From the NCBI RefSeq assembly GCF_000975155.1, contig NZ_BBRG01000001.1, positions 1,066,313 to 1,130,312 of the forward strand: a stretch of DNA of 64,000 bases, given 5' to 3'. Below, in pieces: positions 1 through 64,000 of this stretch; positions within the stretch are counted from its first letter, which is position 1; each line of letters opens with the position of its first letter. Below the pieces are notes generated by a model. That model was given only the letters and a program-made list of their open reading frames with translations, was not told the DNA's origin and made no database searches. The position numbers were made by a program, and so were the translations under genes. The DNA comes from Demequina globuliformis (lineage in GTDB: Bacteria; Actinomycetota; Actinomycetes; Actinomycetales; Demequinaceae).

Positions 1-1638
1 CCAGATCTGCTCGCCGACGAACTGCGGGATGCTGTCGAAGACCCGGTGGTTCATCTCGAGATACGCACGCTGGTATTCCTCGGACCAAGGCGCTTCCCAG
101 ACCGAATTGACGCCAGCCAACGTGTCAGCGCCGTACTCGGTCATCATCATCGGCTTGTCATACTTCTCCGCCCACTTACCCATCTCCCCAGCCAGGTAGA
201 CCTCGGCGAGCTGTAGATCACCCACTGCGACATACCAGCCGTAGTAACGGTTGAGGCAGAGAACATCGAAGAGCTGCGCAATGCGGTCGTTGTCTGGCTG
301 CGCGAACATCACTGCGGCATAGCAGACCGGTCGCGTCGGGTCGAGGCTCCGCGTCAGCTCGACGAGAGGCTCGAAGTACTCGAGCGCACCCTCCTCGTTC
401 GAAGCTGGCTCGTTTGCGATGCACCACATCACGACCGACGGGTGGTTCTTGTCGCGACCGATCAGCTCCCGAATATGCTGCGCGTGCACGGCCTGTGTGA
501 CGTCGTTGCAGGTCTCGGGAGAAAACGTCGGTCGATTGGGCTCTCCGGTAAGACCCGAGGCGACCCCAAGGTTGAGCCCCACTGCCGCCGTCTCGTCAAT
601 CACCACAATGCCGTGCCTATCGGCGAAGTCCATGACTTCCTCGGCGTACGGGTAGTGCGAGGTGCGGAAGGAGTTCGCGCCGATCCAGTCGAGCAGTTGG
701 AAGTCGTGAACAAGGTACGCGTCGTCGTGCCCCTTGCCGCGGATCGCAGTGTCCTCGTGCTTACCGAAGCCGGTGAAGTAGAACGGCTCTCCATTGATCA
801 GGAACTCGCTCCCTCGCACCTCTACGGTGCGCACACCGAAGGTCTGGGGATAGGTATCGACAACAGAGTCGTCCACCACTGCCTCCACCTGCAGGGTGTA
901 GAGATACGCCGCTCCGGGCTGCCAAAGGTTGACGTCGCGGATGACGACGACGCCCTCCGCGCCTGTGGCGGCACCGACTTCGGTGCCTGTGGCATCGACC
1001 GCGCGAACGCGGACCTCAGCGTCACCGCTCGTGTGCACGCGATACCCCACTCGGCCCGCGCCGTCGATCACATCCGTCGTGACGGTGACGTCCGTGACGC
1101 TGACCTGCGGGATGCTGACGAGCCAGACGGAACGCGCAAGTCCCGCGTAGTTGTAGAAATCATGAAGGTACGTCTGCTTGCGCCTGCCAAGCATGTCGAC
1201 CGACACGGTGCCAGGCGGAATGGTCTCGTTGGTGAGCTCGTTGTTGACGCCGATCGTCAATCGGAACGTGCCGCCCGCTTCGACCTTGTCCGTGACGTCG
1301 ACTGCGAATGGCAGGTAGCCGCCCACGTGGCCGCCGACGAAGTCGTCGTCCACGTACACGGCACCTTCGTGGGTCGCGGCGTCGATACGGATGAGGATGC
1401 GCTCGCCGTCCCAGCCACGGGGGACCTGAACGTCCCGCTGGTACCACACCCATCCCACGTGGTCCCGAATGGCAGGGTCGATAAACTGGTCGTTGTAGCT
1501 TGCGGGCACAGCTGCTTCGAGCCCCGAGTTCAGCGCGCCTGTCCAGGGGCGCTCGACTCCTTCGCGTGCGATGTCGAAGTCCCAGAGTCCATCGAGCTTG
1601 ATGGCTTCACGGGTTGCGGTGGCTACTGGCTTGAGCAT
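1..1638 (-). CDS. uidA: Beta-glucuronidase (GH2), 3' end cut off by window start
   Basis: Hydrolyses beta-D-glucuronides, probably in the cytoplasm since no signal peptide is visible. The visible 546 residues carry an N-terminal jelly-roll sugar-binding domain (about 1-180), an Ig-like GH2 domain (about 180-275) and the TIM barrel. The acid/base motif NEP puts Glu at residue 410 and the TEYGAD motif puts the nucleophile Glu at 501; E. coli GUS uses 413 and 504, so the reading is nearly colinear. The C-terminus (roughly 50 residues) lies outside the window. The ATG at 1638 is preceded by AAAAGGAG. It starts 29 bases after the upstream beta-galactosidase stop, so it is the third gene of a GH1-GH2-GH2 operon. 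Annotation as glucuronidase rather than galactosidase rests on the TEYGAD signature and length. Confidence 0.9.
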   Translation of the reverse strand, partial: MLKPVATATREAIKLDGLWDFDIAREGVERPWTGALNSGLEAAVPASYNDQFIDPAIRDHVGWVWYQRDVQVPRGWDGERILIRIDAATHEGAVYVDDDFVGGHVGGYLPFAVDVTDKVEAGGTFRLTIGVNNELTNETIPPGTVSVDMLGRRKQTYLHDFYNYAGLARSVWLVSIPQVSVTDVTVTTDVIDGAGRVGYRVHTSGDAEVRVRAVDATGTEVGAATGAEGVVVIRDVNLWQPGAAYLYTLQVEAVVDDSVVDTYPQTFGVRTVEVRGSEFLINGEPFYFTGFGKHEDTAIRGKGHDDAYLVHDFQLLDWIGANSFRTSHYPYAEEVMDFADRHGIVVIDETAAVGLNLGVASGLTGEPNRPTFSPETCNDVTQAVHAQHIRELIGRDKNHPSVVMWCIANEPASNEEGALEYFEPLVELTRSLDPTRPVCYAAVMFAQPDNDRIAQLFDVLCLNRYYGWYVAVGDLQLAEVYLAGEMGKWAEKYDKPMMMTEYGADTLAGVNSVWEAPWSEEYQRAYLEMNHRVFDSIPQFVGEQIW

Positions 1639-1667
1639 GCTGCTCCTTTTCGTTGAGAGAGCGCCGT

Positions 1668-5913
<4,246 letters not shown>

Positions 5914-6094
5914 CGTGACTCCCTGTCGGTGCGCCAGGGCGCACATCGCTTCGGCTAGACGGTGGCTACCCGTGAGCGCCCGGGAACGAAGTCCGTCATT
6001 GGACGCGATTGCCGCAGCACACCGCAGGTCGTGGACTCCACCCTCGTCCCTGGTCGACTATGCGACCTCACCGTGTGGGTGGAAAACCACAATG

Positions 6095-6124
6095 ATTCAA
6101 CCACCTCGGCCGGCCGTTTGTCAA
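6095..6124 (-). promoter_or_regulatory. Predicted sigma70-type promoter of the GH1-GH2-GH2 operon
   Basis: On the minus strand a perfect -35 TTGACA (6119-6124) is followed after 18 bases by TTGAAT (6095-6100). The -35 lies inside the LacI-type palindrome at 6117-6136, so repressor binding would occlude RNA polymerase. Prediction from sequence only. Confidence 0.55.
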
Positions 6125-6136
6125 TCGGTTGCCAAA
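6117..6136. promoter_or_regulatory. LacI-family operator, copy 1
   Basis: TTTGTCAATCGGTTGCCAAA is a 20-bp palindrome with a central CG, matching in 8 of 10 half-site positions. The same element, 17 of 20 identical, occurs upstream of the ABC operon at 12934-12953. The central CG dyad with flanking AA/TT is typical of LacI-family sugar repressors. Confidence 0.75.
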
Positions 6137-6244
6137 CGTTGCTTGAGTGGCATTGCAAGGGCCCGTGCGACCCGTCCGATGGAAACGAAGCCCCTGGAAG
6201 GAGTTCACGGCCTGAGCGCCGTCCGGGTCATGTCCCGGTCAGCC

Positions 6245-7543
6245 TCAATGCCCGACCTTCACCATCATGATTGCCCCGCTGACTGCCGCGAGAACGGCGG
6301 CTGCGACGAAGAGCGTGCCGTATCCGGCGTCACCTCCCTGCACGCTGAGTAGGCCTGCGGCGACAAGCGGCGCGCCGACCTGTGGGAGCTTTTGTGAGAA
6401 CGCGGCGACGCCGAGATACCGACCCGCCTCGGCACCGCCGTTTGGCAGAACATCCAGCAGCAGCGCCTGCATAGCCGCTCCAGCAGCAGCGAGTCCCAGT
6501 TGGTTGATCAGGGACCCGAGAACGATTGCCTCCAACGAATGCGCACCAGCAAGGATGAATGATCCAGCCGAGAAGAATGCAATGGCGACGCCAATCAAGG
6601 GCTTGCGTCCCCACTTGTCGGCGAGAAAACCACCAAGCGGCGCACCTACGGCAGCGGCAATGACTCCGACTCCGCTCGTCACGGCGACGACAGTCGCAAT
6701 ACTTGCTAGGTCGATTCCCAACCGCTGCGCATAGAAGAGCGTTGTGTAGGCCGTGGTGAGCGAGATCGCCGAGAAGAACACGAAGCGGCCAAGCCACAGC
6801 CACGCGAAATCCGGGTACCTCCGCGGCGAAAACACGAAGCTCGCGAGAAGCCGTCGCCAGGTGAGTGCTGCCGTTCCCGACACCACCGGATCAGACACGC
6901 ACACCAACACCGCAACGCCCAGGGCCCCGCCGAACGCCGGCAGCACCACCATCAGTACGATCTCGCCACCCGCGGTGCTCGCCAGCATCACTCCTGCGAC
7001 TGCGGCGATTTGCATTGAAGCGGCGGACACACCGGAGATGCGACCGCGCTGCTGGGGTGCGGCGCGGTCGGCAACGAGATTCATGACAGACGCGCCAGCC
7101 GTCCCCCACCCGATGCTCGAGAGTATCCACCCGATAGTCAGGATCGCCAGGTTCGGCGCAAATGCCATCAGCGGGATCGACGCGACGCCGAGGACGCCGC
7201 CCAGCGCGGCGAACGGGCGGCGACGCCCCCACCTGAGTCGGGACGAGTCCGACAGCGACCCTGCAAGCGGTGCCGCGAGCACCGAAAACGCGGCACCAAC
7301 TCCGACCACGACACCAACAAGGTGCGTTTGGCTCGGAGCGATTGCCTCGACGAGAAGCGGCAGGGTGAACACCAGCGGGGTAATCAACGCCATGCCGGTC
7401 CCGAAGGTGGCGAGCACCACAAGGATCACCTCGCCGCGCGAGAGCCCGGTGAGACGAGGTGAACTTCCGTGCTCGTTGTCGATATCGTCGGATGAGCTCG
7501 GCTCGACCAATCCGCTCGGATCTCCTGAATCGACGGTACTCAC
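6245..7543 (-). CDS. MFS transporter, likely sugar/glycoside permease
   Basis: A 432-residue membrane protein with about 12 hydrophobic segments, a soluble N-terminus of about 35 residues and a central cytoplasmic loop; the segment DSSRLRWGRRRPF resembles the loop 2-3 signature (D-x(3)-G-R-R-x-P-F) of glycoside-pentoside-hexuronide-like and related MFS carriers. The start is GTG 7543, two bases after the stop of the upstream ABC ATPase, making it the last gene of the ABC operon. Having both an ABC importer and an MFS carrier in one transcript suggests two substrates, or uptake of one sugar and export of another. The specific cargo is unknown. Confidence 0.85.
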   Translation of the reverse strand: MSTVDSGDPSGLVEPSSSDDIDNEHGSSPRLTGLSRGEVILVVLATFGTGMALITPLVFTLPLLVEAIAPSQTHLVGVVVGVGAAFSVLAAPLAGSLSDSSRLRWGRRRPFAALGGVLGVASIPLMAFAPNLAILTIGWILSSIGWGTAGASVMNLVADRAAPQQRGRISGVSAASMQIAAVAGVMLASTAGGEIVLMVVLPAFGGALGVAVLVCVSDPVVSGTAALTWRRLLASFVFSPRRYPDFAWLWLGRFVFFSAISLTTAYTTLFYAQRLGIDLASIATVVAVTSGVGVIAAAVGAPLGGFLADKWGRKPLIGVAIAFFSAGSFILAGAHSLEAIVLGSLINQLGLAAAGAAMQALLLDVLPNGGAEAGRYLGVAAFSQKLPQVGAPLVAAGLLSVQGGDAGYGTLFVAAAVLAAVSGAIMMVKVGH

Positions 7544-7545
7544 TG

Positions 7546-8406
7546 CTAGGCCGCGCCGGCCTGTACGTCCTGGTTGTGCTGAGTCTGGCGCAGACGAGCA
7601 CGATCCGCACGCCGCTTCTCTTGGAGCAAAGGGTCAGCGATCGGAGCTGCAAGCAGCAGTCGTTGCGTGTAGGGGTTTTCCGGATGAGTGGTCACTTCGC
7701 GCACGGGACCCTGCTCAACGATCTCGCCTTTGTAGACCACCCCTACGCGATGCGAGATGTGCCTGACGACGGCGAGGTCGTGGGAAACGAAGATGTACGC
7801 GACGCCCATTTCTCGTTGGATATCGAGCAGGAGCTCCATCACCTTCGCCTGAGTGGAGAGATCGAGCGCCGACACCGGCTCGTCACAGACAATCAGGCGT
7901 GGTTCCGGCGCGAGCGCACGCGCGATCGCGACGCGTTGGCGTTGTCCGCCGGAGAACTCGCGCGGCAAACGCGCCGCTGCATTCTTCGGCAGTCCGACCC
8001 TGTCGAGGAGCTCCAAGACACGCTTGGTCGCCGCCTGCTTGTCCCAACCCTGAACGATCAGTGGCTCGGCGAGTGTCTCACCGATCGTCAGTGACGGGTT
8101 GAGCGAACTGTACGGGTCCTGAAAGACGACCTGAATATCCTTCGCGAGTGCGCGGCGTGCTGCCCCGCCCAGGTGGCTGATATCGCGCCCGTCGAAATTC
8201 ACCGTGCCGCCCGTGACCAGCGCCAGTCCAAGGATCGCGCGTCCGATGGTCGTCTTCCCTGAGCCAGATTCGCCCACGATTCCCAGCGTTTCGCCCGGAG
8301 CCACCGAGAAGTTGACCCCATGGACGATCTCGATCGGCTTCCTGCGGAAGCCGCGCACGGGGTACGAAACCTTAAGGTCGCGACCTTCGAGAAGTGGAGT
8401 AGTCAT
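7546..8406 (-). CDS. Opp/Dpp-type ABC transporter ATPase (OppF-like)
   Basis: Energises import through the membrane subunits encoded upstream. The 286-residue protein has Walker A GESGSGKTT (about 48-56), Q-loop QDPYSSLNP, signature SGGQRQR, Walker B LIVCDEP and an H-loop histidine in VSHD, so all catalytic elements are present. It ends with the oligopeptide-transporter C-terminal region (NPYT motif). It overlaps the upstream gene by four bases (ATGA). Opp-type importers in glycosidase operons commonly carry oligosaccharides rather than peptides; that inference drives the functional guess here. Confidence 0.92.
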   Translation of the reverse strand: MTTPLLEGRDLKVSYPVRGFRRKPIEIVHGVNFSVAPGETLGIVGESGSGKTTIGRAILGLALVTGGTVNFDGRDISHLGGAARRALAKDIQVVFQDPYSSLNPSLTIGETLAEPLIVQGWDKQAATKRVLELLDRVGLPKNAAARLPREFSGGQRQRVAIARALAPEPRLIVCDEPVSALDLSTQAKVMELLLDIQREMGVAYIFVSHDLAVVRHISHRVGVVYKGEIVEQGPVREVTTHPENPYTQRLLLAAPIADPLLQEKRRADRARLRQTQHNQDVQAGAA

Positions 8407-10202
8407 CGCGAGGCTCCCTCGGTCGGCTTGCCCACGGAGACGGGCGGATCGGTTCGGACGGTGTCCTCGTCGAGGATCGCGTTGAGCAGCATGGTGGTGT
8501 ACTCGTGCTGTGGATTCGCGAAAACGTCGATGGCCTCGCCAGTTTCAACCACTTCGCCCTCCTTCATGACGCAGATCCGGCTGCAAATGTCGGCGACGAC
8601 GCCGAAGTTGTGTGTCACGAGGATGATCCCCATACCCATCTCCTGTTGGAGGTCCCGCAGGAGATCGAGAATGTCCGCTTGCACAGTCACGTCTAGAGCC
8701 GTGGTCGGTTCGTCGGCGATGAGAATCTTGGGCTCGGTTGCAACAGCCCCCGCGATCAACACACGCTGTGCCATTCCGCCCGAGATCTCATGCGGGTATG
8801 AATCAAAGGTGCGACGGGGATCGGGGATGCCGACTCTCTCGAGCAACTCAAGCGCCCTCGACTTCGCTTCCCGCTTGGAGAGCCCCGTTGCGACCCGGAT
8901 ACCCTCCACGAGCTGGCTGCCCACGGTGTAAACAGGATCGAGGTTGGACATTGGCTCCTGGGGTACGTACGCAATCGCATCGCCGCGGAGCTTCCGCAGA
9001 GTCGACTCGGGCGCACCGAGAATCTCCGTGCCGTCAATCCGCACCGAGCCACGGGTGACGATCGCTTCGTTGGGAAGCACGCCGAGCACACCGAACGCGG
9101 TTTGCGTCTTGCCCGAGCCTGACTCACCGACGAGGCCGACGGTTTCACCAGGCTTGAGGTCGAGCGAAACCCCTCGGACGACTTCGTTCAATGCTCCCGA
9201 CGGTGACGGATACGCGATGCCCAGGTCGCGGATCGAGAGCAGTGCGGGAGTGTCCTCCGACTCGGCATCTGCCTCAAAGCCATCTACAAGTTTCGCGACC
9301 GCGATCTTCTGCGCCTTTGGCTGAGCCCCCTGCAAGGTGTCCCGGAGTGCGTTACCGAAGAGCACGATGCACGCGTTCATGACACCGAGCGTGAGCGCAG
9401 GCCACAGATACTGCGTCGGCGCGAGTCCGATGTTGCGGAAGCCCTCAGAGATCATCGCTCCGAACGAGGGGATGCTCAGTGAGCCGACTCCGAGGAAGGC
9501 GAGTCCCGCTTGCGTCGAGATCGCCGTTCCACACAGGAATGCGGTCGCGATGACGATCGGTCCACGCACGACTGACAACACGTGTCGACGCAGAATCCTC
9601 GAACTCGTCACGCCCGACACCTTGGCGGCATCGACGTAGAGCTCGCGACTCACGCCGACCGTCATATTTCTCACGATGCGGTAGATACCAGGCGACAACA
9701 GCACGCCGAAGACCAGCATCGTTGCGCGGTAATCTCCGCCCGTCAGTGGCATCAGGAGGATCAGCAGCAGGATGCCTGGGAACGTCATGATCAAGGTGAA
9801 CGTCCACTCAGTCACGCCCCGGAGGCGCTCGAAGTAGCCGCCAACGAGACCGAAAGCCGTGCCAATCGTGAGTGCAACGCTCGCGCCGATCAGTGCGGAA
9901 ACCACCGCGGTGTTGATCGAATGTAGGAGCCTCGCGAGGATATCCCTGCCTGCTTGGTCAGCCCCTAACGGGTAGCCCTCGGTTCCCGGAGGCGCGTTGA
10001 CAACGTAGAGATTGGCCTCGTTCGGATCGTGCTGGGCGATCACGTTCGCCAGCAGACCCGCGATGATCATCAGGATCAGGATGGAGCCGGTAATGACCGC
10101 CTGCGGGTCGCGCACGAGGCGTGCGAGTGCGCCCTTACGAACTTCCTCGCCATCAGTCTCCGACGGCTGCACGACCGTGCTGTCGCTAGGGGTGGAGGTC
10201 AT
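8403..10202 (-). CDS. Fused ABC permease and ATPase (OppC-OppD type)
   Basis: A 599-residue fusion. Residues 1 to about 300 form a DppC/OppC permease: N-terminal segment followed by the BPD_transp_1 region with an EAA-like motif (AAKVSGVTSSRILRRHVLP-type context). Residues about 320-599 form a full ATPase with Walker A GESGSGKTQ, signature SGGMAQR and Walker B LIADEPTTALD. Permease-ATPase fusions are known in actinobacterial Opp/Dpp systems. It overlaps the upstream permease by four bases and the downstream ATPase by four bases, so subunits are tightly coupled. It pairs with the separate permease and OppF-like ATPase to form a heteromeric importer. Confidence 0.92.
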   Translation of the reverse strand: MTSTPSDSTVVQPSETDGEEVRKGALARLVRDPQAVITGSILILMIIAGLLANVIAQHDPNEANLYVVNAPPGTEGYPLGADQAGRDILARLLHSINTAVVSALIGASVALTIGTAFGLVGGYFERLRGVTEWTFTLIMTFPGILLLILLMPLTGGDYRATMLVFGVLLSPGIYRIVRNMTVGVSRELYVDAAKVSGVTSSRILRRHVLSVVRGPIVIATAFLCGTAISTQAGLAFLGVGSLSIPSFGAMISEGFRNIGLAPTQYLWPALTLGVMNACIVLFGNALRDTLQGAQPKAQKIAVAKLVDGFEADAESEDTPALLSIRDLGIAYPSPSGALNEVVRGVSLDLKPGETVGLVGESGSGKTQTAFGVLGVLPNEAIVTRGSVRIDGTEILGAPESTLRKLRGDAIAYVPQEPMSNLDPVYTVGSQLVEGIRVATGLSKREAKSRALELLERVGIPDPRRTFDSYPHEISGGMAQRVLIAGAVATEPKILIADEPTTALDVTVQADILDLLRDLQQEMGMGIILVTHNFGVVADICSRICVMKEGEVVETGEAIDVFANPQHEYTTMLLNAILDEDTVRTDPPVSVGKPTEGASR

Positions 10203-11143
10203 GAGTAGATCCTCGCCTTCGGGTTGAGCCAGCCATTGGCAAGATCGGTCAGCAGATTGACACTCACAGTCATGCCCACTCCGAACACTGTGAGTCCCAT
10301 AAGAACAGGGAAGTCGCCTTGGAGTGCGCTGTTAAAGCTGAACGTTCCAAAACCGGGCAAGGCGAACACCTGCTCGATGATCAGGGCGCCACCAAACATG
10401 TTGATGAATGTCAGACCGAAGACTGTGAGTGCGGGACCCGCAGCGTTGCGAAGTGCGTGCTTGTAGACGATGGTTCGGGCCGAGACTCCGCGCGTACGAA
10501 GAGTACGAACGTAGTCCTTGCGGAGTTCATCGATCATCGTCCCTCGGACCTGATTGGCAATGTTGGCTGCGCCACCGATAAAGAGCGCGATGACCGGAAT
10601 GGTGATCGACTTCAGCCACCCGGATGGGTCGTCGCCGAACCTGACATACCCCGTTGCGGGCAACCAGCCCAGGTTGATCGCGAGCACGACGGTAAGAAGA
10701 ATTGCGATCAGCAGATTCGGGACGAGATAGCCGAAGAGCATGATGCCTTGCGCTGCCTTGTCCGCTCCACCGCCGCGCGATGCGGCGAACGTGCCGAGGA
10801 AGACCGCGATGATCGTGGCGATGATGAGCGCGGGTACGACGATGGATAGCGTGACGAACAGGCGCGGCGGGATCGCGTCAGCCACTGGCTCCTGCGTGTA
10901 GAACGAGCGACCGAGATCACCCTGGAACACACCTGTGAGCCAGTCGACGTACTGGACGACGACCGGGCGATCAAGCCCATAGTCGGCACGGACCGCCGCA
11001 ATGGTCTCAGGGGTGGCACTGGCACCCAGACGGACGGCGATGACGCTGTCGAAGGAGAAGCTCAGGAGCCAGTACGTGATGAACGCAACGAGAATGAACA
11101 GCACAAACCCGGAGGCGAGTCGGCGCGCGGAGTAGATCAGCAT
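10199..11143 (-). CDS. ABC transporter permease (OppB/DppB type)
   Basis: A 314-residue inner-membrane subunit with about six transmembrane helices. The N-terminal region (LASGFVLFILVAFITYWLL) and the YGLDRPVVVQYVDWL segment are typical of DppB/OppB, as is the cytoplasmic coupling region DYVRTLRTRG. It forms the translocation pore with the permease half of the downstream fusion. The spacing to the upstream binding-protein gene (75 bases) contains a strong hairpin that could reduce read-through. Confidence 0.93.
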   Translation of the reverse strand: MLIYSARRLASGFVLFILVAFITYWLLSFSFDSVIAVRLGASATPETIAAVRADYGLDRPVVVQYVDWLTGVFQGDLGRSFYTQEPVADAIPPRLFVTLSIVVPALIIATIIAVFLGTFAASRGGGADKAAQGIMLFGYLVPNLLIAILLTVVLAINLGWLPATGYVRFGDDPSGWLKSITIPVIALFIGGAANIANQVRGTMIDELRKDYVRTLRTRGVSARTIVYKHALRNAAGPALTVFGLTFINMFGGALIIEQVFALPGFGTFSFNSALQGDFPVLMGLTVFGVGMTVSVNLLTDLANGWLNPKARIYS

Positions 11144-11171
11144 TATCAGAAGCCTCGGCTAGTGGTGATTC

Positions 11172-11207
11172 CAGGGCTGGGAGCACCTGTAGGCGCTCCC
11201 AGCCCTG
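11172..11207 (-). terminator. Intercistronic hairpin between binding protein and permease genes
   Basis: A perfect 13-bp stem (11172-11184 with 11195-11207) and a 10-base loop. There is no U-run after it on the minus strand, so it looks like a partial attenuator or 3'-end stabiliser that would raise the amount of binding protein over membrane subunits, as in many binding-protein operons. Confidence 0.6.
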
Positions 11208-11218
11208 ATTTCGAAAGG

Positions 11219-12790
11219 CTACTCAGCCACGCCGTAAAGGGTGACGGAGGGGAAACTGTTGGTCGTCGTCCCCGAGTAGGTGTACCCCTCGTGCACGCCG
11301 ATCAACCGGCTTGAGTTCACGATCGGTGCGTCCCAAGCGTTCTCCACAACCCACGTGTTGACCTCCTTGGCCAGCGGGATCTGCGCCTCGGGATCGACCG
11401 TCGTGGACAGCTCGTCGAGGAGTGCCGTCAGCTCGTCATCGGTGGTGTGGAACGGGTTTTGGAAGGCGTCCTCGGTGTACTGGTTGCCAAACAATCGTGC
11501 AGGACCGGCGTAACCGTCGGGCCAGATCGCCATGGGGTACTGGGCGGAGATAATTGCCTGGCCGGTGTTCTGAGCGGGAATTGAGTCCCATGTGACGGTG
11601 ATTCCAATGTCGGAGAGCGCCTGGCCAACGACGGGATCGAGGGTCTGCGAGTAAATGATGCTCGGCATAGTGACCGCGAAGCCATCAGCGTAGCCGGCTT
11701 CCGCCATCAGCTCCTTGGCCTTTTCAAGGTCGTACGGGTAGGTGTCGTTGAGCTCCTCCACGTAGACATTGGTGTCGGGGAAGGCGATCTGCGCGACTGC
11801 CTCGCCCCGGCCCTGCGAAACGCCTTCGACGATGGCTTCACGGTTAATTGCGTAGTTGATCGCCTGGCGCACGCGAACGTCTGCGAGGGCCGGCACGATG
11901 GTGCCCTCACGGTCGAGAATCTTGAGGTTCTGAAGCCCCGCACCGGGGATCTCGGTAGCGGTGATGCCGGTCGATTCGTCAATGGTTCCGGAGATGATGT
12001 CGCCTACATTGATCTCGCCAGACTTCAGTGCGTTCTCGAGTGCCGTCGAGTCAGCAATCACCTTGACCGTGACAGTCTCGAACGGGTACGCGTCGGCGTT
12101 CCAGTAGTCCTCACGCTTGTTGAGGACATACTGAGAGCCCGCTACCGTCGCGTCTGCGTCGAGAGTGTAGGCGCCCGAACCGACGGGGTTCGTGGGTGCA
12201 TCCTCGTTGGCGATGGTGTCATCGTTTGCGATGGCGCCGATTGCTTTGCTCAGGCTATCGAGGAACGAAGCGTCCGGCTGCGAGAAGTTGATGACGATCG
12301 TCGAGTCGTCGGGCGCCTCGACGGATGACACGGCGCTGACTTCGCCCGAGAGGGGGCCAGCTGTCGTCGTAAGGAGGTCGAGCGTGGCCTTGTAGTCAGC
12401 AGCGACGACTGGGTCACCATTCGAGAATGTCATGCCGTCACGCAGGTGGAGTGTAAGAGTGAGTCCGTCTTCCGAGTACTCCCATGACTCTGCCGCGGCA
12501 GGGACGGGCAGCCCATCGTCGCCGGGAACGATGAGGCGGTCATAGATCGCCGACCATACGAGCGCGTCGGTGCCGTTGGCGAGATTTGTGGTGTCGAACC
12601 CTTGGGGCTGGCGCGACACGGCGATGGCCAGAGTGGTCGGCGCGTCCGACGGTGCCGCGGACTCGGTGGTGCCGTTGGTGTCTTCGTCGTCGGACGTACC
12701 CGAGCAAGCGCTCGTCATAAGCAGGGCTGTCGCGGCGGCTGCAAGAACACCGGCGCGCACGCGCCGGGTCGGCGATGAGTTGATCCGCAT
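11219..12790 (-). CDS. Extracellular solute-binding lipoprotein (SBP family 5)
   Basis: Captures substrate for the ABC importer at the outer face of the membrane. The 523-residue protein begins with a twin-arginine-containing n-region, a hydrophobic core and a lipobox ending at Cys29 (LLMTSAC), followed by an acidic, Ser/Thr-rich linker. The remainder matches the family 5 (OppA/DppA-like) fold, with the family stretch DLEKAKELMAEAGYADGF and the INREAIVEG context. Start ATG 12790 is preceded by AAAGGAG. First gene of the operon; the LacI-type operator is 144 bases upstream. Family 5 proteins bind peptides, nickel or oligosaccharides; the glycosidase neighbours favour oligosaccharides. Confidence 0.92.
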   Translation of the reverse strand: MRINSSPTRRVRAGVLAAAATALLMTSACSGTSDDEDTNGTTESAAPSDAPTTLAIAVSRQPQGFDTTNLANGTDALVWSAIYDRLIVPGDDGLPVPAAAESWEYSEDGLTLTLHLRDGMTFSNGDPVVAADYKATLDLLTTTAGPLSGEVSAVSSVEAPDDSTIVINFSQPDASFLDSLSKAIGAIANDDTIANEDAPTNPVGSGAYTLDADATVAGSQYVLNKREDYWNADAYPFETVTVKVIADSTALENALKSGEINVGDIISGTIDESTGITATEIPGAGLQNLKILDREGTIVPALADVRVRQAINYAINREAIVEGVSQGRGEAVAQIAFPDTNVYVEELNDTYPYDLEKAKELMAEAGYADGFAVTMPSIIYSQTLDPVVGQALSDIGITVTWDSIPAQNTGQAIISAQYPMAIWPDGYAGPARLFGNQYTEDAFQNPFHTTDDELTALLDELSTTVDPEAQIPLAKEVNTWVVENAWDAPIVNSSRLIGVHEGYTYSGTTTNSFPSVTLYGVAE

Positions 12791-12913
12791 TCGTAACTCC
12801 TTTGTCTGATCGATGCAGGATCAAGCCACACAGTCTCTGTCGCTCGGATGTGCCCAACCCTCCTTGTATCGCGGAAGGCTACGCGCATCAAGCACGTGGC
12901 CTGACTTGGTGAG

Positions 12914-12941
12914 AGTATCTGACGGGACGCCTGTTTGCCAA
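12914..12941 (-). promoter_or_regulatory. Predicted promoter of the ABC-MFS operon
   Basis: On the minus strand TTGGCA (12936-12941), 16-base spacer, GATACT (12914-12919). The -35 lies within the LacI-type palindrome 12934-12953, the same geometry as in the hydrolase operon. Confidence 0.5.
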
Positions 12942-12953
12942 CCGCTTGCCAAA
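12934..12953. promoter_or_regulatory. LacI-family operator, copy 2
   Basis: TTTGCCAACCGCTTGCCAAA: palindrome with central CG, 8 of 10 half-site matches, and nearly the same sequence as copy 1 at 6117-6136. Together they define a two-operon regulon. No LacI-type gene is in the window. Confidence 0.75.
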
Positions 12954-13321
12954 GGAAGCCCGCACCTATTTTTGTTACAGTTTGGTCACGAGGTACCCAC
13001 GGTGCCGCAACCGGTTGATTCCGATGGTGCCACCTGGGCGCCAAGGTCCCGCGCTCTCCAAAAGGAGCCGCCAACGGGCCTCGCGTAACGCGCGCGCAAT
13101 GCTCTCTTGGCGGCGTCCGCACTCGCGCCGAGCTGCCGCGCCCGCAACGACAGGTTTCTCGTGCCCGGAATCAACAGCGTCGCGACGCGAGTCCCCGACC
13201 TGGCACCCGCAGCGACGGAAGCGTCGACTTGGCGCCAAATGAGCGGTTGAAGCGCCGTGCCCGGAAGCCCGGCCGCCCACCCTGCCAGCGCCGACCTCAA
13301 CAAGTGAGCCTACCACACATA

Positions 13322-13338
13322 ACCCCTGGTAAATAGGC
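13322..13338 (+). repeat. Left copy of the island-flanking direct repeat
   Basis: ACCCCTGGTAAAT followed by A-GGC. The same 13 bases followed by T-GGC occur in the same orientation at 27886-27902, so the accessory island lies between the two copies. Could be a target-site or attachment remnant, or members of a dispersed intergenic motif (see 57690). Confidence 0.45.
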
Positions 13339-13445
13339 GATGGGGCCTTGCTCCCTGCGCAAACCGCGCCTATCGTGCTGACGAGTAAGAGACGCTGCGC
13401 GTCGCCCATTGCCGATGAAAACATCGACATGACGAAGGAGCTATC

Positions 13446-14129
13446 GTGCCATCGACACCTCGTAGTGATCCTTTGCCGCGAGACCGCGCCGTCGCGGCTA
13501 TCGCGGATGCCTGGGACATCTCCGGGCTCTCCGCTCAACGCATTGTCAGCGCCGCCCAAGGCGTAGCCGAGGTACAGGGCTTTGCGGACAACTACGCGAG
13601 TACTGAACTCTGGAGAGCAATCAAAGCGATCGCGCGTGCGCGGCACGGCGAGCCTCACTGGTTCATCAACCACCCCGGGGCCAAGTGGGACACTGTGGTG
13701 AGCAATCAGCGCGAGCACTTTGACCGCGAGTCCAAACCGTGGAAGCAACCCCGGAACAGACGCGAGCAGCGCCGAGCTCGCATCATCAAGCGCGCCTACG
13801 GCATCAAGTACGCGCAGGCATTGACGGTTGCACGGGCCGGCGAGGCTGCCTACAACGTGGACCAGGCTAGTCACACCAAAACCGTATTGGGGCTTTGGCA
13901 GCACATCGAGCGCCAAGCCACGGACAAGTACGGGCCACCCCAGAGTCCACTGCCGCCATCCGGACTGCCCCGTCGAGGACGCTTTGGAGCGGCGTCATGC
14001 GATCCCGCTAGCCGAGACGCTCCATCGCCGGTAGTAGCCGGGGAGGTCGACGAACTCCGATCGATCCCAACTTCTTTGAGCGACCAGGTCGAGCGCTCTA
14101 TGTCCCGGCCGCCCTCCGAGACCGCGTGA
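13446..14129 (+). CDS. Hypothetical protein with a basic helical centre
   Basis: I do not recognise the family. The 227-residue product starts at GTG 13446, five bases after AAGGAG. Residues about 98-125 are very basic (repeated R and RR pairs) and run into KRAYGIKYAQAL, a pattern seen in small helical DNA- or RNA-binding proteins of actinobacteria and their phages. The last 60 residues are proline/serine-rich and poorly structured, and may be degraded. It ends one base before the next gene, a member of the small paralogue family, so the two are probably co-transcribed. A nucleic-acid-binding partner of that family is a reasonable but unproven idea. Confidence 0.6.
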   Translation: MPSTPRSDPLPRDRAVAAIADAWDISGLSAQRIVSAAQGVAEVQGFADNYASTELWRAIKAIARARHGEPHWFINHPGAKWDTVVSNQREHFDRESKPWKQPRNRREQRRARIIKRAYGIKYAQALTVARAGEAAYNVDQASHTKTVLGLWQHIERQATDKYGPPQSPLPPSGLPRRGRFGAASCDPASRDAPSPVVAGEVDELRSIPTSLSDQVERSMSRPPSETA

Positions 14130-14130
14130 C

Positions 14131-14622
14131 ATGGCCGAGATCTACGAGGTCAACATCCTTGATGAACCCGGTCTCTACGCGGTTCGAGACGCCGAAGGCG
14201 TCTGCTACGTAGACAGCCGCGTCACCACTCACGCACCTGGTTTGTGGGAAGATCCCCATTCGCGTCCCGAGCTCGTTATCCGAACGCGCGGCGGCGTCTA
14301 CGATCTCCAGCTTCTCCAGGCGATGGACGTCAATTGGTACGACGACGACGTCCCCGACCCAGATGACGACGAGAGCGCAACACCGCCGCGCTGGGTCCTC
14401 CGACGTGGCATGGTCCACATGTTCAGGTGGACCGAGAAAGTCGGCCAAGGTTTCCACTTCGCGCATTGGGTTCAAGCCACGTGCATCGACATCTGCCGCA
14501 TTCCTTCGCTGCCGTTCATGGACCCACGAAGGGAGGTCGACCTGCTCGAATTCCTACGAACCGAGTCCGGTGTCGTCGCCGCGCTCGCCAGGCTCCATGA
14601 CCGACTCGACGAGATCGAGTGA
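14131..14622 (+). CDS. Small unrecognised family protein, plus-strand member (paralogue Z)
   Basis: A 163-residue acidic protein clearly related to the gene at 17973-18428. Both begin TEVNI/YEVNI, then D-x-PGLY-x-V, then YVD-[ST]-R, then a PP-x-WVLR-x-G block about 100 residues in. This copy has an extra acidic stretch (residues about 72-84, nearly all D/E/P) and a longer C-terminal helix. No catalytic motif, signal peptide or membrane segment is visible. It is a distance of about 1.6 kb from, and opposite in strand to, the six-member operon at 17536-20163, so the family has at least seven members here. Function unknown. Confidence 0.75.
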   Translation: MAEIYEVNILDEPGLYAVRDAEGVCYVDSRVTTHAPGLWEDPHSRPELVIRTRGGVYDLQLLQAMDVNWYDDDVPDPDDDESATPPRWVLRRGMVHMFRWTEKVGQGFHFAHWVQATCIDICRIPSLPFMDPRREVDLLEFLRTESGVVAALARLHDRLDEIE

Positions 14623-14794
14623 TCGGCAGGCGCTTAAGCCCGCGCTCTGGCGCACGGGCGCGAGTGCAAGCCGTGGCGCGCGATTTCTCGCGCCGACCTG
14701 TCGGAGACCCTCCTCATGGCTACGTCTGCGGCACATATAAGTAACGTGCTCACCTGCCGACGTGACAGCATCTGCGCATCATTCTGCATTTGGA

Positions 14795-14808
14795 TACATT
14801 TCGATGTA
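14795..14808. promoter_or_regulatory. Inverted repeat upstream of the RES antitoxin gene
   Basis: TACAT-TTCG-ATGTA just upstream of the ribosome binding region of the gene at 14823. Position fits an autoregulatory operator bound by the antitoxin. Short, so tentative. Confidence 0.35.
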
Positions 14809-14822
14809 GTGGAGCGTAGATT

Positions 14823-15416
14823 GTGCTCTTGAGTTTCTCGATTGAACTGCCTGACGGCTTGGCCTCCGAGAGGGAGAAGCAGAGTCTTGAGGTGGAGTTG
14901 GTGCGTGCGCTCCGCCGCACGCGTCGGCACTCGACGGCGACTACTGGTGGTGTCGATGCTCTGTTGGAAATGTCGGGCCTTGACGCCGAGCACTTGGCGT
15001 CGGCGAAAGCGAAGCTGAAGCATCCAGGGGTGGCGTCGGCAGCAACGACCGCCGATGTGGTTGCGCGTCAGGTTCGGGTCGTGAACTCGACCATCAGCAC
15101 GGCCGCTGTGGCGAAGATCCTGGGCGTCACGCCGACCACGGTGACCCGCAAGGTTGAAAGCAAGTTCCTCCTGGCGCGCCGTAGCGGTGCTCGGCGAGCC
15201 TTTGCCTTCCCGGCTTGGCAGTTCACTGACCACAGTGCGCTGCCCGGATGGGACGAAGTAGCACCTGCGCTGACGGGCGTGGAATGGCGTGCGGTTGAGG
15301 CGTTCGTGACGGCGCCGCGCGAAGAACTCGACGATGCGTCAGTCCGGGATTGGCTTATCGCAGGCAAAGACCCATCAGTTGTGGTGAGCCTTGCCGAGAG
15401 CCTTGTGCGTTGGTGA
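14823..15416 (+). CDS. Antitoxin of a RES-type module (MbcA/Xre-like)
   Basis: A 197-residue protein. The C-terminal half has the order expected for RES-associated antitoxins: a helix-turn-helix-like segment (about residues 98-118, AAVAKILGVTPTTVTRKV) and a final domain WRAVEAFVTAPREEL...WLIAGKDPSVVVSLAESL, which is the toxin-binding antitoxin domain. Its start is GTG 14823 with GGAG about nine bases upstream. The RES toxin reading frame begins one base after its stop, the normal antitoxin-first order. It likely represses the module through the upstream inverted repeat. Because the toxin gene is frameshifted, this antitoxin may now be solitary. Confidence 0.75.
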   Translation: MLLSFSIELPDGLASEREKQSLEVELVRALRRTRRHSTATTGGVDALLEMSGLDAEHLASAKAKLKHPGVASAATTADVVARQVRVVNSTISTAAVAKILGVTPTTVTRKVESKFLLARRSGARRAFAFPAWQFTDHSALPGWDEVAPALTGVEWRAVEAFVTAPREELDDASVRDWLIAGKDPSVVVSLAESLVRW

Positions 15417-15417
15417 C

Positions 15418-16025
15418 GTGAAGGTCGCCTACCGTCATCCGTCGTCACTGACGTTCCGTGATGGGGATTTCATCGACTTTGACGGCGCCCTCGTACGGAT
15501 CGCTCGGACATCGGGTGAGTATGTGTTGGCGTGGAATGAGGGCAGATCTTGGGGCCCCTGCCCACGAGGCGTTGGGATCCACACCGTCCGACCGCCATCA
15601 ACCAGCCCGATCGTGCGGTGCTTTACGCGGCAACGACGCTCGCCACCGCTGTTGCCGAGGCCTTCCAGAGCCTCCGCTATATCGACACCGTCTCCGGCGA
15701 CCCGTGGATCTTCACCTTCACTCCGACGCGCCCTCTCCGGCTGCTCAATATTGAGGGCAGTTGGGCGGTTCGCAACGGAGCTGCGGCAGCGCTGGCGCAC
15801 GGTGACAAGCGCATCACTCGTGCGTGGACGCGAGAAGTGTTCGTGCAGCAGCCAGGACTCGACGGCGTATGGGCGCCATCGACGCTGGTCGGTGAAACCG
15901 TGACGCTCTTCAGCGACGGGATCGCGGCGATGCCGGTGCGCGCACATCAGTCGATTGCTGCGGACGACCCTGCGGCGCGGGTGGTTCTTGAGGAGATTGC
16001 CGACCAGATCGGCTATCGCATCTGA
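15418..16025 (+). pseudogene. RES-domain toxin gene, frameshifted
   Basis: RES toxins degrade NAD+ and stop growth. The N-terminal part reads from GTG 15418 (MKVAYRHPSSLTF ... ARTSGEYVLAWNEGRSWGP) in one frame. The rest reads in another frame (GPLPTRRWDPH ... AVLYAATTLATAVAEAF ... ESSLIGY-type end, stop 16025). The two parts join smoothly at about 15550-15560 in the run GGGGCCCC if one base is restored; the order of motifs (ART-x-W-x(5)-GPLP-x-RWDPH, then LYAA...A-x-AEAF) is exactly that of RES proteins. A one-base deletion or a sequencing error in the G/C run explains it. An internal restart at TTG 15549 would lack the N-terminal arginine/tyrosine region of the active site. Confidence 0.8.
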
Positions 16026-16089
16026 GCGACCCGGCTACCGCTCGTGTGAACGAGATGCACGATCGCAGCAGGGTTTGCTCTTGGAGCCG

Positions 16090-16123
16090 CACAGAATTCT
16101 TGTCCTACGACAAGTTTTCTGTG
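16090..16123. terminator. Inverted repeat between convergent genes
   Basis: CACAGAA-TT-CTTGTC-CTAC-GACAAG-TT-TTCTGTG: two nested stems (7 and 6 bp) with a TT/TT internal loop. Located between the RES gene end (16025) and the phosphoesterase end (16200), so it could stop transcription from both sides, though there is no long U-run. A protein-binding dyad is an alternative. Confidence 0.5.
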
Positions 16124-16199
16124 CACCGCACGGCGAGGTGCGCGACTCAGCCTCCCGGGCCCGACCCTCGCCCGGCATCTCCGCTGGCCGCTGTTGGGG

Positions 16200-16994
16200 C
16201 TAGCCGGAGATGTTCAGGTACTCGACGGTCAGTGTGGCGGTATCGAGTAGGGCGACGCCGTGTGTGTCGTCTCCGTCGCGGGCGAGGCCACACACCCGTA
16301 CGGGCGTATCAGCTTCCGGGTCGGCGAAGGGCTGGTGCCAGGTGTCGTTGACGGGGACGTGGTAATGGCCGTGGATAAGGAGTGAGGGCCGCACGGCGGC
16401 GACGGCTTGGGTGAAGCGCAGGCGGCTTTGGTGGGCGTCGTTGACGTCGTGGAGGTCGAACTTCGCGGTGAGGCTGCGTTCGATGGACGGCACTGGGTAG
16501 GGGGCGTCGTGGGAGATCATCACGTCCGCATGACCGCCCTCGATGGTCGCTTCGACATCGGCGTCGGTGACGGCTTCTTGTGGCCACCACAGGGTGCGCG
16601 CTCCACGCATCCCCTCGAGCCGCAACCGGTAGGAGCGGTCAACAGATCCGGCGCCGCCGAGCCATACGAAGGTGCGCCCATCGTGTTCGCTGCGGTGTCC
16701 TCGCGGGGCGAGAAGGATCCGTTCCCGAAACTCGAGCCATCCGACCGCCACCGTCTCAAGTTGGTCGATCTGGTCGTAGTTGTCGTGGTTGCCCGGTGCG
16801 ACGTACATGGTCATACCGAGTTCAGCGAGGTGATCGTTGACGTGGTGCCAGGCTCTGCCTCCCGTGGGTGAGAAGCCGATGCCGAGATCACCGACTTGGA
16901 TGACGGTGGTGATACCTCGCGCGTGGAGGGCGTCGAGGGAACGAGCCAGCCACGAGTGGTTGGCGTGGACGTCGCCGATGAGTCCAATCAGCAT
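16200..16994 (-). CDS. Calcineurin-like metallophosphoesterase
   Basis: A 264-residue protein carrying the complete dinuclear metal site of the family: GDVH (Asp8, His10), GD (35-36), GNHD (68-71), SHD (His162) and HGHYH (208-212). Likely a soluble phosphodiesterase or phosphatase; small proteins of this fold act on nucleotides, RNA ends or phosphoproteins. I start it at 16994 (MLIGLIGDVH), because the upstream in-frame start at 17129 would overlap the HAD gene by about 140 bases. It overlaps the HAD gene stop by seven bases and is last in the paralogue operon. Its pairing with a HAD phosphatase suggests phosphate-end processing of RNA or DNA, which is inference. Confidence 0.88.
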   Translation of the reverse strand: MLIGLIGDVHANHSWLARSLDALHARGITTVIQVGDLGIGFSPTGGRAWHHVNDHLAELGMTMYVAPGNHDNYDQIDQLETVAVGWLEFRERILLAPRGHRSEHDGRTFVWLGGAGSVDRSYRLRLEGMRGARTLWWPQEAVTDADVEATIEGGHADVMISHDAPYPVPSIERSLTAKFDLHDVNDAHQSRLRFTQAVAAVRPSLLIHGHYHVPVNDTWHQPFADPEADTPVRVCGLARDGDDTHGVALLDTATLTVEYLNISG

Positions 16995-17539
16995 AGGAAT
17001 GCCTCGATTTCGTTGAAGTGCTCCGGCGTAAGTCCGCAGCGGGTGTTGGGGCAGATGGTGAGCAGGCGGTCGGTGTTGAGCCATGCGAGCTCGCCGTCGT
17101 TTCCGGAGTTGCGTTGGCTGGTTTGCCACTGGGTGATCTCGTCGTCGATCCAGACGACCCGGTCGTCACTGTGTTGGAGGGCGTGGCGCACGTGGGCGGC
17201 TTTCCACCAGTCGAGACTGGATGGAGTGTTGCGGACGTGCCAGGGGGCGACGCGCCAGTCGTGTCCGATTCCGATGTTGGGTGCCAGGAGTTCGACGGCA
17301 TAGTTTCCCCAGGTGGTGCACCACCACATGTGGACGTCCGGAGTGTTTTCGATCATGTGCAGGGAGTCGATGGCTGCGAGATTCCAGGTGAGAGTCCCGG
17401 ATCCCATGGGTGCACCGAAGTTCACGTGTCGCCTTTGCCACGTGTCCGGGGGCCAGTGTTCGAGATCGTCGGGACTGTCAGGCTGGGCGTTGATGACGCC
17501 GTCGACGTCGATATAGACCTGCGTGAGGGCGCCGGTCAT
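16988..17539 (-). CDS. HAD-superfamily phosphatase, Swiss-Army-Knife (HAD_SAK) type
   Basis: A 183-residue protein with HAD motif I DVDGVIN (nucleophile Asp11, Asp13), motif II in WCTTWG (73-78), a conserved Lys113 and motif III WIDDE (130-134). This set, including the W-x-T-x-W and WIDDE context, matches the HAD_SAK domain first described in RNA-repair 'Swiss Army Knife' proteins. It overlaps the upstream paralogue by four bases (ATGA) and the downstream phosphoesterase by seven. A dephosphorylating enzyme on nucleic-acid ends is a plausible role from family knowledge; the substrate is not visible from sequence. Confidence 0.8.
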   Translation of the reverse strand: MTGALTQVYIDVDGVINAQPDSPDDLEHWPPDTWQRRHVNFGAPMGSGTLTWNLAAIDSLHMIENTPDVHMWWCTTWGNYAVELLAPNIGIGHDWRVAPWHVRNTPSSLDWWKAAHVRHALQHSDDRVVWIDDEITQWQTSQRNSGNDGELAWLNTDRLLTICPNTRCGLTPEHFNEIEAFLC

Positions 17540-17979
17540 GGCCGCACTCCAAGGGGCGCGCCGTCGAATGCTCCGAGGAGGTCCTCGAGCCAGGCCGGCA
17601 CGCTGGTGTGTTGGATGAGTTCGCGGCACGGACTGGCGTGTAGCCAGTAGATCGGCAGCCTGCCTGGGGTGCGGTCTGGGGAGAGAAGCATGTGTTGGGA
17701 GCCGGCGCGCAGAGTCCATGGTTGGACATCGAAGTAGTCGATCTCGTCTCCCGGAATCCACCCGTCGGCGTCCCATGCGACTTCTTCGGCCTGGAGCCAC
17801 AGGAGTTTGTGCCACGACGCGTCGAGCCTCAGCGGGGTGGAGTCTCCACCTGCCAGGCGTAGATACCGTGGGGTGGAGGTGCGTGCGTCGCACCAATACA
17901 CGCTGCTGGACTGCAACGAGCGCACTTCATACAGTGCAGGCTCGGCCCGCACGTTGAATGCCAAGGGTGCGGTCACCAT
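17536..17979 (-). CDS. Small unrecognised family protein (paralogue F)
   Basis: 147 residues. Shares the family layout: E-P-ALY-EV near residue 14, VYW-CDART (compare YYVDTR in the neighbour), PRYLR, DASWHKLLWL, then QPWTLRAGSQHML at about residue 86-98, and a C-terminal stretch with PxxxxxxL. Overlaps the upstream paralogue by seven bases and the HAD gene by four. No catalytic signature, signal sequence or membrane segment. Trp-rich and probably all-beta from its alternating hydrophobic pattern (inference). Confidence 0.7.
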   Translation of the reverse strand: MVTAPLAFNVRAEPALYEVRSLQSSSVYWCDARTSTPRYLRLAGGDSTPLRLDASWHKLLWLQAEEVAWDADGWIPGDEIDYFDVQPWTLRAGSQHMLLSPDRTPGRLPIYWLHASPCRELIQHTSVPAWLEDLLGAFDGAPLGVRP

Positions 17980-18428
17980 GTCTCGATCCCGTACTTCTTG
18001 AGTTTGGTTTCGGGGCCGATCGCGAGGTCTTCGTCGGAAGGCTGCGCCTCAAGTTGGTCGATCGCTGCGGTGATGCGTGGACACCAAGGAAACGCGTACG
18101 TGGTCCCGTCGGGGTTGTAGTCCTCACACGCCATGAGCGGTCGGGCGCCGACTCGGAGCACCCATGGAGGGGTGTCATCCCAATCGACGTCTCCCGGTGC
18201 CAGCGGCACACCGTCGCGCTCAAACAGCGGCAGCGAGACAAGGTCGGTGAGATCCACCCACTGGCCGTCAGTCTCATCAAACTCGGTGGCGTACTGAATG
18301 AGGTTCGGGTTCGCACGCAGCACGCGAGGATGGGCGAACCGGGTGTCCACGTAGTACGACACGGGCGACGAACTCAGCACCAGGTAGAGACCGGGCTGGT
18401 CCATGATGTTCACTTCCGTGAGGGTCAT
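17973..18428 (-). CDS. Small unrecognised family protein (paralogue E)
   Basis: 151 residues, the member closest to paralogue Z on the plus strand: TEVNIMDQPGLY, SYYVDTR, HPRVLRA, QWVDLTDL, DVDWDD, PPWVLRVGARPLM. I start it at ATG 18428, one base after the upstream stop (TGAGATG), instead of the much longer frame running to 18752, whose extra N-terminus overlaps the neighbour. Acidic, soluble, no known domain. The conserved blocks are spaced as in the other members, supporting a common fold. Confidence 0.75.
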   Translation of the reverse strand: MTLTEVNIMDQPGLYLVLSSSPVSYYVDTRFAHPRVLRANPNLIQYATEFDETDGQWVDLTDLVSLPLFERDGVPLAPGDVDWDDTPPWVLRVGARPLMACEDYNPDGTTYAFPWCPRITAAIDQLEAQPSDEDLAIGPETKLKKYGIETW

Positions 18429-18429
18429 C

Positions 18430-18891
18430 TCAGTCACCGCCGTCCCGCTGACCGTGGTCGGTGCACTCGGTGGGCCTCGGAGGTGGGGTCGAGGGCTTGA
18501 AGTGATGGCCGGCCGGGAGCACGGCCTGTGGCCACTCTTGCACTGGGACCTCGGAGTTGAACTCCCAGTCGACGGCAGACAGCGCTGTCGCGATCGGCAC
18601 CTCGATGGTGTGGACGTCGTCGCCGTCACGGACGAACACCGAATGCGCCATACCCACGCGCAGTACGGCCGGCTCCTCCTGACCGTGATCGTCGGGCCCG
18701 GACATGACCCACAACAGGGATGCCCGCAGGCCCGCGAAACCCGTCGCTGCACCCTTAGTTGAGACTAGGCGGACGTGGTCGCGGCCGACCCCGGTCAGTT
18801 CGAACTCGATCCTCTGTCCGTCCTCGCAGTCCATCACAAACGTGCCCACAGCGTTTCGCACCTGCACCCGCGTCAATTCGTACTCCTGCAT
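18430..18891 (-). CDS. Small unrecognised family protein (paralogue D)
   Basis: 153 residues, divergent member. The family blocks are recognisable as AVGTFVM (for G-x-Y-x-V), RIEFELTG (for the YVD strand), ASLLWVM and EEPAVLRVGMAHSVFV (for PWVLRxGxxHxx). The C-terminal 30 residues are proline- and charge-rich. Start at ATG 18891 overlaps the upstream stop by three bases; a further upstream ATG at 18915 is possible but would extend the overlap. Function unknown. Confidence 0.65.
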   Translation of the reverse strand: MQEYELTRVQVRNAVGTFVMDCEDGQRIEFELTGVGRDHVRLVSTKGAATGFAGLRASLLWVMSGPDDHGQEEPAVLRVGMAHSVFVRDGDDVHTIEVPIATALSAVDWEFNSEVPVQEWPQAVLPAGHHFKPSTPPPRPTECTDHGQRDGGD

Positions 18892-19331
18892 CACACTTCT
18901 CCCTTCTGAATCCACGCCACCTCCGCCACCTCACCGGTGGCCGTATCCGCCGTGAGCTGGATGATTTCGGCACAGGTCGCCAGACCCAGCCGTTGGGTTT
19001 GGCCGCGCGACATCACCCACACCGTCGGGCTGTACAGCCGCACCCGTCCCACCTTGAGGTCCCCGAATGTCCGCTCGGCCATAGCGATGGGGTGGCCAAG
19101 GACGGTGTGAGTGGCCGGCGCCGACGTCACCCACATCAGCGGCCACCACCAGCCATGCCAGTCCTGGCCGTCTCGTGTCCGCTGCGGCATGAACGCCACT
19201 TGTGGGTGCTCCAGGTCCCGCAGATCGACATACATGTCACCGCCCGCGATCGAGCGGACACGGAACACCCCCTCGTCACGGTGGAGGTTCAACGCGGTGC
19301 AGTAGTCGCGCTCGGGATGCCTGACGGTCAT
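18891..19331 (-). CDS. Small unrecognised family protein (paralogue C)
   Basis: 146 residues. Family blocks: EGVFRVRS, DMYVDLRDLEHPQV, WWWPLMWV, then SPTVWVMSRGQTQRL at about residues 104-118. The middle holds a Trp-rich insertion (GWWWPLMW). It overlaps both neighbours (ATGA with the upstream gene). It ends in a Glu-rich tail. No known domain; membership rests on block order and operon position rather than on strong pairwise identity. Confidence 0.65.
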   Translation of the reverse strand: MTVRHPERDYCTALNLHRDEGVFRVRSIAGGDMYVDLRDLEHPQVAFMPQRTRDGQDWHGWWWPLMWVTSAPATHTVLGHPIAMAERTFGDLKVGRVRLYSPTVWVMSRGQTQRLGLATCAEIIQLTADTATGEVAEVAWIQKGEV

Positions 19332-19729
19332 AGCGCACCCACCCAGTCAGGGACCTCATCGAGGCACTCGATGCGTGCAGCCTCGGTCGACAACACCCCA
19401 TGCAAGGGTCCGTGATCGGGATGCATATCGGGCGTCGCGAACACATGACAGGCGCCCTCGGCGAGAACCCAGGACTCGATCGCACTCCCGGGACGACCAC
19501 GCCCAAAGGGACTGACCCCGTCGTACCCGTCATGCAGGCAGTACAGATTCGCTAGGGGCTGCCATGCAGCATCAAATCTGTTGGAGTACGAGATCACCGA
19601 ACGCGCCCGAAAGTACCGCGCGCACGCCCGGCCGCGACGTACGTCGACGACGTATCGCGTGCCCGAAGCGGTGTGCACGACCAGCACTCCACGGTGCTTA
19701 AGCAGGTTGATGGACGTCTCGGCAGTCAT
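19328..19729 (-). CDS. Small unrecognised family protein (paralogue B)
   Basis: 133 residues. Family blocks: RGVLVVHTASGTRYVVDVRRG, ARYFRA, FDAAWQPLANL, DGYDGV, ESWVLAEGACHVF. Shares with paralogues A and F the Asp-x-x-Trp-x-x-Leu segment before the WVL block. Four-base ATGA overlaps on both sides imply coupled translation and near-equal dosage of the set. Confidence 0.7.
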   Translation of the reverse strand: MTAETSINLLKHRGVLVVHTASGTRYVVDVRRGRACARYFRARSVISYSNRFDAAWQPLANLYCLHDGYDGVSPFGRGRPGSAIESWVLAEGACHVFATPDMHPDHGPLHGVLSTEAARIECLDEVPDWVGAL

Positions 19730-20163
19730 GACTGCGGCCCGTCAGAGAAGTCGACCTCATCCGGGCCACGAGTCCTCACACGCAACTCAGGCATCTCATC
19801 GAGGACCTCGATGCCTTCCAGCGTCCTCGGAACCCAAAACCCGTCAAAGAGCGGGTTGCCGCCAGGCAACTCGTAGACGAGCCTGTGACGCCGCCCCACC
19901 ATCAAAACCCACGCCTCATGCGGCGTCGCGCGCTGCTCGGGAGTCAGCCACCCGTCGTCGTACGGCTCGACCCTGAGGAGTCGTAGCCATCGGTTGTCCA
20001 GCGGATCCTCGCCCGTATTGCCCGCGCCACGCACCCGCATGACCGACGGGACATCGCCGCGCTGATCGATCGCATACGTCGTGGACGACGCCGACAACAA
20101 CAGCCACGCACCGCCGGCCGCACCGCCCTCAAGGTCGACCACTCGAAGCCCGTCACTGGCCAT
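19726..20163 (-). CDS. Small unrecognised family protein, first gene of the operon (paralogue A)
   Basis: 145 residues. Blocks: GAWLLLSASSTTYAIDQRGDVP, MRVRG, DNRWLRLLRVEPYDDGWLTPEQ, EAWVLMVGRRHRLVYE. The DGW-x(2)-P/G-E motif is shared with paralogue F (DGWIPGDE). Start ATG 20163 is preceded by GGGGAGG; an upstream in-frame GTG/ATG at 20202 lacks such a site. The operon promoter must lie in the comparatively AT-rich stretch at about 20240-20310. Confidence 0.7.
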   Translation of the reverse strand: MASDGLRVVDLEGGAAGGAWLLLSASSTTYAIDQRGDVPSVMRVRGAGNTGEDPLDNRWLRLLRVEPYDDGWLTPEQRATPHEAWVLMVGRRHRLVYELPGGNPLFDGFWVPRTLEGIEVLDEMPELRVRTRGPDEVDFSDGPQS

Positions 20164-21684
20164 GTCACACCTCCCCAATCGTGAGAGGCCTCGCACCACC
20201 AACGCGGCGCCGACGAACGACCTCTCACTGGCAGTGTGAACCGACTTGGCCGTTCTAGTACAGCATCTAGAGGAACGTCTATCTTTCTATCTAACAGGGA
20301 CTTTGCAGTGGTAGCCTCACGCCGACTATCGCCTGACGCCCAATATCCTTCGACCCGCATATCGAGCGCGAAGCCATGTCGCAGTAGCCCTAAATCGCTG
20401 AGGTAGCCCGCATTGACTCAGGCCGAGAAGCGGTGCGATCACACGCTGTAGCGGCGCCTCAATTTCGCTCAGGGCGAAACCGCCGTGCGACCATCGAGGC
20501 GCTCGGGATGTGCGGTCCGGCGAGACGCGGGCATCCGCGCCCGTCGCTACCGGAGCACGAGGATCCTCGGCGTTGCCGGGCGTGCTTCCTGCATGCAAAC
20601 CTCAAGCGACGTCATAACAGTCCAGCGCACAACGCCGTGGGGTGCTCGGTGGTAGCGGTTCGGGGCAGAGGCGCGTCGCGCCTTCGGAGAGCCTGCGACG
20701 CACACTCGGCGCACTGCGCCGTTCGTCAGCACGCTGAACTCTCGTACGGACTCCCCATGAACAGGCGCTCTCACGCGACCTGGTAGCGAGACGAGTTTGA
20801 ACCGATCAACGCCAGAGATTCCGCAAGACTGGACCCGTGCCGTTCAGGAGCGCGGGACACGTCACGCCGAGCCGCGCAGAATTCTGAGCGTACAGACAGA
20901 ATTTTGTCATCCCGCGCAATTTGAGTTGCGAGTGAGAGCGTGGACAGCAACCGGGAGCCTTCGCTCGTCTCAGCGTAGAGCGCTCCGCTCACGAGGGACG
21001 CGCGGTGGAGCAACACGTAGCGTCGTCGGGGTCACACGCCTCAGGCCACGGTGAGGAAATTTCGGATCGCACCCTCGATTCCGGCCTGCGGCACGGAGGC
21101 GGGGCGGCACGAAAGGTGCGGGCCTCACGCCCGACGGTTGATAGTCGACGGCACCGATACGTGATGAAGGGCACTCCGCCACGCCCTGGCCCCAGATGCA
21201 CTTGCGACGGCCACGCTCAGACCGTCTGAATCCCGGTGCGGTCGTTCATCACGATCTCCTTCACTTGCCCGTGCGGCCATGACTTCGACGTCATGGCCAC
21301 TGAGAGTGCAGGCACCACTAGGGCGGCGTCCCCAAAGTGCTGCCGTTCAGACATTTCCTTGAGTCTCGCAGTCCTGGACGCGACGTCCTACAGACGCGCA
21401 CCGCAAGGCACCGAGCACCCGACGACCACAACTGATGGCGTGTGCACACCCTCGCGCCCTATCTCCACAGGAGGCCGAGGCCCTCGATCCACGACCCCGA
21501 AGCTTGCTGCAAAAGTTGAGCGGCAGCGGCAGCCTCGGCGCGCCACACGGTCTCGAACCCGTCTGTCACCACTTCGGGGTGGGTGACGGCAAGGATGGCC
21601 AACACAATTGCAGCGGCCTCCCGCACAGCACGAGGCAAATAGTCCCCGCAGCGCAAGACGAGAGCGACTGCATTGGCCACGAAG
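20164..21684. other. 1.5-kb stretch with no supportable gene
   Basis: Short frames exist on both strands but none shows recognisable protein features or coding periodicity I trust. A weak candidate is a plus-strand frame from GTG 21236 encoding FTCPCGHDFDVM, a Cys-x-Cys knuckle-like start that soon degenerates; it may be a gene fossil. The first 150 bases probably carry the promoter of the paralogue operon (AT-rich, with repeated TCTATC at about 20279-20292). No tRNA, integrase or transposase remnant was recognised. Confidence 0.4.
21459..21680 (-). CDS. Possible small ORF downstream of the DUF6527 gene
   Basis: 73-residue frame starting GTG 21680, four bases after the DUF6527 gene stop, so it sits where a fourth gene of the ubiquitin-like operon would. 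The product is Ala/Leu-rich and helical with a hydrophobic centre (AAAIVLAILAV). No family recognised and no clear Shine-Dalgarno, so it could be chance. Confidence 0.2.
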   Translation of the reverse strand: MANAVALVLRCGDYLPRAVREAAAIVLAILAVTHPEVVTDGFETVWRAEAAAAAQLLQQASGSWIEGLGLLWR

Positions 21685-22080
21685 TCATGCTCGACTACCT
21701 CCTGTCAGACGTCTCCAAAGGCGGCGGGGCCATGACGAGTGCGCGCCGATTGCAGCGTCGCGCAATGCGTGATCTGACTGTCGGTTGACGGCAGCTCGAT
21801 CGTCGCTCATTGTTCCGGCCCATTGGATCACCCCGCGCGTGATCACGTAGTGCGATCTGCAGGGCAGTCCCCAATTGCCAATTGAGGGGGACAGCGAGAT
21901 CTCGCCGTCAAACGTGGCTTTCCATTGGGTAGGCGAAAGCGGGGTGACCACCTCGCGTTCGCAGCCGCAGGCGCATAGGTGCACGGCGGTGGAGTACTCG
22001 TACGAGATATAGAGGGTGTCGGGGTCGAGCTTGTGCGGGACGTGCGTCACGAAGGCCGGCACGACGCGACGAGTTCTCAC
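21685..22080 (-). CDS. DUF6527 family protein of a ubiquitin-like cassette
   Basis: 131 residues. The core has the family features: HLCACGCEREVVTPLSPTQW (two C-x-C pairs near residues 36-40), FDGEISLSPSIGNW, then PCRSHYVITRGVIQWA. The conserved Cys/His set (CxC, C..SHY) suggests metal binding; DUF6527 proteins are found next to Multiubiq and E1/E2 genes and have been suggested to act as peptidases for the Ubl. It begins with GTG 22080, overlapping the E1 stop by four bases. The C-terminal 45 residues (basic, RRLWRRL) are not part of the conserved core. Role in maturation or removal of the Ubl is inference. Confidence 0.8.
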   Translation of the reverse strand: MRTRRVVPAFVTHVPHKLDPDTLYISYEYSTAVHLCACGCEREVVTPLSPTQWKATFDGEISLSPSIGNWGLPCRSHYVITRGVIQWAGTMSDDRAAVNRQSDHALRDAAIGAHSSWPRRLWRRLTGGSRA

Positions 22081-23249
22081 GACTTATCCTCGTCACAACG
22101 GAGTTCGTCGGTGTAGATCTTGTAGATGGTCTCGCGGGAGGGCGTGTGAGTGGCGTAGTAACCGAGGTAGCGCTTCCACTGCACGACCGCGTAGGCGGCG
22201 TTGAGCATGTTGAGTTCGGCGGTTTGGATGTTGCGGTCGTAGTCGGGATCAAAGGGGACTGTCCCGCTACCCGTCGTAGGCGTCGGATCTTCGGGGAGCA
22301 ACATAGTGGAGCAGACGAGACCCGACAGGCCGGAGGGCTCCTCGTCGACGCCCATTCCGACGGTGACGACGGGTATGCCACGCTCATGCAACCACGTCAT
22401 GATTGCGTGCTTCGCCGGCGCGTCGGCTGCGGCGAGGAAGACGAAGGTGCAGTCGCTGAGCAGTTGGAGGTTGTCCTCGTCGAGGAAGACCGGGTGGGCC
22501 GTGATGCCTGTGTGCATGTGGCCATAGAGGCCGGCGAAGTACTCGGCCTTGTTGAGTCGGACCCTAAGAGCGTCGATGTCGGCGGCTCCCGGAGCGCGGA
22601 AGGCGTTGTGGTTGTCGAGAACGTCACCGTCAAGGAGCACAATCCTGTCTACCCAGGTCTTCGCGACCTGGTCGAGGATGTAGCTGCCCGTGCCGCCAAC
22701 GCCGACGATGCCGATTGTGTGGCCGCGAAACTTGCTGTTGAGTTCGGCCAGGCCCGCCCGGGATGTGGCGGAGTCGCGGTAGATGAATGGGAGCCCTTCT
22801 TCGACTTCCTGCCATGCCGCTCCCGGGGTGAGGTTGACCGTGGAGTCGACAGCGATCGCAGGGTGTCCAAGGTTCCGCGCATACGAGGTGATCTTGTCGT
22901 AGTGGTTTTCGTACTTCCCTTGGCGTTTTGGCTTGAGGGAGATCATGAACTGAGCGGTCAGACCCGGTCCAATGACACGACGGTCGGGGGACGGACCCCC
23001 CAAAGGGGTTCCGTCTTCGTGGTGCGGTTGCTCGCCGACGAACCAGATCCGGTGGTCGCCGGATTGGTCGACGGCGGTGTCGCCGCTGAATGTGACCGGA
23101 AAGGCGAGCTGGCCGTACGCGACCGTCCTTGCTTTGGTCACGTACGGCACTTGATTGACGACGAGGTGGCCTCCGACGAGGCTCAGGTCGTAGCCCTCGT
23201 CGAGCAGGCGCACCGTATGCGGGTCATGAGCGAACGGTGACGTAGGCAT
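22077..23249 (-). CDS. E2-like/E1 fusion, ThiF-family adenylyltransferase
   Basis: 390 residues. Residues about 1-165 match the E2-like domain (DUF6791) found ahead of E1 domains in Multiubiq operons (GYLVVxxVPYV-like start, then ISLKP...YENHYDKITSYA). Residues about 175-390 are a ThiF/E1 domain with the ATP-binding GVGGTGS (183-189), LLDGD (206-210), NAFR and NKAEYF. The N-terminal E2-like part contains no cysteine at all, so it cannot form a thioester there; the only cysteines are at about 267, 313 and 385. It should adenylate the C-terminus of the Ubl encoded just upstream. Its start overlaps the Ubl gene by 26 bases. Confidence 0.85.
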   Translation of the reverse strand: MPTSPFAHDPHTVRLLDEGYDLSLVGGHLVVNQVPYVTKARTVAYGQLAFPVTFSGDTAVDQSGDHRIWFVGEQPHHEDGTPLGGPSPDRRVIGPGLTAQFMISLKPKRQGKYENHYDKITSYARNLGHPAIAVDSTVNLTPGAAWQEVEEGLPFIYRDSATSRAGLAELNSKFRGHTIGIVGVGGTGSYILDQVAKTWVDRIVLLDGDVLDNHNAFRAPGAADIDALRVRLNKAEYFAGLYGHMHTGITAHPVFLDEDNLQLLSDCTFVFLAAADAPAKHAIMTWLHERGIPVVTVGMGVDEEPSGLSGLVCSTMLLPEDPTPTTGSGTVPFDPDYDRNIQTAELNMLNAAYAVVQWKRYLGYYATHTPSRETIYKIYTDELRCDEDKS

Positions 23250-23514
23250 CGAAAACCATCCCCTTCTTCACCGGGACGCTCTGGCCGGGCCGAAGGCTGC
23301 CCTGGCCATTGCCGTGTACTCCTCGCGAGAACTCGACACGGGCTTCCTCGTTCGCGGCGACAGGCTGGTTCGGGTAAGTCAGTGCGAGTACCTGCTCGAA
23401 GCTGATGCTGCGCTCGGTCCACTCGTGGGGCCGGGTGTTGATGATGATCGTGGTCGCGGGCTTGCCGCGGTCGTTGTCGTCCGCAGGAGACGCCTTCTGC
23501 TCGGGTATGGTCAT
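23224..23514 (-). CDS. Multiubiquitin-type ubiquitin-like protein (single domain)
   Basis: 96 residues. After a charged, disordered N-terminus (about 20 residues), the remainder matches the Multiubiq fold: TIIINTRPHEWTERSISFEQ (strand, then helix), LALTYP, VEFSRGVHGNGQGSL and PGQSVPVKKGMVFDAYVT. This is the beta-grasp Ubl that the adjacent E1-like enzyme would activate. Only one domain copy is present. The chain ends VTVRS, not in GlyGly; whether the C-terminus is trimmed is unknown. First gene of the Ubl-E2/E1-DUF6527 operon and divergent from the HigB gene at 23648. Confidence 0.85.
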   Translation of the reverse strand: MTIPEQKASPADDNDRGKPATTIIINTRPHEWTERSISFEQVLALTYPNQPVAANEEARVEFSRGVHGNGQGSLRPGQSVPVKKGMVFDAYVTVRS

Positions 23515-23587
23515 GGAAAAATCTCACATTCGTTGTCGATCGCGTCGCGGCAGGACGTTCGGCGATCGTAGTTTTATGAACCAATCT

Positions 23588-23623
23588 GGTGTAGCAATTG
23601 AAATGCTACACCGACTTGGTGTA
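23588..23623. promoter_or_regulatory. Compound operator between the Ubl operon and the toxin-antitoxin module
   Basis: GGTGTAGCA-ATTGAAA-TGCTACACC is a perfect 9-bp inverted repeat (23588-23612). Its right arm pairs again with TTGGTGTA: TACACC-GACTT-GGTGTA (23607-23623). Three half-sites in 36 bases directly upstream of the toxin start look like cooperative binding sites for the HigA-type antitoxin. Confidence 0.65.
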
Positions 23624-23647
23624 TATTTCCAGTCATGGGGTGGCGTC

Positions 23648-23983
23648 GTGGAGATCGGCTTTCGTCGCGAGAGCGAGGCAGCACTCTTCAACGACTCATC
23701 TCAACTTCGGCGCAAGTACGGAAAGGACTGCGCCGAACGGATCGAGGCGCGCCTTGCCCAGATCGATGCCGCGCCATCTCTCGCAGCGCTCGCCAAGCTC
23801 CCCCAAGCTCGCTTGCATCAGCTCGTCGGGAATCGCGACGAGCAGTTTTCGCTTGACCTCAAGCACCCACTTCGTTTGATCGTCGAGGTCGCTGATGACC
23901 CAGTGCCACGCCTCGCGGACAATGGAATCGACCGGCAGCAGGTCACGAGGCTCGCATTCGTCGAGATCACGGACACCCACTAA
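23648..23983 (+). CDS. HigB/RelE-like toxin
   Basis: 111 residues with the RelE-superfamily pattern: short strand, helix (ALFNDSSQLRRKYGKDCAERIEARLAQI), AALAKLPQARLHQL, then strands with FSLDLKHPLRLIVEV and a final VTRLAFVEITDTH. Probably a ribosome-dependent mRNA endonuclease. GTG 23648 is chosen because the family begins with the strand VEIGFRRE; ATG starts farther upstream would run through the operator. It sits 19 bases ahead of the antitoxin gene, toxin-first as is normal for HigBA modules. Confidence 0.8.
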   Translation: MEIGFRRESEAALFNDSSQLRRKYGKDCAERIEARLAQIDAAPSLAALAKLPQARLHQLVGNRDEQFSLDLKHPLRLIVEVADDPVPRLADNGIDRQQVTRLAFVEITDTH

Positions 23984-24002
23984 CTAGACGGGAGAGGCAG
24001 AC

Positions 24003-25121
24003 ATGACCGCTGACGCAACTGCACTGCAGTGGCACGCGTATGCCCCCAAACGCACACCGCACCCCGGCGTGACATTGCGCGAAACTCTCGAAGCGCTCAA
24101 CATGTCGCAAAGCAAGCTCTCCACACGCACTGGCCTCACGCAGAAGCACATTAACCAGATCATCCAGGGCAACGCGTCCATCTCGCCTGCGACCGCTTTG
24201 CTCCTCGAAAGGGCGACGGGCGTCCCCGCCGACCTGTGGAACAACCTGGAGTCTCGCTACCAGGACCTCAAACTGCGCCAGGAAGAGGCAGTCGAGCTCG
24301 CTGAGCGAGCCTCGTGGCTAGAGCGGGTGCCCGTGACAGAGTTGCGCAAGCGCGGGTTCATCACCGCGACCATGCGCGACAAGGGACTACTGGTTCAACA
24401 AGTCATGGAATTCTTCGGTGTTGGCTCCCTTGATGCGTGGGAGCAAACATGGAACCGACCGGCCGCAGCATTTCTGCAGTCAAGCGCCTACGAAATCAAT
24501 GCTGGCGCCGTCGCCGCTTGGCTACGACTTGGCGAGATCGCGGCCTCAAAGCAAGACCGCGAGTACGGCGAGTTTGATAAGGCAGCTCTTCGGGCGGCCC
24601 TCCCCGGCCTCAGAGCACTCACCCTTGAGCGCCCGAAGGACTTCTTCCCTAAACTCACGCAAATCTGCGCCGACATTGGAATCGCTGTCGTACTTGTTCC
24701 AGACATCCCCGGAACGCGCGCAAGCGGCGCAACGCGCTTTCTGTCACCGCAACGCGCACTCGTGCAACTGAGCAACCGCGGAAAGCGCAATGACAAGTTC
24801 TGGTTCGCCTTCTTTCACGAGCTAGCCCACCTGCTCCTTCACGGCAAGAAGGGCACGTTTGTTCACATCGACCCCAATGGCGACTCGAGCCCCGACACGG
24901 GATACGAGCAGGAGGCCAACGACTACGCAGGCCGTCTTCTGATCCCGTCAGAGGCAGAAGCGCGGCTCCGCGCGATACGCACCCCCGATGAGGCCCAGCG
25001 GCTCGCGAGCGATATCGGCGTAGCCCCCGGAATCGTCGCAGGACGAGTGCAGCGCGAAACGCAGGACTGGACATTCGGTATGTCACTGTGCACGAAGTTT
25101 GAGCTAAAGACGCGGACCTGA
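24003..25121 (+). CDS. HigA-type antitoxin fused to ImmA/IrrE metallopeptidase
   Basis: 372 residues. Residues about 20-95 are a HigA/Xre helix-turn-helix domain (LRETLEALNMSQSKLSTRTG then HINQIIQGNASISPATAL). Residues about 215-340 form an ImmA/IrrE-type zinc peptidase with HELAH (272-276) and the downstream EANDYA glutamate. Such fusions are known and may add regulated self-cleavage or substrate cleavage to ordinary repression. RBS GGGAGAGG precedes ATG 24003. It likely binds the three-half-site operator at 23588-23623 and neutralises the toxin encoded before it. Confidence 0.88.
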   Translation: MTADATALQWHAYAPKRTPHPGVTLRETLEALNMSQSKLSTRTGLTQKHINQIIQGNASISPATALLLERATGVPADLWNNLESRYQDLKLRQEEAVELAERASWLERVPVTELRKRGFITATMRDKGLLVQQVMEFFGVGSLDAWEQTWNRPAAAFLQSSAYEINAGAVAAWLRLGEIAASKQDREYGEFDKAALRAALPGLRALTLERPKDFFPKLTQICADIGIAVVLVPDIPGTRASGATRFLSPQRALVQLSNRGKRNDKFWFAFFHELAHLLLHGKKGTFVHIDPNGDSSPDTGYEQEANDYAGRLLIPSEAEARLRAIRTPDEAQRLASDIGVAPGIVAGRVQRETQDWTFGMSLCTKFELKTRT

Positions 25122-25172
25122 GACTCCTCGTCGCTCGCCGCCCACACGACAAACTCCAATCGGCAGGCGTCT

Positions 25173-26312
25173 CTAGCCGTCAACAACTTGCCCCGTCTGC
25201 ATTGGACCATGCTGGTTCAGACCGACGAACCTTCCGGGGAACGCGATGCCGGTCTTGCGCTCGGGCAGACTCTGGCCTCCCAAGGTGATTCGGTCCCTGA
25301 ACCCGGTGGGGAGGCCAAAGTCATCGGTTCTAGGAGTTGGGCCATCTGGGTACAGCCCTGGATGAGGGGGCGCAGTCAAGCCGTCGACCTGGTCACCCCG
25401 GCTCTCGAAGTGTTCGCGCGCGAGTCCATGGAAGAGCGCACCGTGGACCCATGCCACCATCTCGCACTCTTGCAGAACCTCGTCGATGTCAATCTGCACC
25501 TGCGACACCTCAAGCCCTGGGTTGTCTTTTCTCCGACCCGGGGAACGGTGCAGCGCTTCGATGACGGGAGCGCGTATTACGTCGGTCGTCTTCGGACCGT
25601 TGATGTCACTCAGCCTGATGCTTCCCTCAGGGGTTGGCGCGGCAGTCGTGATCGCTAGCCTCATGTCATCTCGCGCGGCGACAGCGAGTCCATGCTTGGT
25701 CTTGTTGTACACCCCATGCAGATAAAAATCGGACCTGCTCAGGAGAAGAGATGCGTAGTGAAGCCAAGACTCGAATACATCGAGCGTCGAGACGACGTCA
25801 TCCTTGTCGCGACGGAGGTAGATTTCTGGCGCTGGGAGAAGTAGATCGGCAAGCCGTTGGCCAGTGGCCTCTATCTTCAATGCGTCCCAAAGCATCCGGT
25901 TGACGTCGCGCACTGTCGTCGGTCCCTCCGAGACCTTCAGCCAAATACAACGCGGCTGCGGGGTCGAGTCATCGAGCGCGGCCCAAGCGAGCCTGACGGT
26001 GTTTTCGGCCAGTTGCTGTCGGAGCACGAAGGCATCTAGTGCGAGTTGTGTAGCGGCGATTCTGGCAGGAGACCGACGGTCGGATGGGGCGGTGCGCAGG
26101 TCATGCTCTCCAACTACATCGCTCGGCGCCTCAGTCCCTTGCTGCACAGCGCCCGGCGCGGAGTCGGAATCAGCAGAATGTGCGCGCCAAGTACGCATCA
26201 TGGACACGCGTGACTTGGTGAGCGCGAAGGGATCAGACGAGAGAAAAGTGTCATCGAGGGCTTCAGCCTGTGCCTCACTGAGATCAGCGCCAGTTGCTTC
26301 TGGATAGATCAC
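25173..26312 (-). CDS. Unrecognised protein coupled to apeA
   Basis: 379 residues, no family recognised. Starts at GTG 26312, sharing its first base with the TAG stop of the upstream ApeA-like gene, so translation is coupled. The sequence is largely helical; around residues 200-215 it has HGVYNKTKHGL, an N-x(2)-K-H type motif seen in helical defence and HEPN-like proteins. N-terminal 90 residues are acidic and disordered. Its rigid linkage to apeA suggests a partner, regulator or second effector, but no function can be assigned. Confidence 0.7.
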   Translation of the reverse strand: MIYPEATGADLSEAQAEALDDTFLSSDPFALTKSRVSMMRTWRAHSADSDSAPGAVQQGTEAPSDVVGEHDLRTAPSDRRSPARIAATQLALDAFVLRQQLAENTVRLAWAALDDSTPQPRCIWLKVSEGPTTVRDVNRMLWDALKIEATGQRLADLLLPAPEIYLRRDKDDVVSTLDVFESWLHYASLLLSRSDFYLHGVYNKTKHGLAVAARDDMRLAITTAAPTPEGSIRLSDINGPKTTDVIRAPVIEALHRSPGRRKDNPGLEVSQVQIDIDEVLQECEMVAWVHGALFHGLAREHFESRGDQVDGLTAPPHPGLYPDGPTPRTDDFGLPTGFRDRITLGGQSLPERKTGIAFPGRFVGLNQHGPMQTGQVVDG

Positions 26313-27781
26313 TACCTGTTCCCGTCTCTTGTGGAGCCAAACCGCTCATGGGCCCGTCTAGCTACGGCGCCCAACAACGTGGAGTCAGCCACCAGCGCAC
26401 TCAGCGCGCTTGTCGGAACCCCCAGTTCCATGAGCAGGTTGAGCGTCACCACAGCGGCCGTTACGTCGATGATCGTCAGCAATGAGTGGACACTGTGGTT
26501 CGGGGCCCTGCCCGCGTGACTCAACTGGTTGCGGGCGTCGACCGCGAGGCGCGCCCACGTCGCACGATCGTGCACGACGAGATCGCCGACCCGTCCCGGC
26601 AAGCGATCAACGAGGAACTCAAGACGTTCTCTAAGCGGCGCTTCGTTCGCTGCAAGGCGTTCCAACACCCAATCGTGATGCGCTTCATCAACTGCGCCAG
26701 CTGCAGCCTTCTGTATCCGCTTGTGCTCACCCCGCGAAAAAGGACGTGGGGGGTCGAGATCGCGGCTGAGCGACTCTGCGGCGCCGACGGACGCAAGAAG
26801 TCGACTCTCGAGATACGCGTGCCCGCCGAACTTGAGGCTAAGGAGGAGATTTACAGCCGCCCTGTGCTTTTCGCGTGTCGCGAGCCAGCGCGGCACCAGA
26901 TCGCAAAAGGGCAACTCTCGGGCCGTAATCAACAGATGCGGTGCACGCTTGCTTCTCGACGCGAGTCGTTCCGCCCCGCGTTGACGAGTCATGACGCCCA
27001 CACCCCTCGGCAGGCCACGTCCCGGGTGACCTTTGCGGAGCGTTTCGGTCTCCCGGGGGAGGTTCGCGCGGATGGACAGGACGGCGCTCGGTTCCCGAGC
27101 GATAAACGTGATCAGGTCCTGTAAGGCCTGCACTATCGATTTGACGTCCGCGAGGGATGCCGGCGACCCAAACTCTACGGAGACTACGGGCCTATCGTTC
27201 ATCTCCGCGCTGTAACCGCCGCGACTGACGTTGACCCCGTTCACCCTCCACTGGTGCCAGATCGAGAACGAGATAGAACCAGAGCTCGCCGTCTGTGCGG
27301 GCTGCCTGTGCAGTTCGATGCCGGTGACAAGGCTGTCCCCGGGCTTCCCTCGGTGCTCCGAGAATGACGACTCTCCAAGCCAGAGTGCAACACTCTCAAT
27401 GGCGCATTCGAATCCGATGAAGGCTCGCTCTTCGCGAGCCGCCAGCAATACGCCAAGAAGCGCGTCGCTCGCCACGAGAGTCTGCTCGTAGGGGTCGATC
27501 CCGCCAATGGAGCGGGTCGGCGTCACCCCAACAAGTGTGATGGGCTTGCCCGCGACGTAACCGTGGACAATCGGATACTCGGTCACACCACCCGTGTAAG
27601 CCCGTGCGCCGGGGCCCATCTGTTCCCACTGGCCCGACTCGAAACCTCCCGCGAGCTTCACGCTGACACCGTCAGCCGGCGAATACGCCAATTGACCGCC
27701 GAATCGAGTTTCGGGTGACGACGGCAACCACCATTCGCCCCAAAATTCTTGTGCTTCGAGTAGTTCGATCGGCTCGGACAT
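26312..27781 (-). CDS. ApeA-like HEPN-domain antiphage protein
   Basis: 489 residues. The N-terminal half fits the ApeA N-terminal beta-rich domain (GEWWLPSSPE, FGGQLAY, VSVKLAG, IVHGYVAGKPITLVG). The C-terminal half is a helical Apea-like HEPN domain with the RNxxxH active-site motif at Arg417-His422 (ARNQLSHAG). HEPN domains of this class are RNases; ApeA was described as an abortive-infection factor. Start ATG 27781 with GGGGGCGAGG upstream. Followed without gap by a coupled unknown gene. It is intact as far as can be seen. Confidence 0.8.
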   Translation of the reverse strand: MSEPIELLEAQEFWGEWWLPSSPETRFGGQLAYSPADGVSVKLAGGFESGQWEQMGPGARAYTGGVTEYPIVHGYVAGKPITLVGVTPTRSIGGIDPYEQTLVASDALLGVLLAAREERAFIGFECAIESVALWLGESSFSEHRGKPGDSLVTGIELHRQPAQTASSGSISFSIWHQWRVNGVNVSRGGYSAEMNDRPVVSVEFGSPASLADVKSIVQALQDLITFIAREPSAVLSIRANLPRETETLRKGHPGRGLPRGVGVMTRQRGAERLASRSKRAPHLLITARELPFCDLVPRWLATREKHRAAVNLLLSLKFGGHAYLESRLLASVGAAESLSRDLDPPRPFSRGEHKRIQKAAAGAVDEAHHDWVLERLAANEAPLRERLEFLVDRLPGRVGDLVVHDRATWARLAVDARNQLSHAGRAPNHSVHSLLTIIDVTAAVVTLNLLMELGVPTSALSALVADSTLLGAVARRAHERFGSTRDGNR

Positions 27782-27885
27782 CCTCGCCCCCAGAGAAGTA
27801 TCGTGTCGTGTCCAGTAGTAGCACTTCAGTCCGGAAACAGCGCTTCACAACGCTCGTTGCGCGGGTAGGACTCGTGGGGAACAAT

Positions 27886-27902
27886 ACCCCTGGTAAATTG
27901 GC
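27886..27902 (+). repeat. Right copy of the island-flanking direct repeat
   Basis: ACCCCTGGTAAAT then T-GGC; identical over 13 bases, and 16 of 17, to 13322-13338 in the same orientation, 14.56 kb apart. It marks the point where chromosomal housekeeping genes resume. Confidence 0.45.
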
Positions 27903-28045
27903 ACTTGCGAAACTTGCTGAGATAGCGGCCGGTCGCACTGGTCTCCTCGGCCCCCTTTTCGACCAGGTTTTGTGCTCAGCGTATCTCAGCATTTTGCTGG
28001 GATTCGCACGCGGCGGACACTAGCCCCCTCCGCCCTTTCCGCCAA

Positions 28046-28127
28046 ATGGCTCCATTTGGTCGTTTTAGCCCGCTATAACAGGCACTTTGTGCCACTTCAG
28101 CGGTGCGGTAAGGCGGGCCGATGCCCG
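28046..28127 (+). repeat. Dispersed intergenic repeat, copy 1
   Basis: Contains ATGGCTCCATTTGG (28046-28059), exactly 40 bases later TTTGTGCCACTTCAGCGG (28086-28103), then the small hairpin CGGGC-CGAT-GCCCG (28114-28127). The same two blocks with the same 40-base spacing occur at 43412-43469. Confidence 0.7.
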
Positions 28128-28164
28128 AGCACGTTGGCTTATCGCGCACCGCGGTGCCGGTGGC

Positions 28165-28767
28165 TCATCGCGGTTGTCGCGCGACAACGTGAAAGACATG
28201 CCAGCGCTTGGGGCCGCTGAACGACTCGCCTTCCTGGTCCTCTTCTTCCCAGTGGAGGATCTCGAGGCCATCGAAACGGGCGTTGGCCTCGCGCTCGCTC
28301 AGGCACGTGACTAGGGGATTCGCACTCCATCCATCGCGGTCGCCAAACAGGTCGACGGCGAGGAGTGCGCCGGGCGTGAGCGCGGCGCGCACGCGGGCCC
28401 ACACCGCGGACTGGGAATGCGCGGGAAGCCACGGGAGCGTGTATCCCGCATAAATGAGGTCGGCTAGGGGAAGCGCCGGAGCGGAAGCAAGGTCGACCTC
28501 GTGAGTCACCACACAGTCCCGGGCTTCCGGCGGCAATCGCTCCCTCAGCGCCGCCAGGCCCGTGCCATCGGAGTCGTACGCGTGAACACGCCACCCGGCC
28601 TCGACAAATGCGGCGGACTCGACCCCAGCGCCAGCACCCAGGTCCAGGGCGACCCGGCCAAGTCCCGGCCCAGCGAGACGGCTTGCCACCGACCACAACG
28701 GCCTGGGAGTCTCGCGCTGCACCTGTCCCGCGTTGTAGGCGGACCAGTCCTTGCGCTTGACGGTCAT
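28165..28767 (-). CDS. Class I SAM-dependent methyltransferase
   Basis: 200 residues with motif I LDLGAGAGVESAAF (about 41-54) and acidic residue at the end of strand 2 (AYDSDG), followed by DLIYAGYTLPWLP as motif IV. TehB/Tellurite-resistance-like small-molecule methyltransferases look like this; the substrate is unknown. Stands alone; terminator-like hairpins at 28800-28867 separate it from the upstream zinc-chaperone gene. Confidence 0.82.
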   Translation of the reverse strand: MTVKRKDWSAYNAGQVQRETPRPLWSVASRLAGPGLGRVALDLGAGAGVESAAFVEAGWRVHAYDSDGTGLAALRERLPPEARDCVVTHEVDLASAPALPLADLIYAGYTLPWLPAHSQSAVWARVRAALTPGALLAVDLFGDRDGWSANPLVTCLSEREANARFDGLEILHWEEEDQEGESFSGPKRWHVFHVVARQPR

Positions 28768-28799
28768 GGGGCCATGCTACGCAGCACGCACACAACGAA

Positions 28800-28833
28800 G
28801 GGGCCGCCGCTGCACGAGTGCAGTGACGGCCCC
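28800..28833 (-). terminator. Hairpin after the AztD-like gene
   Basis: GGGGCCG-C-C-G-CTGCAC / GTGCAG-T-G-A-CGGCCCC, a long GC-rich stem with two mismatches and a very short loop, preceded (in minus-strand order) by a second stem at about 28838-28867. Likely terminates the transcript ending at 28899. Confidence 0.6.
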
Positions 28834-28898
28834 GAGGCGCGGGCCGGGCTGATGGGAACAGCCCGCGCCTGATGTCGCGTGAGAGCGACACGATGTGG

Positions 28899-30236
28899 CT
28901 ATCCGGTGACGGAGGTCACCTCGTTGAGGGCGTAGCCCACCTCAACGGACTTCCAGATCTCGCCGGTCACATAGTCAACGATGTGGACGCTCTGGGCGGC
29001 CGGGTCATTGACGTACGCCATGCCATCGACAACCTGGACTGACGGGTGAGCCGTCTGCCACTCCTCGGGAACCTCCCACGCATCGATGACCTGCACCTCG
29101 ACGGTCTGCTCGCCGGTCGCGGGGTCCATGGTGCGCAGTACGCCGTCGGTGCCCAGCGTCAGCACCTCCCCGTCGTCACCGCGAGCCTGACCACGCCAGG
29201 TGTACAGAGCATCGGCCCCCTGGAAGGGGTCGACGACCTCGAGCGTTTCGGCGGCCGGGTCGATGAGCACGATCTCGCTCAGCCCGAGGCCGCCCTCCGA
29301 GTCCGTCTTGAGGTCGCCCAAGACAATGTCGTGGCCGTCGACAGCGTGCAGGTTGCCCGTGCGCGCCACGTCACCGTCGGTCTGGCCGGCGATCTTGTGC
29401 GCGTGGTCGCCGTGGAACACGAGGACGCCGTCCCCGCAACCGAACAGCACCAGTTCCGTGCCGTCCGACGTCTCGACGGCAGTCTGACCGTGCACAGCGG
29501 GGCAGTCGTCGCTCACGACTACCTCATTGCCCTGGCCGTCGAGCAGCATGGCCCCCGACCGCTCTTCGTCGTTGCCGCGGGTGGCCCACATGTCGCCGCC
29601 TTCCTCTGCAACGGCGACTCCGTGGTGAGCTTCGGCAGCACTCCACTCGCGCATGACGTGCGGGTGCTCGTGCTCAACCACGTCGGTCCACTCGGATGTC
29701 TCGACGACGAGAACGTTTCCAGTCCCGTCATCCCACAGGGCGGTGAGGCCGTCGTGGGGCGTGACGTGGCCGGGGGTCTCAGCCTCGATGAACAGGTCCG
29801 TCAGCGCAGGCTCTGCGGTGAAGTAGTGGTCGTGATCGCCGTGGCCCTGCGACCACGTGCCGGCGTCGAGGATGGCCCAGCCGCCTTCGGTGGACACTGC
29901 CACGTGGCGGCCGTCGCCAGCGGGTGAGACCCGGTTGAAGCCGTCGATCGCCATGTCGCCTTCGACCTCGAGGGTGTGGGCATCGAGCACCACGACACCG
30001 CCGTCGTAGGTGCCGACGATGCGTGGGGTGCGGCTCGAGGCTTCTTGCGCGGAGCCGGTGGCGCCTTCCGTGTCGTGACCCTCACCCTCGTGTTCGGGGT
30101 GGGCGTCGGCAGAGGCGCCGGCCGATGCTGCGGCGCTCGGAGAATCAGAGTCGCCGTCGGCGTCGGTAGCGCAGGCGGTCAGGGCGAGCAGTGCAGCGAG
30201 GCCTAGGGCGGGGGCTGCGACGGGAGTGATTTTCAT
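28899..30236 (-). CDS. aztD: AztD-like secreted zinc chaperone lipoprotein
   Basis: 445 residues. Signal peptide with lipobox LTAC (Cys22), then a Ser/Ala linker and a His/Glu-rich loop (HPEHEGEGHDTEG) suited to zinc capture, then a beta-propeller-like body with repeated GD/DG strands and the EHEHPHVMREWSAAEAHHG segment. The arrangement is that of the zinc metallochaperone AztD, which hands zinc to an ABC transporter binding protein. The rest of an Azt transporter is not in the window. A Fur/Zur-type box (30353-30370) sits upstream, supporting zinc-dependent control. Confidence 0.75.
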   Translation of the reverse strand: MKITPVAAPALGLAALLALTACATDADGDSDSPSAAASAGASADAHPEHEGEGHDTEGATGSAQEASSRTPRIVGTYDGGVVVLDAHTLEVEGDMAIDGFNRVSPAGDGRHVAVSTEGGWAILDAGTWSQGHGDHDHYFTAEPALTDLFIEAETPGHVTPHDGLTALWDDGTGNVLVVETSEWTDVVEHEHPHVMREWSAAEAHHGVAVAEEGGDMWATRGNDEERSGAMLLDGQGNEVVVSDDCPAVHGQTAVETSDGTELVLFGCGDGVLVFHGDHAHKIAGQTDGDVARTGNLHAVDGHDIVLGDLKTDSEGGLGLSEIVLIDPAAETLEVVDPFQGADALYTWRGQARGDDGEVLTLGTDGVLRTMDPATGEQTVEVQVIDAWEVPEEWQTAHPSVQVVDGMAYVNDPAAQSVHIVDYVTGEIWKSVEVGYALNEVTSVTG

Positions 30237-30352
30237 CGTGGGGTGACCGCAGTGCGGTCATGCCTTTCTCTTGTCAGTGATGCCAGCCACGAGTGCTGGC
30301 GGGGGCGACCCTCGACCATGCGAAGGCTAGTAGGGCAAACGTAACACATACT

Positions 30353-30370
30353 GGTAATCATTATCATTCG
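30353..30370 (-). promoter_or_regulatory. Putative Zur box
   Basis: GGTAATCATTATCATTCG; read on the minus strand it gives AATGATAATGATTACC, a Fur-family GATAAT-type element about 117 bases upstream of the zinc-chaperone start. It lies in the divergent gap to ccdA and could affect both genes. Confidence 0.6.
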
Positions 30371-30476
30371 CAGTAACTGGCGATTTCCACCGGCGGGGCG
30401 AGTAGCGTGATCCCCTAGGCCCATCCGGGACGTCACACGCTACGAACACGTGAGTGCCCGACCTTCAGGAGGACTC

Positions 30477-31433
30477 ATGATCGACTCGGCAGCACTCGCA
30501 TACGCTCTTGTTCTGGGCGCCGTTGCCGCCTTCAACCCCTGCGGGTTCGCCCTGTTGCCGGCCTACATCACCGCCATCGTGACTGGCAGTGCAGACGCCG
30601 AGGCAACCCGAGCATCGGCGCTGCGCCGCGCCATCCGCTTTGGCGTGGCCATGAGCCTGGGGTTCCTCGTGGTGTTTCTCCTGCTGGGTCTGCTCTTTGG
30701 GGGAGTGAGCCTCGCACTGCAGGCGTCGATCCTGCCGTACGTGTCCTACGTGACCATCGTCATCGGCGTCGGCCTCGTGTGGCTGGGGGTCGTCGTGACC
30801 GCCAAGGGAGAGATGCGCGGTCCCGGCCTCCGCATGAGCGGTGCGGCTCCACGCACGACCTTCTGGTCCCAAGTCGGCTACGGAGCCGCCTTCGCGGTCG
30901 CTTCCCTTAGCTGCACGATCGGACTGTTCCTGGTGGTCGTCGCGCAAGCGCTGAGCGCCTCGGGCCCCGTCGCCGTCGTGACGCCGTTTGTCGCCTACGG
31001 AGTGGGCATGGGCACCTCGGTCGTGCTCGTGTCGATTGCCGCCGCGCTCGTGGGCTCGGGGCTCGCGTCCGCGCTCCGCCGTCACACCGTCACACTGATG
31101 CGCATCGGTGGCGTGCTGATGGTCGTCGCCGGACTCTACGTCGTCGTGTTCGGCCTGGCCGAGGTACTGCCTCGCTTCGGCATCGATGCCCTCGACCCGG
31201 TCCTCGAGGTGACCATCTCCGCACAGAACGCCGTCTCACAGGCCGTGAGTTCATGGGGCACGCCGGTGCTGCTCGTGCTCGCCGCGATCGCCCTTGTGGC
31301 TGTTGCCTGGGCATTCGCGACCGGGCGCCGAGAAAAGCCACGCGGAGACCAGAACCACCAGGCACCGGCCAGCGCCATCCGCATGGCCGACTCGTCGACG
31401 CTCGACTCCATCAAGCGCGCATCAGAGAAGTAG
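30477..31433 (+). CDS. ccdA: CcdA-type thiol-reductant membrane transporter
   Basis: 318 residues, about eight transmembrane helices. The first helix carries NPCGFALLPAY and a later helix SLSCTIGLFL, the two conserved membrane cysteines that relay electrons from cytoplasmic thioredoxin across the membrane. Start ATG 30477 follows AGGAGG; an upstream GTG at 30450 is weaker. The basic C-terminal tail of about 45 residues is extra. Convergent with the TlpA-like lipoprotein gene at 31546, its likely electron acceptor. Confidence 0.88.
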   Translation: MIDSAALAYALVLGAVAAFNPCGFALLPAYITAIVTGSADAEATRASALRRAIRFGVAMSLGFLVVFLLLGLLFGGVSLALQASILPYVSYVTIVIGVGLVWLGVVVTAKGEMRGPGLRMSGAAPRTTFWSQVGYGAAFAVASLSCTIGLFLVVVAQALSASGPVAVVTPFVAYGVGMGTSVVLVSIAAALVGSGLASALRRHTVTLMRIGGVLMVVAGLYVVVFGLAEVLPRFGIDALDPVLEVTISAQNAVSQAVSSWGTPVLLVLAAIALVAVAWAFATGRREKPRGDQNHQAPASAIRMADSSTLDSIKRASEK

Positions 31434-31494
31434 CGCCTACCGCGAGGCTAGGTCCGCGCATGCGTAAGCCGCTTCGCGTGGCCCGCACACATGC

Positions 31495-31530
31495 GCAGGG
31501 GCCGGGGTCGCTACCGACCTCGGCCCCTGC
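31495..31530. terminator. Bidirectional terminator between ccdA and the TlpA-like gene
   Basis: 16-base arms (31495-31510 with 31515-31530) with one mismatch and a CTAC loop, between convergent genes. Confidence 0.75.
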
Positions 31531-31545
31531 GTCACGGGTGTGTCG

Positions 31546-32202
31546 CTACTTGGCAGCGAGCTCCTCTGCGGCCGCGATGATCCCGTCCGTGTCCAGCGAG
31601 CCGCCGATGGTCTCGATGGACCCGTCGTCGTTGATCAACACGAACGCGGGCTGGTACGCCACCCCAAAGCCTGCCCACAGCGAGCCGTCTTCATCAAAGA
31701 TGTGGTCGAAGCCGTCGACGCCATAGGTGTCGACGAAGCCCTGGGACGAGGCCACATCTGCCTGGCCCGGGAGGCCATAGAGCGCGACGCCCTCAGGCAA
31801 TTGCTCATTCGCGGCCGCCACCTTGGGGGCCTCGGCCTGGCACGTGGGGCACCACGAGGCCCAGGCCCACAGGATCGCGTCCGTTCCTGCGAGTGAGGCG
31901 CCGTCGAAGTCCTCACCGTCAAGGGTGACCGTGGTGAACTGGAGTTCCTCGGGGACATCCGCGGCCATCGCGTCGCTCGAGCCCTCCTCATCGTTTTCCA
32001 TCGCATCACCGGACTCCATCGCGTCCTCAGTGGGCTCGCTCGTGGGCTCCATGGCGTCCGCAGTGGGTTCCGTCGACGCTTCCATCGCGCCCTCGGAGGC
32101 GCTCATGGAGTCGCCAGGCTCGGCCTCGCTCGCGCAGGCGGCGAGCGTGAGCGCGGCGGCGCCGATCGCGGCTGTGGTGAAGAAGCGGTGTGTGCGGATC
32201 AT
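31546..32202 (-). CDS. TlpA/ResA-like thioredoxin-fold lipoprotein
   Basis: 218 residues. Signal peptide with lipobox (LTLAAC, Cys22), then an unusual Met/Glu/Ser/Asp-rich linker with repeated DAME, EPT and SGDAMEN units (about residues 28-80), then a thioredoxin domain with WASWCPTCQ. Start ATG 32202 is preceded by GGGAGG; upstream frame extension is not supported. Extracytoplasmic disulfide reductase, probably recharged by the convergently encoded CcdA. The Met-rich linker may bind metal or simply be a flexible spacer. Confidence 0.85.
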   Translation of the reverse strand: MIRTHRFFTTAAIGAAALTLAACASEAEPGDSMSASEGAMEASTEPTADAMEPTSEPTEDAMESGDAMENDEEGSSDAMAADVPEELQFTTVTLDGEDFDGASLAGTDAILWAWASWCPTCQAEAPKVAAANEQLPEGVALYGLPGQADVASSQGFVDTYGVDGFDHIFDEDGSLWAGFGVAYQPAFVLINDDGSIETIGGSLDTDGIIAAAEELAAK

Positions 32203-32343
32203 GGATGCCTCCCAGGTGGGTGCGGGGTCACGTGTCATTGTCGCCTGACGGCGCCTAACGGGCATTCGGAGCGGGCCGATGCCCGGATGGGTGGGCCAGT
32301 TCGGGCACCTCGGCACGGGGCCACAGTGGCACCCGCGCCTGGA

Positions 32344-33711
32344 CTACATGTCAGGCGCCATGTCCGTGAAGTGGGCGTAGTCCTTCTTGAAAGCGACGGC
32401 GATGGTATCCGTGGGACCGGCGCGGTGCTTGGCGACAATGAAGTCGGCCTCGCCAGGCCGGTTGTCGCGGTCGTAGACGTCTTCGCGGTGGAGCAAAATC
32501 ACGATGTCGGCGTCCTGCTCGATGGCACCCGACTCGCGCATGTCAGACAACATGGGCTTCTTCTCCGTGCGCTGTTCTGAGCCACGGTTCAGCTGCGAGA
32601 TCGCGATCACGGGTACCTCGATCTCCTTGGCCAGCAGTTTGAGCGCGCGAGAGAACTCGGAGACCTCTTGCTGGCGCGACTCAACCTTGCGGCCGGAGCT
32701 CATCAGCTGCAGGTAGTCCAGTACTACGAGTCCAAGGTTGTGCTGCTGCTTGAGCCGGCGGCACTTGGCGCGGATCTCCATGAGCGTCATGTTGGGGGAG
32801 TCGTCGATGAACAGCGGAGCCTTGGCCAGCCGAGCGGCCGTCTGGGCCAAACGCTCCCAGTCGTTTGGGCCCATCGGACCCTTCGTGAGCTTCGAGAGCT
32901 TCACGCTCGCCTCGGCCGACAGCATGCGCTTGGTGATCTCCTCGCGGCTCATTTCGAGCGAGAAGATGACGGATGCGCGGTCATGGTGGATCGATGCCGA
33001 GCGGGCGATGTCCAGGCCTAGCGTCGACTTACCGACAGCGGGACGCGCCGCGATAACGACCATCTGGCCGGCCTGAAGGCCACCCGTGAGCTCATCGAGG
33101 TCCCGGAAGCCGGTCGGGATGCCGAGCATGGCGCCGTCGCGGCTCGACGCCGCGTCGACCTGCTCAAGAGTCCGCTCCATGACGTCGCCCAGCGACAGGT
33201 AGTCCTGGGTGTTGCGGCGCTCGGTGACCTTGAAGATCTCCGCCTGCGCACCGTCAACCACGGCATCAATCTCAGCGCCGTCGCCGTCGTACCCCATGCC
33301 AGCAATACGCGTGCCGGCCTCGACCAGCCGCCGCAGGATCGCCTGCTCGCGCACCAGCCGCGCGTAGTAGCCCGCCGATGCCGCAGAGGGCACGACCGAG
33401 ATGAGCGTGTGGAGATATTCAGCGCCTCCGACACGGCCCAACTGGTTGGAGCGCTGCAGTTCGGCTCCCACGGTCAGCGCGTCGACGGGATCGCCGCCGT
33501 TGTACAGCTTGACCGCGCAGTCGAAGATCATCTCGTGGGCGGGCTTGTAGAAGTCATCGGCGCGGACCATCTCGATGACGTCAGCCATCGCGTCCTTCGA
33601 CAGCAGCATGGAGCCCAGGACCGACTGCTCGGCCTCGAGGTTCTGCGGAGGGAGACGCTCATACGTGGTCGGCTCGGGGCCGTACGACGCTTCGAGTTCA
33701 TCCACCGACAT
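32344..33711 (-). CDS. dnaB: Replicative DNA helicase DnaB
   Basis: 455 residues: N-terminal DnaB domain (about 18-120), linker, then the RecA-like helicase domain with Walker A ARPAVGKST, LEMS, VLDYLQLM (Walker B) and SQLNRGSEQR. Normal length for an intein-free DnaB. Unwinds DNA ahead of the replisome. Its promoter region is rich in DnaA-box-like 9-mers (33819-33895). Confidence 0.97.
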   Translation of the reverse strand: MSVDELEASYGPEPTTYERLPPQNLEAEQSVLGSMLLSKDAMADVIEMVRADDFYKPAHEMIFDCAVKLYNGGDPVDALTVGAELQRSNQLGRVGGAEYLHTLISVVPSAASAGYYARLVREQAILRRLVEAGTRIAGMGYDGDGAEIDAVVDGAQAEIFKVTERRNTQDYLSLGDVMERTLEQVDAASSRDGAMLGIPTGFRDLDELTGGLQAGQMVVIAARPAVGKSTLGLDIARSASIHHDRASVIFSLEMSREEITKRMLSAEASVKLSKLTKGPMGPNDWERLAQTAARLAKAPLFIDDSPNMTLMEIRAKCRRLKQQHNLGLVVLDYLQLMSSGRKVESRQQEVSEFSRALKLLAKEIEVPVIAISQLNRGSEQRTEKKPMLSDMRESGAIEQDADIVILLHREDVYDRDNRPGEADFIVAKHRAGPTDTIAVAFKKDYAHFTDMAPDM

Positions 33712-34067
33712 CTAGCGCTCCACCTCCACTTGTGACCTTGGAGACAGTGTCTCGCGAGGGTCCGACACGCCAAGGTAGAGGCCCCGGCGCGGCCGCACAA
33801 GTTCGGCCGCGAGCGACCCGTGGATAGAGCGACCCAGATCCGTGGATGAACTGTGGGTAACTCCCGGGAACGCCTGTGGACACCTGTGTGGATATCACGA
33901 AATCTCACGGCCATAATCGCCGTCTACCAGGAGAAACGTTCCGACCGCGCCTGGGGACAACCGTCAACAAAAGGTTCTCGGCGTGTCGCCCTCCGGCGTG
34001 TCGCGACGGCACTCCGACCATCCCCTGCGGCGAGCCAACACCGCCATCCCAGCCAGCGCATCGGCCC
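33712..34067. other. Intergenic region upstream of dnaB
   Basis: No gene seen. The segment 33819-33895 has at least four DnaA-box-like sequences, and the dnaB promoter should lie here. The rest, up to the GNAT gene end at 34068, shows nothing recognisable. Confidence 0.5.
33819..33895. promoter_or_regulatory. Cluster of DnaA-box-like 9-mers upstream of dnaB
   Basis: CGTGGATAG (33819-33827), TGTGGGTAA (33852-33860), TGTGGACAC (33875-33883) and TGTGGATAT (33887-33895), all on one strand and each one or two bases from TGTGGATAA/TGTGGACAA. None is a perfect consensus box. Confidence 0.4.
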
Positions 34068-34781
34068 TCACCCAAGCGCTACCGCGGACTGCATTCCCAT
34101 CTCAACGAACCCCAGCCTGTGCGCAAGTCCCTGGGACAACGCATTGCTGCGGCTCGCACGCCATTGAGCGACTCCGTGGGTCGCTATCGCCCTTGACGCG
34201 GCGTGCGCGACAGCAGCGCCTCCGTACCCCCGCCCTCGGTGGAGCGACGAAGTCAGCACGCCCAAGTGAGCAAGCGACCCCGCCCATGGCTCATACCCCG
34301 CCACGCTCGCCGGTGCACCATCGCGCCCCCTCACCACCCACCGGTCGCTCATGTCCGCGAGGCCGCTCTCCGCCCATTCCGCGTCAGACGCCTCGCCGCG
34401 TACGGCCGCGATGGCCTCTGGAGTACCAGCCTCTGCTTCACCTCGGGTAGGCATCTCTGCATCGCGGAACGACAGCGTCGCGGTCCCCACTTCACGCGGC
34501 TGTAGCTCGGCAAGCAGGCTCATCATCATCGACGGTTCCAGGTGCTCGGTGCCGCTCCACGGCGCCAACAGCCCAAGGGCGCGCCCCGGGCCCAGCACCA
34601 CATGGGTCGCGGCGAACGTGACAGACACGACGGCCTCCATTGACTCACGTTCGACCAGCCGGCTTCCCGCCGCGTCAAACCATGGAGTGGGCACACCGAG
34701 CCGTTCGCTCCACGCGTTCACCACGGCCTCGCATCCGCGTGGCGAGAGGGCGGCATCCTCGAATCCGGGCATGGCGGTCAT
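34068..34781 (-). CDS. GNAT-family N-acetyltransferase
   Basis: 237 residues. The C-terminal part has the acetyl-CoA-binding A motif HLGVLTSSLHRGRGYGGAAVAHA and the B-motif strand with HRLGFVEMGMQ. The N-terminal 100 residues are a GNAT-like or unrelated substrate-recognition domain. Start ATG 34781 removes an unsupported N-terminal extension to 34847. Substrate unknown. Confidence 0.82.
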   Translation of the reverse strand: MTAMPGFEDAALSPRGCEAVVNAWSERLGVPTPWFDAAGSRLVERESMEAVVSVTFAATHVVLGPGRALGLLAPWSGTEHLEPSMMMSLLAELQPREVGTATLSFRDAEMPTRGEAEAGTPEAIAAVRGEASDAEWAESGLADMSDRWVVRGRDGAPASVAGYEPWAGSLAHLGVLTSSLHRGRGYGGAAVAHAASRAIATHGVAQWRASRSNALSQGLAHRLGFVEMGMQSAVALG

Positions 34782-34835
34782 AGCGCCTGAGTATGCCAGC
34801 GCACGCCGGGCGCCCGCCCAAGGGCCAACGCAAAA

Positions 34836-34877
34836 GCCCCGGCCCACAACCCCTCGTGAGGAGTCGCGGGCCGGGGC
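34836..34877 (-). terminator. Terminator after the ribosomal operon
   Basis: GCCCCGGCCC (34836-34845) pairs with GGGCCGGGGC (34868-34877), with a smaller inner hairpin (CCCTCGTGAGGAG region). On the minus strand it is followed by GCTTTTGC, a short U-run, just past the rplI stop. Confidence 0.75.
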
Positions 34878-34895
34878 CCTCGCGTGTGAAGCGCG

Positions 34896-35342
34896 TTACT
34901 TCGCGGCGACCACCTGAACGGCGACGGTCGCGGAGACCTCACCGTGCAGGGAGACGTTCACCGTGTACTCGCCCAGCGCCTTGATGGGCTGGCCGATGTG
35001 GATGCGGCGCTTGTCGACTTTCGCGCGGTCGCCAATTGCGTCGGCGATGTCGGCCGGCGTCACAGCGCCGAAGAGGCGACCGGACTTGCCGGCCTTGGCC
35101 TCCACCTTGACGGGGGCGGACTGCAGCGTGTTGCGTGCAGCCTGTGCCTCCTCGACGGAAGCGATCTCCTTGGCGCGCTGCGACTTGCGCATGGCGTCGA
35201 TCTGCTTCTCCGCACCAGCGGACCACGGGGTGGCCAGCTTGCGGGGAACCAGGTAGTTGCGTGCGTAACCGTCCTTGACGTCAACGACGTCGCCGGCGAT
35301 GCCGAGGCCAGAGACCTCGTGGGTCAGGATGAGCTTTGCCAT
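34896..35342 (-). CDS. rplI: 50S ribosomal protein L9
   Basis: 148 residues; N-terminal L9 domain with VSGLGIAGDVVDVKDGYARNYL, long connecting helix, C-terminal domain ending in IHIGQPIKALGEYTVNVSLH. Binds 23S rRNA. Last gene of rpsF-ssb-rpsR-rplI. Confidence 0.98.
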   Translation of the reverse strand: MAKLILTHEVSGLGIAGDVVDVKDGYARNYLVPRKLATPWSAGAEKQIDAMRKSQRAKEIASVEEAQAARNTLQSAPVKVEAKAGKSGRLFGAVTPADIADAIGDRAKVDKRRIHIGQPIKALGEYTVNVSLHGEVSATVAVQVVAAK

Positions 35343-35356
35343 TGTCTGACCCCCGA

Positions 35357-35593
35357 TCAGCGGCCGGAGCCGGCGTAGGGGAGGAGTGCCATCTCGCGGG
35401 CGACCTTGATCGCACGCGCGATCTCGCGCTGCTCCTGGACGGACACGCCGGTCACGCGGCGCGAACGGATCTTTCCGCGGTCGGAGATGAACTTGCGCAG
35501 CAGGGCGGTGTCCTTGTAGTCGACCTTGTCGACCTTGGCCGCCTTGAGCGGGTTCACCTTCTTACGCGGCTTGCGAATATCTGGCTTAGCCAT
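35357..35593 (-). CDS. rpsR: 30S ribosomal protein S18
   Basis: 78 residues, basic, with [20 protein letters not shown] and the [19 protein letters not shown] end typical of S18. No zinc-binding CxxC at the N-terminus, so it is a C-minus form. Confidence 0.98.
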
Positions 35594-35623
35594 GTCTTAA
35601 TGCTCCTGAAGTGGATGAAGTGT

Positions 35624-36097
35624 TTAGAACGGGGGCTCGTCGGACGCCGGGGCCGTGGCCCACGGGTCGTTCGAGGAACCGCCTGCCGGCGCACCGCCGC
35701 CGAAACCGCCACCGCCGCCTTGGCCGCCACCCGAGCGCTGCGTACGGTTCACCTTCGCGGTGGCGTAACGCAGCGAGGGGCCAACCTCGTCGACCTGAAG
35801 TTCAACGACCGAACGCTTTTCACCATTGGACTCAAACGAACGCTGCACCAGGCGGCCGGTCACGATGACACGGGTGCCCTTGGTGAGCGACTCAGCCACG
35901 TTCTCCGCGGCCTCTCGCCACAGGGAGCAACGCATGAACAGGGTGTCGCCGTCCTTCCACTCGCCGGACTGGCGGTCGAAGGTACGCGGCGTCGAAGCCA
36001 CCGTGAAGTTGACGACAGCGGCGCCGGACTGGATAAAACGCAGTTCCGGGTCAGCCGTCAGATTGCCGACAACGGTGATCGGTGTTTCGCCTGCCAT
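35624..36097 (-). CDS. ssb: Single-stranded DNA-binding protein
   Basis: 157 residues: OB fold (about 1-110; [42 protein letters not shown]), Gly-rich linker and the acidic tip DEPPF that recruits partner proteins. Housekeeping SSB by its position in the rpsF operon. Confidence 0.98.
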
Positions 36098-36149
36098 GTG
36101 TATTCCCCTTGGTTTCGTGTTGAGTACTTGGTTGCAGTCGGGATCAGTG

Positions 36150-36440
36150 CTACTTGGCGTCGGGACGCAGCAGCTTGGTGCGAAGAATCGACTCGTTGAG
36201 GCCCAGCTGACGCTCGAGCTCCTTGGCCGTGGCGGACTCGGCGGTGAAGTTGATCACCGCGTAGATTCCGTCGTTCTTCTTCTTGATCGGGTAGGCCAGA
36301 CGACGGCGGCCCCAGATGTCGACGTTGTCGACGGTGCCCTTGTCGGTCGTAACCACGTTCAGGTACTTGTCGAGCGACGGCTGAACCGTACGCTCGTCCA
36401 CCTCGGGATCGAGGATGACCATCATTTCGTACTGACGCAT
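36150..36440 (-). CDS. rpsF: 30S ribosomal protein S6
   Basis: 96 residues starting [19 protein letters not shown]. Start 36440 follows GGAGGTGGG; a much longer frame upstream is not real coding. First gene of the operon. Confidence 0.97.
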
Positions 36441-36630
36441 CGAGTAACCCACCTCCTTTGGACTGTGCGGCCACGGACGTTCCGTGGCAGGAGGGTTGAT
36501 GCTTGCTCGCCGACTCACCCAGGTAGGTGAAGACGAGCGCAGGCCAGGATACCTCGCGGCACCGACGTGGCGCCAGCGGCTGTGAGGAATCTCCCGGTGC
36601 CCCGGCTGGCGCACGATCTATGCTGGCCCG

Positions 36631-37929
36631 GTGAGTGAGACTGCGCAGACCAACCGGCCCGTGATTGTTCTGGGACTTGGGGGCGACATTGGCGTCTATG
36701 CTTTTTTGCGCGCGGGGCATGAGCGCTATGGCTGGAAGCCCATGGTCATGTCCAAGGTCGTCACGACGTTTATGCGCTACTCGACCCTGGTCGAGTGGGT
36801 GCCGGAGCCGCGCATGGACTCGCCTGACGCAATCGTGGCCCACCTCAACACCTTTGCCGCCGAGCACCCCGACCACGATCTGATTCTGTTCACCAACCTT
36901 GACTGGACAGTGCGAATGATTGCGGAACGCCGCGGGGAGTTGGACCCGCGCTGGAAGCTCCCGCTGTGTGACCTGGGCGCCTTTGACCGGGTGTCCTCCA
37001 AGACCACGTTCGCGCGGGTGTGCGACGAGCTGGGGATTCGCACCCCCTTCACGATTGACGTGGGCTTTACGGCCGATGCCTGGAACAGTGGCGCCGTCAG
37101 TCCGGCCGATGCTTTGGCACAGTTGCGTGACAGGGGTCTGGCATACCCGCTGATTGGGAAGCCGGCGTCGAGCGCCGACTGGTTTGAGGTGGACTTCCCC
37201 GGCAAGCACAAGATCCATCACTTCGAGTCGGAGGACGAGGTCGCGACCGTGCTGGAGGCGCTCGACGAGCGCGACTACCCGAGCGAGTTCCTCGTGCAGG
37301 AGTTCGTGCCTGGCGATGAGACCCACATGCGCTCACTCACCGCGTACCGGTCCACGTCCGGCGAGGTCACGCTCCTGGCGGGCGGGCAGGTCCTGCTCGA
37401 GGAACACACGCCCGGCACACTCGGCATCCCCGCCGCAATCCTGACCGAGCTCGACGAGGACGCGCTCGACGACGCGCGCCGCTTCCTGGACGCCGCGAAC
37501 TACACGGGCTTCGCGAACTTCGACTACAAGATCTCCAGCCGCACCGGCGAACGCGTGTTCTTCGAGATGAACCCCCGCATTGGCCGCAACAACTTCTACG
37601 TCACGGCCGCCGGCGCCAACGTCGCGGAACCAGTGGCGCACGACCTGCTCGGGGACGCCCACCCAGCCCCGGCATCGGCCCGTCCCGCCAAGCCCGCACA
37701 CACGGTGCTGTACTCCGTCGTCCCCTTCCGCCTGCTCCTGCGCTACCTGCTTGACCCCGCCCTGCGCAAGCGGGTCACGGACGCCAAACGCCGCCATGGC
37801 GTCGCCCACCCGTTGCGGTACTCCGCCGACGGCTCGCTGAAGCGCCGCCTGTACGTGCGCGCGCTCGACTTCCGGCTGGCCCGCAAGTACCGCACCTACT
37901 ACCCCAAGCCCACCGAGACAGGATTCTGA
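36631..37929 (+). CDS. ATP-grasp ligase, possible peptidoglycan cross-bridge D-amino-acid ligase
   Basis: 432 residues. ATP-grasp signatures: PLIGKPASSADW (phosphate loop/Lys), FLVQEFVPGDETH, and FEMNPRIGRNNFY (metal-binding Glu/Asn). This resembles carboxylate-amine ligases such as the D-aspartate ligase of lactic acid bacteria. It is followed after 49 bases by a FemX-like transferase and then PBP1A, which favours a role in building the interpeptide bridge, e.g. adding D-Asp or D-Glu to Lys/Orn or to a Ser on it. GTG start at 36631. The substrate is inferred, not visible. Confidence 0.75.
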   Translation: MSETAQTNRPVIVLGLGGDIGVYAFLRAGHERYGWKPMVMSKVVTTFMRYSTLVEWVPEPRMDSPDAIVAHLNTFAAEHPDHDLILFTNLDWTVRMIAERRGELDPRWKLPLCDLGAFDRVSSKTTFARVCDELGIRTPFTIDVGFTADAWNSGAVSPADALAQLRDRGLAYPLIGKPASSADWFEVDFPGKHKIHHFESEDEVATVLEALDERDYPSEFLVQEFVPGDETHMRSLTAYRSTSGEVTLLAGGQVLLEEHTPGTLGIPAAILTELDEDALDDARRFLDAANYTGFANFDYKISSRTGERVFFEMNPRIGRNNFYVTAAGANVAEPVAHDLLGDAHPAPASARPAKPAHTVLYSVVPFRLLLRYLLDPALRKRVTDAKRRHGVAHPLRYSADGSLKRRLYVRALDFRLARKYRTYYPKPTETGF

Positions 37930-37978
37930 GCGGCCTGGCACGTCGCTGCGCCGAGCGGGGCCGTCTAGGCTCGTGGGT

Positions 37979-39013
37979 GTGACAGCCACCCTCCGCATCT
38001 CAGAGATTTCGACCGACGACTTTGTCGCGCTCGCACGGACAGGGGACCACCCCGTGCCCATCGAGCAGGGCCCCGCGTGGGACGCGTACGACGCGGCCGT
38101 GGAGGGGCGCGAGCACTGGCGACGCCTCGAAATCACGGCCGGGGATGAGCCGGTAGCCGTCATCTCTCTGAGCGCCTACGAAGGCCGGGGGTTTCGCTAC
38201 CTGTGGGCCCGTCACGGACCCGTCTGGCTCACCGACCAGACGCCCGACCGCGAGCGCCTGGTCCGCAGCGCCCTGGTGAACTACCTCCGCCAGGAGGCGC
38301 CGTGGGCGGCCTTTGTGCGACTTCACGCGAAGCATCCCGCGAAGGACCTGCACGAGCTTCTCCAGACCGTCACGTACGACCACACGATCATCCTTGACCT
38401 CACGCCGGACGAGGACCAGATTCTCGCCAGCTTCTCCAAGCGCGGCCGCTACAAGGTCCGTCGCACCCTCAAGGATGAGGCGATGACCGTCACCGAGGAG
38501 TCCGGGTGTACACCGGAGGAGTTCGAGGAGCTCTACGCGATCTACCGCGAGACCGCCGAACGCGACGGCTTTGGGATCTTCCCCGCATCCGTGTACCTCG
38601 AGATGCTGGAATCGCTCGGCGAGCACGTGCGCCTGTGGGTGGCTCGCCGCCACGACACCGGCAAGGACGGCGATCTCACGCCTGGTCGCGCCGTGTCCTG
38701 GGTGCTGTCGACTGTGTACGACAACGCTGGCTGCGACACCTACGCCGCCGGCAACACCGAGGCACGCGACACCAATGCCGCGGTGCGCCTCAAGTGGGAG
38801 ATCATCACCGCGCTCAAGGCCGAGGGCGTCACGCAGTACGACCTCATGGGCGTGGGCTCCGACCGCGCGCCTACCCTCATGGGCGTGCGCGAATTCAAGC
38901 AGCAGTTCGGCGAGATCGTGTACGTGGACCCCGCGTGGGACGTGGCGCTCAAACCCTTGCGCTACCGGCTGCTGGGGTGGGCGCTCAAGGCCAAGCGCGC
39001 GCTCCGGCGCTAA
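37979..39013 (+). CDS. FemX/FemAB-like peptidoglycan bridge aminoacyltransferase
   Basis: 344 residues with two GNAT-like halves as in FemAB: residues about 20-160 (AWDAYDAAVEGREHW, AVISLSAYEG, FVRLHAKHP) and about 165-330 (FSKRGRYKVRRTLKDEAMTV, TYAAGNTEARDTNAAVRLKWEI, DLMGVGSDRAPTLMGVREFKQQFG). Uses aminoacyl-tRNA to add residues to lipid II side chains. Start may be GTG 37979 or GTG 37973; both give the same domain. Convergent with the PBP1A gene. Confidence 0.85.
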   Translation: MTATLRISEISTDDFVALARTGDHPVPIEQGPAWDAYDAAVEGREHWRRLEITAGDEPVAVISLSAYEGRGFRYLWARHGPVWLTDQTPDRERLVRSALVNYLRQEAPWAAFVRLHAKHPAKDLHELLQTVTYDHTIILDLTPDEDQILASFSKRGRYKVRRTLKDEAMTVTEESGCTPEEFEELYAIYRETAERDGFGIFPASVYLEMLESLGEHVRLWVARRHDTGKDGDLTPGRAVSWVLSTVYDNAGCDTYAAGNTEARDTNAAVRLKWEIITALKAEGVTQYDLMGVGSDRAPTLMGVREFKQQFGEIVYVDPAWDVALKPLRYRLLGWALKAKRALRR

Positions 39014-39016
39014 CGC

Positions 39017-41395
39017 CTACGGCACCGCCGGCGTCACGGTCGGATCCGGCTGCGCGACACCTCCACCGTCCCCGCCGCCAGCGTCAGGTTCAGCGCTTGG
39101 CTGGGGCTCGGGCGGTTCCGTAGTTTCCGTCTCCGTCGGCTCCGGCTCAGGCGGTTCTGTGGTCTCGGTCTCCGTTGGCTCCGGCTCAGGCGCCTCAGTC
39201 GTCTCCGTCGGGGTCGGCGTCGGAGTCGGGGTGGGCGTGGGCGTGGGGCTTCCGCTCGGCGACGCGGTTTCCGTGGGGGTCACACGTTCGGCAGTGCCGA
39301 CGTTGGCCCTTTCGGGGAACTCCTCAATCGGGTAGTCCTCCAAGATGGGTCCCATCATCGCCGTCCAGACCGCGGCAGGCACGGTGGAACCGGTGATCTC
39401 GGAGAAGCCACCAAATGGCGTGATCATCTCCGTGGAGCCGTCCTCGCCCACCTGGTACAGCGACACGGCGCCCACAATCTGCGGGGAGAAGGCTACGAAC
39501 CAGGCCGAGCGGTTGTCGTTTGACGTACCGGTCTTCCCGGCCAGCGGGCGTCCCAGCTGCTTGGCAGTGACGCCCGAGCCTGCCTCCACCACCTGCTGCA
39601 TCGCGTAGGTGGTGTCCGCCATGACGTCCTCTTCGAAGACGCGCTCGCCCTCGTTGTCGCGCTCATACGCGACGTCGCCCTCGCGGTCGGTGAGCGATGC
39701 CACGAGGTACGGCTCCGTGCTGACGCCTCCGGTCGCGAAGGTGGCGTAAGCGGAAGCCATGTCCAGCGCGTGCGGCGACGCGGTGCCGAGCACGTTGGCC
39801 GCGTTCGCCTCGAGGCCCAGAGTGTCCTCCGGGAGGCCAGCGCGAATCGCGGTATCCATGACCACCTGCGGCGTCACATCCTCGGACAGCCCCACGTACG
39901 CAGTGTTGATGGAGTCACGCGTGGCCTCGACCAGGTCCACGACCCCATAGCTCACGCCGCCAAAGTTACGCACGGGCTCGTCGAAGCCGTCGAACTCCAT
40001 CTCGTTGTTGCCGAGGTACTCGGAGTCGAGGCCGATGCCGCGTTCAAGGCCGCCCACCAGGGCGAAGGGCTTGAAGGTCGACCCCGCCTGCGCGACGTCC
40101 TGGGTGACGGCGTTGCGCTGACGCGCGAGGTAGTCCTCGCCGCCATACATCGACGTAATTGCACCCGTGTCCGCCTCGACGGTCACGGCCGCGACTTGGA
40201 GCTTTTCGTCGTGGTCGTCAGGCATGTCGGCCACGGCGGCCTCTGCGGCCTCCTGGTGCTCCGGAATGATGGTCGTGATGATGGTGTACCCCTGCGACTC
40301 GACCTCTTCGCGCGAGATCCCGGTGTCCTCCGCGACCTCCTCCAACGCGGCCTGCAGGATGTACCCCTGCGTGCCACCGAAGGTGTCCTCGTTGGTGGGG
40401 TCGATGGTCTCAGGGAACTGGGTGATCTGGTCGCGCTCCGTCTGGCTGAGGTAGTCGGTGTCGACCATGCCATCTAGGACGTAGTTCCAGCGGTCCTCTG
40501 CCTTCTCCGGGTCGATCGCCGGGTCCCACGCGCTGGGCGCGGGAACAATGCCAGCGAGCATCGCCGCTTCCTCGATCGACAGGTCCGCAGCATGCTTGTC
40601 GAAGAACTCGCGGGAGGCCGCCTCGATGCCGTAGGCGCCGCGGCCCAGGTAGATCGTGTTCATGTAGTTCTCGATGATCTCGTCCTTGGACTGCTGGGAG
40701 TCGATCTTGAGCGCGAGCAGCGTTTCCTTGATCTTGCCGGGGATCGAGGTCGTGGTCTCGCCCACGTAGTAGCGCTCGACATACTGCTGCGTAATGGAGG
40801 AGCCGCCGCGGGGGTTGTCGTGCACGACGGTGTCCCACAACGCCGACAGCATGCCCGGGATGTTGATGCCGGAGTTCGTGTAGAAAGTGCGGTCTTCTGC
40901 GGCGACGAACGCCTGCGGCACGTATTCGGGGATGTCCTCGATCGACACGGACTCACGGTCCGCGACTCCGAGCCGCGCCATCTCCGTCTCACCGTCCGCG
41001 TAATAGAAGACGGAGGCCTGCGCCTGCGCGAAGTCGTCCGGCTCAGGGATCTCAAGGCGCGAGTACACGATGATCAGGGCCACGATGCCGATGATCGTGA
41101 CGGACAAGAGCAAAATCAGCAGCCACAGCAGAATGCGCTTGATCCAGCCCTTCCAGCCCAAAGGCTCCTTGTCCTTGTCGTCGCCTGAGCCGCCGTTGCC
41201 GCCCGTCCCGCCGCCCGCTGCGCCCGTCTTCTTCGCAGGCTTCACCGGTTGCGCGCCCGTGGCTCCCCACGGAGGAAGGCCATTGGCGGGCTTGCCGTTC
41301 GCGGCGCGCTGCACGCCCGTCGTCGCGCGGGTCGGCTGAGCGCCCGTGGGCACGCGCGTCGAACGGCGCTGCGGTGTCTTCGAACTGTCGGTCAC
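39017..41395 (-). CDS. Class A penicillin-binding protein (PonA/PBP1A type)
   Basis: 792 residues. Cytoplasmic Pro/Gly/Lys-rich tail, one transmembrane helix (about 95-118), GT51 glycosyltransferase (EDRTFYTNSGINIPG, RGGSSITQQYVERYY, IYLGRGAYGIE), then the transpeptidase with STFK, SIN and KTGTSND. The C-terminus is a long Thr/Pro/Glu tail with TPTP repeats and a repeating TEPPEPEPTETE unit of about 16 residues, probably wall-spanning. GTG 41395 (VTDSSKTP) is chosen over a longer frame. Synthesises and crosslinks peptidoglycan made with the bridge enzymes encoded next door. Conserved synteny with ponA-PadR-ino1 in mycobacteria. Confidence 0.93.
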   Translation of the reverse strand: MTDSSKTPQRRSTRVPTGAQPTRATTGVQRAANGKPANGLPPWGATGAQPVKPAKKTGAAGGGTGGNGGSGDDKDKEPLGWKGWIKRILLWLLILLLSVTIIGIVALIIVYSRLEIPEPDDFAQAQASVFYYADGETEMARLGVADRESVSIEDIPEYVPQAFVAAEDRTFYTNSGINIPGMLSALWDTVVHDNPRGGSSITQQYVERYYVGETTTSIPGKIKETLLALKIDSQQSKDEIIENYMNTIYLGRGAYGIEAASREFFDKHAADLSIEEAAMLAGIVPAPSAWDPAIDPEKAEDRWNYVLDGMVDTDYLSQTERDQITQFPETIDPTNEDTFGGTQGYILQAALEEVAEDTGISREEVESQGYTIITTIIPEHQEAAEAAVADMPDDHDEKLQVAAVTVEADTGAITSMYGGEDYLARQRNAVTQDVAQAGSTFKPFALVGGLERGIGLDSEYLGNNEMEFDGFDEPVRNFGGVSYGVVDLVEATRDSINTAYVGLSEDVTPQVVMDTAIRAGLPEDTLGLEANAANVLGTASPHALDMASAYATFATGGVSTEPYLVASLTDREGDVAYERDNEGERVFEEDVMADTTYAMQQVVEAGSGVTAKQLGRPLAGKTGTSNDNRSAWFVAFSPQIVGAVSLYQVGEDGSTEMITPFGGFSEITGSTVPAAVWTAMMGPILEDYPIEEFPERANVGTAERVTPTETASPSGSPTPTPTPTPTPTPTETTEAPEPEPTETETTEPPEPEPTETETTEPPEPQPSAEPDAGGGDGGGVAQPDPTVTPAVP

Positions 41396-41550
41396 AGTGT
41401 CAACCCTAAGAAGTCGGTGTCGCGGTCGGGGCCAACGCCGGCGTGTGGCGACCTGATTGGTCCGGCCCCGTGTTCCTGCTCTAACGCTCAAGGGGCGCAA
41501 ATCGTCGCCGGCGCGTCCTCGTGCCGTCAGTATACGGACGTGGACCGCGA

Positions 41551-41567
41551 TGTATCGCGGCGATACA
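41551..41567. promoter_or_regulatory. PadR operator
   Basis: TGTATCGC-G-GCGATACA, a perfect 17-bp palindrome about 70 bases upstream of the PadR start. ATAC-type dyads are typical PadR sites; autoregulation of the PadR-ino1 operon is likely. Confidence 0.75.
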
Positions 41568-41637
41568 ACGCTCTGCTATGGTGAACGTCGACCTCTTCGC
41601 GAGGTTTGTCCGTGACCGCAGCGCACAAGGAGAAGTG

Positions 41638-42231
41638 GTGGCCAAGACCGACGTGTTGTCGCTCGCCATCCTTGGCATGCTCGCCGAACAGCCGCTGCAC
41701 GGGTACCAGATTCGCAAGCGCCTTGGCGGGGAGCTCGGCCCGTTCCGCGCCCTCAGCTACGGCTCGCTCTACCCGTGCCTCAAGCGCATGCTTGGCGCGG
41801 GTCTCATCGCTGCGGACGAGTCGGAGGCTGACGCGGTCCGCGCCGGCGGCTCCAAGCGCTCGCGCATCGCCTACCGCCTCACGGAGGCGGGTCAGGCACG
41901 GCTCGCGGATGAGCTCGCGTCTTCCGGCGCATCGTCATGGGACGACGAAACCTTCGACGTGCGCTTCTCACTGTTCGGAAAGACCGACTCGGCCACCCGG
42001 CTGCGCATCCTGGAAGGACGCCGCACCCGCCTGGCCGAACGCCTGGAAGAGGTCGCCGAAGGCCTGGCTCGCATGCGCGACCGCCACGACGCCTACACCG
42101 CCGAGCTTCAACGCCACGGCCTCGAACGCGTGGAGCGTGAGGTCGAGTGGCTCGACAAGCTCATCGAAAACGAACGGTCCGCACCCCGCGGAACCGACCA
42201 CCACACCGCTTCCGCGGGAGACAACAACTAA
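41638..42231 (+). CDS. PadR-family transcriptional regulator
   Basis: 197 residues. Winged helix (LSLAILGMLAEQPLHGYQIRKRL, SYGSLYPCLKRML, RIAYRLTEAG) followed by a C-terminal dimerising coiled coil of vtr-like type. GTG 41638 is preceded by AAGGAGAA; a longer frame upstream would overlap the operator. Followed by ino1 with a ten-base gap. It probably senses a signal related to inositol or envelope stress; the ligand is unknown. Confidence 0.9.
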   Translation: MAKTDVLSLAILGMLAEQPLHGYQIRKRLGGELGPFRALSYGSLYPCLKRMLGAGLIAADESEADAVRAGGSKRSRIAYRLTEAGQARLADELASSGASSWDDETFDVRFSLFGKTDSATRLRILEGRRTRLAERLEEVAEGLARMRDRHDAYTAELQRHGLERVEREVEWLDKLIENERSAPRGTDHHTASAGDNN

Positions 42232-42240
42232 GGAGAAATC

Positions 42241-43332
42241 ATGGCTTCACTTCGCGTTGCCATCGTGGGCGTGGGCAACTGCGCCACGTCGCTCATTCAG
42301 GGCGTGGAGTTCTACAAGAACACCCCGGCAGATGAGACCGTGCCCGGGCTCATGCACGTGCAGTTCGGCGACTACCACATCTCGGACATCGAGTTCGTGG
42401 CGGCGTTCGACGTCGACTCGCTCAAGGTCGGCAAGGAACTGGTGGAAGCCACCGAGTCCTCCGAAAACAACACCATCAAGATCTGCGACGTCCCCAAGAC
42501 GGACATCCAGGTGCAGCGCGGCGTCACGCTCGACGGCCTGGGCAAGTACTACCGCCAGACCATCGTCGAGTCCGACGAGGCCCCCGCTGACGTGGTGCAG
42601 GTCCTGAAGGACACCGAGGCTGATGTCCTGGTCTGCTACCTGCCCGTGGGTTCCGAAGAGGCCGCGAAGTACTACGCCCAGTGCGCGCTCGACGCCGGCG
42701 TGGCCTTCGTCAACGCCCTTCCCGTGTTCATTGCTTCCGACCCCGAGTGGGCTGCGAAGTTCGAGGCCGCTGGCGTCCCGATCGTGGGCGACGACATCAA
42801 GTCGCAGGTGGGCGCGACCATCACGCACCGCGTCATGGCGAAGCTGTTCGAGGACCGTGGCGTGCGCCTGGACCGCACCTACCAGCTCAACGTTGGCGGC
42901 AACATGGACTTCAAGAACATGCTCGAGCGCGAGCGCCTGGAGTCCAAGAAGGTCTCGAAGACGCAGGCCGTGACCTCCAACCTGACCGGCCCGCTCAGCG
43001 GCATCAAGGATGGCCGCGATGTGCACATCGGCCCGTCGGACTACGTCGCGTGGCTCGACGACCGCAAGTGGGCCTACGTGCGCCTCGAGGGCTCGGCCTT
43101 CGGCGAGGTGCCCCTGTCGCTCGAGTACAAGCTCGAGGTGTGGGACTCGCCAAACTCGGCCGGCATCATCATTGACGCCATCCGCGCCGCCAAGATCGCC
43201 AAGGACCGCGGCATTGGCGGACCCATCCTCTCCGCCGCGACGTACTTCATGAAGTCGCCGCCGGTGCAGATGGAGGACTCGAAGGGCCGCGCCCAGCTCG
43301 AGGCCTTCATCGCGGGTGAGATCGAGCGCTAA
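42241..43332 (+). CDS. ino1: Inositol-3-phosphate synthase
   Basis: 363 residues. Rossmann start [52 protein letters not shown] and [12 protein letters not shown] are signature segments of the prokaryotic NAD-dependent enzyme. Makes inositol-1/3-phosphate for mycothiol and phosphatidylinositol. Strong RBS AAGGAG. Ends at a textbook terminator (43346-43389). Confidence 0.96.
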
Positions 43333-43345
43333 GCAGTCCCCGGAA

Positions 43346-43389
43346 AGCAAAGCCCGGGCCGCCAGTGTGGTGGCGGCCCGGGCTTTGCT
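43346..43389. terminator. Strong intrinsic terminator after ino1
   Basis: Perfect 19-bp stem (43346-43364 with 43371-43389), 6-base loop. The arm begins AGCAAAG and ends CTTTGCT, so it could work on both strands, although the only T-run is the TTT inside the stem. Confidence 0.85.
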
Positions 43390-43411
43390 GTGTCAGCGCG
43401 CCCCTCGCCAC

Positions 43412-43528
43412 ATGGCTCCATTTGGCTGTTTTACGACCCCTGAACGGGCGTTTTGTGCCACTTCAGCGGCGGAGGGGACACAACGAGAGTGAGCGCGGCA
43501 CCGGGAACGTTCAACGGGCCGATGCCCG
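43412..43528 (+). repeat. Dispersed intergenic repeat, copy 2
   Basis: ATGGCTCCATTTGG (43412-43425), then at the same 40-base spacing as copy 1 TTTGTGCCACTTCAGCGG (43452-43469), then CGGGCCGATGCCCG (43515-43528), which is farther away than in copy 1. The hairpin element occurs a third time at 32272-32285. Confidence 0.7.
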
Positions 43529-43531
43529 GGA

Positions 43532-44203
43532 TCAGTTCTCCGCGGCCGCTTGGATGGCGCGGAGGACCACGGTGGAGCCCTCGATCAGTTCCCACTGCTT
43601 GCCGATCGTGGCGTCCTGGTCAAGGCAGTCGGCGACGACGTGCGCCACGTCCGCACGCGAGACCGTGCTGCGCTCCACCTCCGGTGCCACCTGGACCAGT
43701 CCGGTGGGAGCGTCATCCGTGAGGCCACCAGGACGGATGATGGTCCAGTCCAGGTCGGAGTCCCTCAACGCCGCGTCCGCGTCACGCTTAGCCTCGACGT
43801 ACGCCTTCCACACGGGCTCCGTGTCATCAGGGAGCGGGTCGTCGACCCCGATCGCCGAGACCTGGACAAACCGCTTGACGCCCGCCTTCTTGGCGCCCGC
43901 GATCGACTTCAGCGAACCCTCAAGGTCCACGGTGCGCTTGCGTTCGATGTTGCCGTCTGGCCCGCCGCCCGCCGCGAAAACCACGGCATCGCAGTCGGCG
44001 AATGCCTGAGCGAAGTCGTCCTCGCTGGCATTTTCGATATCGAGCCGCACGGGCGCCGTGCCCTTGGCCGCGAGTTCAATGAGTTGTTCCTCGCGGCGCG
44101 CGAGCGGCACCACGGTGCGGTCGCGACCCACGAGGATAGGAATGAGCTGCTGGGCGACCTTGCCGTGGCCGCCCACAATGGCGATGCGCTGTGGTGTAGT
44201 CAT
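43532..44203 (-). CDS. Atypical SDR / NAD(P)-binding protein
   Basis: 223 residues. N-terminal nucleotide site IAIVGGHGKVAQQLIPILV, then DAVVFAAGG and VQVSAIGVDDP, the pattern of the NmrA/SDR_a5-like proteins related to YhfK/YwnB. Likely an NADP(H)-dependent reductase or redox sensor. Lone gene divergent from nothing close; no partner evident. Confidence 0.85.
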   Translation of the reverse strand: MTTPQRIAIVGGHGKVAQQLIPILVGRDRTVVPLARREEQLIELAAKGTAPVRLDIENASEDDFAQAFADCDAVVFAAGGGPDGNIERKRTVDLEGSLKSIAGAKKAGVKRFVQVSAIGVDDPLPDDTEPVWKAYVEAKRDADAALRDSDLDWTIIRPGGLTDDAPTGLVQVAPEVERSTVSRADVAHVVADCLDQDATIGKQWELIEGSTVVLRAIQAAAEN

Positions 44204-44294
44204 ACGTCCACCATGTCAAGGTTGTGCCGTCAGCGCATGCGCTTTCACGTTGCGTGAACGGTGGAATAAAGCACAGGTGCCCGCGGTAGAACGG

Positions 44295-44744
44295 CTACGC
44301 GGCGACAGCGCGCGGATCCGGCCCATGATCGTTGTCGCCCGGCCGGCCCTGGAGTGCGCACATCACGAGCGGGATGATCCCCAGGCCAATGAATGTGAAC
44401 AGCACCCATGCGCCGCTGGTGCCGAGGTCGTGCATGCGTCGGGACATGGCAGCAAGGACCGGTAGCAGCAACGCCAAGTTGATCAACACAATGAAGGCGA
44501 GGCCAATGTAAATCGGCAGCCAGTTGATGTCCTCTGCCGCACCGGCAGGCACCGTCCCGTCGTCGCTCATCTGCTCAGCCACGGGGGCCAATCCGGACGC
44601 CATGATGATGCTGCCCACGAAGGTCAGTGGGATCACCACGAGCTGGACCGCGAGGAAGAACCACCAGAACTCGCTGCGCCGCGCGCGCCCCGAGAACACT
44701 GCATACTTCTTCACACACGCCACAATCGCGTCGCCAAAGCTCAT
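44295..44744 (-). CDS. DUF805 family membrane protein 1
   Basis: 149 residues, four predicted helices; GRARRSEFWWFFL after the first cytosolic stretch and SRRMHDLGTSGAW are the DUF805 hallmarks. Function of the family is unknown. Divergent from the MFS gene at 44786 with a gap of only 41 bases. Confidence 0.85.
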   Translation of the reverse strand: MSFGDAIVACVKKYAVFSGRARRSEFWWFFLAVQLVVIPLTFVGSIIMASGLAPVAEQMSDDGTVPAGAAEDINWLPIYIGLAFIVLINLALLLPVLAAMSRRMHDLGTSGAWVLFTFIGLGIIPLVMCALQGRPGDNDHGPDPRAVAA

Positions 44745-44785
44745 GGGTGACAGTCTGGCAGGCCCATGCGCCCTAGGCTGACTGC

Positions 44786-46096
44786 GTGTCTCTCGCCTCC
44801 GACGTTCGCCAGCTGTGGCACCTTCCGGGGTTTCGCCGCCTCACCTATGCGCGGCTGCTGTCTCAAGGTGGCGACGGCATGTTCCAGGTCGGCATCGCCG
44901 CAGCATTCTTCTTCGATCCCACGACGGCCTCCACCCCTGAGGCGATCGCCGCCGGCTTCGCAATCCTGCTGGCGCCGTTCACCATCGTGGGCCCCTTCGT
45001 GGGGCCGCTCATCGACCGCTGGCAGCGCCAACGCATCCTGCTCGTCGGCAACCTCGTGCGGCTCGTCCTCGTTGCCGCAATCTGTGTCGCGCTCGTCGGC
45101 GACTGGCCCCTGTGGTCGCTGTACGTGCTCGCGCTCCTGGCCCTCTCTGTCAACCGCTTCCTCCTGGCGGCAATGACGGCTGGTCTCCCCCGCATCGTCC
45201 CGCCCGACGCCCTGCTGCCCGCCAACTCTGTGCTGCCCACCCTGGGCACCATTGCTGCGGCCATCGGCGGAGCCGTGGGAGGCATCGTCACGTTCGTCGT
45301 TCCCAACGCGACCGACGCCAGCCTGGCCTTCACCGCGCTCGTGTGCTCGGCCATCGCATTTGGCATGGCGTCGTGGTCGGTCACCTTAATAGGGCGCACG
45401 GATCTGGGCCCCGAGCATCCCTTGGAACGGCTGCACATGGGCGCCCAAATCAAGGCGCTTACCCGCGAACTGAGCGACGGTGTGCGTTACCTTTATGCCC
45501 GCCGCACCCCATTTCACGCGTTGGGAGTGATGTCCGCGCAGCGACTCTTGTACGGACTGCTGTTTGTCGCGTCGATCCTGATTTCCCGCCACGTGCTGGG
45601 CGACCCCGACCACCCTGAACAGGCCTTGGGGGCTTTCACGATCGTGGTGGCGTTTGCTGCGGTCGGGTTTGGGCTCGCTGCGATCCTCACCCCCACACTA
45701 GGGGCACGGATGGAGCGCCGAACGTGGATTCTGGTGTGCCTAGGCGTGGGCGCGATCGCGCAACTGATTCTGGTCGTGTCTGATGCCGCGTGGGCATTGT
45801 TGCTATCCGCGGTCATCGTGAGCTTCGCTGTTCAGGGCGCCAAGATCGCGGTGGACACCATCGTGCAGCGAGACACCGAGGACGAATATCGCGGCCGCGC
45901 ATTCACGTTGTACGACATGGCCTACAACGTGGCGTTCATCGGTTCCGCCGTGGTGGCGGGGCTCACGCTCCCTGACTCTGGCTACTCGCGCACCGTGATG
46001 GGAGTGGTCGTGGTCCTGTACCTGGGAGTCGCCGCGATATACGCGATGTCGCCCCGGCACGCCCGCGAGGTGCCCGCAAGGACGCCCGCTCGGTAA
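44786..46096 (+). CDS. MFS transporter, putative efflux type
   Basis: 436 residues, 12 membrane segments; DRWQRQRILLVGN is the loop 2-3 motif, and a similar late segment (TPTLGARMERRTWILV) begins the second half. Looks like the MFS_3/enterobactin-exporter or macrolide-efflux group. GTG start at 44786. Substrate unknown. Confidence 0.82.
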   Translation: MSLASDVRQLWHLPGFRRLTYARLLSQGGDGMFQVGIAAAFFFDPTTASTPEAIAAGFAILLAPFTIVGPFVGPLIDRWQRQRILLVGNLVRLVLVAAICVALVGDWPLWSLYVLALLALSVNRFLLAAMTAGLPRIVPPDALLPANSVLPTLGTIAAAIGGAVGGIVTFVVPNATDASLAFTALVCSAIAFGMASWSVTLIGRTDLGPEHPLERLHMGAQIKALTRELSDGVRYLYARRTPFHALGVMSAQRLLYGLLFVASILISRHVLGDPDHPEQALGAFTIVVAFAAVGFGLAAILTPTLGARMERRTWILVCLGVGAIAQLILVVSDAAWALLLSAVIVSFAVQGAKIAVDTIVQRDTEDEYRGRAFTLYDMAYNVAFIGSAVVAGLTLPDSGYSRTVMGVVVVLYLGVAAIYAMSPRHAREVPARTPAR

Positions 46097-46101
46097 CCCG
46101 T

Positions 46102-46581
46102 TTATGCGGTGGTTGGCGCGTACTGTCCGGGCGCGGCCAACGGGCGGATGCCCTCTGGGACCGGTCCGTAGCGGTTCGGCACAGGCTCTGACTGGAAGAA
46201 CGCCATGATGAACGGCACGATCGAGAAGCCGATCAAGCACAGGAACAACCAGCCAGCCGTCTGACCCATGTCGTGCAGGCGTCGTGACCACGCGGCGAGC
46301 GTGGGGATCAGCAGCGCTACATAGGCGAGCCCGGCCAACACGAACCCGGACACCATCACGGGGACGTTGAGTTCCTCCGACGAGTAGGTACCGTCGCCGT
46401 CAACATCAGTCCCCAGAACGTTGGTGGCAAGGAACACGCCAAGGAGGGCGATGGCCAGTACAGCGAGCGGTCCCGCGATCATGGTGAACACGTAGAACGG
46501 CCAGAACTCGCTGCGGCGCGCGCGTCCCTTGAAGTCGGCATAGTGGCGACAGCAACGCCCGATGGCGCGAAACGGATCCAC
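46102..46581 (-). CDS. DUF805 family membrane protein 2
   Basis: 159 residues, related to the protein encoded at 44295 (GRARRSEFWPFYVF; SRRLHDMGQTAGW). Four helices with an acidic external loop (TDVDGDGTYSSEE) that could bind calcium. Convergent with the MFS gene (5-base gap); the two DUF805 genes flank it. Confidence 0.85.
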   Translation of the reverse strand: MDPFRAIGRCCRHYADFKGRARRSEFWPFYVFTMIAGPLAVLAIALLGVFLATNVLGTDVDGDGTYSSEELNVPVMVSGFVLAGLAYVALLIPTLAAWSRRLHDMGQTAGWLFLCLIGFSIVPFIMAFFQSEPVPNRYGPVPEGIRPLAAPGQYAPTTA

Positions 46582-46640
46582 GTCTTACCCCCCACTTGAG
46601 TGATGTAGCGAAGCGCAACGTGCCGTCGCGCAGCCTCACT

Positions 46641-48092
46641 CTACTGCTGGTCAGCCCACCAGGCTTTCAACTCGGTGAGCGCGCGCTCCTCGCCCAGCGG
46701 CCCGTGCTCCATGCGCAACTCGAGCAGGTGCTTGTAGGCGAGCCCCACCTCGCGTCCAGGCCCAATGCCCAGCGCCTCCATGATCTGGTTGCCATCCAGG
46801 TCGGGGCGGATCGCGTCGATCTCCTCCCGCTCGCGCAACTCCGCGATGCGCGCCTCCAGGTCGTCGTAGGCAAACGACAACCGGTCGGCCTTGCGTCGAT
46901 TCCTGGTCGTGACATCCGCACGCGTGAGGCGGTGGAGTCGCTCCAACTGGTCGCCGGCATCCGTGACATAGCGCCGCACCGCTGAATCCGACCAGCGCGC
47001 ATCCGCATATCCGTGAAAGCGCAGGTGCAGCTCGACAAGATGCGACACCGCCTTGATGGTGTCCTTGTCGAAGCGCAGGGCCTTCATCCGCTTGCGCGTC
47101 ATTTTGGCTCCCACGACCTCATGGTGGTGGAAGCTCACGCCGCCGCCGGGCTCCAGCCGTCGCGTGGGGGGCTTGCCGATGTCGTGCAACAGCGCCGCGA
47201 GGCGGAGCACCAGGTCGGGTCCTGGAACGGCACCTTCAGCCCCAGTCTCCAGGTCGATCGCTTGCTCCACGACAGTGAGAGTGTGCTCGTAGACGTCCTT
47301 GTGGTGGTGGTGCTCGTCGACCTCAAGCTTGAGGGCTGGTAGTTCTGGCAGCACCACGTCGGCAAGCCCGGCATCGACCAGCGCCCCCAGCCCCGCCCGC
47401 GGGTAAGCGCCGACCAGCAACTTGCACAGTTCGTCGCGCACACGTTCGGCGGACACAATGCCAATCCGCTCGGCCAACCGCGCCATCGCCGCAAAGGTTG
47501 CGGGCTCAATCTCAAACCCCAATTGCGACGCGAACCGTGCCGCCCGCATCATCCGCAGCGGGTCATCCGCAAACGACATCTCCGGCTCAATGGGTGTGCG
47601 TAGCAGCCCCCCAGCGAGATCCTCGAGACCGCCGTGCAAGTCGACAAATTCCTTGGCCGGCAGCCGCACCGCCATCGCGTTGATGGTGAAGTCGCGACGG
47701 GCGAGGTCGCCGTCGAGCGAGTCGCCAAAGGCCACCACGGGCTTGCGGGTCAGGCCGTCGTACTCGTCAGCGCGGAAGGTCGTGATCTCCACGACAAGGT
47801 CGCCGCGGCGACCACCAATGGTGCCGAACTCCCGGCCCACGTCCCACGTGGAGCGCGTCCACGTACGCAGCAGCCGTTCCGTCTCATCCGGCCGCGCGGA
47901 CGTCGCGAAATCGAGGTCCGAGCTTGACCGCCCCAGGAACGCGTCGCGAACGGGTCCTCCCACCAGGGCGAACTCGTGCCCGGCACCGTCAAAGGCAGCT
48001 GCGAGGTCGAAAATCTCTGGCGGCAGCGCGTCCCACAGTGCAGTGGCGCGCTGACGGAGCACGTCGTACGAGGGCACGGGAGGTGGGTTCAC
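46641..48092 (-). CDS. CCA tRNA nucleotidyltransferase
   Basis: 483 residues. Head nucleotidyltransferase domain FALVGGPVRDAFLGRSSSDLDFAT, RRDFTINAMAV, RFASQLGFEIEP; then an HD domain (LLHDIGKPPTRR). Adds or repairs the 3' CCA of tRNAs; the HD domain suggests phosphatase/phosphodiesterase activity as in bacterial Cca. GTG 48092 start. Divergent from the NUDIX gene. Confidence 0.93.
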   Translation of the reverse strand: MNPPPVPSYDVLRQRATALWDALPPEIFDLAAAFDGAGHEFALVGGPVRDAFLGRSSSDLDFATSARPDETERLLRTWTRSTWDVGREFGTIGGRRGDLVVEITTFRADEYDGLTRKPVVAFGDSLDGDLARRDFTINAMAVRLPAKEFVDLHGGLEDLAGGLLRTPIEPEMSFADDPLRMMRAARFASQLGFEIEPATFAAMARLAERIGIVSAERVRDELCKLLVGAYPRAGLGALVDAGLADVVLPELPALKLEVDEHHHHKDVYEHTLTVVEQAIDLETGAEGAVPGPDLVLRLAALLHDIGKPPTRRLEPGGGVSFHHHEVVGAKMTRKRMKALRFDKDTIKAVSHLVELHLRFHGYADARWSDSAVRRYVTDAGDQLERLHRLTRADVTTRNRRKADRLSFAYDDLEARIAELREREEIDAIRPDLDGNQIMEALGIGPGREVGLAYKHLLELRMEHGPLGEERALTELKAWWADQQ

Positions 48093-48180
48093 GTTGACTA
48101 TGGTCCCAGATCACGCACGACCCCCGCACGGCTCCGCGCGGATGCGCCCACCAGGTGCACGCGCTCGTTAGAGTTGGCGC

Positions 48181-48726
48181 ATGCCTCGTCCGCCCGTGCC
48201 GCGCCCCATTCCGGCACCCCCGCCTCCCGGCGGTGCCTCATTGAGGCAGCGCCGCGACAGCGCGGCGCAACGGGCGTCCCACTTGCCAGTGTCCAATGAA
48301 ACGTCCGCGGGCGGCATCGTCGTCAAGGTCACCGATGGCTGCGCGTATGTGGCATGCATTGGCCGACGCAACAGGGCCGGTCGCCTCGAATGGTGCTTGC
48401 CCAAGGGCCACATTGAAGCCGGCGAGACGCCGGAGGACGCCGCGATCCGCGAGGTGGCAGAGGAGACCGGCATTGATGCCGAGATCATCCAGCCCATCGG
48501 CATCATCGACTATTGGTTTACGGGGGACGACCGGCGCGTGCATAAGGTCGTTCACCACTATTTGCTCGAGGCCAAGGGCGGCACAATCACGACCGAGAAC
48601 GATCCGGACCAGGAGGCTGAGGTGGCGGAGTGGATTGCCGTTGATGACTTGCGCCAGCGCCTGGCCTACCCCAACGAGCGCAAGATGGCCCAGGCCGCCA
48701 TCGAGTTGCTGAATCCGCAGTCGTGA
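48181..48726 (+). CDS. NUDIX hydrolase
   Basis: 181 residues with a perfect Nudix box [24 protein letters not shown] proline-rich, basic N-terminus of about 35 residues precedes it. Hydrolyses a nucleoside diphosphate derivative. Overlaps the DUF6049 gene by four bases (GTGA). Fixed neighbour of the CCA enzyme and MurJ in many actinobacteria. Confidence 0.92.
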
Positions 48727-50795
48727 CTGCGCGTGCCGCCATCGCGGCGACTGTCACCGCGGCGGTGATGTGCTCGCCCGCCGCGGCCCTCGCCGCGCCG
48801 CTGCCCACGGAGATCGCGAGCCTCAGCGCGTCGGTGACCACGGCATCGGCCGTCTTCACGAAATCCTCCCCGCTTGAGGTCGGCGCCACGGTGCAGAACA
48901 CATCGAACGCTCCGCTCGAGGACGTCTCGCTGGTGCTTGACCTCACCGATGAGCCCCTCAGCACGTCCGCCGAGTTGGCCGCTTTCCTTGATGACCCCTC
49001 AAGCGTGGACGCGAGCGAGATTGCACGCGAGCCTGCCGTGGAGGAGCCGGCTGAGGACGAGCAAGAGGCGGAGGAAGACTCGGATGGGGCCGATGCCGGC
49101 TCGTCTGACGAGGACAGCGAAGAGCCCGCTGGGGTCACGATCGCGGCGAACCAATCGCGGGCATTCACGGTCACGGCAGGCGACGTCGACCTGGGGGGCG
49201 ATGCCGGGGTGTACGGCGTCACCGTGAGCGCGCACACACCGTCTGGCACCGAGGTCATTGACGTGCTGGCGGCCACATGGACGGGCGGCGATCTCGAGAC
49301 GCTCAGCCTCGCGACCTTGGCGAGCGCAGACGGTACTGACACCGCCGCACAGCAGGTGATTGCGACAGTCGCGGACACGCCCGCGTCGATCGCGGCAGAC
49401 CCGATGCTCATGACCAACGGCACCCTGCTGGACGGCGGCTTTTACGACCGTGAGGTGGTGTGGCTGCCCGCCGGCAACCCCGATCTCACCTCGCTCGCCC
49501 ATGCAGAGGACCCGCGGTTGCTGGAATTTGCGCTGCAGCGCACTCCTACGTCTTCGCTGGCCGCTTCGCTCGACGCACCGTGGATTGCTGCCCCGGCTGT
49601 CCTTGACGGCTCGACGGCCGCGCTCGCGCAGGAGCAGGGCGCGTTGGCGATGGTCGCGCTCGCAGGCACGGTTGGTCTCGACGATGCGCGCGAGGCTGTT
49701 GGGGATGCCCCGGCGGCCGTGGTCGAGACCCCCGATGGCGATCTTCCTGTCCTGCTGCCCCATCAGGCGATCACGGAAGCCGTCGCCACGTACCGGCCCG
49801 GCACCCCGGCGCAGTGGAGCAGGGTGGTCGCAGAGACGGCCCTCGCCTCGCAGGCGGGGGTGCAGGGCGCGCTGCTGGCCCCCGGTGATGAGTGGCTGCG
49901 CACGCCATCAAGTGGCGACCTCCTCACCCGCATGAGCGACCTGCCGTGGGTGGAGGCAGTCGATGTCGCCTCGTTGGTCGACGAGGACGCCCCTGCCCTC
50001 GAGGTGGACCAGGTCCGCGACGCGGACGCTGACCTCGAATCCCACCAGGTACTGAGCCTGGGTGATCAGCTCGAGCCGCTCGCCACCCTGTCGACCATCA
50101 CCACTGATCCCCGCGCGGCTTACGACGGCTGGGGCGACGCTCTTGTCAACGTAGTGGCGCTGTCGGGGCGCGCGGGTCCGGCTGGCCGCGAGATCGCGTA
50201 CGCATCCGCCATGCAGGACACGCGAGATGTGTTGGCGGGCGTGTCCATCGCGTCGGGGTCAGACCTCAATCTCCTCGCTCAGGATGGCGAAGTGCCGGTG
50301 ACAGTTGTCAACGACCTCGACTGGGACGTGACGGTCGCGGTGAAGTTGACGTCGAACTCGCCCAACTTGGTGGTCGAGGAAGTCACCGAGGTGGATATCC
50401 CGGCAGGGCAGTCCCGGGTCGCGATGGTCGGGGTGTCCGCGGTGTCCTCCGCGAACGTCGAGCTCGGCGCGCAACTGTTGAATGACTCGGGACAGCAGAT
50501 TGGCCAGTCCCAGATGTTTGAGGTGCGCGTGCGCGCCGACTGGGGCACTGCGGCGACTCTGGTCTTCACCGGCGTGCTCGTGCTGTTGCTGATCGCGGGG
50601 GTGATCCGCACCATCCGCCGTGGTCGCAAAGACACGAGGACCGATGCCGTGACCGCCCCAGAAGAGGCCGCACCCGAGGTGGCGACGTCCGAAGTCGAGG
50701 TGGTGGACGAGGACGCTGCGGTGGACGAGGACGTTACGGTTGGCGAGGCTCGCGAGGATGCCGATGCCTCCGGCGACGGAGAGGACTGTCGATGA
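48723..50795 (+). CDS. DUF6049 family secreted/membrane protein
   Basis: 690 residues. Signal peptide (residues 1-26, ending AAALA-A), large extracellular part with an acidic insertion (about 100-130, Glu/Asp-rich), a C-terminal transmembrane helix (about 615-635, [16 protein letters not shown]) and an acidic cytoplasmic tail. It lies directly before murJ with a four-base overlap, as in other actinobacteria, which suggests an accessory role in lipid II translocation or wall assembly. No catalytic motif recognised. Confidence 0.85.
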
Positions 50796-52480
50796 GCGCC
50801 GACGCCGCACCGCCCGAGGACGGCGCCGCGCCTCCGCGCAAGTCACTTAGTCGCAATACGGCGGTGATGGCCGCCGGCACCGCGACATCGCGCGCGCTCG
50901 GCCTCATTCGCAACGCGCTCTTGGTCGCGGCGATCGGCGTCAACACGGTGGCGGCGGACGCCTACGACATCGCGAACCGGCTTCCGAACGTGATGTTCGC
51001 GATCCTGGCCGCAGGCGTGCTCAACGCGGTGCTGGTGCCGCAGATGGTGCGCGCGTTCCAGCGCACCGGCGGCAAGCGCACGGTCGACCGCATCCTCACC
51101 ATCGGCACAGTGTTGTCCCTCGTGGTGACCGTGGTAGCGACGCTGTCAGCGCAACTGTGGGTGCTCCTGTACACGGACAACTGGCCGCCGGAGATGGTGG
51201 CGCTGGCGACGGCATTCTCGTTCTGGTGCATCCCGCAGCTGTTCTTCTACTGCCTGTACACCCTGCTGGGCGAGGTGTTGAACTCTCGCGAGCAGTTTGG
51301 GCCATTCATGTGGGCGCCCGTGCTGAACAATGTGGTCGCCATCGCAGGACTCGGTGTCTACCTCGCGATGTTTGGCCAGTACGCCCTGCCAGAGGTTCCC
51401 GGGGCAGATCTCGCGACCATCGACGAGTGGACTCCCACACGCATCGCCGTGCTCGCGGGCTTCGCCACGCTTGGCATCGCCATGCAAGCGTTGGTGCTGC
51501 TCATCCCGCTCGCGCGGGGTGGGTACCGCTGGCGCTGGGTGTGGCGGGGCCCCAAGGGAGAACTGTCTGCCGTCGGCACCATTGCGAAGTGGTCCCTGCT
51601 CGCCGTGTTGGTCGAGCAAGTCGCGGTGACGTTGGTGACTCGCGTGGCCGCGTCAGCGAGCATCGAGGGCGGCGCGGCCGTCGCCGGCAACATGGCGTAC
51701 TTCCAAGCGTTGAGCCTGTACTTAGTGCCCCACTCCCTGATCACGGTCTCCCTGGTGACGGCGATGTACACCGGGATGGCGCGCTACGCGGTCAAGGGCA
51801 ACATTCGGGCCCTGCGTTCCGGGACGTCGCGGGGCCTGAGGGTCACAGGTGTTTTCACTATTTTTGCCACGATTGCGATGATCGTGGTGGCGCCGCTGCT
51901 CGTGCGCGTGGCGCTGCCGTCGGCGTCCGTGCAAGAGGTCGAATCCGTCGCACAGGTCATGGTGGCCCTGCTGCTGGGGCTGGTGCCGCTTGGCGCGACT
52001 GTGCTCATCAAGCGGCTGTATTTTGCGCTCGAAGAGGCCCGCTCGATCTTCTTTATGCATATCCCCATGGCTCTGGTGTGGGTAGCAACCGCGTACGCGT
52101 TCCAGGAGTTCGCTGACCCGCGTTGGTGGACCGTGGGCGTGGGCCTCGGGATGGCGTTGTCCAACTGGACGGGCGTGCTTTTGCGCGCAGGGGGCCTGCG
52201 CACGCGGCTTGGCGGCGGAGGCGGCGGGGCTGTCATGCGTACCCACGTCCGTGCGCTTGGCGCCGGCCTGGTAGCAGGTGTCGCGGGCTGGCTCGTGCTG
52301 CGGATCAAGCCTGACCTCGACAGCTTTGTGGGATGGTCGGGCGTGTTCGCCGCCGCGACGTTGATCCTCGGGGCTGGCGCGGTGATGCTCGTGGTGTACG
52401 CCGGCATGCTCAAGGCATTGCGGGTCAGCGAGTTCGATGAGGCTACTGGACCCATCGTCCGGCGGTTCCGTCGGCGCTGA
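50792..52480 (+). CDS. murJ: Lipid II flippase MurJ
   Basis: 562 residues, about 14 transmembrane helices. NTAVMAAGTATSRALGLIRN at the start, DIANRLPNVMF and LNAVLVPQMVRAF are MviN/MurJ signatures. Flips lipid II to the outer face. Followed by a pseudokinase gene, matching MviN/FhaA-type regulation known from mycobacteria. Confidence 0.95.
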   Translation: MSADAAPPEDGAAPPRKSLSRNTAVMAAGTATSRALGLIRNALLVAAIGVNTVAADAYDIANRLPNVMFAILAAGVLNAVLVPQMVRAFQRTGGKRTVDRILTIGTVLSLVVTVVATLSAQLWVLLYTDNWPPEMVALATAFSFWCIPQLFFYCLYTLLGEVLNSREQFGPFMWAPVLNNVVAIAGLGVYLAMFGQYALPEVPGADLATIDEWTPTRIAVLAGFATLGIAMQALVLLIPLARGGYRWRWVWRGPKGELSAVGTIAKWSLLAVLVEQVAVTLVTRVAASASIEGGAAVAGNMAYFQALSLYLVPHSLITVSLVTAMYTGMARYAVKGNIRALRSGTSRGLRVTGVFTIFATIAMIVVAPLLVRVALPSASVQEVESVAQVMVALLLGLVPLGATVLIKRLYFALEEARSIFFMHIPMALVWVATAYAFQEFADPRWWTVGVGLGMALSNWTGVLLRAGGLRTRLGGGGGGAVMRTHVRALGAGLVAGVAGWLVLRIKPDLDSFVGWSGVFAAATLILGAGAVMLVVYAGMLKALRVSEFDEATGPIVRRFRRR

Positions 52481-52541
52481 TGTCAGGCGCACGCCATATG
52501 ATGGGCGGACGTTCTTCAGTCTCTCCGAAGGGGGCCCCACG

Positions 52542-53900
52542 GTGCAGGTAGGCGCGACGCTCGGCCGTCGTTTCACGCTTGCGCAGGCGGTGGAGCACGA
52601 TCTTCCTGGCACTGAACGCTGGATTGCCGATGACACTCGCCTTGCGCAGCGCGTCACCATCGACATCATTCGTGGCGACGGCGCTACGGCGGTGCGCCAG
52701 GCAGCGGTGAAGGCCGCGCAGGTGCGCGACGCTCGCTTTGCCCGCATCATCTCGACGGGACGCCACACGGACTCCGAGGGCACCGTCACCTACATCGTTT
52801 CCGAACGTCCCCGCGGCGTGTCTGGTGAGCAGGTGCTGGCCCGCTTTGGCGAAGAGCCCGACGTCGTCGGCGCGCTCGTCGGCGAGGCTGCGCGCGCGCT
52901 GGAGTCCATGCGCGCGTTTGGGCTCACGCATGGCTACATTCGTCCGCAGGCGCTCCTGGTGTCGCCTGCCGGGCGTGTCATCGTTCTTGGGCTCGGCGTG
53001 GACGGCGTACTGGCACAGCAGGCTGGGCTCACGGACGACCTCTCGGAGAAGGCCGATGCCGCGGCCCTGTCCCGTATGTACCTTGAGGCAGTCACGGGGC
53101 GACCAGCGGCAGACGCCACGGCCCCGGACGTGCCGGACTCCTTGGGTACCGGCGCGACCGCGCTGACCCACGCCACCATTGCGGGCGATCCGCCTACCGC
53201 CTTGGGCACCATCGCATCGGCCCTAGGCCCGGCCAGAGTCCAGCGGCTACGCAAGGCCGCCGCGACTGCTGCCTCACCGCTGTCTCCCCGCTCTCCGGCC
53301 ACCCCAGGGTCGGCCCAGTCGAGTCCTAGCGCACGCAGCGCCCCTGAAGAGGACGGCGATGCCACCACGGGGCCTGAGGTCGCGCAGCCCGAGCCGCACG
53401 ACATCGCGATCGCCCCGCACACCTTGCACGAGGCCGCGGCGGCCGCCGAGCAATCCCAGTCTCACCCGGCGGTGGTGCCCACTCCCCGTGCAGTGCCTCG
53501 CGACGAGCCCCTACCGCCGCCCGACCCCAAGCTGGAACCGCTGCGTGCCTGGGACGGCATTGTCGACGCACAGAATGCTCGGCCCAAGCCCTCGTTTGTT
53601 GAGGCTGTCCTCGGTGGTGTCCGCAAGCTCGCGCCAGGAAATGAAGCGCTCGAGTCAGCACACGTGCGCGCTCACGCCCGCGCGCACCGCACGGCTCCGC
53701 TCAACGTGGGCCCCCTTGTCCTTGCACTGACGCTGCTGGCAGTCGTGATCATTGTCGTCATCGCGATGCGCGAGCTGGCGGCTCCCATTGACCCGGATTT
53801 TGACCTCTACAACAACCCGCCACCGTCGTACCCGTCGTATACCTACTCGCCGCCGTCGTACCCCAGCGCGTCTCCGTCGGCGTCGCCGTCAGGTGAATAG
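52542..53900 (+). CDS. Membrane-anchored pseudokinase downstream of murJ
   Basis: 452 residues. An N-terminal kinase-like domain (about 1-230) has lost the catalytic residues: the VAVK lysine position reads VTIDII, the HRD loop is HGYIRPQ, and the DFG position reads GLGVDG. Then a Pro/Ala-rich linker (about 230-370), one transmembrane helix (NVGPLVLALTLLAVVIIVVIA) and an external PPSYPS-repeat tail. Similar to the pseudokinase region of mycobacterial MviN, but encoded separately here. Start GTG 52542 after GAAGGGGG. It likely recruits forkhead-domain regulators of MurJ (inference). Confidence 0.85.
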   Translation: MQVGATLGRRFTLAQAVEHDLPGTERWIADDTRLAQRVTIDIIRGDGATAVRQAAVKAAQVRDARFARIISTGRHTDSEGTVTYIVSERPRGVSGEQVLARFGEEPDVVGALVGEAARALESMRAFGLTHGYIRPQALLVSPAGRVIVLGLGVDGVLAQQAGLTDDLSEKADAAALSRMYLEAVTGRPAADATAPDVPDSLGTGATALTHATIAGDPPTALGTIASALGPARVQRLRKAAATAASPLSPRSPATPGSAQSSPSARSAPEEDGDATTGPEVAQPEPHDIAIAPHTLHEAAAAAEQSQSHPAVVPTPRAVPRDEPLPPPDPKLEPLRAWDGIVDAQNARPKPSFVEAVLGGVRKLAPGNEALESAHVRAHARAHRTAPLNVGPLVLALTLLAVVIIVVIAMRELAAPIDPDFDLYNNPPPSYPSYTYSPPSYPSASPSASPSGE

Positions 53901-53999
53901 GCGGTAGCGGAGCCTTGGAGTGGGAAGAATCCCCGTCTACGATTCGTTACCGAGCCAGACGCATTTGCGCCTGCACCGCCCGCCAATAAAGGAAGTACC

Positions 54000-55316
54000 G
54001 TGAGCGACACTCGCAACCTGATCATCGTTGGATCCGGCCCCGCCGGTTACACGGCCGCCATCTACGCCGCGCGCGCGGGCCTTGAGCCGCTCGTGATCGC
54101 CGGCTCAGTGACCGCCGGTGGTGCGCTCATGAACACCACTGAAGTCGAGAACTTCCCCGGGTTCGTGGAAGGCATCCAGGGTCCCGAGCTCATGGAAACG
54201 CTGCAGGGCCAGGCCGAACGCTTTGGCGCGCAGATCGAGTTCGACGATGTCACTGAGATGCAGCTGACCGGGGACGTGAAGACCGTCACCACCGGGCTTG
54301 GTAAGACCTACCAGGGCAAATCCATCATCCTCGCGACCGGCTCCGCATATCGCGAGTTGGGCCTTGAGGATGAGAAGCGCCTGTCCGGCAAGGGCGTGTC
54401 CTGGTGTGCCACGTGCGATGGGTTCTTCTTCCGCGACCAAGAGGTCGTCGTCATTGGCGGCGGTGACTCCGCGATGGAGGAGGCTACGTTCCTCACGCGC
54501 TTCGCGTCCAAGGTGACCGTCGTTCACCGTCGCGATGAGTTGCGCGCCTCGAAGATCATGGCTGACCGTGCGAAGAACGACCCCAAGATCGAGTTCGTGT
54601 GGAACGCCGAGGTTCTTGGCCTCGAGGGCGATGACAAGTTGTCGGGCGTCGTGGTGCGCGACCGCGTCAGTGGCGCCGAGTCGACCATCCCCGCAACGGG
54701 CATGTTTGTCGCGATTGGGCACATTCCCCGCTCAGAGCTCGTGACCGGACAGGTCGACACGGACGCTGAGGGCTACGTCCAGGTGGTGGGCCGCACCACG
54801 GCCACCAACGTGGACGGCGTGTTCGCGTGCGGTGACCTTGTCGACAACCGCTACCGCCAGGCGATCACCGCCGCGGGCTCCGGCTGCTCCGCGGCCCTGG
54901 ACGCGCAGCACTACCTTGATGGACTCGCGGACGCGGAGGCCTCCGACCACAAGGTCGTCGTCCCCGAGGAAGCGCCCGCGGCCGCCGTGGTGACCACGCC
55001 TGTAGCGGCGACCGAGGACAGCTTCCAGGACGAAGTCATTAAGTCCGACATCCCGGTCGTGGTCGACTTCTGGGCGGAGTGGTGCGGTCCCTGCCGCGCG
55101 GTTGCGCCGCTGCTGGATGAGCTTGCCGAGGAGTACGCCGGCCGCGTGAAGATCGTCAAGGTCGACACGGACGCCAACCCCAACCTGGCGATGGCGTACG
55201 GCGTGACCTCGATCCCCACCATGGCGTTCTTTAATGGTGGAGAAATGGTGAAGTCAGTGGTGGGCGCCAAGCCCAAGCCCGCACTCACCACCCTGTTCGA
55301 CGAGGCACTTGCCTAA
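54000..55316 (+). CDS. trxB: Thioredoxin reductase-thioredoxin fusion
   Basis: 438 residues. Residues 1 to about 310 are NADPH-dependent TrxB: GSGPAGY at 11-17, redox CATC at 136-139, [10 protein letters not shown], and the FAD-binding [11 protein letters not shown] 25-residue Ala/Val/Pro linker follows, then a thioredoxin domain with WCGPC (Cys362/Cys365). Such a fusion is known from Mycobacterium leprae. It removes the need for diffusive encounter of reductase and thioredoxin. GTG start with AAAGGAAG. Ends at a terminator (55338-55363). Confidence 0.95.
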
Positions 55317-55337
55317 GTCGCTCACAAAAAAGCGACC

Positions 55338-55363
55338 AAGCCGGGGCCATGTGGCCCCGGCTT
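55338..55363. terminator. Terminator after trxB-trxA
   Basis: AAGCCGGGGCC-ATGT-GGCCCCGGCTT followed by TTCG: 11-bp stem with short U-run. Confidence 0.85.
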
Positions 55364-55404
55364 TTCGCGTATCCGGCCCCCAACACATGAAAGACTTGGC
55401 TCCC

Positions 55405-56706
55405 ATGAGCACATCCGACCGGCACGGCACACGACTGGACCCGTGGTTCGACTCCTACGCCGCGCGCGCCCACCGCATGCGCGCCTCGGAGATTCGCGCG
55501 CTGTTCGCCGTCGCCAGCCGGCCCGAGGTCGTCTCGCTCGCGGGCGGCATGCCCTACATTGGCGGATTGCCTCTCGAAGAGCTGTCCGAGATGTCGCGAC
55601 GGCTCATCCTCGAACAGGGCGAGGTTGCCCTCCAGTACGGCGGCGGTCAAGGCGACGAGGGATTGCGCGAGCAGATCACCGAGGTCATGTCGCTCGAGGG
55701 TATCGCTGCGCACCCGGACGACGTCGTGGTCACGACCGGCTCTCAACAGGCCCTCGACCTGGTGTCCACGATCTTCCTTGACCCCGGCGACGTTGTGGTC
55801 GCTGAGGCGCCCTCCTACGTGGGTGCGCTCGGGGTGTTCCGAGCCCACGAGGCGGACGTAGTGCACACTCCTATGGACGCGGATGGTCTGATCCCCGAGG
55901 CGCTGGACAAGACGTTGGGCGAGCTCGCCGCTGCCGGTCGCCGGGTGAAGTTCTTGTACACCGTGCCGAACTTCCACAACCCTGGCGGCGTGACCTTGTC
56001 CGCCGAACGCCGGCCGCAGGTCGTGGAGATCTGCGAGCGGCATCGAGTGTTGATCCTTGAGGACAATCCCTACGGGCTGTTGGGCTTCGATCGCGAGCCC
56101 ATGCCCGCGTTGCGGTCGTTGAGCGAGAATGGCGTCATTTACCTGGGGTCTTTCTCCAAGACCTTCGCTCCCGGGTATCGCGTTGGCTGGGCAGTTGCTC
56201 CTCACGCCGTTCGCGAGAAACTCGTGTTGGCGTCGGAGGCCGCGATTTTGTCCCCGTCCAATGCCTCTCAGCTAGCCATCCGCGCCTACCTTCAGCACTT
56301 TGATTGGCAAGGCCAGATCAAGAAGTTCCAGGTTCAGTATCGCGAGCGGCGCGACGCCATGATCACCTCGCTCGAGGAGCACCTTCCGGAGGCATCGTGG
56401 AATGTTCCTGACGGGGGCTTCTATGTGTGGGTGAAGCTCCCCGAAGGCCTCAATGCCAAGACGATGCTTCCCCGGGCGGTGACGGCTCGCGTCGCGTACG
56501 TATCCGGAACCGCGTTCTATGCGGACGGGCAGGGATCTGACCACATGCGGCTGTCCTTCTGCTACCCCACCCCCGAGCGCATTCGCGAAGGCGTACGGCG
56601 GCTCGCCTCGGTGGTGGACGCGGAGATGGAGACGGTCAGGATTTTCGGTACATCCGGCGGCGACGACGGAGACTCCGTCGACTTCCCCTCACCGGACTTG
56701 GCGTAG
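55405..56706 (+). CDS. PLP-dependent aminotransferase, class I/II (AAA/LysN-like)
   Basis: 433 residues. SQQALDLV, PSYVGAL, YTVPNFHNPGGV, LILEDNPYG, SFSKTFAPGYRVGW (PLP Lys in SFSKTFAPG) and the C-terminal ARVAYVSGTAFY. These group it with 2-aminoadipate/MocR-like aminotransferases that lack a DNA-binding domain. Upstream in-frame ATG at 55387 is possible; 55405 is the common-length choice. Substrate unknown. Confidence 0.85.
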   Translation: MSTSDRHGTRLDPWFDSYAARAHRMRASEIRALFAVASRPEVVSLAGGMPYIGGLPLEELSEMSRRLILEQGEVALQYGGGQGDEGLREQITEVMSLEGIAAHPDDVVVTTGSQQALDLVSTIFLDPGDVVVAEAPSYVGALGVFRAHEADVVHTPMDADGLIPEALDKTLGELAAAGRRVKFLYTVPNFHNPGGVTLSAERRPQVVEICERHRVLILEDNPYGLLGFDREPMPALRSLSENGVIYLGSFSKTFAPGYRVGWAVAPHAVREKLVLASEAAILSPSNASQLAIRAYLQHFDWQGQIKKFQVQYRERRDAMITSLEEHLPEASWNVPDGGFYVWVKLPEGLNAKTMLPRAVTARVAYVSGTAFYADGQGSDHMRLSFCYPTPERIREGVRRLASVVDAEMETVRIFGTSGGDDGDSVDFPSPDLA

Positions 56707-56721
56707 GCGATGGGAGACAGC

Positions 56722-57654
56722 ATGAATGTCCTGGTACTTGCCGGTGGATTGTCCCACGAGCGCGATGTCTCAATCCGCTCAGGACGGCGCGTGCAAGAGG
56801 CGTTGAAGGATGCCGGCGCAAAGGTCACGCTCCATGACGTTGACTCCGACCTCATCCCCGCAATCAGCGCCCTGGGCGACGGCGTCGTGTGGCCGATGCT
56901 TCACGGCGCATCCGGTGAGGACGGATCGCTGCAGGGACTCCTTGAGATGCTCAATGTGCCGTACGTAGGCACGCGCGCCCGCGAGGCCCGTGTGGCGTGG
57001 GTGAAATCGGTGGCCAAGGCGGTCTGTGCACGCGAGGGCGTCGCGACCCCTGACTACGTGACGCTGCCGCAGAGCCTGTTCCGAGAGGTGGGCGCGGAGC
57101 AGGTCATGGACGCGGTGGTCGCCAAGTTGGGCTTGCCGCTCGCGATCAAGCCTGCTCGCGGTGGATCCGCGCTCGGCGTTTCGTTGGTGCATCAGCGGTC
57201 AGATCTCAACCGCGCGTTGGTGCACTGTTTTGCCTACGATGCCACTGCTCTCATCGAAAAGGCGGTGACGGGCACGGAAGTCGCGGTGTCCGTCCTCGGC
57301 ACTGGTGACACCGCCCGAGCGCTTCCGCCCGTCGAGATCTCAGCCCATGGTCCCTATGACTTCGACGCGCGCTACAACCCCGGCCGGGTGGAGTACTTCG
57401 CGCCGGCTCGCCTCGATGACCAGCAGACTTCGGTGGTGACAGAAGCGGCGCTAGCCGTCCACCGCGAGCTACACCTGCGTGACCTATCGCGCGTCGACAT
57501 CATTCTCGACGCCGACGGAGTCCCCCAGGTGTTCGACATCAACGTCGCGCCGGGGTTGACGGAGACCTCGCTGTTCCCGCAGGCGGTCGTCGCGGCGGAT
57601 CTTGACCTCTCAACCGTCTACGCAAGCATTGTGGAGGCTGCGGCCGCCCGCTAG
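56722..57654 (+). CDS. D-alanine-D-alanine ligase-like ATP-grasp protein
   Basis: 310 residues. VLAGGLSHERDVSIRSG is the Ddl N-terminal signature; AIKPARGGSALGVS, TEVAVSVLG and FDINVAPGLTETS supply the ATP-grasp site. The last differs from classical EVNTxPGFT, so specificity may differ from a canonical Ddl, and housekeeping Ddl is usually elsewhere. Start ATG 56722 after GGGAGA. Ends ahead of a large hairpin. Confidence 0.85.
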   Translation: MNVLVLAGGLSHERDVSIRSGRRVQEALKDAGAKVTLHDVDSDLIPAISALGDGVVWPMLHGASGEDGSLQGLLEMLNVPYVGTRAREARVAWVKSVAKAVCAREGVATPDYVTLPQSLFREVGAEQVMDAVVAKLGLPLAIKPARGGSALGVSLVHQRSDLNRALVHCFAYDATALIEKAVTGTEVAVSVLGTGDTARALPPVEISAHGPYDFDARYNPGRVEYFAPARLDDQQTSVVTEAALAVHRELHLRDLSRVDIILDADGVPQVFDINVAPGLTETSLFPQAVVAADLDLSTVYASIVEAAAAR

Positions 57655-57665
57655 GCCCCAAAACC

Positions 57666-57720
57666 AGAAAATCGGCTTCGCATCATGCCTGGTAAATGGC
57701 ATGTGCGAGGCCGATTTTCT
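57666..57720. terminator. Large intergenic hairpin between convergent genes
   Basis: 24-base left arm (57666-57689) against 23-base right arm (57698-57720), with one mismatch and one bulge; loop TGGTAAAT. The apex reads GCCTGGTAAATGGC, related to the motif at 13322 and 27886. Acts as a bidirectional terminator for the Ddl-like and parB genes. Confidence 0.8.
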
Positions 57721-57787
57721 GTGAGAGCGATTCTCCTGAGGTTCTGACGACCTTACTCGCGCAAAACGAGCCAGTTTTCCGCCAGAA

Positions 57788-58759
57788 TCACGCTCCCATC
57801 ACTCCAGGATCGTTGGGGTCGAGCTCGTGGATGATCCGATTGAGGTCATCGACCGTCGCAAACTCGATCGTGATACGGCCCTTGGACTTCCCAAGTTGGA
57901 CCTTCACCCGGGTCTCGAACCGATCACCAAGACGCGAACCCAAATCATCGAGCGCCTGAGTCCGTCCACCGGCGCGCACGTTGCCCTTTTTCTTGGGCTC
58001 CTCGCCGTCGACGCCCAAGGCGACCGCCTCTTCTGTCGCGCGCACCGATAGCCCTTCGGCGACGATCCGCTGGGCGAGGCGCTCCATCGCTGCAGGGTCT
58101 TCGAGCCCGAGCAGCGCCCGTGCGTGGCCTGCGGAGAGCACGCCGGCCGCCACCCGCCGCTGGACCACCGACGGCAGGCGCAATAGACGCAGGGTATTGG
58201 TGATCTGCGGGCGCGAACGAGAGATTCGTTCCGCAAGTTCCTCGTGGGTGATGCCAAAGTCCTCGAGCAGTTGCTGATACGCCGCAGCTTCTTCGAGCGG
58301 GTTCAGTTGGCTGCGATGGAGGTTCTCCACGAGCGCGTCGCGGAGCATGTCGTGGTCGTCAGTGTCGCGAACAATGGCCGGAACGGCCTCGAGGCCGGCT
58401 TCCTTGGATGCTCGCAGGCGGCGCTCACCCATGATGAGTTCGTAGCCGCCGTCATCTTTGGTTCGCACCACGATGGGCTGGAGGACGCCAATCTCCTTGA
58501 TGGATCCCACCAGTTCAGCCAGCGCGTCCTCATCGAAGACTGCACGCGGCTGCCTGGGGTTTGGCGTCACCGAGTGGGGGTCGATCTGCGCAAAGCGCGC
58601 ACCGGGAACGGGCACCAGCTCGGGTGCCGGTTCCTTCGCCTTCGACGACTCGAAGAAGACGTCGTGGGGACGTTCCGCGGCCGGACCAGCGTCAGCAGCG
58701 GGTTGTTCCGGGATCAGTGCGCCCAGGCCACGGCCTAGACCCCTCTTCGTTGGGCTCAT
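57788..58759 (-). CDS. parB: Chromosome-partitioning protein ParB
   Basis: 323 residues. ParB N-terminal CTPase motifs ([36 protein letters not shown]) and HTH ([21 protein letters not shown]), C-terminal dimerisation domain. Binds the parS sites listed below. Overlaps parA by four bases. Confidence 0.96.
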
Positions 58760-59760
58760 GCCGTACCCCTATTCTGCTGGGCGGGAGCCCCGCGTTCAGC
58801 AATTTCCTTGGCGACGGCCAGGTAGGCCACCGCTCCGCTCGAGTGCGGGTCGTGTGTGATGACCGTGCGCCCGTAGCTCGGTGCTTCCGATACGCGAACC
58901 GAACGCGGGATGGTCTGTTCGAGGGTCTGCTGGGGGAAGTGCGAACGTACTTCGTTTGCGACCTCACGCGCGAGGTTGGTGCGTGCGTCATACATGGTCA
59001 ACACGATCGTCGACAGTTCCAGTTGCTTGTTGAGGTGCTTGCGCACCATCTCGACGGTCTTAATCAGTTGTGTCAGACCCTCAAGCGCGTAGTACTCGCA
59101 CTGGATGGGAATGAGGACCTCGTGCGCGACGACCATGGCGTTGAGAGTCAACAGTCCCAGGCTGGGCGGACAATCGATGAAGATGTAGTCGAGGTTCTTA
59201 CCCGGGCCCTCCAGCAACTCGTGCAGCGCGTCGTGAAGGCGGAACTCACGGCGCACCACAGAGACAAGCTCAATGTCGGCGCCCGCGAGGTCAATGGTCG
59301 CCGGGATGCACCACAGGCTAGGGATTTCCTTGCTCCTCTGGGCAACCTTGGCCATCGGGGTGTCATCCAGCAACACGTCGTAGATCGATGGTGTGCCTTC
59401 ACGGTGGTCGACGCCGAGCGCGGTGGAGGCGTTTCCCTGCGGGTCAGCGTCGATGACGAGCACGTTCGCGCCACGCTGCGCGAGTGCCGCGGCCAGGTTC
59501 ACTGACGTGGTCGTCTTCCCCACTCCCCCCTTTTGATTGGAGACGGCGAAGATCCGTGTCCGTGTGGGACGCGGGAAGTCCGCCGACTCCAGCGCCCGCC
59601 GCTTGCGTTCTGTTTCAATGAGTTCGTTCGCCAAGGGACTTCCAGCATCGTCGTTGAGGCCGGCGAAGGCATCTTCTGTTTCACGTGAAACAGCGCCATC
59701 TACGTTGTCTGCTGTCGCGTCGTACGAGGTAGAGCCAACTCCATGATCGTGGACGCTCAC
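58756..59760 (-). CDS. parA: Chromosome-partitioning ATPase ParA
   Basis: 334 residues. Long N-terminal extension (about 70 residues) before [10 protein letters not shown] (deviant Walker A), then [10 protein letters not shown] and [16 protein letters not shown] 59760 start. A parS core (59678-59691) lies inside the coding sequence and encodes VSRET. ParA-ATP binds DNA non-specifically and segregates ParB-parS. Confidence 0.96.
59678..59691. promoter_or_regulatory. parS site 1 (inside parA)
   Basis: GTTTCACGTGAAAC, exact ParB-binding core palindrome, flanked T/A to give TGTTTCACGTGAAACA. Confidence 0.95.
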
Positions 59761-60142
59761 ACATACTCCCGTTCGACGGCATCTGTTCCAGACAAAACCA
59801 CGCCTGCTCGCAAGCGTGGTTCCAGAGGTATGACTCTACCCGCTCACGTATCGCGCGTCACACGGGATTGGGCAACTGTGGAGGCCACGTGCAGATGAGA
59901 ATCTGAGGCGCGTGAGTGGCGCATGTCGACCACCCCGTCCGGCGAGCGTCGCCAATTCGCCCTACCCAACCCGCCCCACCCAAGCCGCGCGTCCAGAGCG
60001 CGTGTCTGGGCCGCATTGCCTGTAGAGCGGAGCTTCCACGCCGCGTCGGGGAACTGACGGCGAGCGAACGAACCACTTCCGCGATTCAATGGGCGCTCAG
60101 CTGCAGCGCATAGTGAGCGCGGAGAGAGCGCGCCGGCGCACT

Positions 60143-60156
60143 GTTTCACGTGAAAC
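60143..60156. promoter_or_regulatory. parS site 2
   Basis: GTTTCACGTGAAAC exact core; flanks T and A complete the 16-mer. Confidence 0.95.
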
Positions 60157-60234
60157 ACGGGCCGGGGCTTCGCCTAATCGAGTGCTGTCGCCGGCCCTGG
60201 TGGCCCGTTGAACCGCTGCCCACGCCCGCGACGT

Positions 60235-60303
60235 CAACCTCAACCTCAACCACAACCACAACCACAACCACAACCTCAACCTCAACCACAACCACAACCA
60301 CAA
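60235..60303 (+). repeat. Hexanucleotide tandem repeat (CAACCW)n
   Basis: About 11 units of CAACCT or CAACCA in 69 bases, in blocks: two T, five A, two T, then A units. It is a low-complexity array, not a CRISPR (no spacers). Located between parS sites 2 and 3. Confidence 0.9.
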
Positions 60304-60467
60304 GTGTGCACACGCCCCGACGGTGCCGATGCATGATCGGTGAAACAAGGCCGGTTCGCCCGACACCACTCGCCCGGGTCCGGACGGAACCGACCATCAC
60401 AGCGCTCACGCATAAAGCCATGCCCCGCGGCCAGCGCGCATCCACTGTCGGCGGACGTGCGGGCTAT

Positions 60468-60481
60468 GTTTCACGTGAAAC
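60468..60481. promoter_or_regulatory. parS site 3
   Basis: GTTTCACGTGAAAC exact core; left flank T, right flank G. Confidence 0.95.
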
Positions 60482-61075
60482 GTAGACCTTCCAGTCCCTG
60501 GCTAAGCCCCCTCATGGAGCCAGTACGTTGGGCAAACCCCTACCCGGGCGCGCCGCCGATCCGCACCACAGTGCCTTCGCGCTCGCGCGGGCAGCCCATC
60601 TGGACCACAGCGCCCTCGCGCCTGCGCGGCCCGATTGACGAGCAGGCCGGGGGCCATGCTGCGGGCGGCCACACAGGCATGGGACACACCCCGTAAGTCC
60701 CGCGAGGCGCCGTCACAACCACCGCTCACCCATCGCGGGCGACCCTGCAGCAGTCCCGCGCAAGGTGCGTGTGGCTGCCTCTGGAGCCACGGACGATCTT
60801 GCGCGGAGCACATGTGCTCTGGGCAGAGTTGTACGGGCACTCCGCCCCGTCGCCGCGGGACCCAGGCCACTGACGCATGGTGTGTCCAGGGCAGCTCGGT
60901 GCAACCCACGACCAACGCGCGAGCTCTCACGACGGGAGTACAGACCGGTTCACGACGACAATGCGGCGCGACTCACGATGGCATCGGGACCCTTGACGAC
61001 GGCAGTGCCCCGCATGAACCACCAGCGCATGTGCTCACGCGAATCGGTCCCCGGGAGCCACCGCGAGGCGGCAAG

Positions 61076-61089
61076 GTTTCACGTGAAAC
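61076..61089. promoter_or_regulatory. parS site 4
   Basis: GTTTCACGTGAAAC exact core; flanks G and G. Confidence 0.95.
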
Positions 61090-61145
61090 GGTTCCAGACG
61101 AGGCGGACGAGGAGCGGTGTTCACTCATCCACACTGACGCCCAAC

Positions 61146-61200
61146 TGGGGATAAGTGGGTGAGATATCCACACTTTCCCGCACAAATGCCCTGTGGACAA
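61146..61200. promoter_or_regulatory. DnaA-box-like cluster near rsmG 3' end
   Basis: TGGGGATAA (61146-61154), ATATCCACA (61164-61172) and TGTGGACAA (61192-61200). The last is the exact complement of TTGTCCACA, the actinobacterial DnaA box. Three boxes in 55 bases is notable, but only one is perfect. Confidence 0.45.
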
Positions 61201-61236
61201 AGCGGTGGAAAACTCTGGTCCGCTCCCGACCGGAAA

Positions 61237-61902
61237 CTATGATCGCGAGAGCGTCACGACAGTGGTCGGCTCGAGCCCAGCAAGTGTCGGCGCTTCGTGG
61301 ACCGCTCCCGTCAGCCCAGCGCGCCGCAACACATACTTGCCCCGGTCCAACTCGTCGGGCGCAGAGCGACCCTTCAAGAGGGCCATGCTTCCCGTGGGGC
61401 TCAGCAGAGGAAGACACCACTTCACTAGCTTGTCGATCGATGCCACAGCGCGCGCGGTGATGACGTCGGCTTCGACGCTCTCGCGCACCTCTTCTGCACG
61501 ACCGCGCAACACAGTGACGTTGTCGATCCCACACTGCTCCGCTGCATGGAACAACCAGGTGGTCCGGCGTTCCATGGGCTCTACGAGTACCACGGGTCGA
61601 TCGGGGAGCATCGCTGCGATCACGAGGCCCGGAAGCCCTGCTCCAGAACCAATATCAACGATGGTGCCCTTGCCCAAGAATGGCACCACCGCGGCCGAGT
61701 TGAGGATGTGGCGCTCCCACACGCGAGTCAACTCCCGCGGTCCAATGAGTCCGCGAAGCACACCCTGGTCGGCAAGAAGTTCCGCGAATGCCCGCACCCG
61801 AGCATAGGAGTCGCCGAAGTACTCCTCGATGCTCGGATCAGCATTCAAAGGATCGTTCGCGAGCGTCCGCAGTTCCGGCGGAACCTCGGTCTCATCACTC
61901 AT
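61237..61902 (-). CDS. rsmG: 16S rRNA (guanine-N7) methyltransferase G
   Basis: 221 residues. SAM site VDIGSGAGLPGLVIA, and RAVASIDKLVKWCLPLL with PTGSMALLKG are RsmG hallmarks. Methylates G527 of 16S rRNA. Start ATG 61902 preferred; GTG 61914 is possible. Flanked upstream by two parS sites. Confidence 0.93.
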   Translation of the reverse strand: MSDETEVPPELRTLANDPLNADPSIEEYFGDSYARVRAFAELLADQGVLRGLIGPRELTRVWERHILNSAAVVPFLGKGTIVDIGSGAGLPGLVIAAMLPDRPVVLVEPMERRTTWLFHAAEQCGIDNVTVLRGRAEEVRESVEADVITARAVASIDKLVKWCLPLLSPTGSMALLKGRSAPDELDRGKYVLRRAGLTGAVHEAPTLAGLEPTTVVTLSRS

Positions 61903-61926
61903 GTCCACACCCACTCTCGCCCGGGC

Positions 61927-61940
61927 GTTTCACGTGAAAC
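61927..61940. promoter_or_regulatory. parS site 5
   Basis: GTTTCACGTGAAAC exact core, in the gap between jag and rsmG. Confidence 0.95.
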
Positions 61941-61958
61941 AGTGACGAATCGCATCGC

Positions 61959-61972
61959 GTTTCACGTGAAAC
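61959..61972. promoter_or_regulatory. parS site 6
   Basis: GTTTCACGTGAAAC exact core, 18 bases from site 5. Confidence 0.95.
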
Positions 61973-61976
61973 GTCG

Positions 61977-62465
61977 TCAACTCTGCGCAGGCAACACCAC
62001 AACGTGACGCTGCGGATCTTCGCCCTCAGACTCGGAGGATAGGCCCGCCTCGAGAACGACATCGTGCACGACCTTGCGCTCGAATGCGTTCATGGGTGGG
62101 AGTGCCACCTTCTGACCGGATTCCTTCGCCTCGGCGATCGCCTCACGCGCCTGCTCGGCAAGCCGTTCCCGGCGCCCAGCACGGAAGTCCGCAACGTCAA
62201 GCATCAAGCGGCTGAGTTGTCCGGTGTCGGACTGAACTGCCAACCGGGCAAGATCCTGCAGTGCGTCGAGGACCTCACCATCCGGTCCCACCAGACGCTT
62301 GAGATCTTGGTTGGGTCCTTCAGAGACCACCGCGACCTTGGCACGCCCTGCCTCCACCGAGATATCGATGTCGCCATCCATATCCAAGATGTCGAGGAGT
62401 TCCTCGAGGAAGTCGGCAGCGATGTCGCCCTCAGCTTCGAGGCCGGCCTTGTCCTGTTCAGTCAT
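61977..62465 (-). CDS. jag: Jag/KhpB-like RNA-binding protein
   Basis: 162 residues: KH-like domain (about 40-95; GPDGEVLDALQDLARLAV) and R3H domain (PPMNAFERKVVHDVV). RNA chaperone with a partner KhpA elsewhere. Start ATG 62465 overlaps the yidC stop by eight bases. The longer frame upstream is rejected. Confidence 0.92.
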   Translation of the reverse strand: MTEQDKAGLEAEGDIAADFLEELLDILDMDGDIDISVEAGRAKVAVVSEGPNQDLKRLVGPDGEVLDALQDLARLAVQSDTGQLSRLMLDVADFRAGRRERLAEQAREAIAEAKESGQKVALPPMNAFERKVVHDVVLEAGLSSESEGEDPQRHVVVLPAQS

Positions 62466-63507
62466 CGGAGTCCTTCTTGTTGTCGCTCTCAGGAGAGCTG
62501 GTGTCTTGAGGATTCGCGGGGCGCTTCTGAGGTGCATTGCCGCCACCCTTCTTGCGCTGCGATCGCGAGCCGGAACGCTTGGGTTGCTGTCGCTGACGGG
62601 GCTGCTCAGGTGCTTCGAGGACCGTCACGTCCTCACTGCTGCCCTCGATCGTGAGGCCCTTGCGCTTGGCTTTCTCAGCCTTCTTTGCCTTGAGAGCCTT
62701 CTCCGCCTCTGATCCCGGGGTCGGATTACGTTTGATGACGTAGTACTGCTGGCCCATGGTCCACACGTTGGTGGTGGTCCAGTAGATCAACACACCCACG
62801 GGGAAGTTCGGGCCGGTGATCACGAAGATGAAGGGCAGCGCGTACATGAGTACCTTCTGCTGCTGAGCCATGGGGCCCTCGAGCGCAGATGCCGGCATGT
62901 TCTTGCGAGTGATCTGGTGCTGCGTGGTGAAGGTCGTCGCGACCATCATGATGATCAGCACGATTGAAACGATGATGGCCGCGGGTTCGCCTTGACCCCA
63001 GGTACCCACCAAACTGTCCGACAGCTTCGCGCCAAAGATAGTGGCGTCGTGGGCCTCGACTGCGAGTTCCTCCGTCAGCATGCCGATGGGCTTGGCCTCA
63101 TCAACACCCTCGATGCGGTAGTTCAGCACCCGGAACAGGGCGAAGAAGATCGGCGCCTGAATCAGGATGGGCAGACACGACGACAGCGGATTGGTCTTGT
63201 GCTTGGCATACAACGCCATCGTTTCCCGCTGCATCGCCTCCTTGGAGGCTTGATCCTTCTTACCGCGGTACTTCGCCTGGATCTGCTTCATCTCCGGCGC
63301 AAGGAGCTGCATCGCACGCTGCGACTTGATCTGCTTGACGAAAAGCGGGATCAACAGGATGCGGATCGTGACCACGAGGCCCACGATCGACAGCGCCCAT
63401 GCCGTGCCTGAGTCGGAAGGTAGACCCACAGCCGTGAGGAGCCAGTGCCACGCCACCATGATGTTGGCAACGCACCACTCCAGGGGGTACATGATGGTAT
63501 CGAGCAT
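62458..63507 (-). CDS. yidC: Membrane protein insertase YidC
   Basis: 349 residues. Start MLDTIMYPLEW, then LLIPLFVKQIKSQRAM, NPLSSCLPILIQAPIFFALF and the final helices; charged C-terminal tail (basic and Gln-rich). Inserts membrane proteins with or without SecYEG. Confidence 0.96.
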   Translation of the reverse strand: MLDTIMYPLEWCVANIMVAWHWLLTAVGLPSDSGTAWALSIVGLVVTIRILLIPLFVKQIKSQRAMQLLAPEMKQIQAKYRGKKDQASKEAMQRETMALYAKHKTNPLSSCLPILIQAPIFFALFRVLNYRIEGVDEAKPIGMLTEELAVEAHDATIFGAKLSDSLVGTWGQGEPAAIIVSIVLIIMMVATTFTTQHQITRKNMPASALEGPMAQQQKVLMYALPFIFVITGPNFPVGVLIYWTTTNVWTMGQQYYVIKRNPTPGSEAEKALKAKKAEKAKRKGLTIEGSSEDVTVLEAPEQPRQRQQPKRSGSRSQRKKGGGNAPQKRPANPQDTSSPESDNKKDSDD

Positions 63508-63522
63508 GCGGAAGTGACGTCC

Positions 63523-63843
63523 TTACGGTGTCGATAGTGAGACCGGAGTCTCGTGGGAAGTCTCATTGCGCCGTGCAAAGAGTGGGCCGCCCTTAGCCGG
63601 CACATCATCAACGCCCCCGTAGCTCCACGGGTTGCAGCGCAGAATCCGCCACGCCGCCAACACTGGTCCAATGACGGCGCCATGCACACGCACCGCCTCC
63701 AGACCGTAGTGCGAGCACGACGGGTAGTACTTGCATCGCTGGCCCAGCAACGGCGAGATCGCAACCTGGTAGGCGCGGATCATCGCCACGAGCACCAGCG
63801 ACGGCAGATGCCGCACCGCGTCCCACAGCTGGCGCCCGGTCAT
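63523..63843 (-). CDS. yidD: Membrane protein insertion efficiency factor YidD
   Basis: 106 residues. IRAYQVAISPLLGQRCKYYPSCSHY is the YidD signature. ATG 63843 overlaps the rnpA stop by three bases. Small membrane-associated helper of YidC. Confidence 0.95.
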   Translation of the reverse strand: MTGRQLWDAVRHLPSLVLVAMIRAYQVAISPLLGQRCKYYPSCSHYGLEAVRVHGAVIGPVLAAWRILRCNPWSYGGVDDVPAKGGPLFARRNETSHETPVSLSTP

Positions 63844-64000
63844 ACCAAGGCAGCCTTGCGTTGACACGTGCGGACCGCATCAGCCACATCATTGGATAAT
63901 GCCTGGTAATCGGCCGATGCGCTGGCTGGCAGGGCTCGGATCACCACAGCAGATCCGCTGGGCAGGCTGGGGAGGAGGTCGGCCATGATCGCTCGCAAAC
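63840..64000 (-). CDS. rnpA: RNase P protein component, C-terminal part
   Basis: The minus strand encodes about 52 residues running into the window edge: LRAIMADLLPSLPSGSAVVI then RALPASASADYQAL, which matches the C-terminal half of RnpA. The 5' half and rpmH should lie beyond 64000. Confidence 0.88.
   Translation of the reverse strand, partial: LRAIMADLLPSLPSGSAVVIRALPASASADYQALSNDVADAVRTCQRKAALV

Follow-up and report, generated by a model that had tools for sequence, protein, structure and literature searches.

According to section 3.4.9 of PMC7824862, phosphates at RNA ends are removed by SAK-type HADs and by some calcineurin-like enzymes. Enzymes of both kinds are also clustered in Microbacterium jumbo phages. 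Cece and Zooman group RlaP, a 2H phosphoesterase and a HAD_SAK_2-type gene with two calcineurin-like phosphoesterases (MPEs), one of them of the type described below, and Pumpernickel carries both MPEs and HAD_SAK_2. Here, we analyse a window of 64,000 nucleotides from Demequina globuliformis in which a HAD gene and an MPE gene end an operon of six small-protein genes. The HAD_SAK_2-type gene adjoins the MPE in the phages as in the window, and the Cece and Pumpernickel MPEs align with almost the entire window MPE at 39–40% identity. The phage clusters differ in lacking the small proteins, as judged by a profile search of the cluster genes. A blastp search with the phage genes (E 1e-3) against the genes called in the window and at 11 Demequina loci matched MPEs and HAD only, with no homologue of RlaP or of the 2H protein; family scans, which covered part of the genes in these regions, found no RNA ligase.

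An operon of six small-protein genes and two phosphatase genes

The operon lies on the minus strand in the order F, E, D, C, B, A, HAD, MPE. A seventh family member, Z, is encoded outside it on the opposite strand. The features are:

19726..20163, minus strand: F, small protein of 145 aa, F-type, with a C-terminal DEVDFxDGP (held-out profile E 7.7e-14)
19328..19729, minus strand: E, small protein of 133 aa, placed with the A-type group in the tree (held-out profile E 4.2e-21)
18891..19331, minus strand: D, small protein of 146 aa, D-type (held-out profile E 1.7e-6)
18430..18891, minus strand: C, small protein of 153 aa, C-type, the weakest member (E 0.19 alone; orthologue g4C 1.2e-5)
17973..18428, minus strand: B, small protein of 151 aa, modelled (pLDDT 91.8, pTM 0.86, nine strands)
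17536..17979, minus strand: A, small protein of 147 aa, A-type (SW z 11.4 with B)
16988..17539, minus strand: HAD phosphatase of 183 aa, HAD_SAK_2-like (PF18143 E 1.5e-5, 25.8 bits)
16200..16994, minus strand: MPE, calcineurin-like phosphoesterase of 264 aa (PF00149 E 2.4e-9; phrog_1649 E 1.4e-35)
14131..14622, plus strand: Z, seventh family member, 163 aa, outside the operon (SW z 11.1 with A, 9.5 with B)

The coordinates agree with the preliminary description, which had read the locus as six overlapping or abutting small genes followed by two phosphatase genes. Overlaps measure 4 bases at F/E, 4 at E/D, 1 at D/C, 7 at B/A, 4 at A/HAD and 7 at HAD/MPE, and a single base separates C from B. 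These junctions, together with the low identity of the copies, support the further claim that diverged copies are co-translated. The sequence contains one promoter-like site (0.8 on average in shuffles) and six terminator-like sites (2.5 in shuffles), and no Rfam match was found in 12.8–29.0 kb of the window.

The operon sits within an accessory stretch of ∼15.8 kb that is full of unrelated conflict genes, including ApeA-HEPN, HigB-like and RES genes. Z adjoins an HTH/RES pair; the RES family acts on NAD. The scanned neighbours, which are part of the full set, include no polymorphic-toxin gene.

Relatedness, types and predicted fold of the small proteins

Sequence comparison argues clearly for homology among A, B, E, F and Z, and modestly for that of D. 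When SW scores were compared with 300 shuffles per pair, each of the six pairings of A, B, E and F reached z 8.1–11.7, and Z scored as listed above with A and B; C and D were at or near background against most members. E and Z, previously singled out as a similar pair, reach z 2.4, with 9 of 300 shuffles scoring equally well, and this pairing does not hold. We then scored profiles built without the tested type alongside 2,700 shuffled decoys. The eight F-type proteins gave E 6e-28 to 8e-14, and g4D, a relative of D from genome G004, gave 1.6e-5. C by itself fails (best decoy 0.10), and its orthologue g4C passes. With a stricter training set of A/B/E/Z-like rows only, D still passes (E 4.8e-6); C, g4C and g64C fail (E 0.5–1.4). 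The membership of C is thus carried by its orthologue, and C taken alone may be an unrelated gene. The block order of five motifs proposed as common to all members is complete in E and F, which carry every pattern, but not in the others.

The suggestion that this family is unrecognised is upheld by Pfam, NCBIfam, PHROG and PADLOC searches, which assign none of A–F or Z. The best match of all, at E 0.0039, links C to a PHROG of 63 residues and unknown function. In Pfam and NCBIfam no match improves on E 0.033, and PADLOC has no match for A–F, Z, the HAD or the MPE at E up to 1. The profile searches did not assign the members to separate known families, the outcome named beforehand as contrary. 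The family is likewise undescribed in the open-access literature covered by a narrow search. Among PDB sequences, neither the small family nor the MPE has a relative, and the HAD has one at E 0.66.

The family occurs in eight of 44 Demequina genomes with 26 copies in total, and copy number varies, the eight carriers holding two to seven copies each. Types F, A and C recur across genomes; A, for example, is 43% identical to the A-type protein of D. iriomotensis. The tree recovers an F-type group of eight (support 57/87) and a C-type group (98/93), a clustering that is not fully independent because the labels F, A, C and D had already been given, by gene position and sequence, when the tree was built. 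In five of the eight carriers, an F-type gene is directly followed by an A-type gene. The recurring types and these five adjacent pairs therefore indicate a kept set rather than fresh duplication. Recent duplication is ruled out by the low identity of the copies and by the recurrence of types between genomes. Three orthologue pairs show purifying selection, with dN/dS of ∼0.23 (A-type), 0.55 (F-type) and 0.43 (C-type).

The small proteins are predicted to be all-beta and are probably barrel-like. The model of B is confidently predicted and all-beta, and a barrel is suggested by its strands and its weak barrel matches. Structural comparison among members covers B and C; the C model (pLDDT 55.3, from an alignment dominated by other members) is too poor to superpose and shares only strand order with B. 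Structure searches with B found no clear PDB match (best Foldseek E 0.35, best Z 4.0). The weak matches include phenolic acid decarboxylase (Z 4.0), lipocalin FluA (2.8) and avidins (2.5), with Sm-type chains at Z 2.0–2.1, all below the values of 7 to 8 that unrelated models commonly attain. No fold class seen at Z 4.0 or less is claimed, whether phenolic acid decarboxylase, lipocalin, avidin, Sm or KOW.

The two phosphatases and their link to the family

Enzymes of the HAD superfamily carry a catalytic DxD motif and a distal acidic DD motif. An alignment of 12 proteins shows both to be intact in the window HAD (YIDVDGV and VWIDDE); in the same alignment, the called L021 HAD gene lacks the domain start. 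The window HAD scores just under the curated PF18143 cut-off of 27.5 bits and related genes pass it (49.4 bits for L022:7795-8376 and 37.1 bits for Pumpernickel gp216), so we label it HAD_SAK_2-like. The MPE scores 38.4 bits against PF00149 (cut-off 21.5) and retains the metal-binding motifs GDxH, GDxG, GNHDN and HGHYH.

The phosphatase link noted at this locus recurs in other genomes. A strong MPE is found in seven of the 44 Demequina genomes, six of them family carriers (Fisher p 2.7e-5), and a HAD in 14, again including six carriers (p 0.008). HAD or MPE genes lie within 6 kb of family members in seven of the eight carriers, and the three meet in differing orders and strands across several genomes. 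In D. iriomotensis and D. rhizosphaerae, the gene immediately before the F–A pair is a homologue of the second phage MPE. The association is not strict: G017 encodes F and A with neither enzyme within the 16 kb examined by phmmer, G004 has no MPE near its family members, G018 holds a second HAD–MPE pair without the family, and G020 an MPE without it.

An initial search of 394 genomes (nine candidates scored per genome) returned, besides the genome of origin, only a weak match in G384. The resulting impression that the family is restricted to Demequina was overturned by later matches in four genomes outside the genus. At four of eight loci examined outside Demequina, distant relatives adjoin an MPE of this type (G312; twice in G459) or a HAD_SAK-like gene (G384); at the other four, neither enzyme is adjacent. 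Among the four genomes, G1102 has split fragments only, near a transposase. A G1007 frame (E 1.3e-5 among 355 frames) was left out of the count by judgement, since the locus has no called gene and the frame lacks the core pattern. A second group of small proteins (95–134 aa), found in Mycobacteriales and others, neighbours members of this MPE family in G312 and G459. It shares the opening pattern and matches the family in profile–profile comparison at P 7.6e-4 alone and 7.3e-6 with the G1020 and G384 rows. It differs in being shorter and in having no six-gene array, and the plain family profile misses its three MPE-linked rows (E 0.17–0.58). Matches to this group in G176 (no matching gene called), G637, G766, G619, G714 and G596 were left out.

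We also considered, and rejected, a phage or plasmid source for the small family. A tblastn search of 50,697 phage and 72,556 plasmid records with the best A-type member gave no match, and none of the 45 stretches matched in a scan of viral contigs was confirmed; because these searches used one query protein or a four-row alignment, they may have missed distant copies.

Possible roles and comparison with known systems

These neighbourhoods suggest that the small family is a new partner for such phosphate-removing enzymes. We tentatively propose that small proteins, HAD and MPE form an accessory module for phosphate-end processing, most likely of RNA ends. In this reading, A–F and Z are diverged members of one small all-beta, probably barrel-like family, and A–F are made together with the two enzymes. 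The module would remove terminal or cyclic phosphates from ends generated by RNases used in phage–host conflict. An F-type and an A-type protein may form the core of a physical complex that the B, C, D and E types would enlarge. The small proteins would serve as non-enzymatic recognition or scaffold subunits that bind RNA, leaving the chemistry to the HAD and MPE. RNA binding is not favoured by their mostly acidic character (pI 9.2 in one of 27 rows, 4.1–6.6 in the other 26). Also counting against the module are the missing RlaP, 2H and ligase matches described above, the genomes in which family and enzymes occur apart, and the four of eight loci outside Demequina with neither enzyme adjacent.

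It is rather unlikely that the small proteins instead bind a small ligand carrying phosphate, for instance a cyclic nucleotide or an NAD-derived signal, which the HAD and MPE destroy so as to tune or block nucleotide-signalling immunity. The weak structural matches of B are mostly ligand-binding barrels, the phage 2H protein weakly matches the anti-CBASS Acb1 (E 4.2e-4), and the island holds a RES gene; however, the structural scores all fall below those often reached by unrelated models, and the presence of RlaP in the phage clusters speaks for RNA. Similarly doubtful is the idea that the operon is defence-island cargo, its small proteins and phosphoesterases sharing transcription by accretion and not function. 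Recurrence of the same families in varied orders and strands, and the meeting of relatives with an MPE or HAD in other genera, argue against accretion, although the unrelated conflict genes of the accessory stretch, the HAD–MPE pairs or lone MPEs found without the family and the lone F–A pair of G017 would fit it.

Less probable than either is that the copies form an array of variants serving as immunity proteins or antitoxins to a range of toxins. The tandem arrangement of diverged copies from a single small family, the faster evolution of the F-type and the position of Z beside the HTH/RES pair are consistent with such an array, but its types recur across species instead of being mixed, the scanned neighbours include no polymorphic toxin, and the HAD and MPE are left unexplained. 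We consider it very improbable that the small proteins themselves act against phage, perhaps through binding to components of the virion or of phage RNA, the HAD and MPE being auxiliaries. The island setting and weak viral coat-protein matches in structure searches point that way; those matches have E >0.09 and TM-scores near 0.2, and PADLOC again has no match.

Returning to the phosphate-end-processing module, its HAD resembles the SAK-type RNA-end phosphatases of PMC7824862, section 3.4.9, in sequence and intact motifs, and differs in falling just below the Pfam cut-off; its activity is putative. Both enzymes belong to known types that phages place in an RNA-repair context, which makes the putative multi-component system only partly new. 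SAK-type HADs and calcineurin-like phosphoesterases are scattered over phages and bacterial islands, and a multi-paralogue family travelling with them offers a handle on substrate choice, one that comes with a confident but unmatched predicted fold. It also raises a testable question: why are six diverged copies kept and co-translated? A bolder reading, which we place between the cargo and immunity explanations in likelihood, is a new small-barrel superfamily, thinly spread in Actinomycetes, whose hetero-oligomers of up to six or seven diverged paralogues would bring HAD_SAK-type and calcineurin-like phosphoesterases to damaged RNA ends as an Sm-like RNA-healing particle in phage conflict. Sm/LSm rings differ in that no fold match to them is supported and the assembly here is putative; the likeness, by analogy only, lies in the joint use of several diverged small paralogues.

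The operon and its accessory island

The small-protein genes A–F share an eight-gene operon with genes for a HAD_SAK_2-like phosphatase (HAD) and a calcineurin-like phosphoesterase (MPE); a seventh member, Z, lies outside it. Neighbouring genes in it overlap by up to 7 bases or are separated by at most 1 base, and the six-gene array is real. The relevant features of the window are:

14131–14622, plus strand: Z, member of the same small family
14823–16025, plus strand: weak helix-turn-helix gene, then RES-domain gene, directly after Z
20163 down to 16200, minus strand: operon F, E, D, C, B, A, HAD phosphatase, metallophosphoesterase
21685–23514, minus strand: consecutive Multiubiquitin (PF14452, E 4e-14), DUF6791-ThiF E1-like and DUF6527 genes
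23648–25121, plus strand: weak HigB-like toxin match, then HTH_3/M78 gene
26312–27781, minus strand: ApeA N-terminal domain (E 2.5e-28) and Apea-like HEPN (1.6e-17)

At the DNA level the window resembles a stretch of genome G034 as far as 13018 and one of G010 from 28823 onward. All of these features lie between the two limits, and the region is an accessory island with many conflict genes. The genes following Z are likely a RES-type toxin-antitoxin pair, and the Multiubiquitin row is a bacterial ubiquitin-like conjugation cluster. The gene preceding the ApeA-HEPN gene (25173–26312) has no Pfam match. Outside the island, the sugar-hydrolase and peptide-transport genes at 4681–12790 share 85–95% protein identity with a G034 block; because that counterpart sits in another chromosomal setting, transfer of the block is suggested.

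The preliminary description called the small family unrecognised, which holds for the libraries searched: searches of Pfam, NCBIfam, PADLOC-DB and PHROGs yielded nothing convincing for A–F or Z, the top hit linking C with a PHROG of unknown function (E 0.0039).

Relatedness and types of the small proteins

Smith-Waterman scores were compared with 300 shuffles for each pair. Every pairing of A, B, E and F, six in all, reaches z 8.1–11.7, and Z scores 11.1 against A and 9.5 against B; C and D lie at or near background against most members. The preliminary description had singled out E and Z as a similar pair, which is wrong (z 2.4), and both are placed within the A-type group on the tree. Its motifs occur as a full set in E and F and in no other member. 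Profiles built without the tested type and run against 2,700 shuffled decoys (best decoy E 0.07–0.26) recovered E (4e-21), eight of eight F-type proteins (6e-28 to 8e-14), D (1.7e-6) and the G004 relatives g4D (1.6e-5) and g4C (1.2e-5). Neither C (0.19), nor its relative g64C (0.11), nor the first portion of a fused G004 frame (0.6) was significant. With training on A/B/E/Z-like rows only, D (4.8e-6) and g4D (6.9e-5) remain significant and C, g4C and g64C fail; C is counted as a member because these three form one tree group (support 98/93).

The family occurs in other genomes with varying copy number, a check that the preliminary description had proposed for the array: it is present in 8 of 44 Demequina genomes, in 26 copies (7, 4, 4, 3, 2, 2, 2 and 2 per genome). 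A tree of 26 rows has strong support at only 3 of its 23 inner branches. Each of the labels F, A and C requires one change on it (shuffled means 6.5, 6.0 and 2.9), with support of 57/87, 94/93 and 98/93, respectively; the D label does not resolve. Gene calls in the Demequina loci come from our own codon-score script rather than curated annotation. By these calls, an F-type gene is directly followed by an A-type gene in five genomes (G002, G023, G017, G059 and G004). Gene ends overlap or lie ≤14 bases apart in both G018 (F, HAD, HAD, A-like, MPE) and G004 (F, A, fused frame, D, HAD). Three orthologue pairs have dN/dS of about 0.23, 0.55 and 0.43. Given the recurring types, adjacent gene orders and dN/dS values, the small-protein genes are therefore a kept set of distinct types. 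The G004 fused frame (locus L025, 8714–9859) joins family domains, with a C-type domain C-terminal, and in D. rhizosphaerae (L022, 6688–7665) a family domain is fused to ∼200 N-terminal residues that match nothing in Pfam.

The predicted structure of B (14 aligned proteins; pLDDT 91.8, pTM 0.86) has nine strands and two short C-terminal helices. Foldseek with this model gave best E values of 0.35 in the PDB and 0.093 among viral models. VIA-align ranked phenolic acid decarboxylase highest (Z 4.0, rmsd 4.5 over 107 residues), followed by lipocalin, avidins and Sm or KOW domains, and we claim no fold. The C model is poor (55.3), with the same strand order as B.

Recurring association with HAD and MPE

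The association with phosphatases seen in the preliminary description recurs: HAD or MPE lies ≤6 kb from family members in seven of the eight carriers. Strong matches to the window MPE (E below 1e-60; next best 5.5e-5) occur in 7 of 44 genomes, six of them carriers (Fisher p 2.7e-5, at a cut-off chosen after the table of scores was viewed); G020 is the sole such genome without the family. HAD matches occur in 14 of 44 genomes, including 6 carriers (p 0.008). The G002 HAD was detected by Pfam and missed by phmmer, and in G017 phmmer found neither enzyme within the 16 kb examined. Four HAD copies away from the family, those whose regions were examined, lie near genes that, judged by their sequence, probably encode a DEAD-box helicase or CNNM-like membrane proteins; such copies perhaps mark a housekeeping locus. 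G018 also has a second HAD-MPE pair, with overlapping genes, without the family. Both window enzymes have intact motifs.

Outside Demequina, a second group comprises proteins of 95–134 aa with the family's opening pattern. The G312 protein adjoins an MPE, the neighbour through which it was discovered. Searching 245 genomes with this protein, independently of MPE, matched six, its own included. MPE lies downstream at both G459 loci, and no MPE lies downstream at the G468 and G469 loci or alongside a Tsukamurella plasmid copy. The plain family profile missed the MPE-linked second-group proteins (E 0.17–0.58). Among 386 genomes of the order, the Demequina profile matched four outside Demequina (G384, G1020, G1102 and G1007), of which we exclude G1007. 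In G384 the family domain and a HAD_SAK_2-like gene (E 6.8e-4, under the cut-off) overlap; G1020 encodes a tandem pair, of which one protein clearly belongs to the second group and the other less strongly so, close to a short fragment of the family; and G1102 has family fragments. When the Demequina family and the second group were compared profile to profile, P was 3.4e-3 (probability 10%) with 19 rows and 7.6e-4 (25%) with 26. Adding G1020 and G384 rows gave 7.3e-6 (84%), a match that is partly circular because G384 itself came from the Demequina-profile search. The real profiles scored 25.9 and 41.8; the highest scores from column-shuffled versions (100 each) were 14.6 and 15.2. MPE or HAD is adjacent at four of the eight examined loci with a whole member (G312, G459 twice, G468, G469, Tsukamurella, G1020 and G384). 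The link of the small family to the two phosphoesterase families recurs.

Phage relatives and a possible role at RNA ends

Relatives of MPE occur in 301 phage records and of HAD in seven. The Microbacterium jumbo phage Cece encodes, in order, an RlaP nucleotidyltransferase, a 2H-type protein that its annotation calls an RNA ligase, an MPE, an unknown protein, a window-type MPE and HAD_SAK_2. Pfam places the annotated ligase (gp202; L139, 4253–4798) in the 2′-5′ RNA ligase (2H) superfamily and gives it a weak match to Acb1. Zooman has the same gene set with small genes interspersed, its HAD (27.3 bits) just below cut-off. The order in Pumpernickel is MPE, unknown, window-type MPE and HAD_SAK_2; a putative RNA ligase gene, so named in the annotation, lies ∼3.6 kb upstream. 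The other phage neighbourhoods examined (Schatzie, Atuin and RadFad) have one of the two enzymes only.

In its treatment of RNA ends, section 3.4.9 of PMC7824862 assigns phosphate removal to SAK-type HADs and also, for a small number of phages, to calcineurin-like enzymes, and has RlaP restore lost nucleotides ahead of ligation. The small proteins, HAD and MPE may form a phosphate-end-processing module acting on RNA. RNases of the kinds found among the island's conflict genes could supply the broken ends that such a module would need. The most economical reading of the small proteins, which we hold tentatively and at somewhat less than even chances, is that they are recognition or scaffold subunits.

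In contrast to the Cece/Zooman cluster, the genes called in the window and at 11 Demequina loci include no RlaP or 2H homologue. In D. iriomotensis and D. rhizosphaerae, homologues of the first phage MPE (33–39% identity) directly precede the F-A pair. Both enzymes and their likely pathway are of known kinds, and the small-protein family has no entry in the libraries searched.
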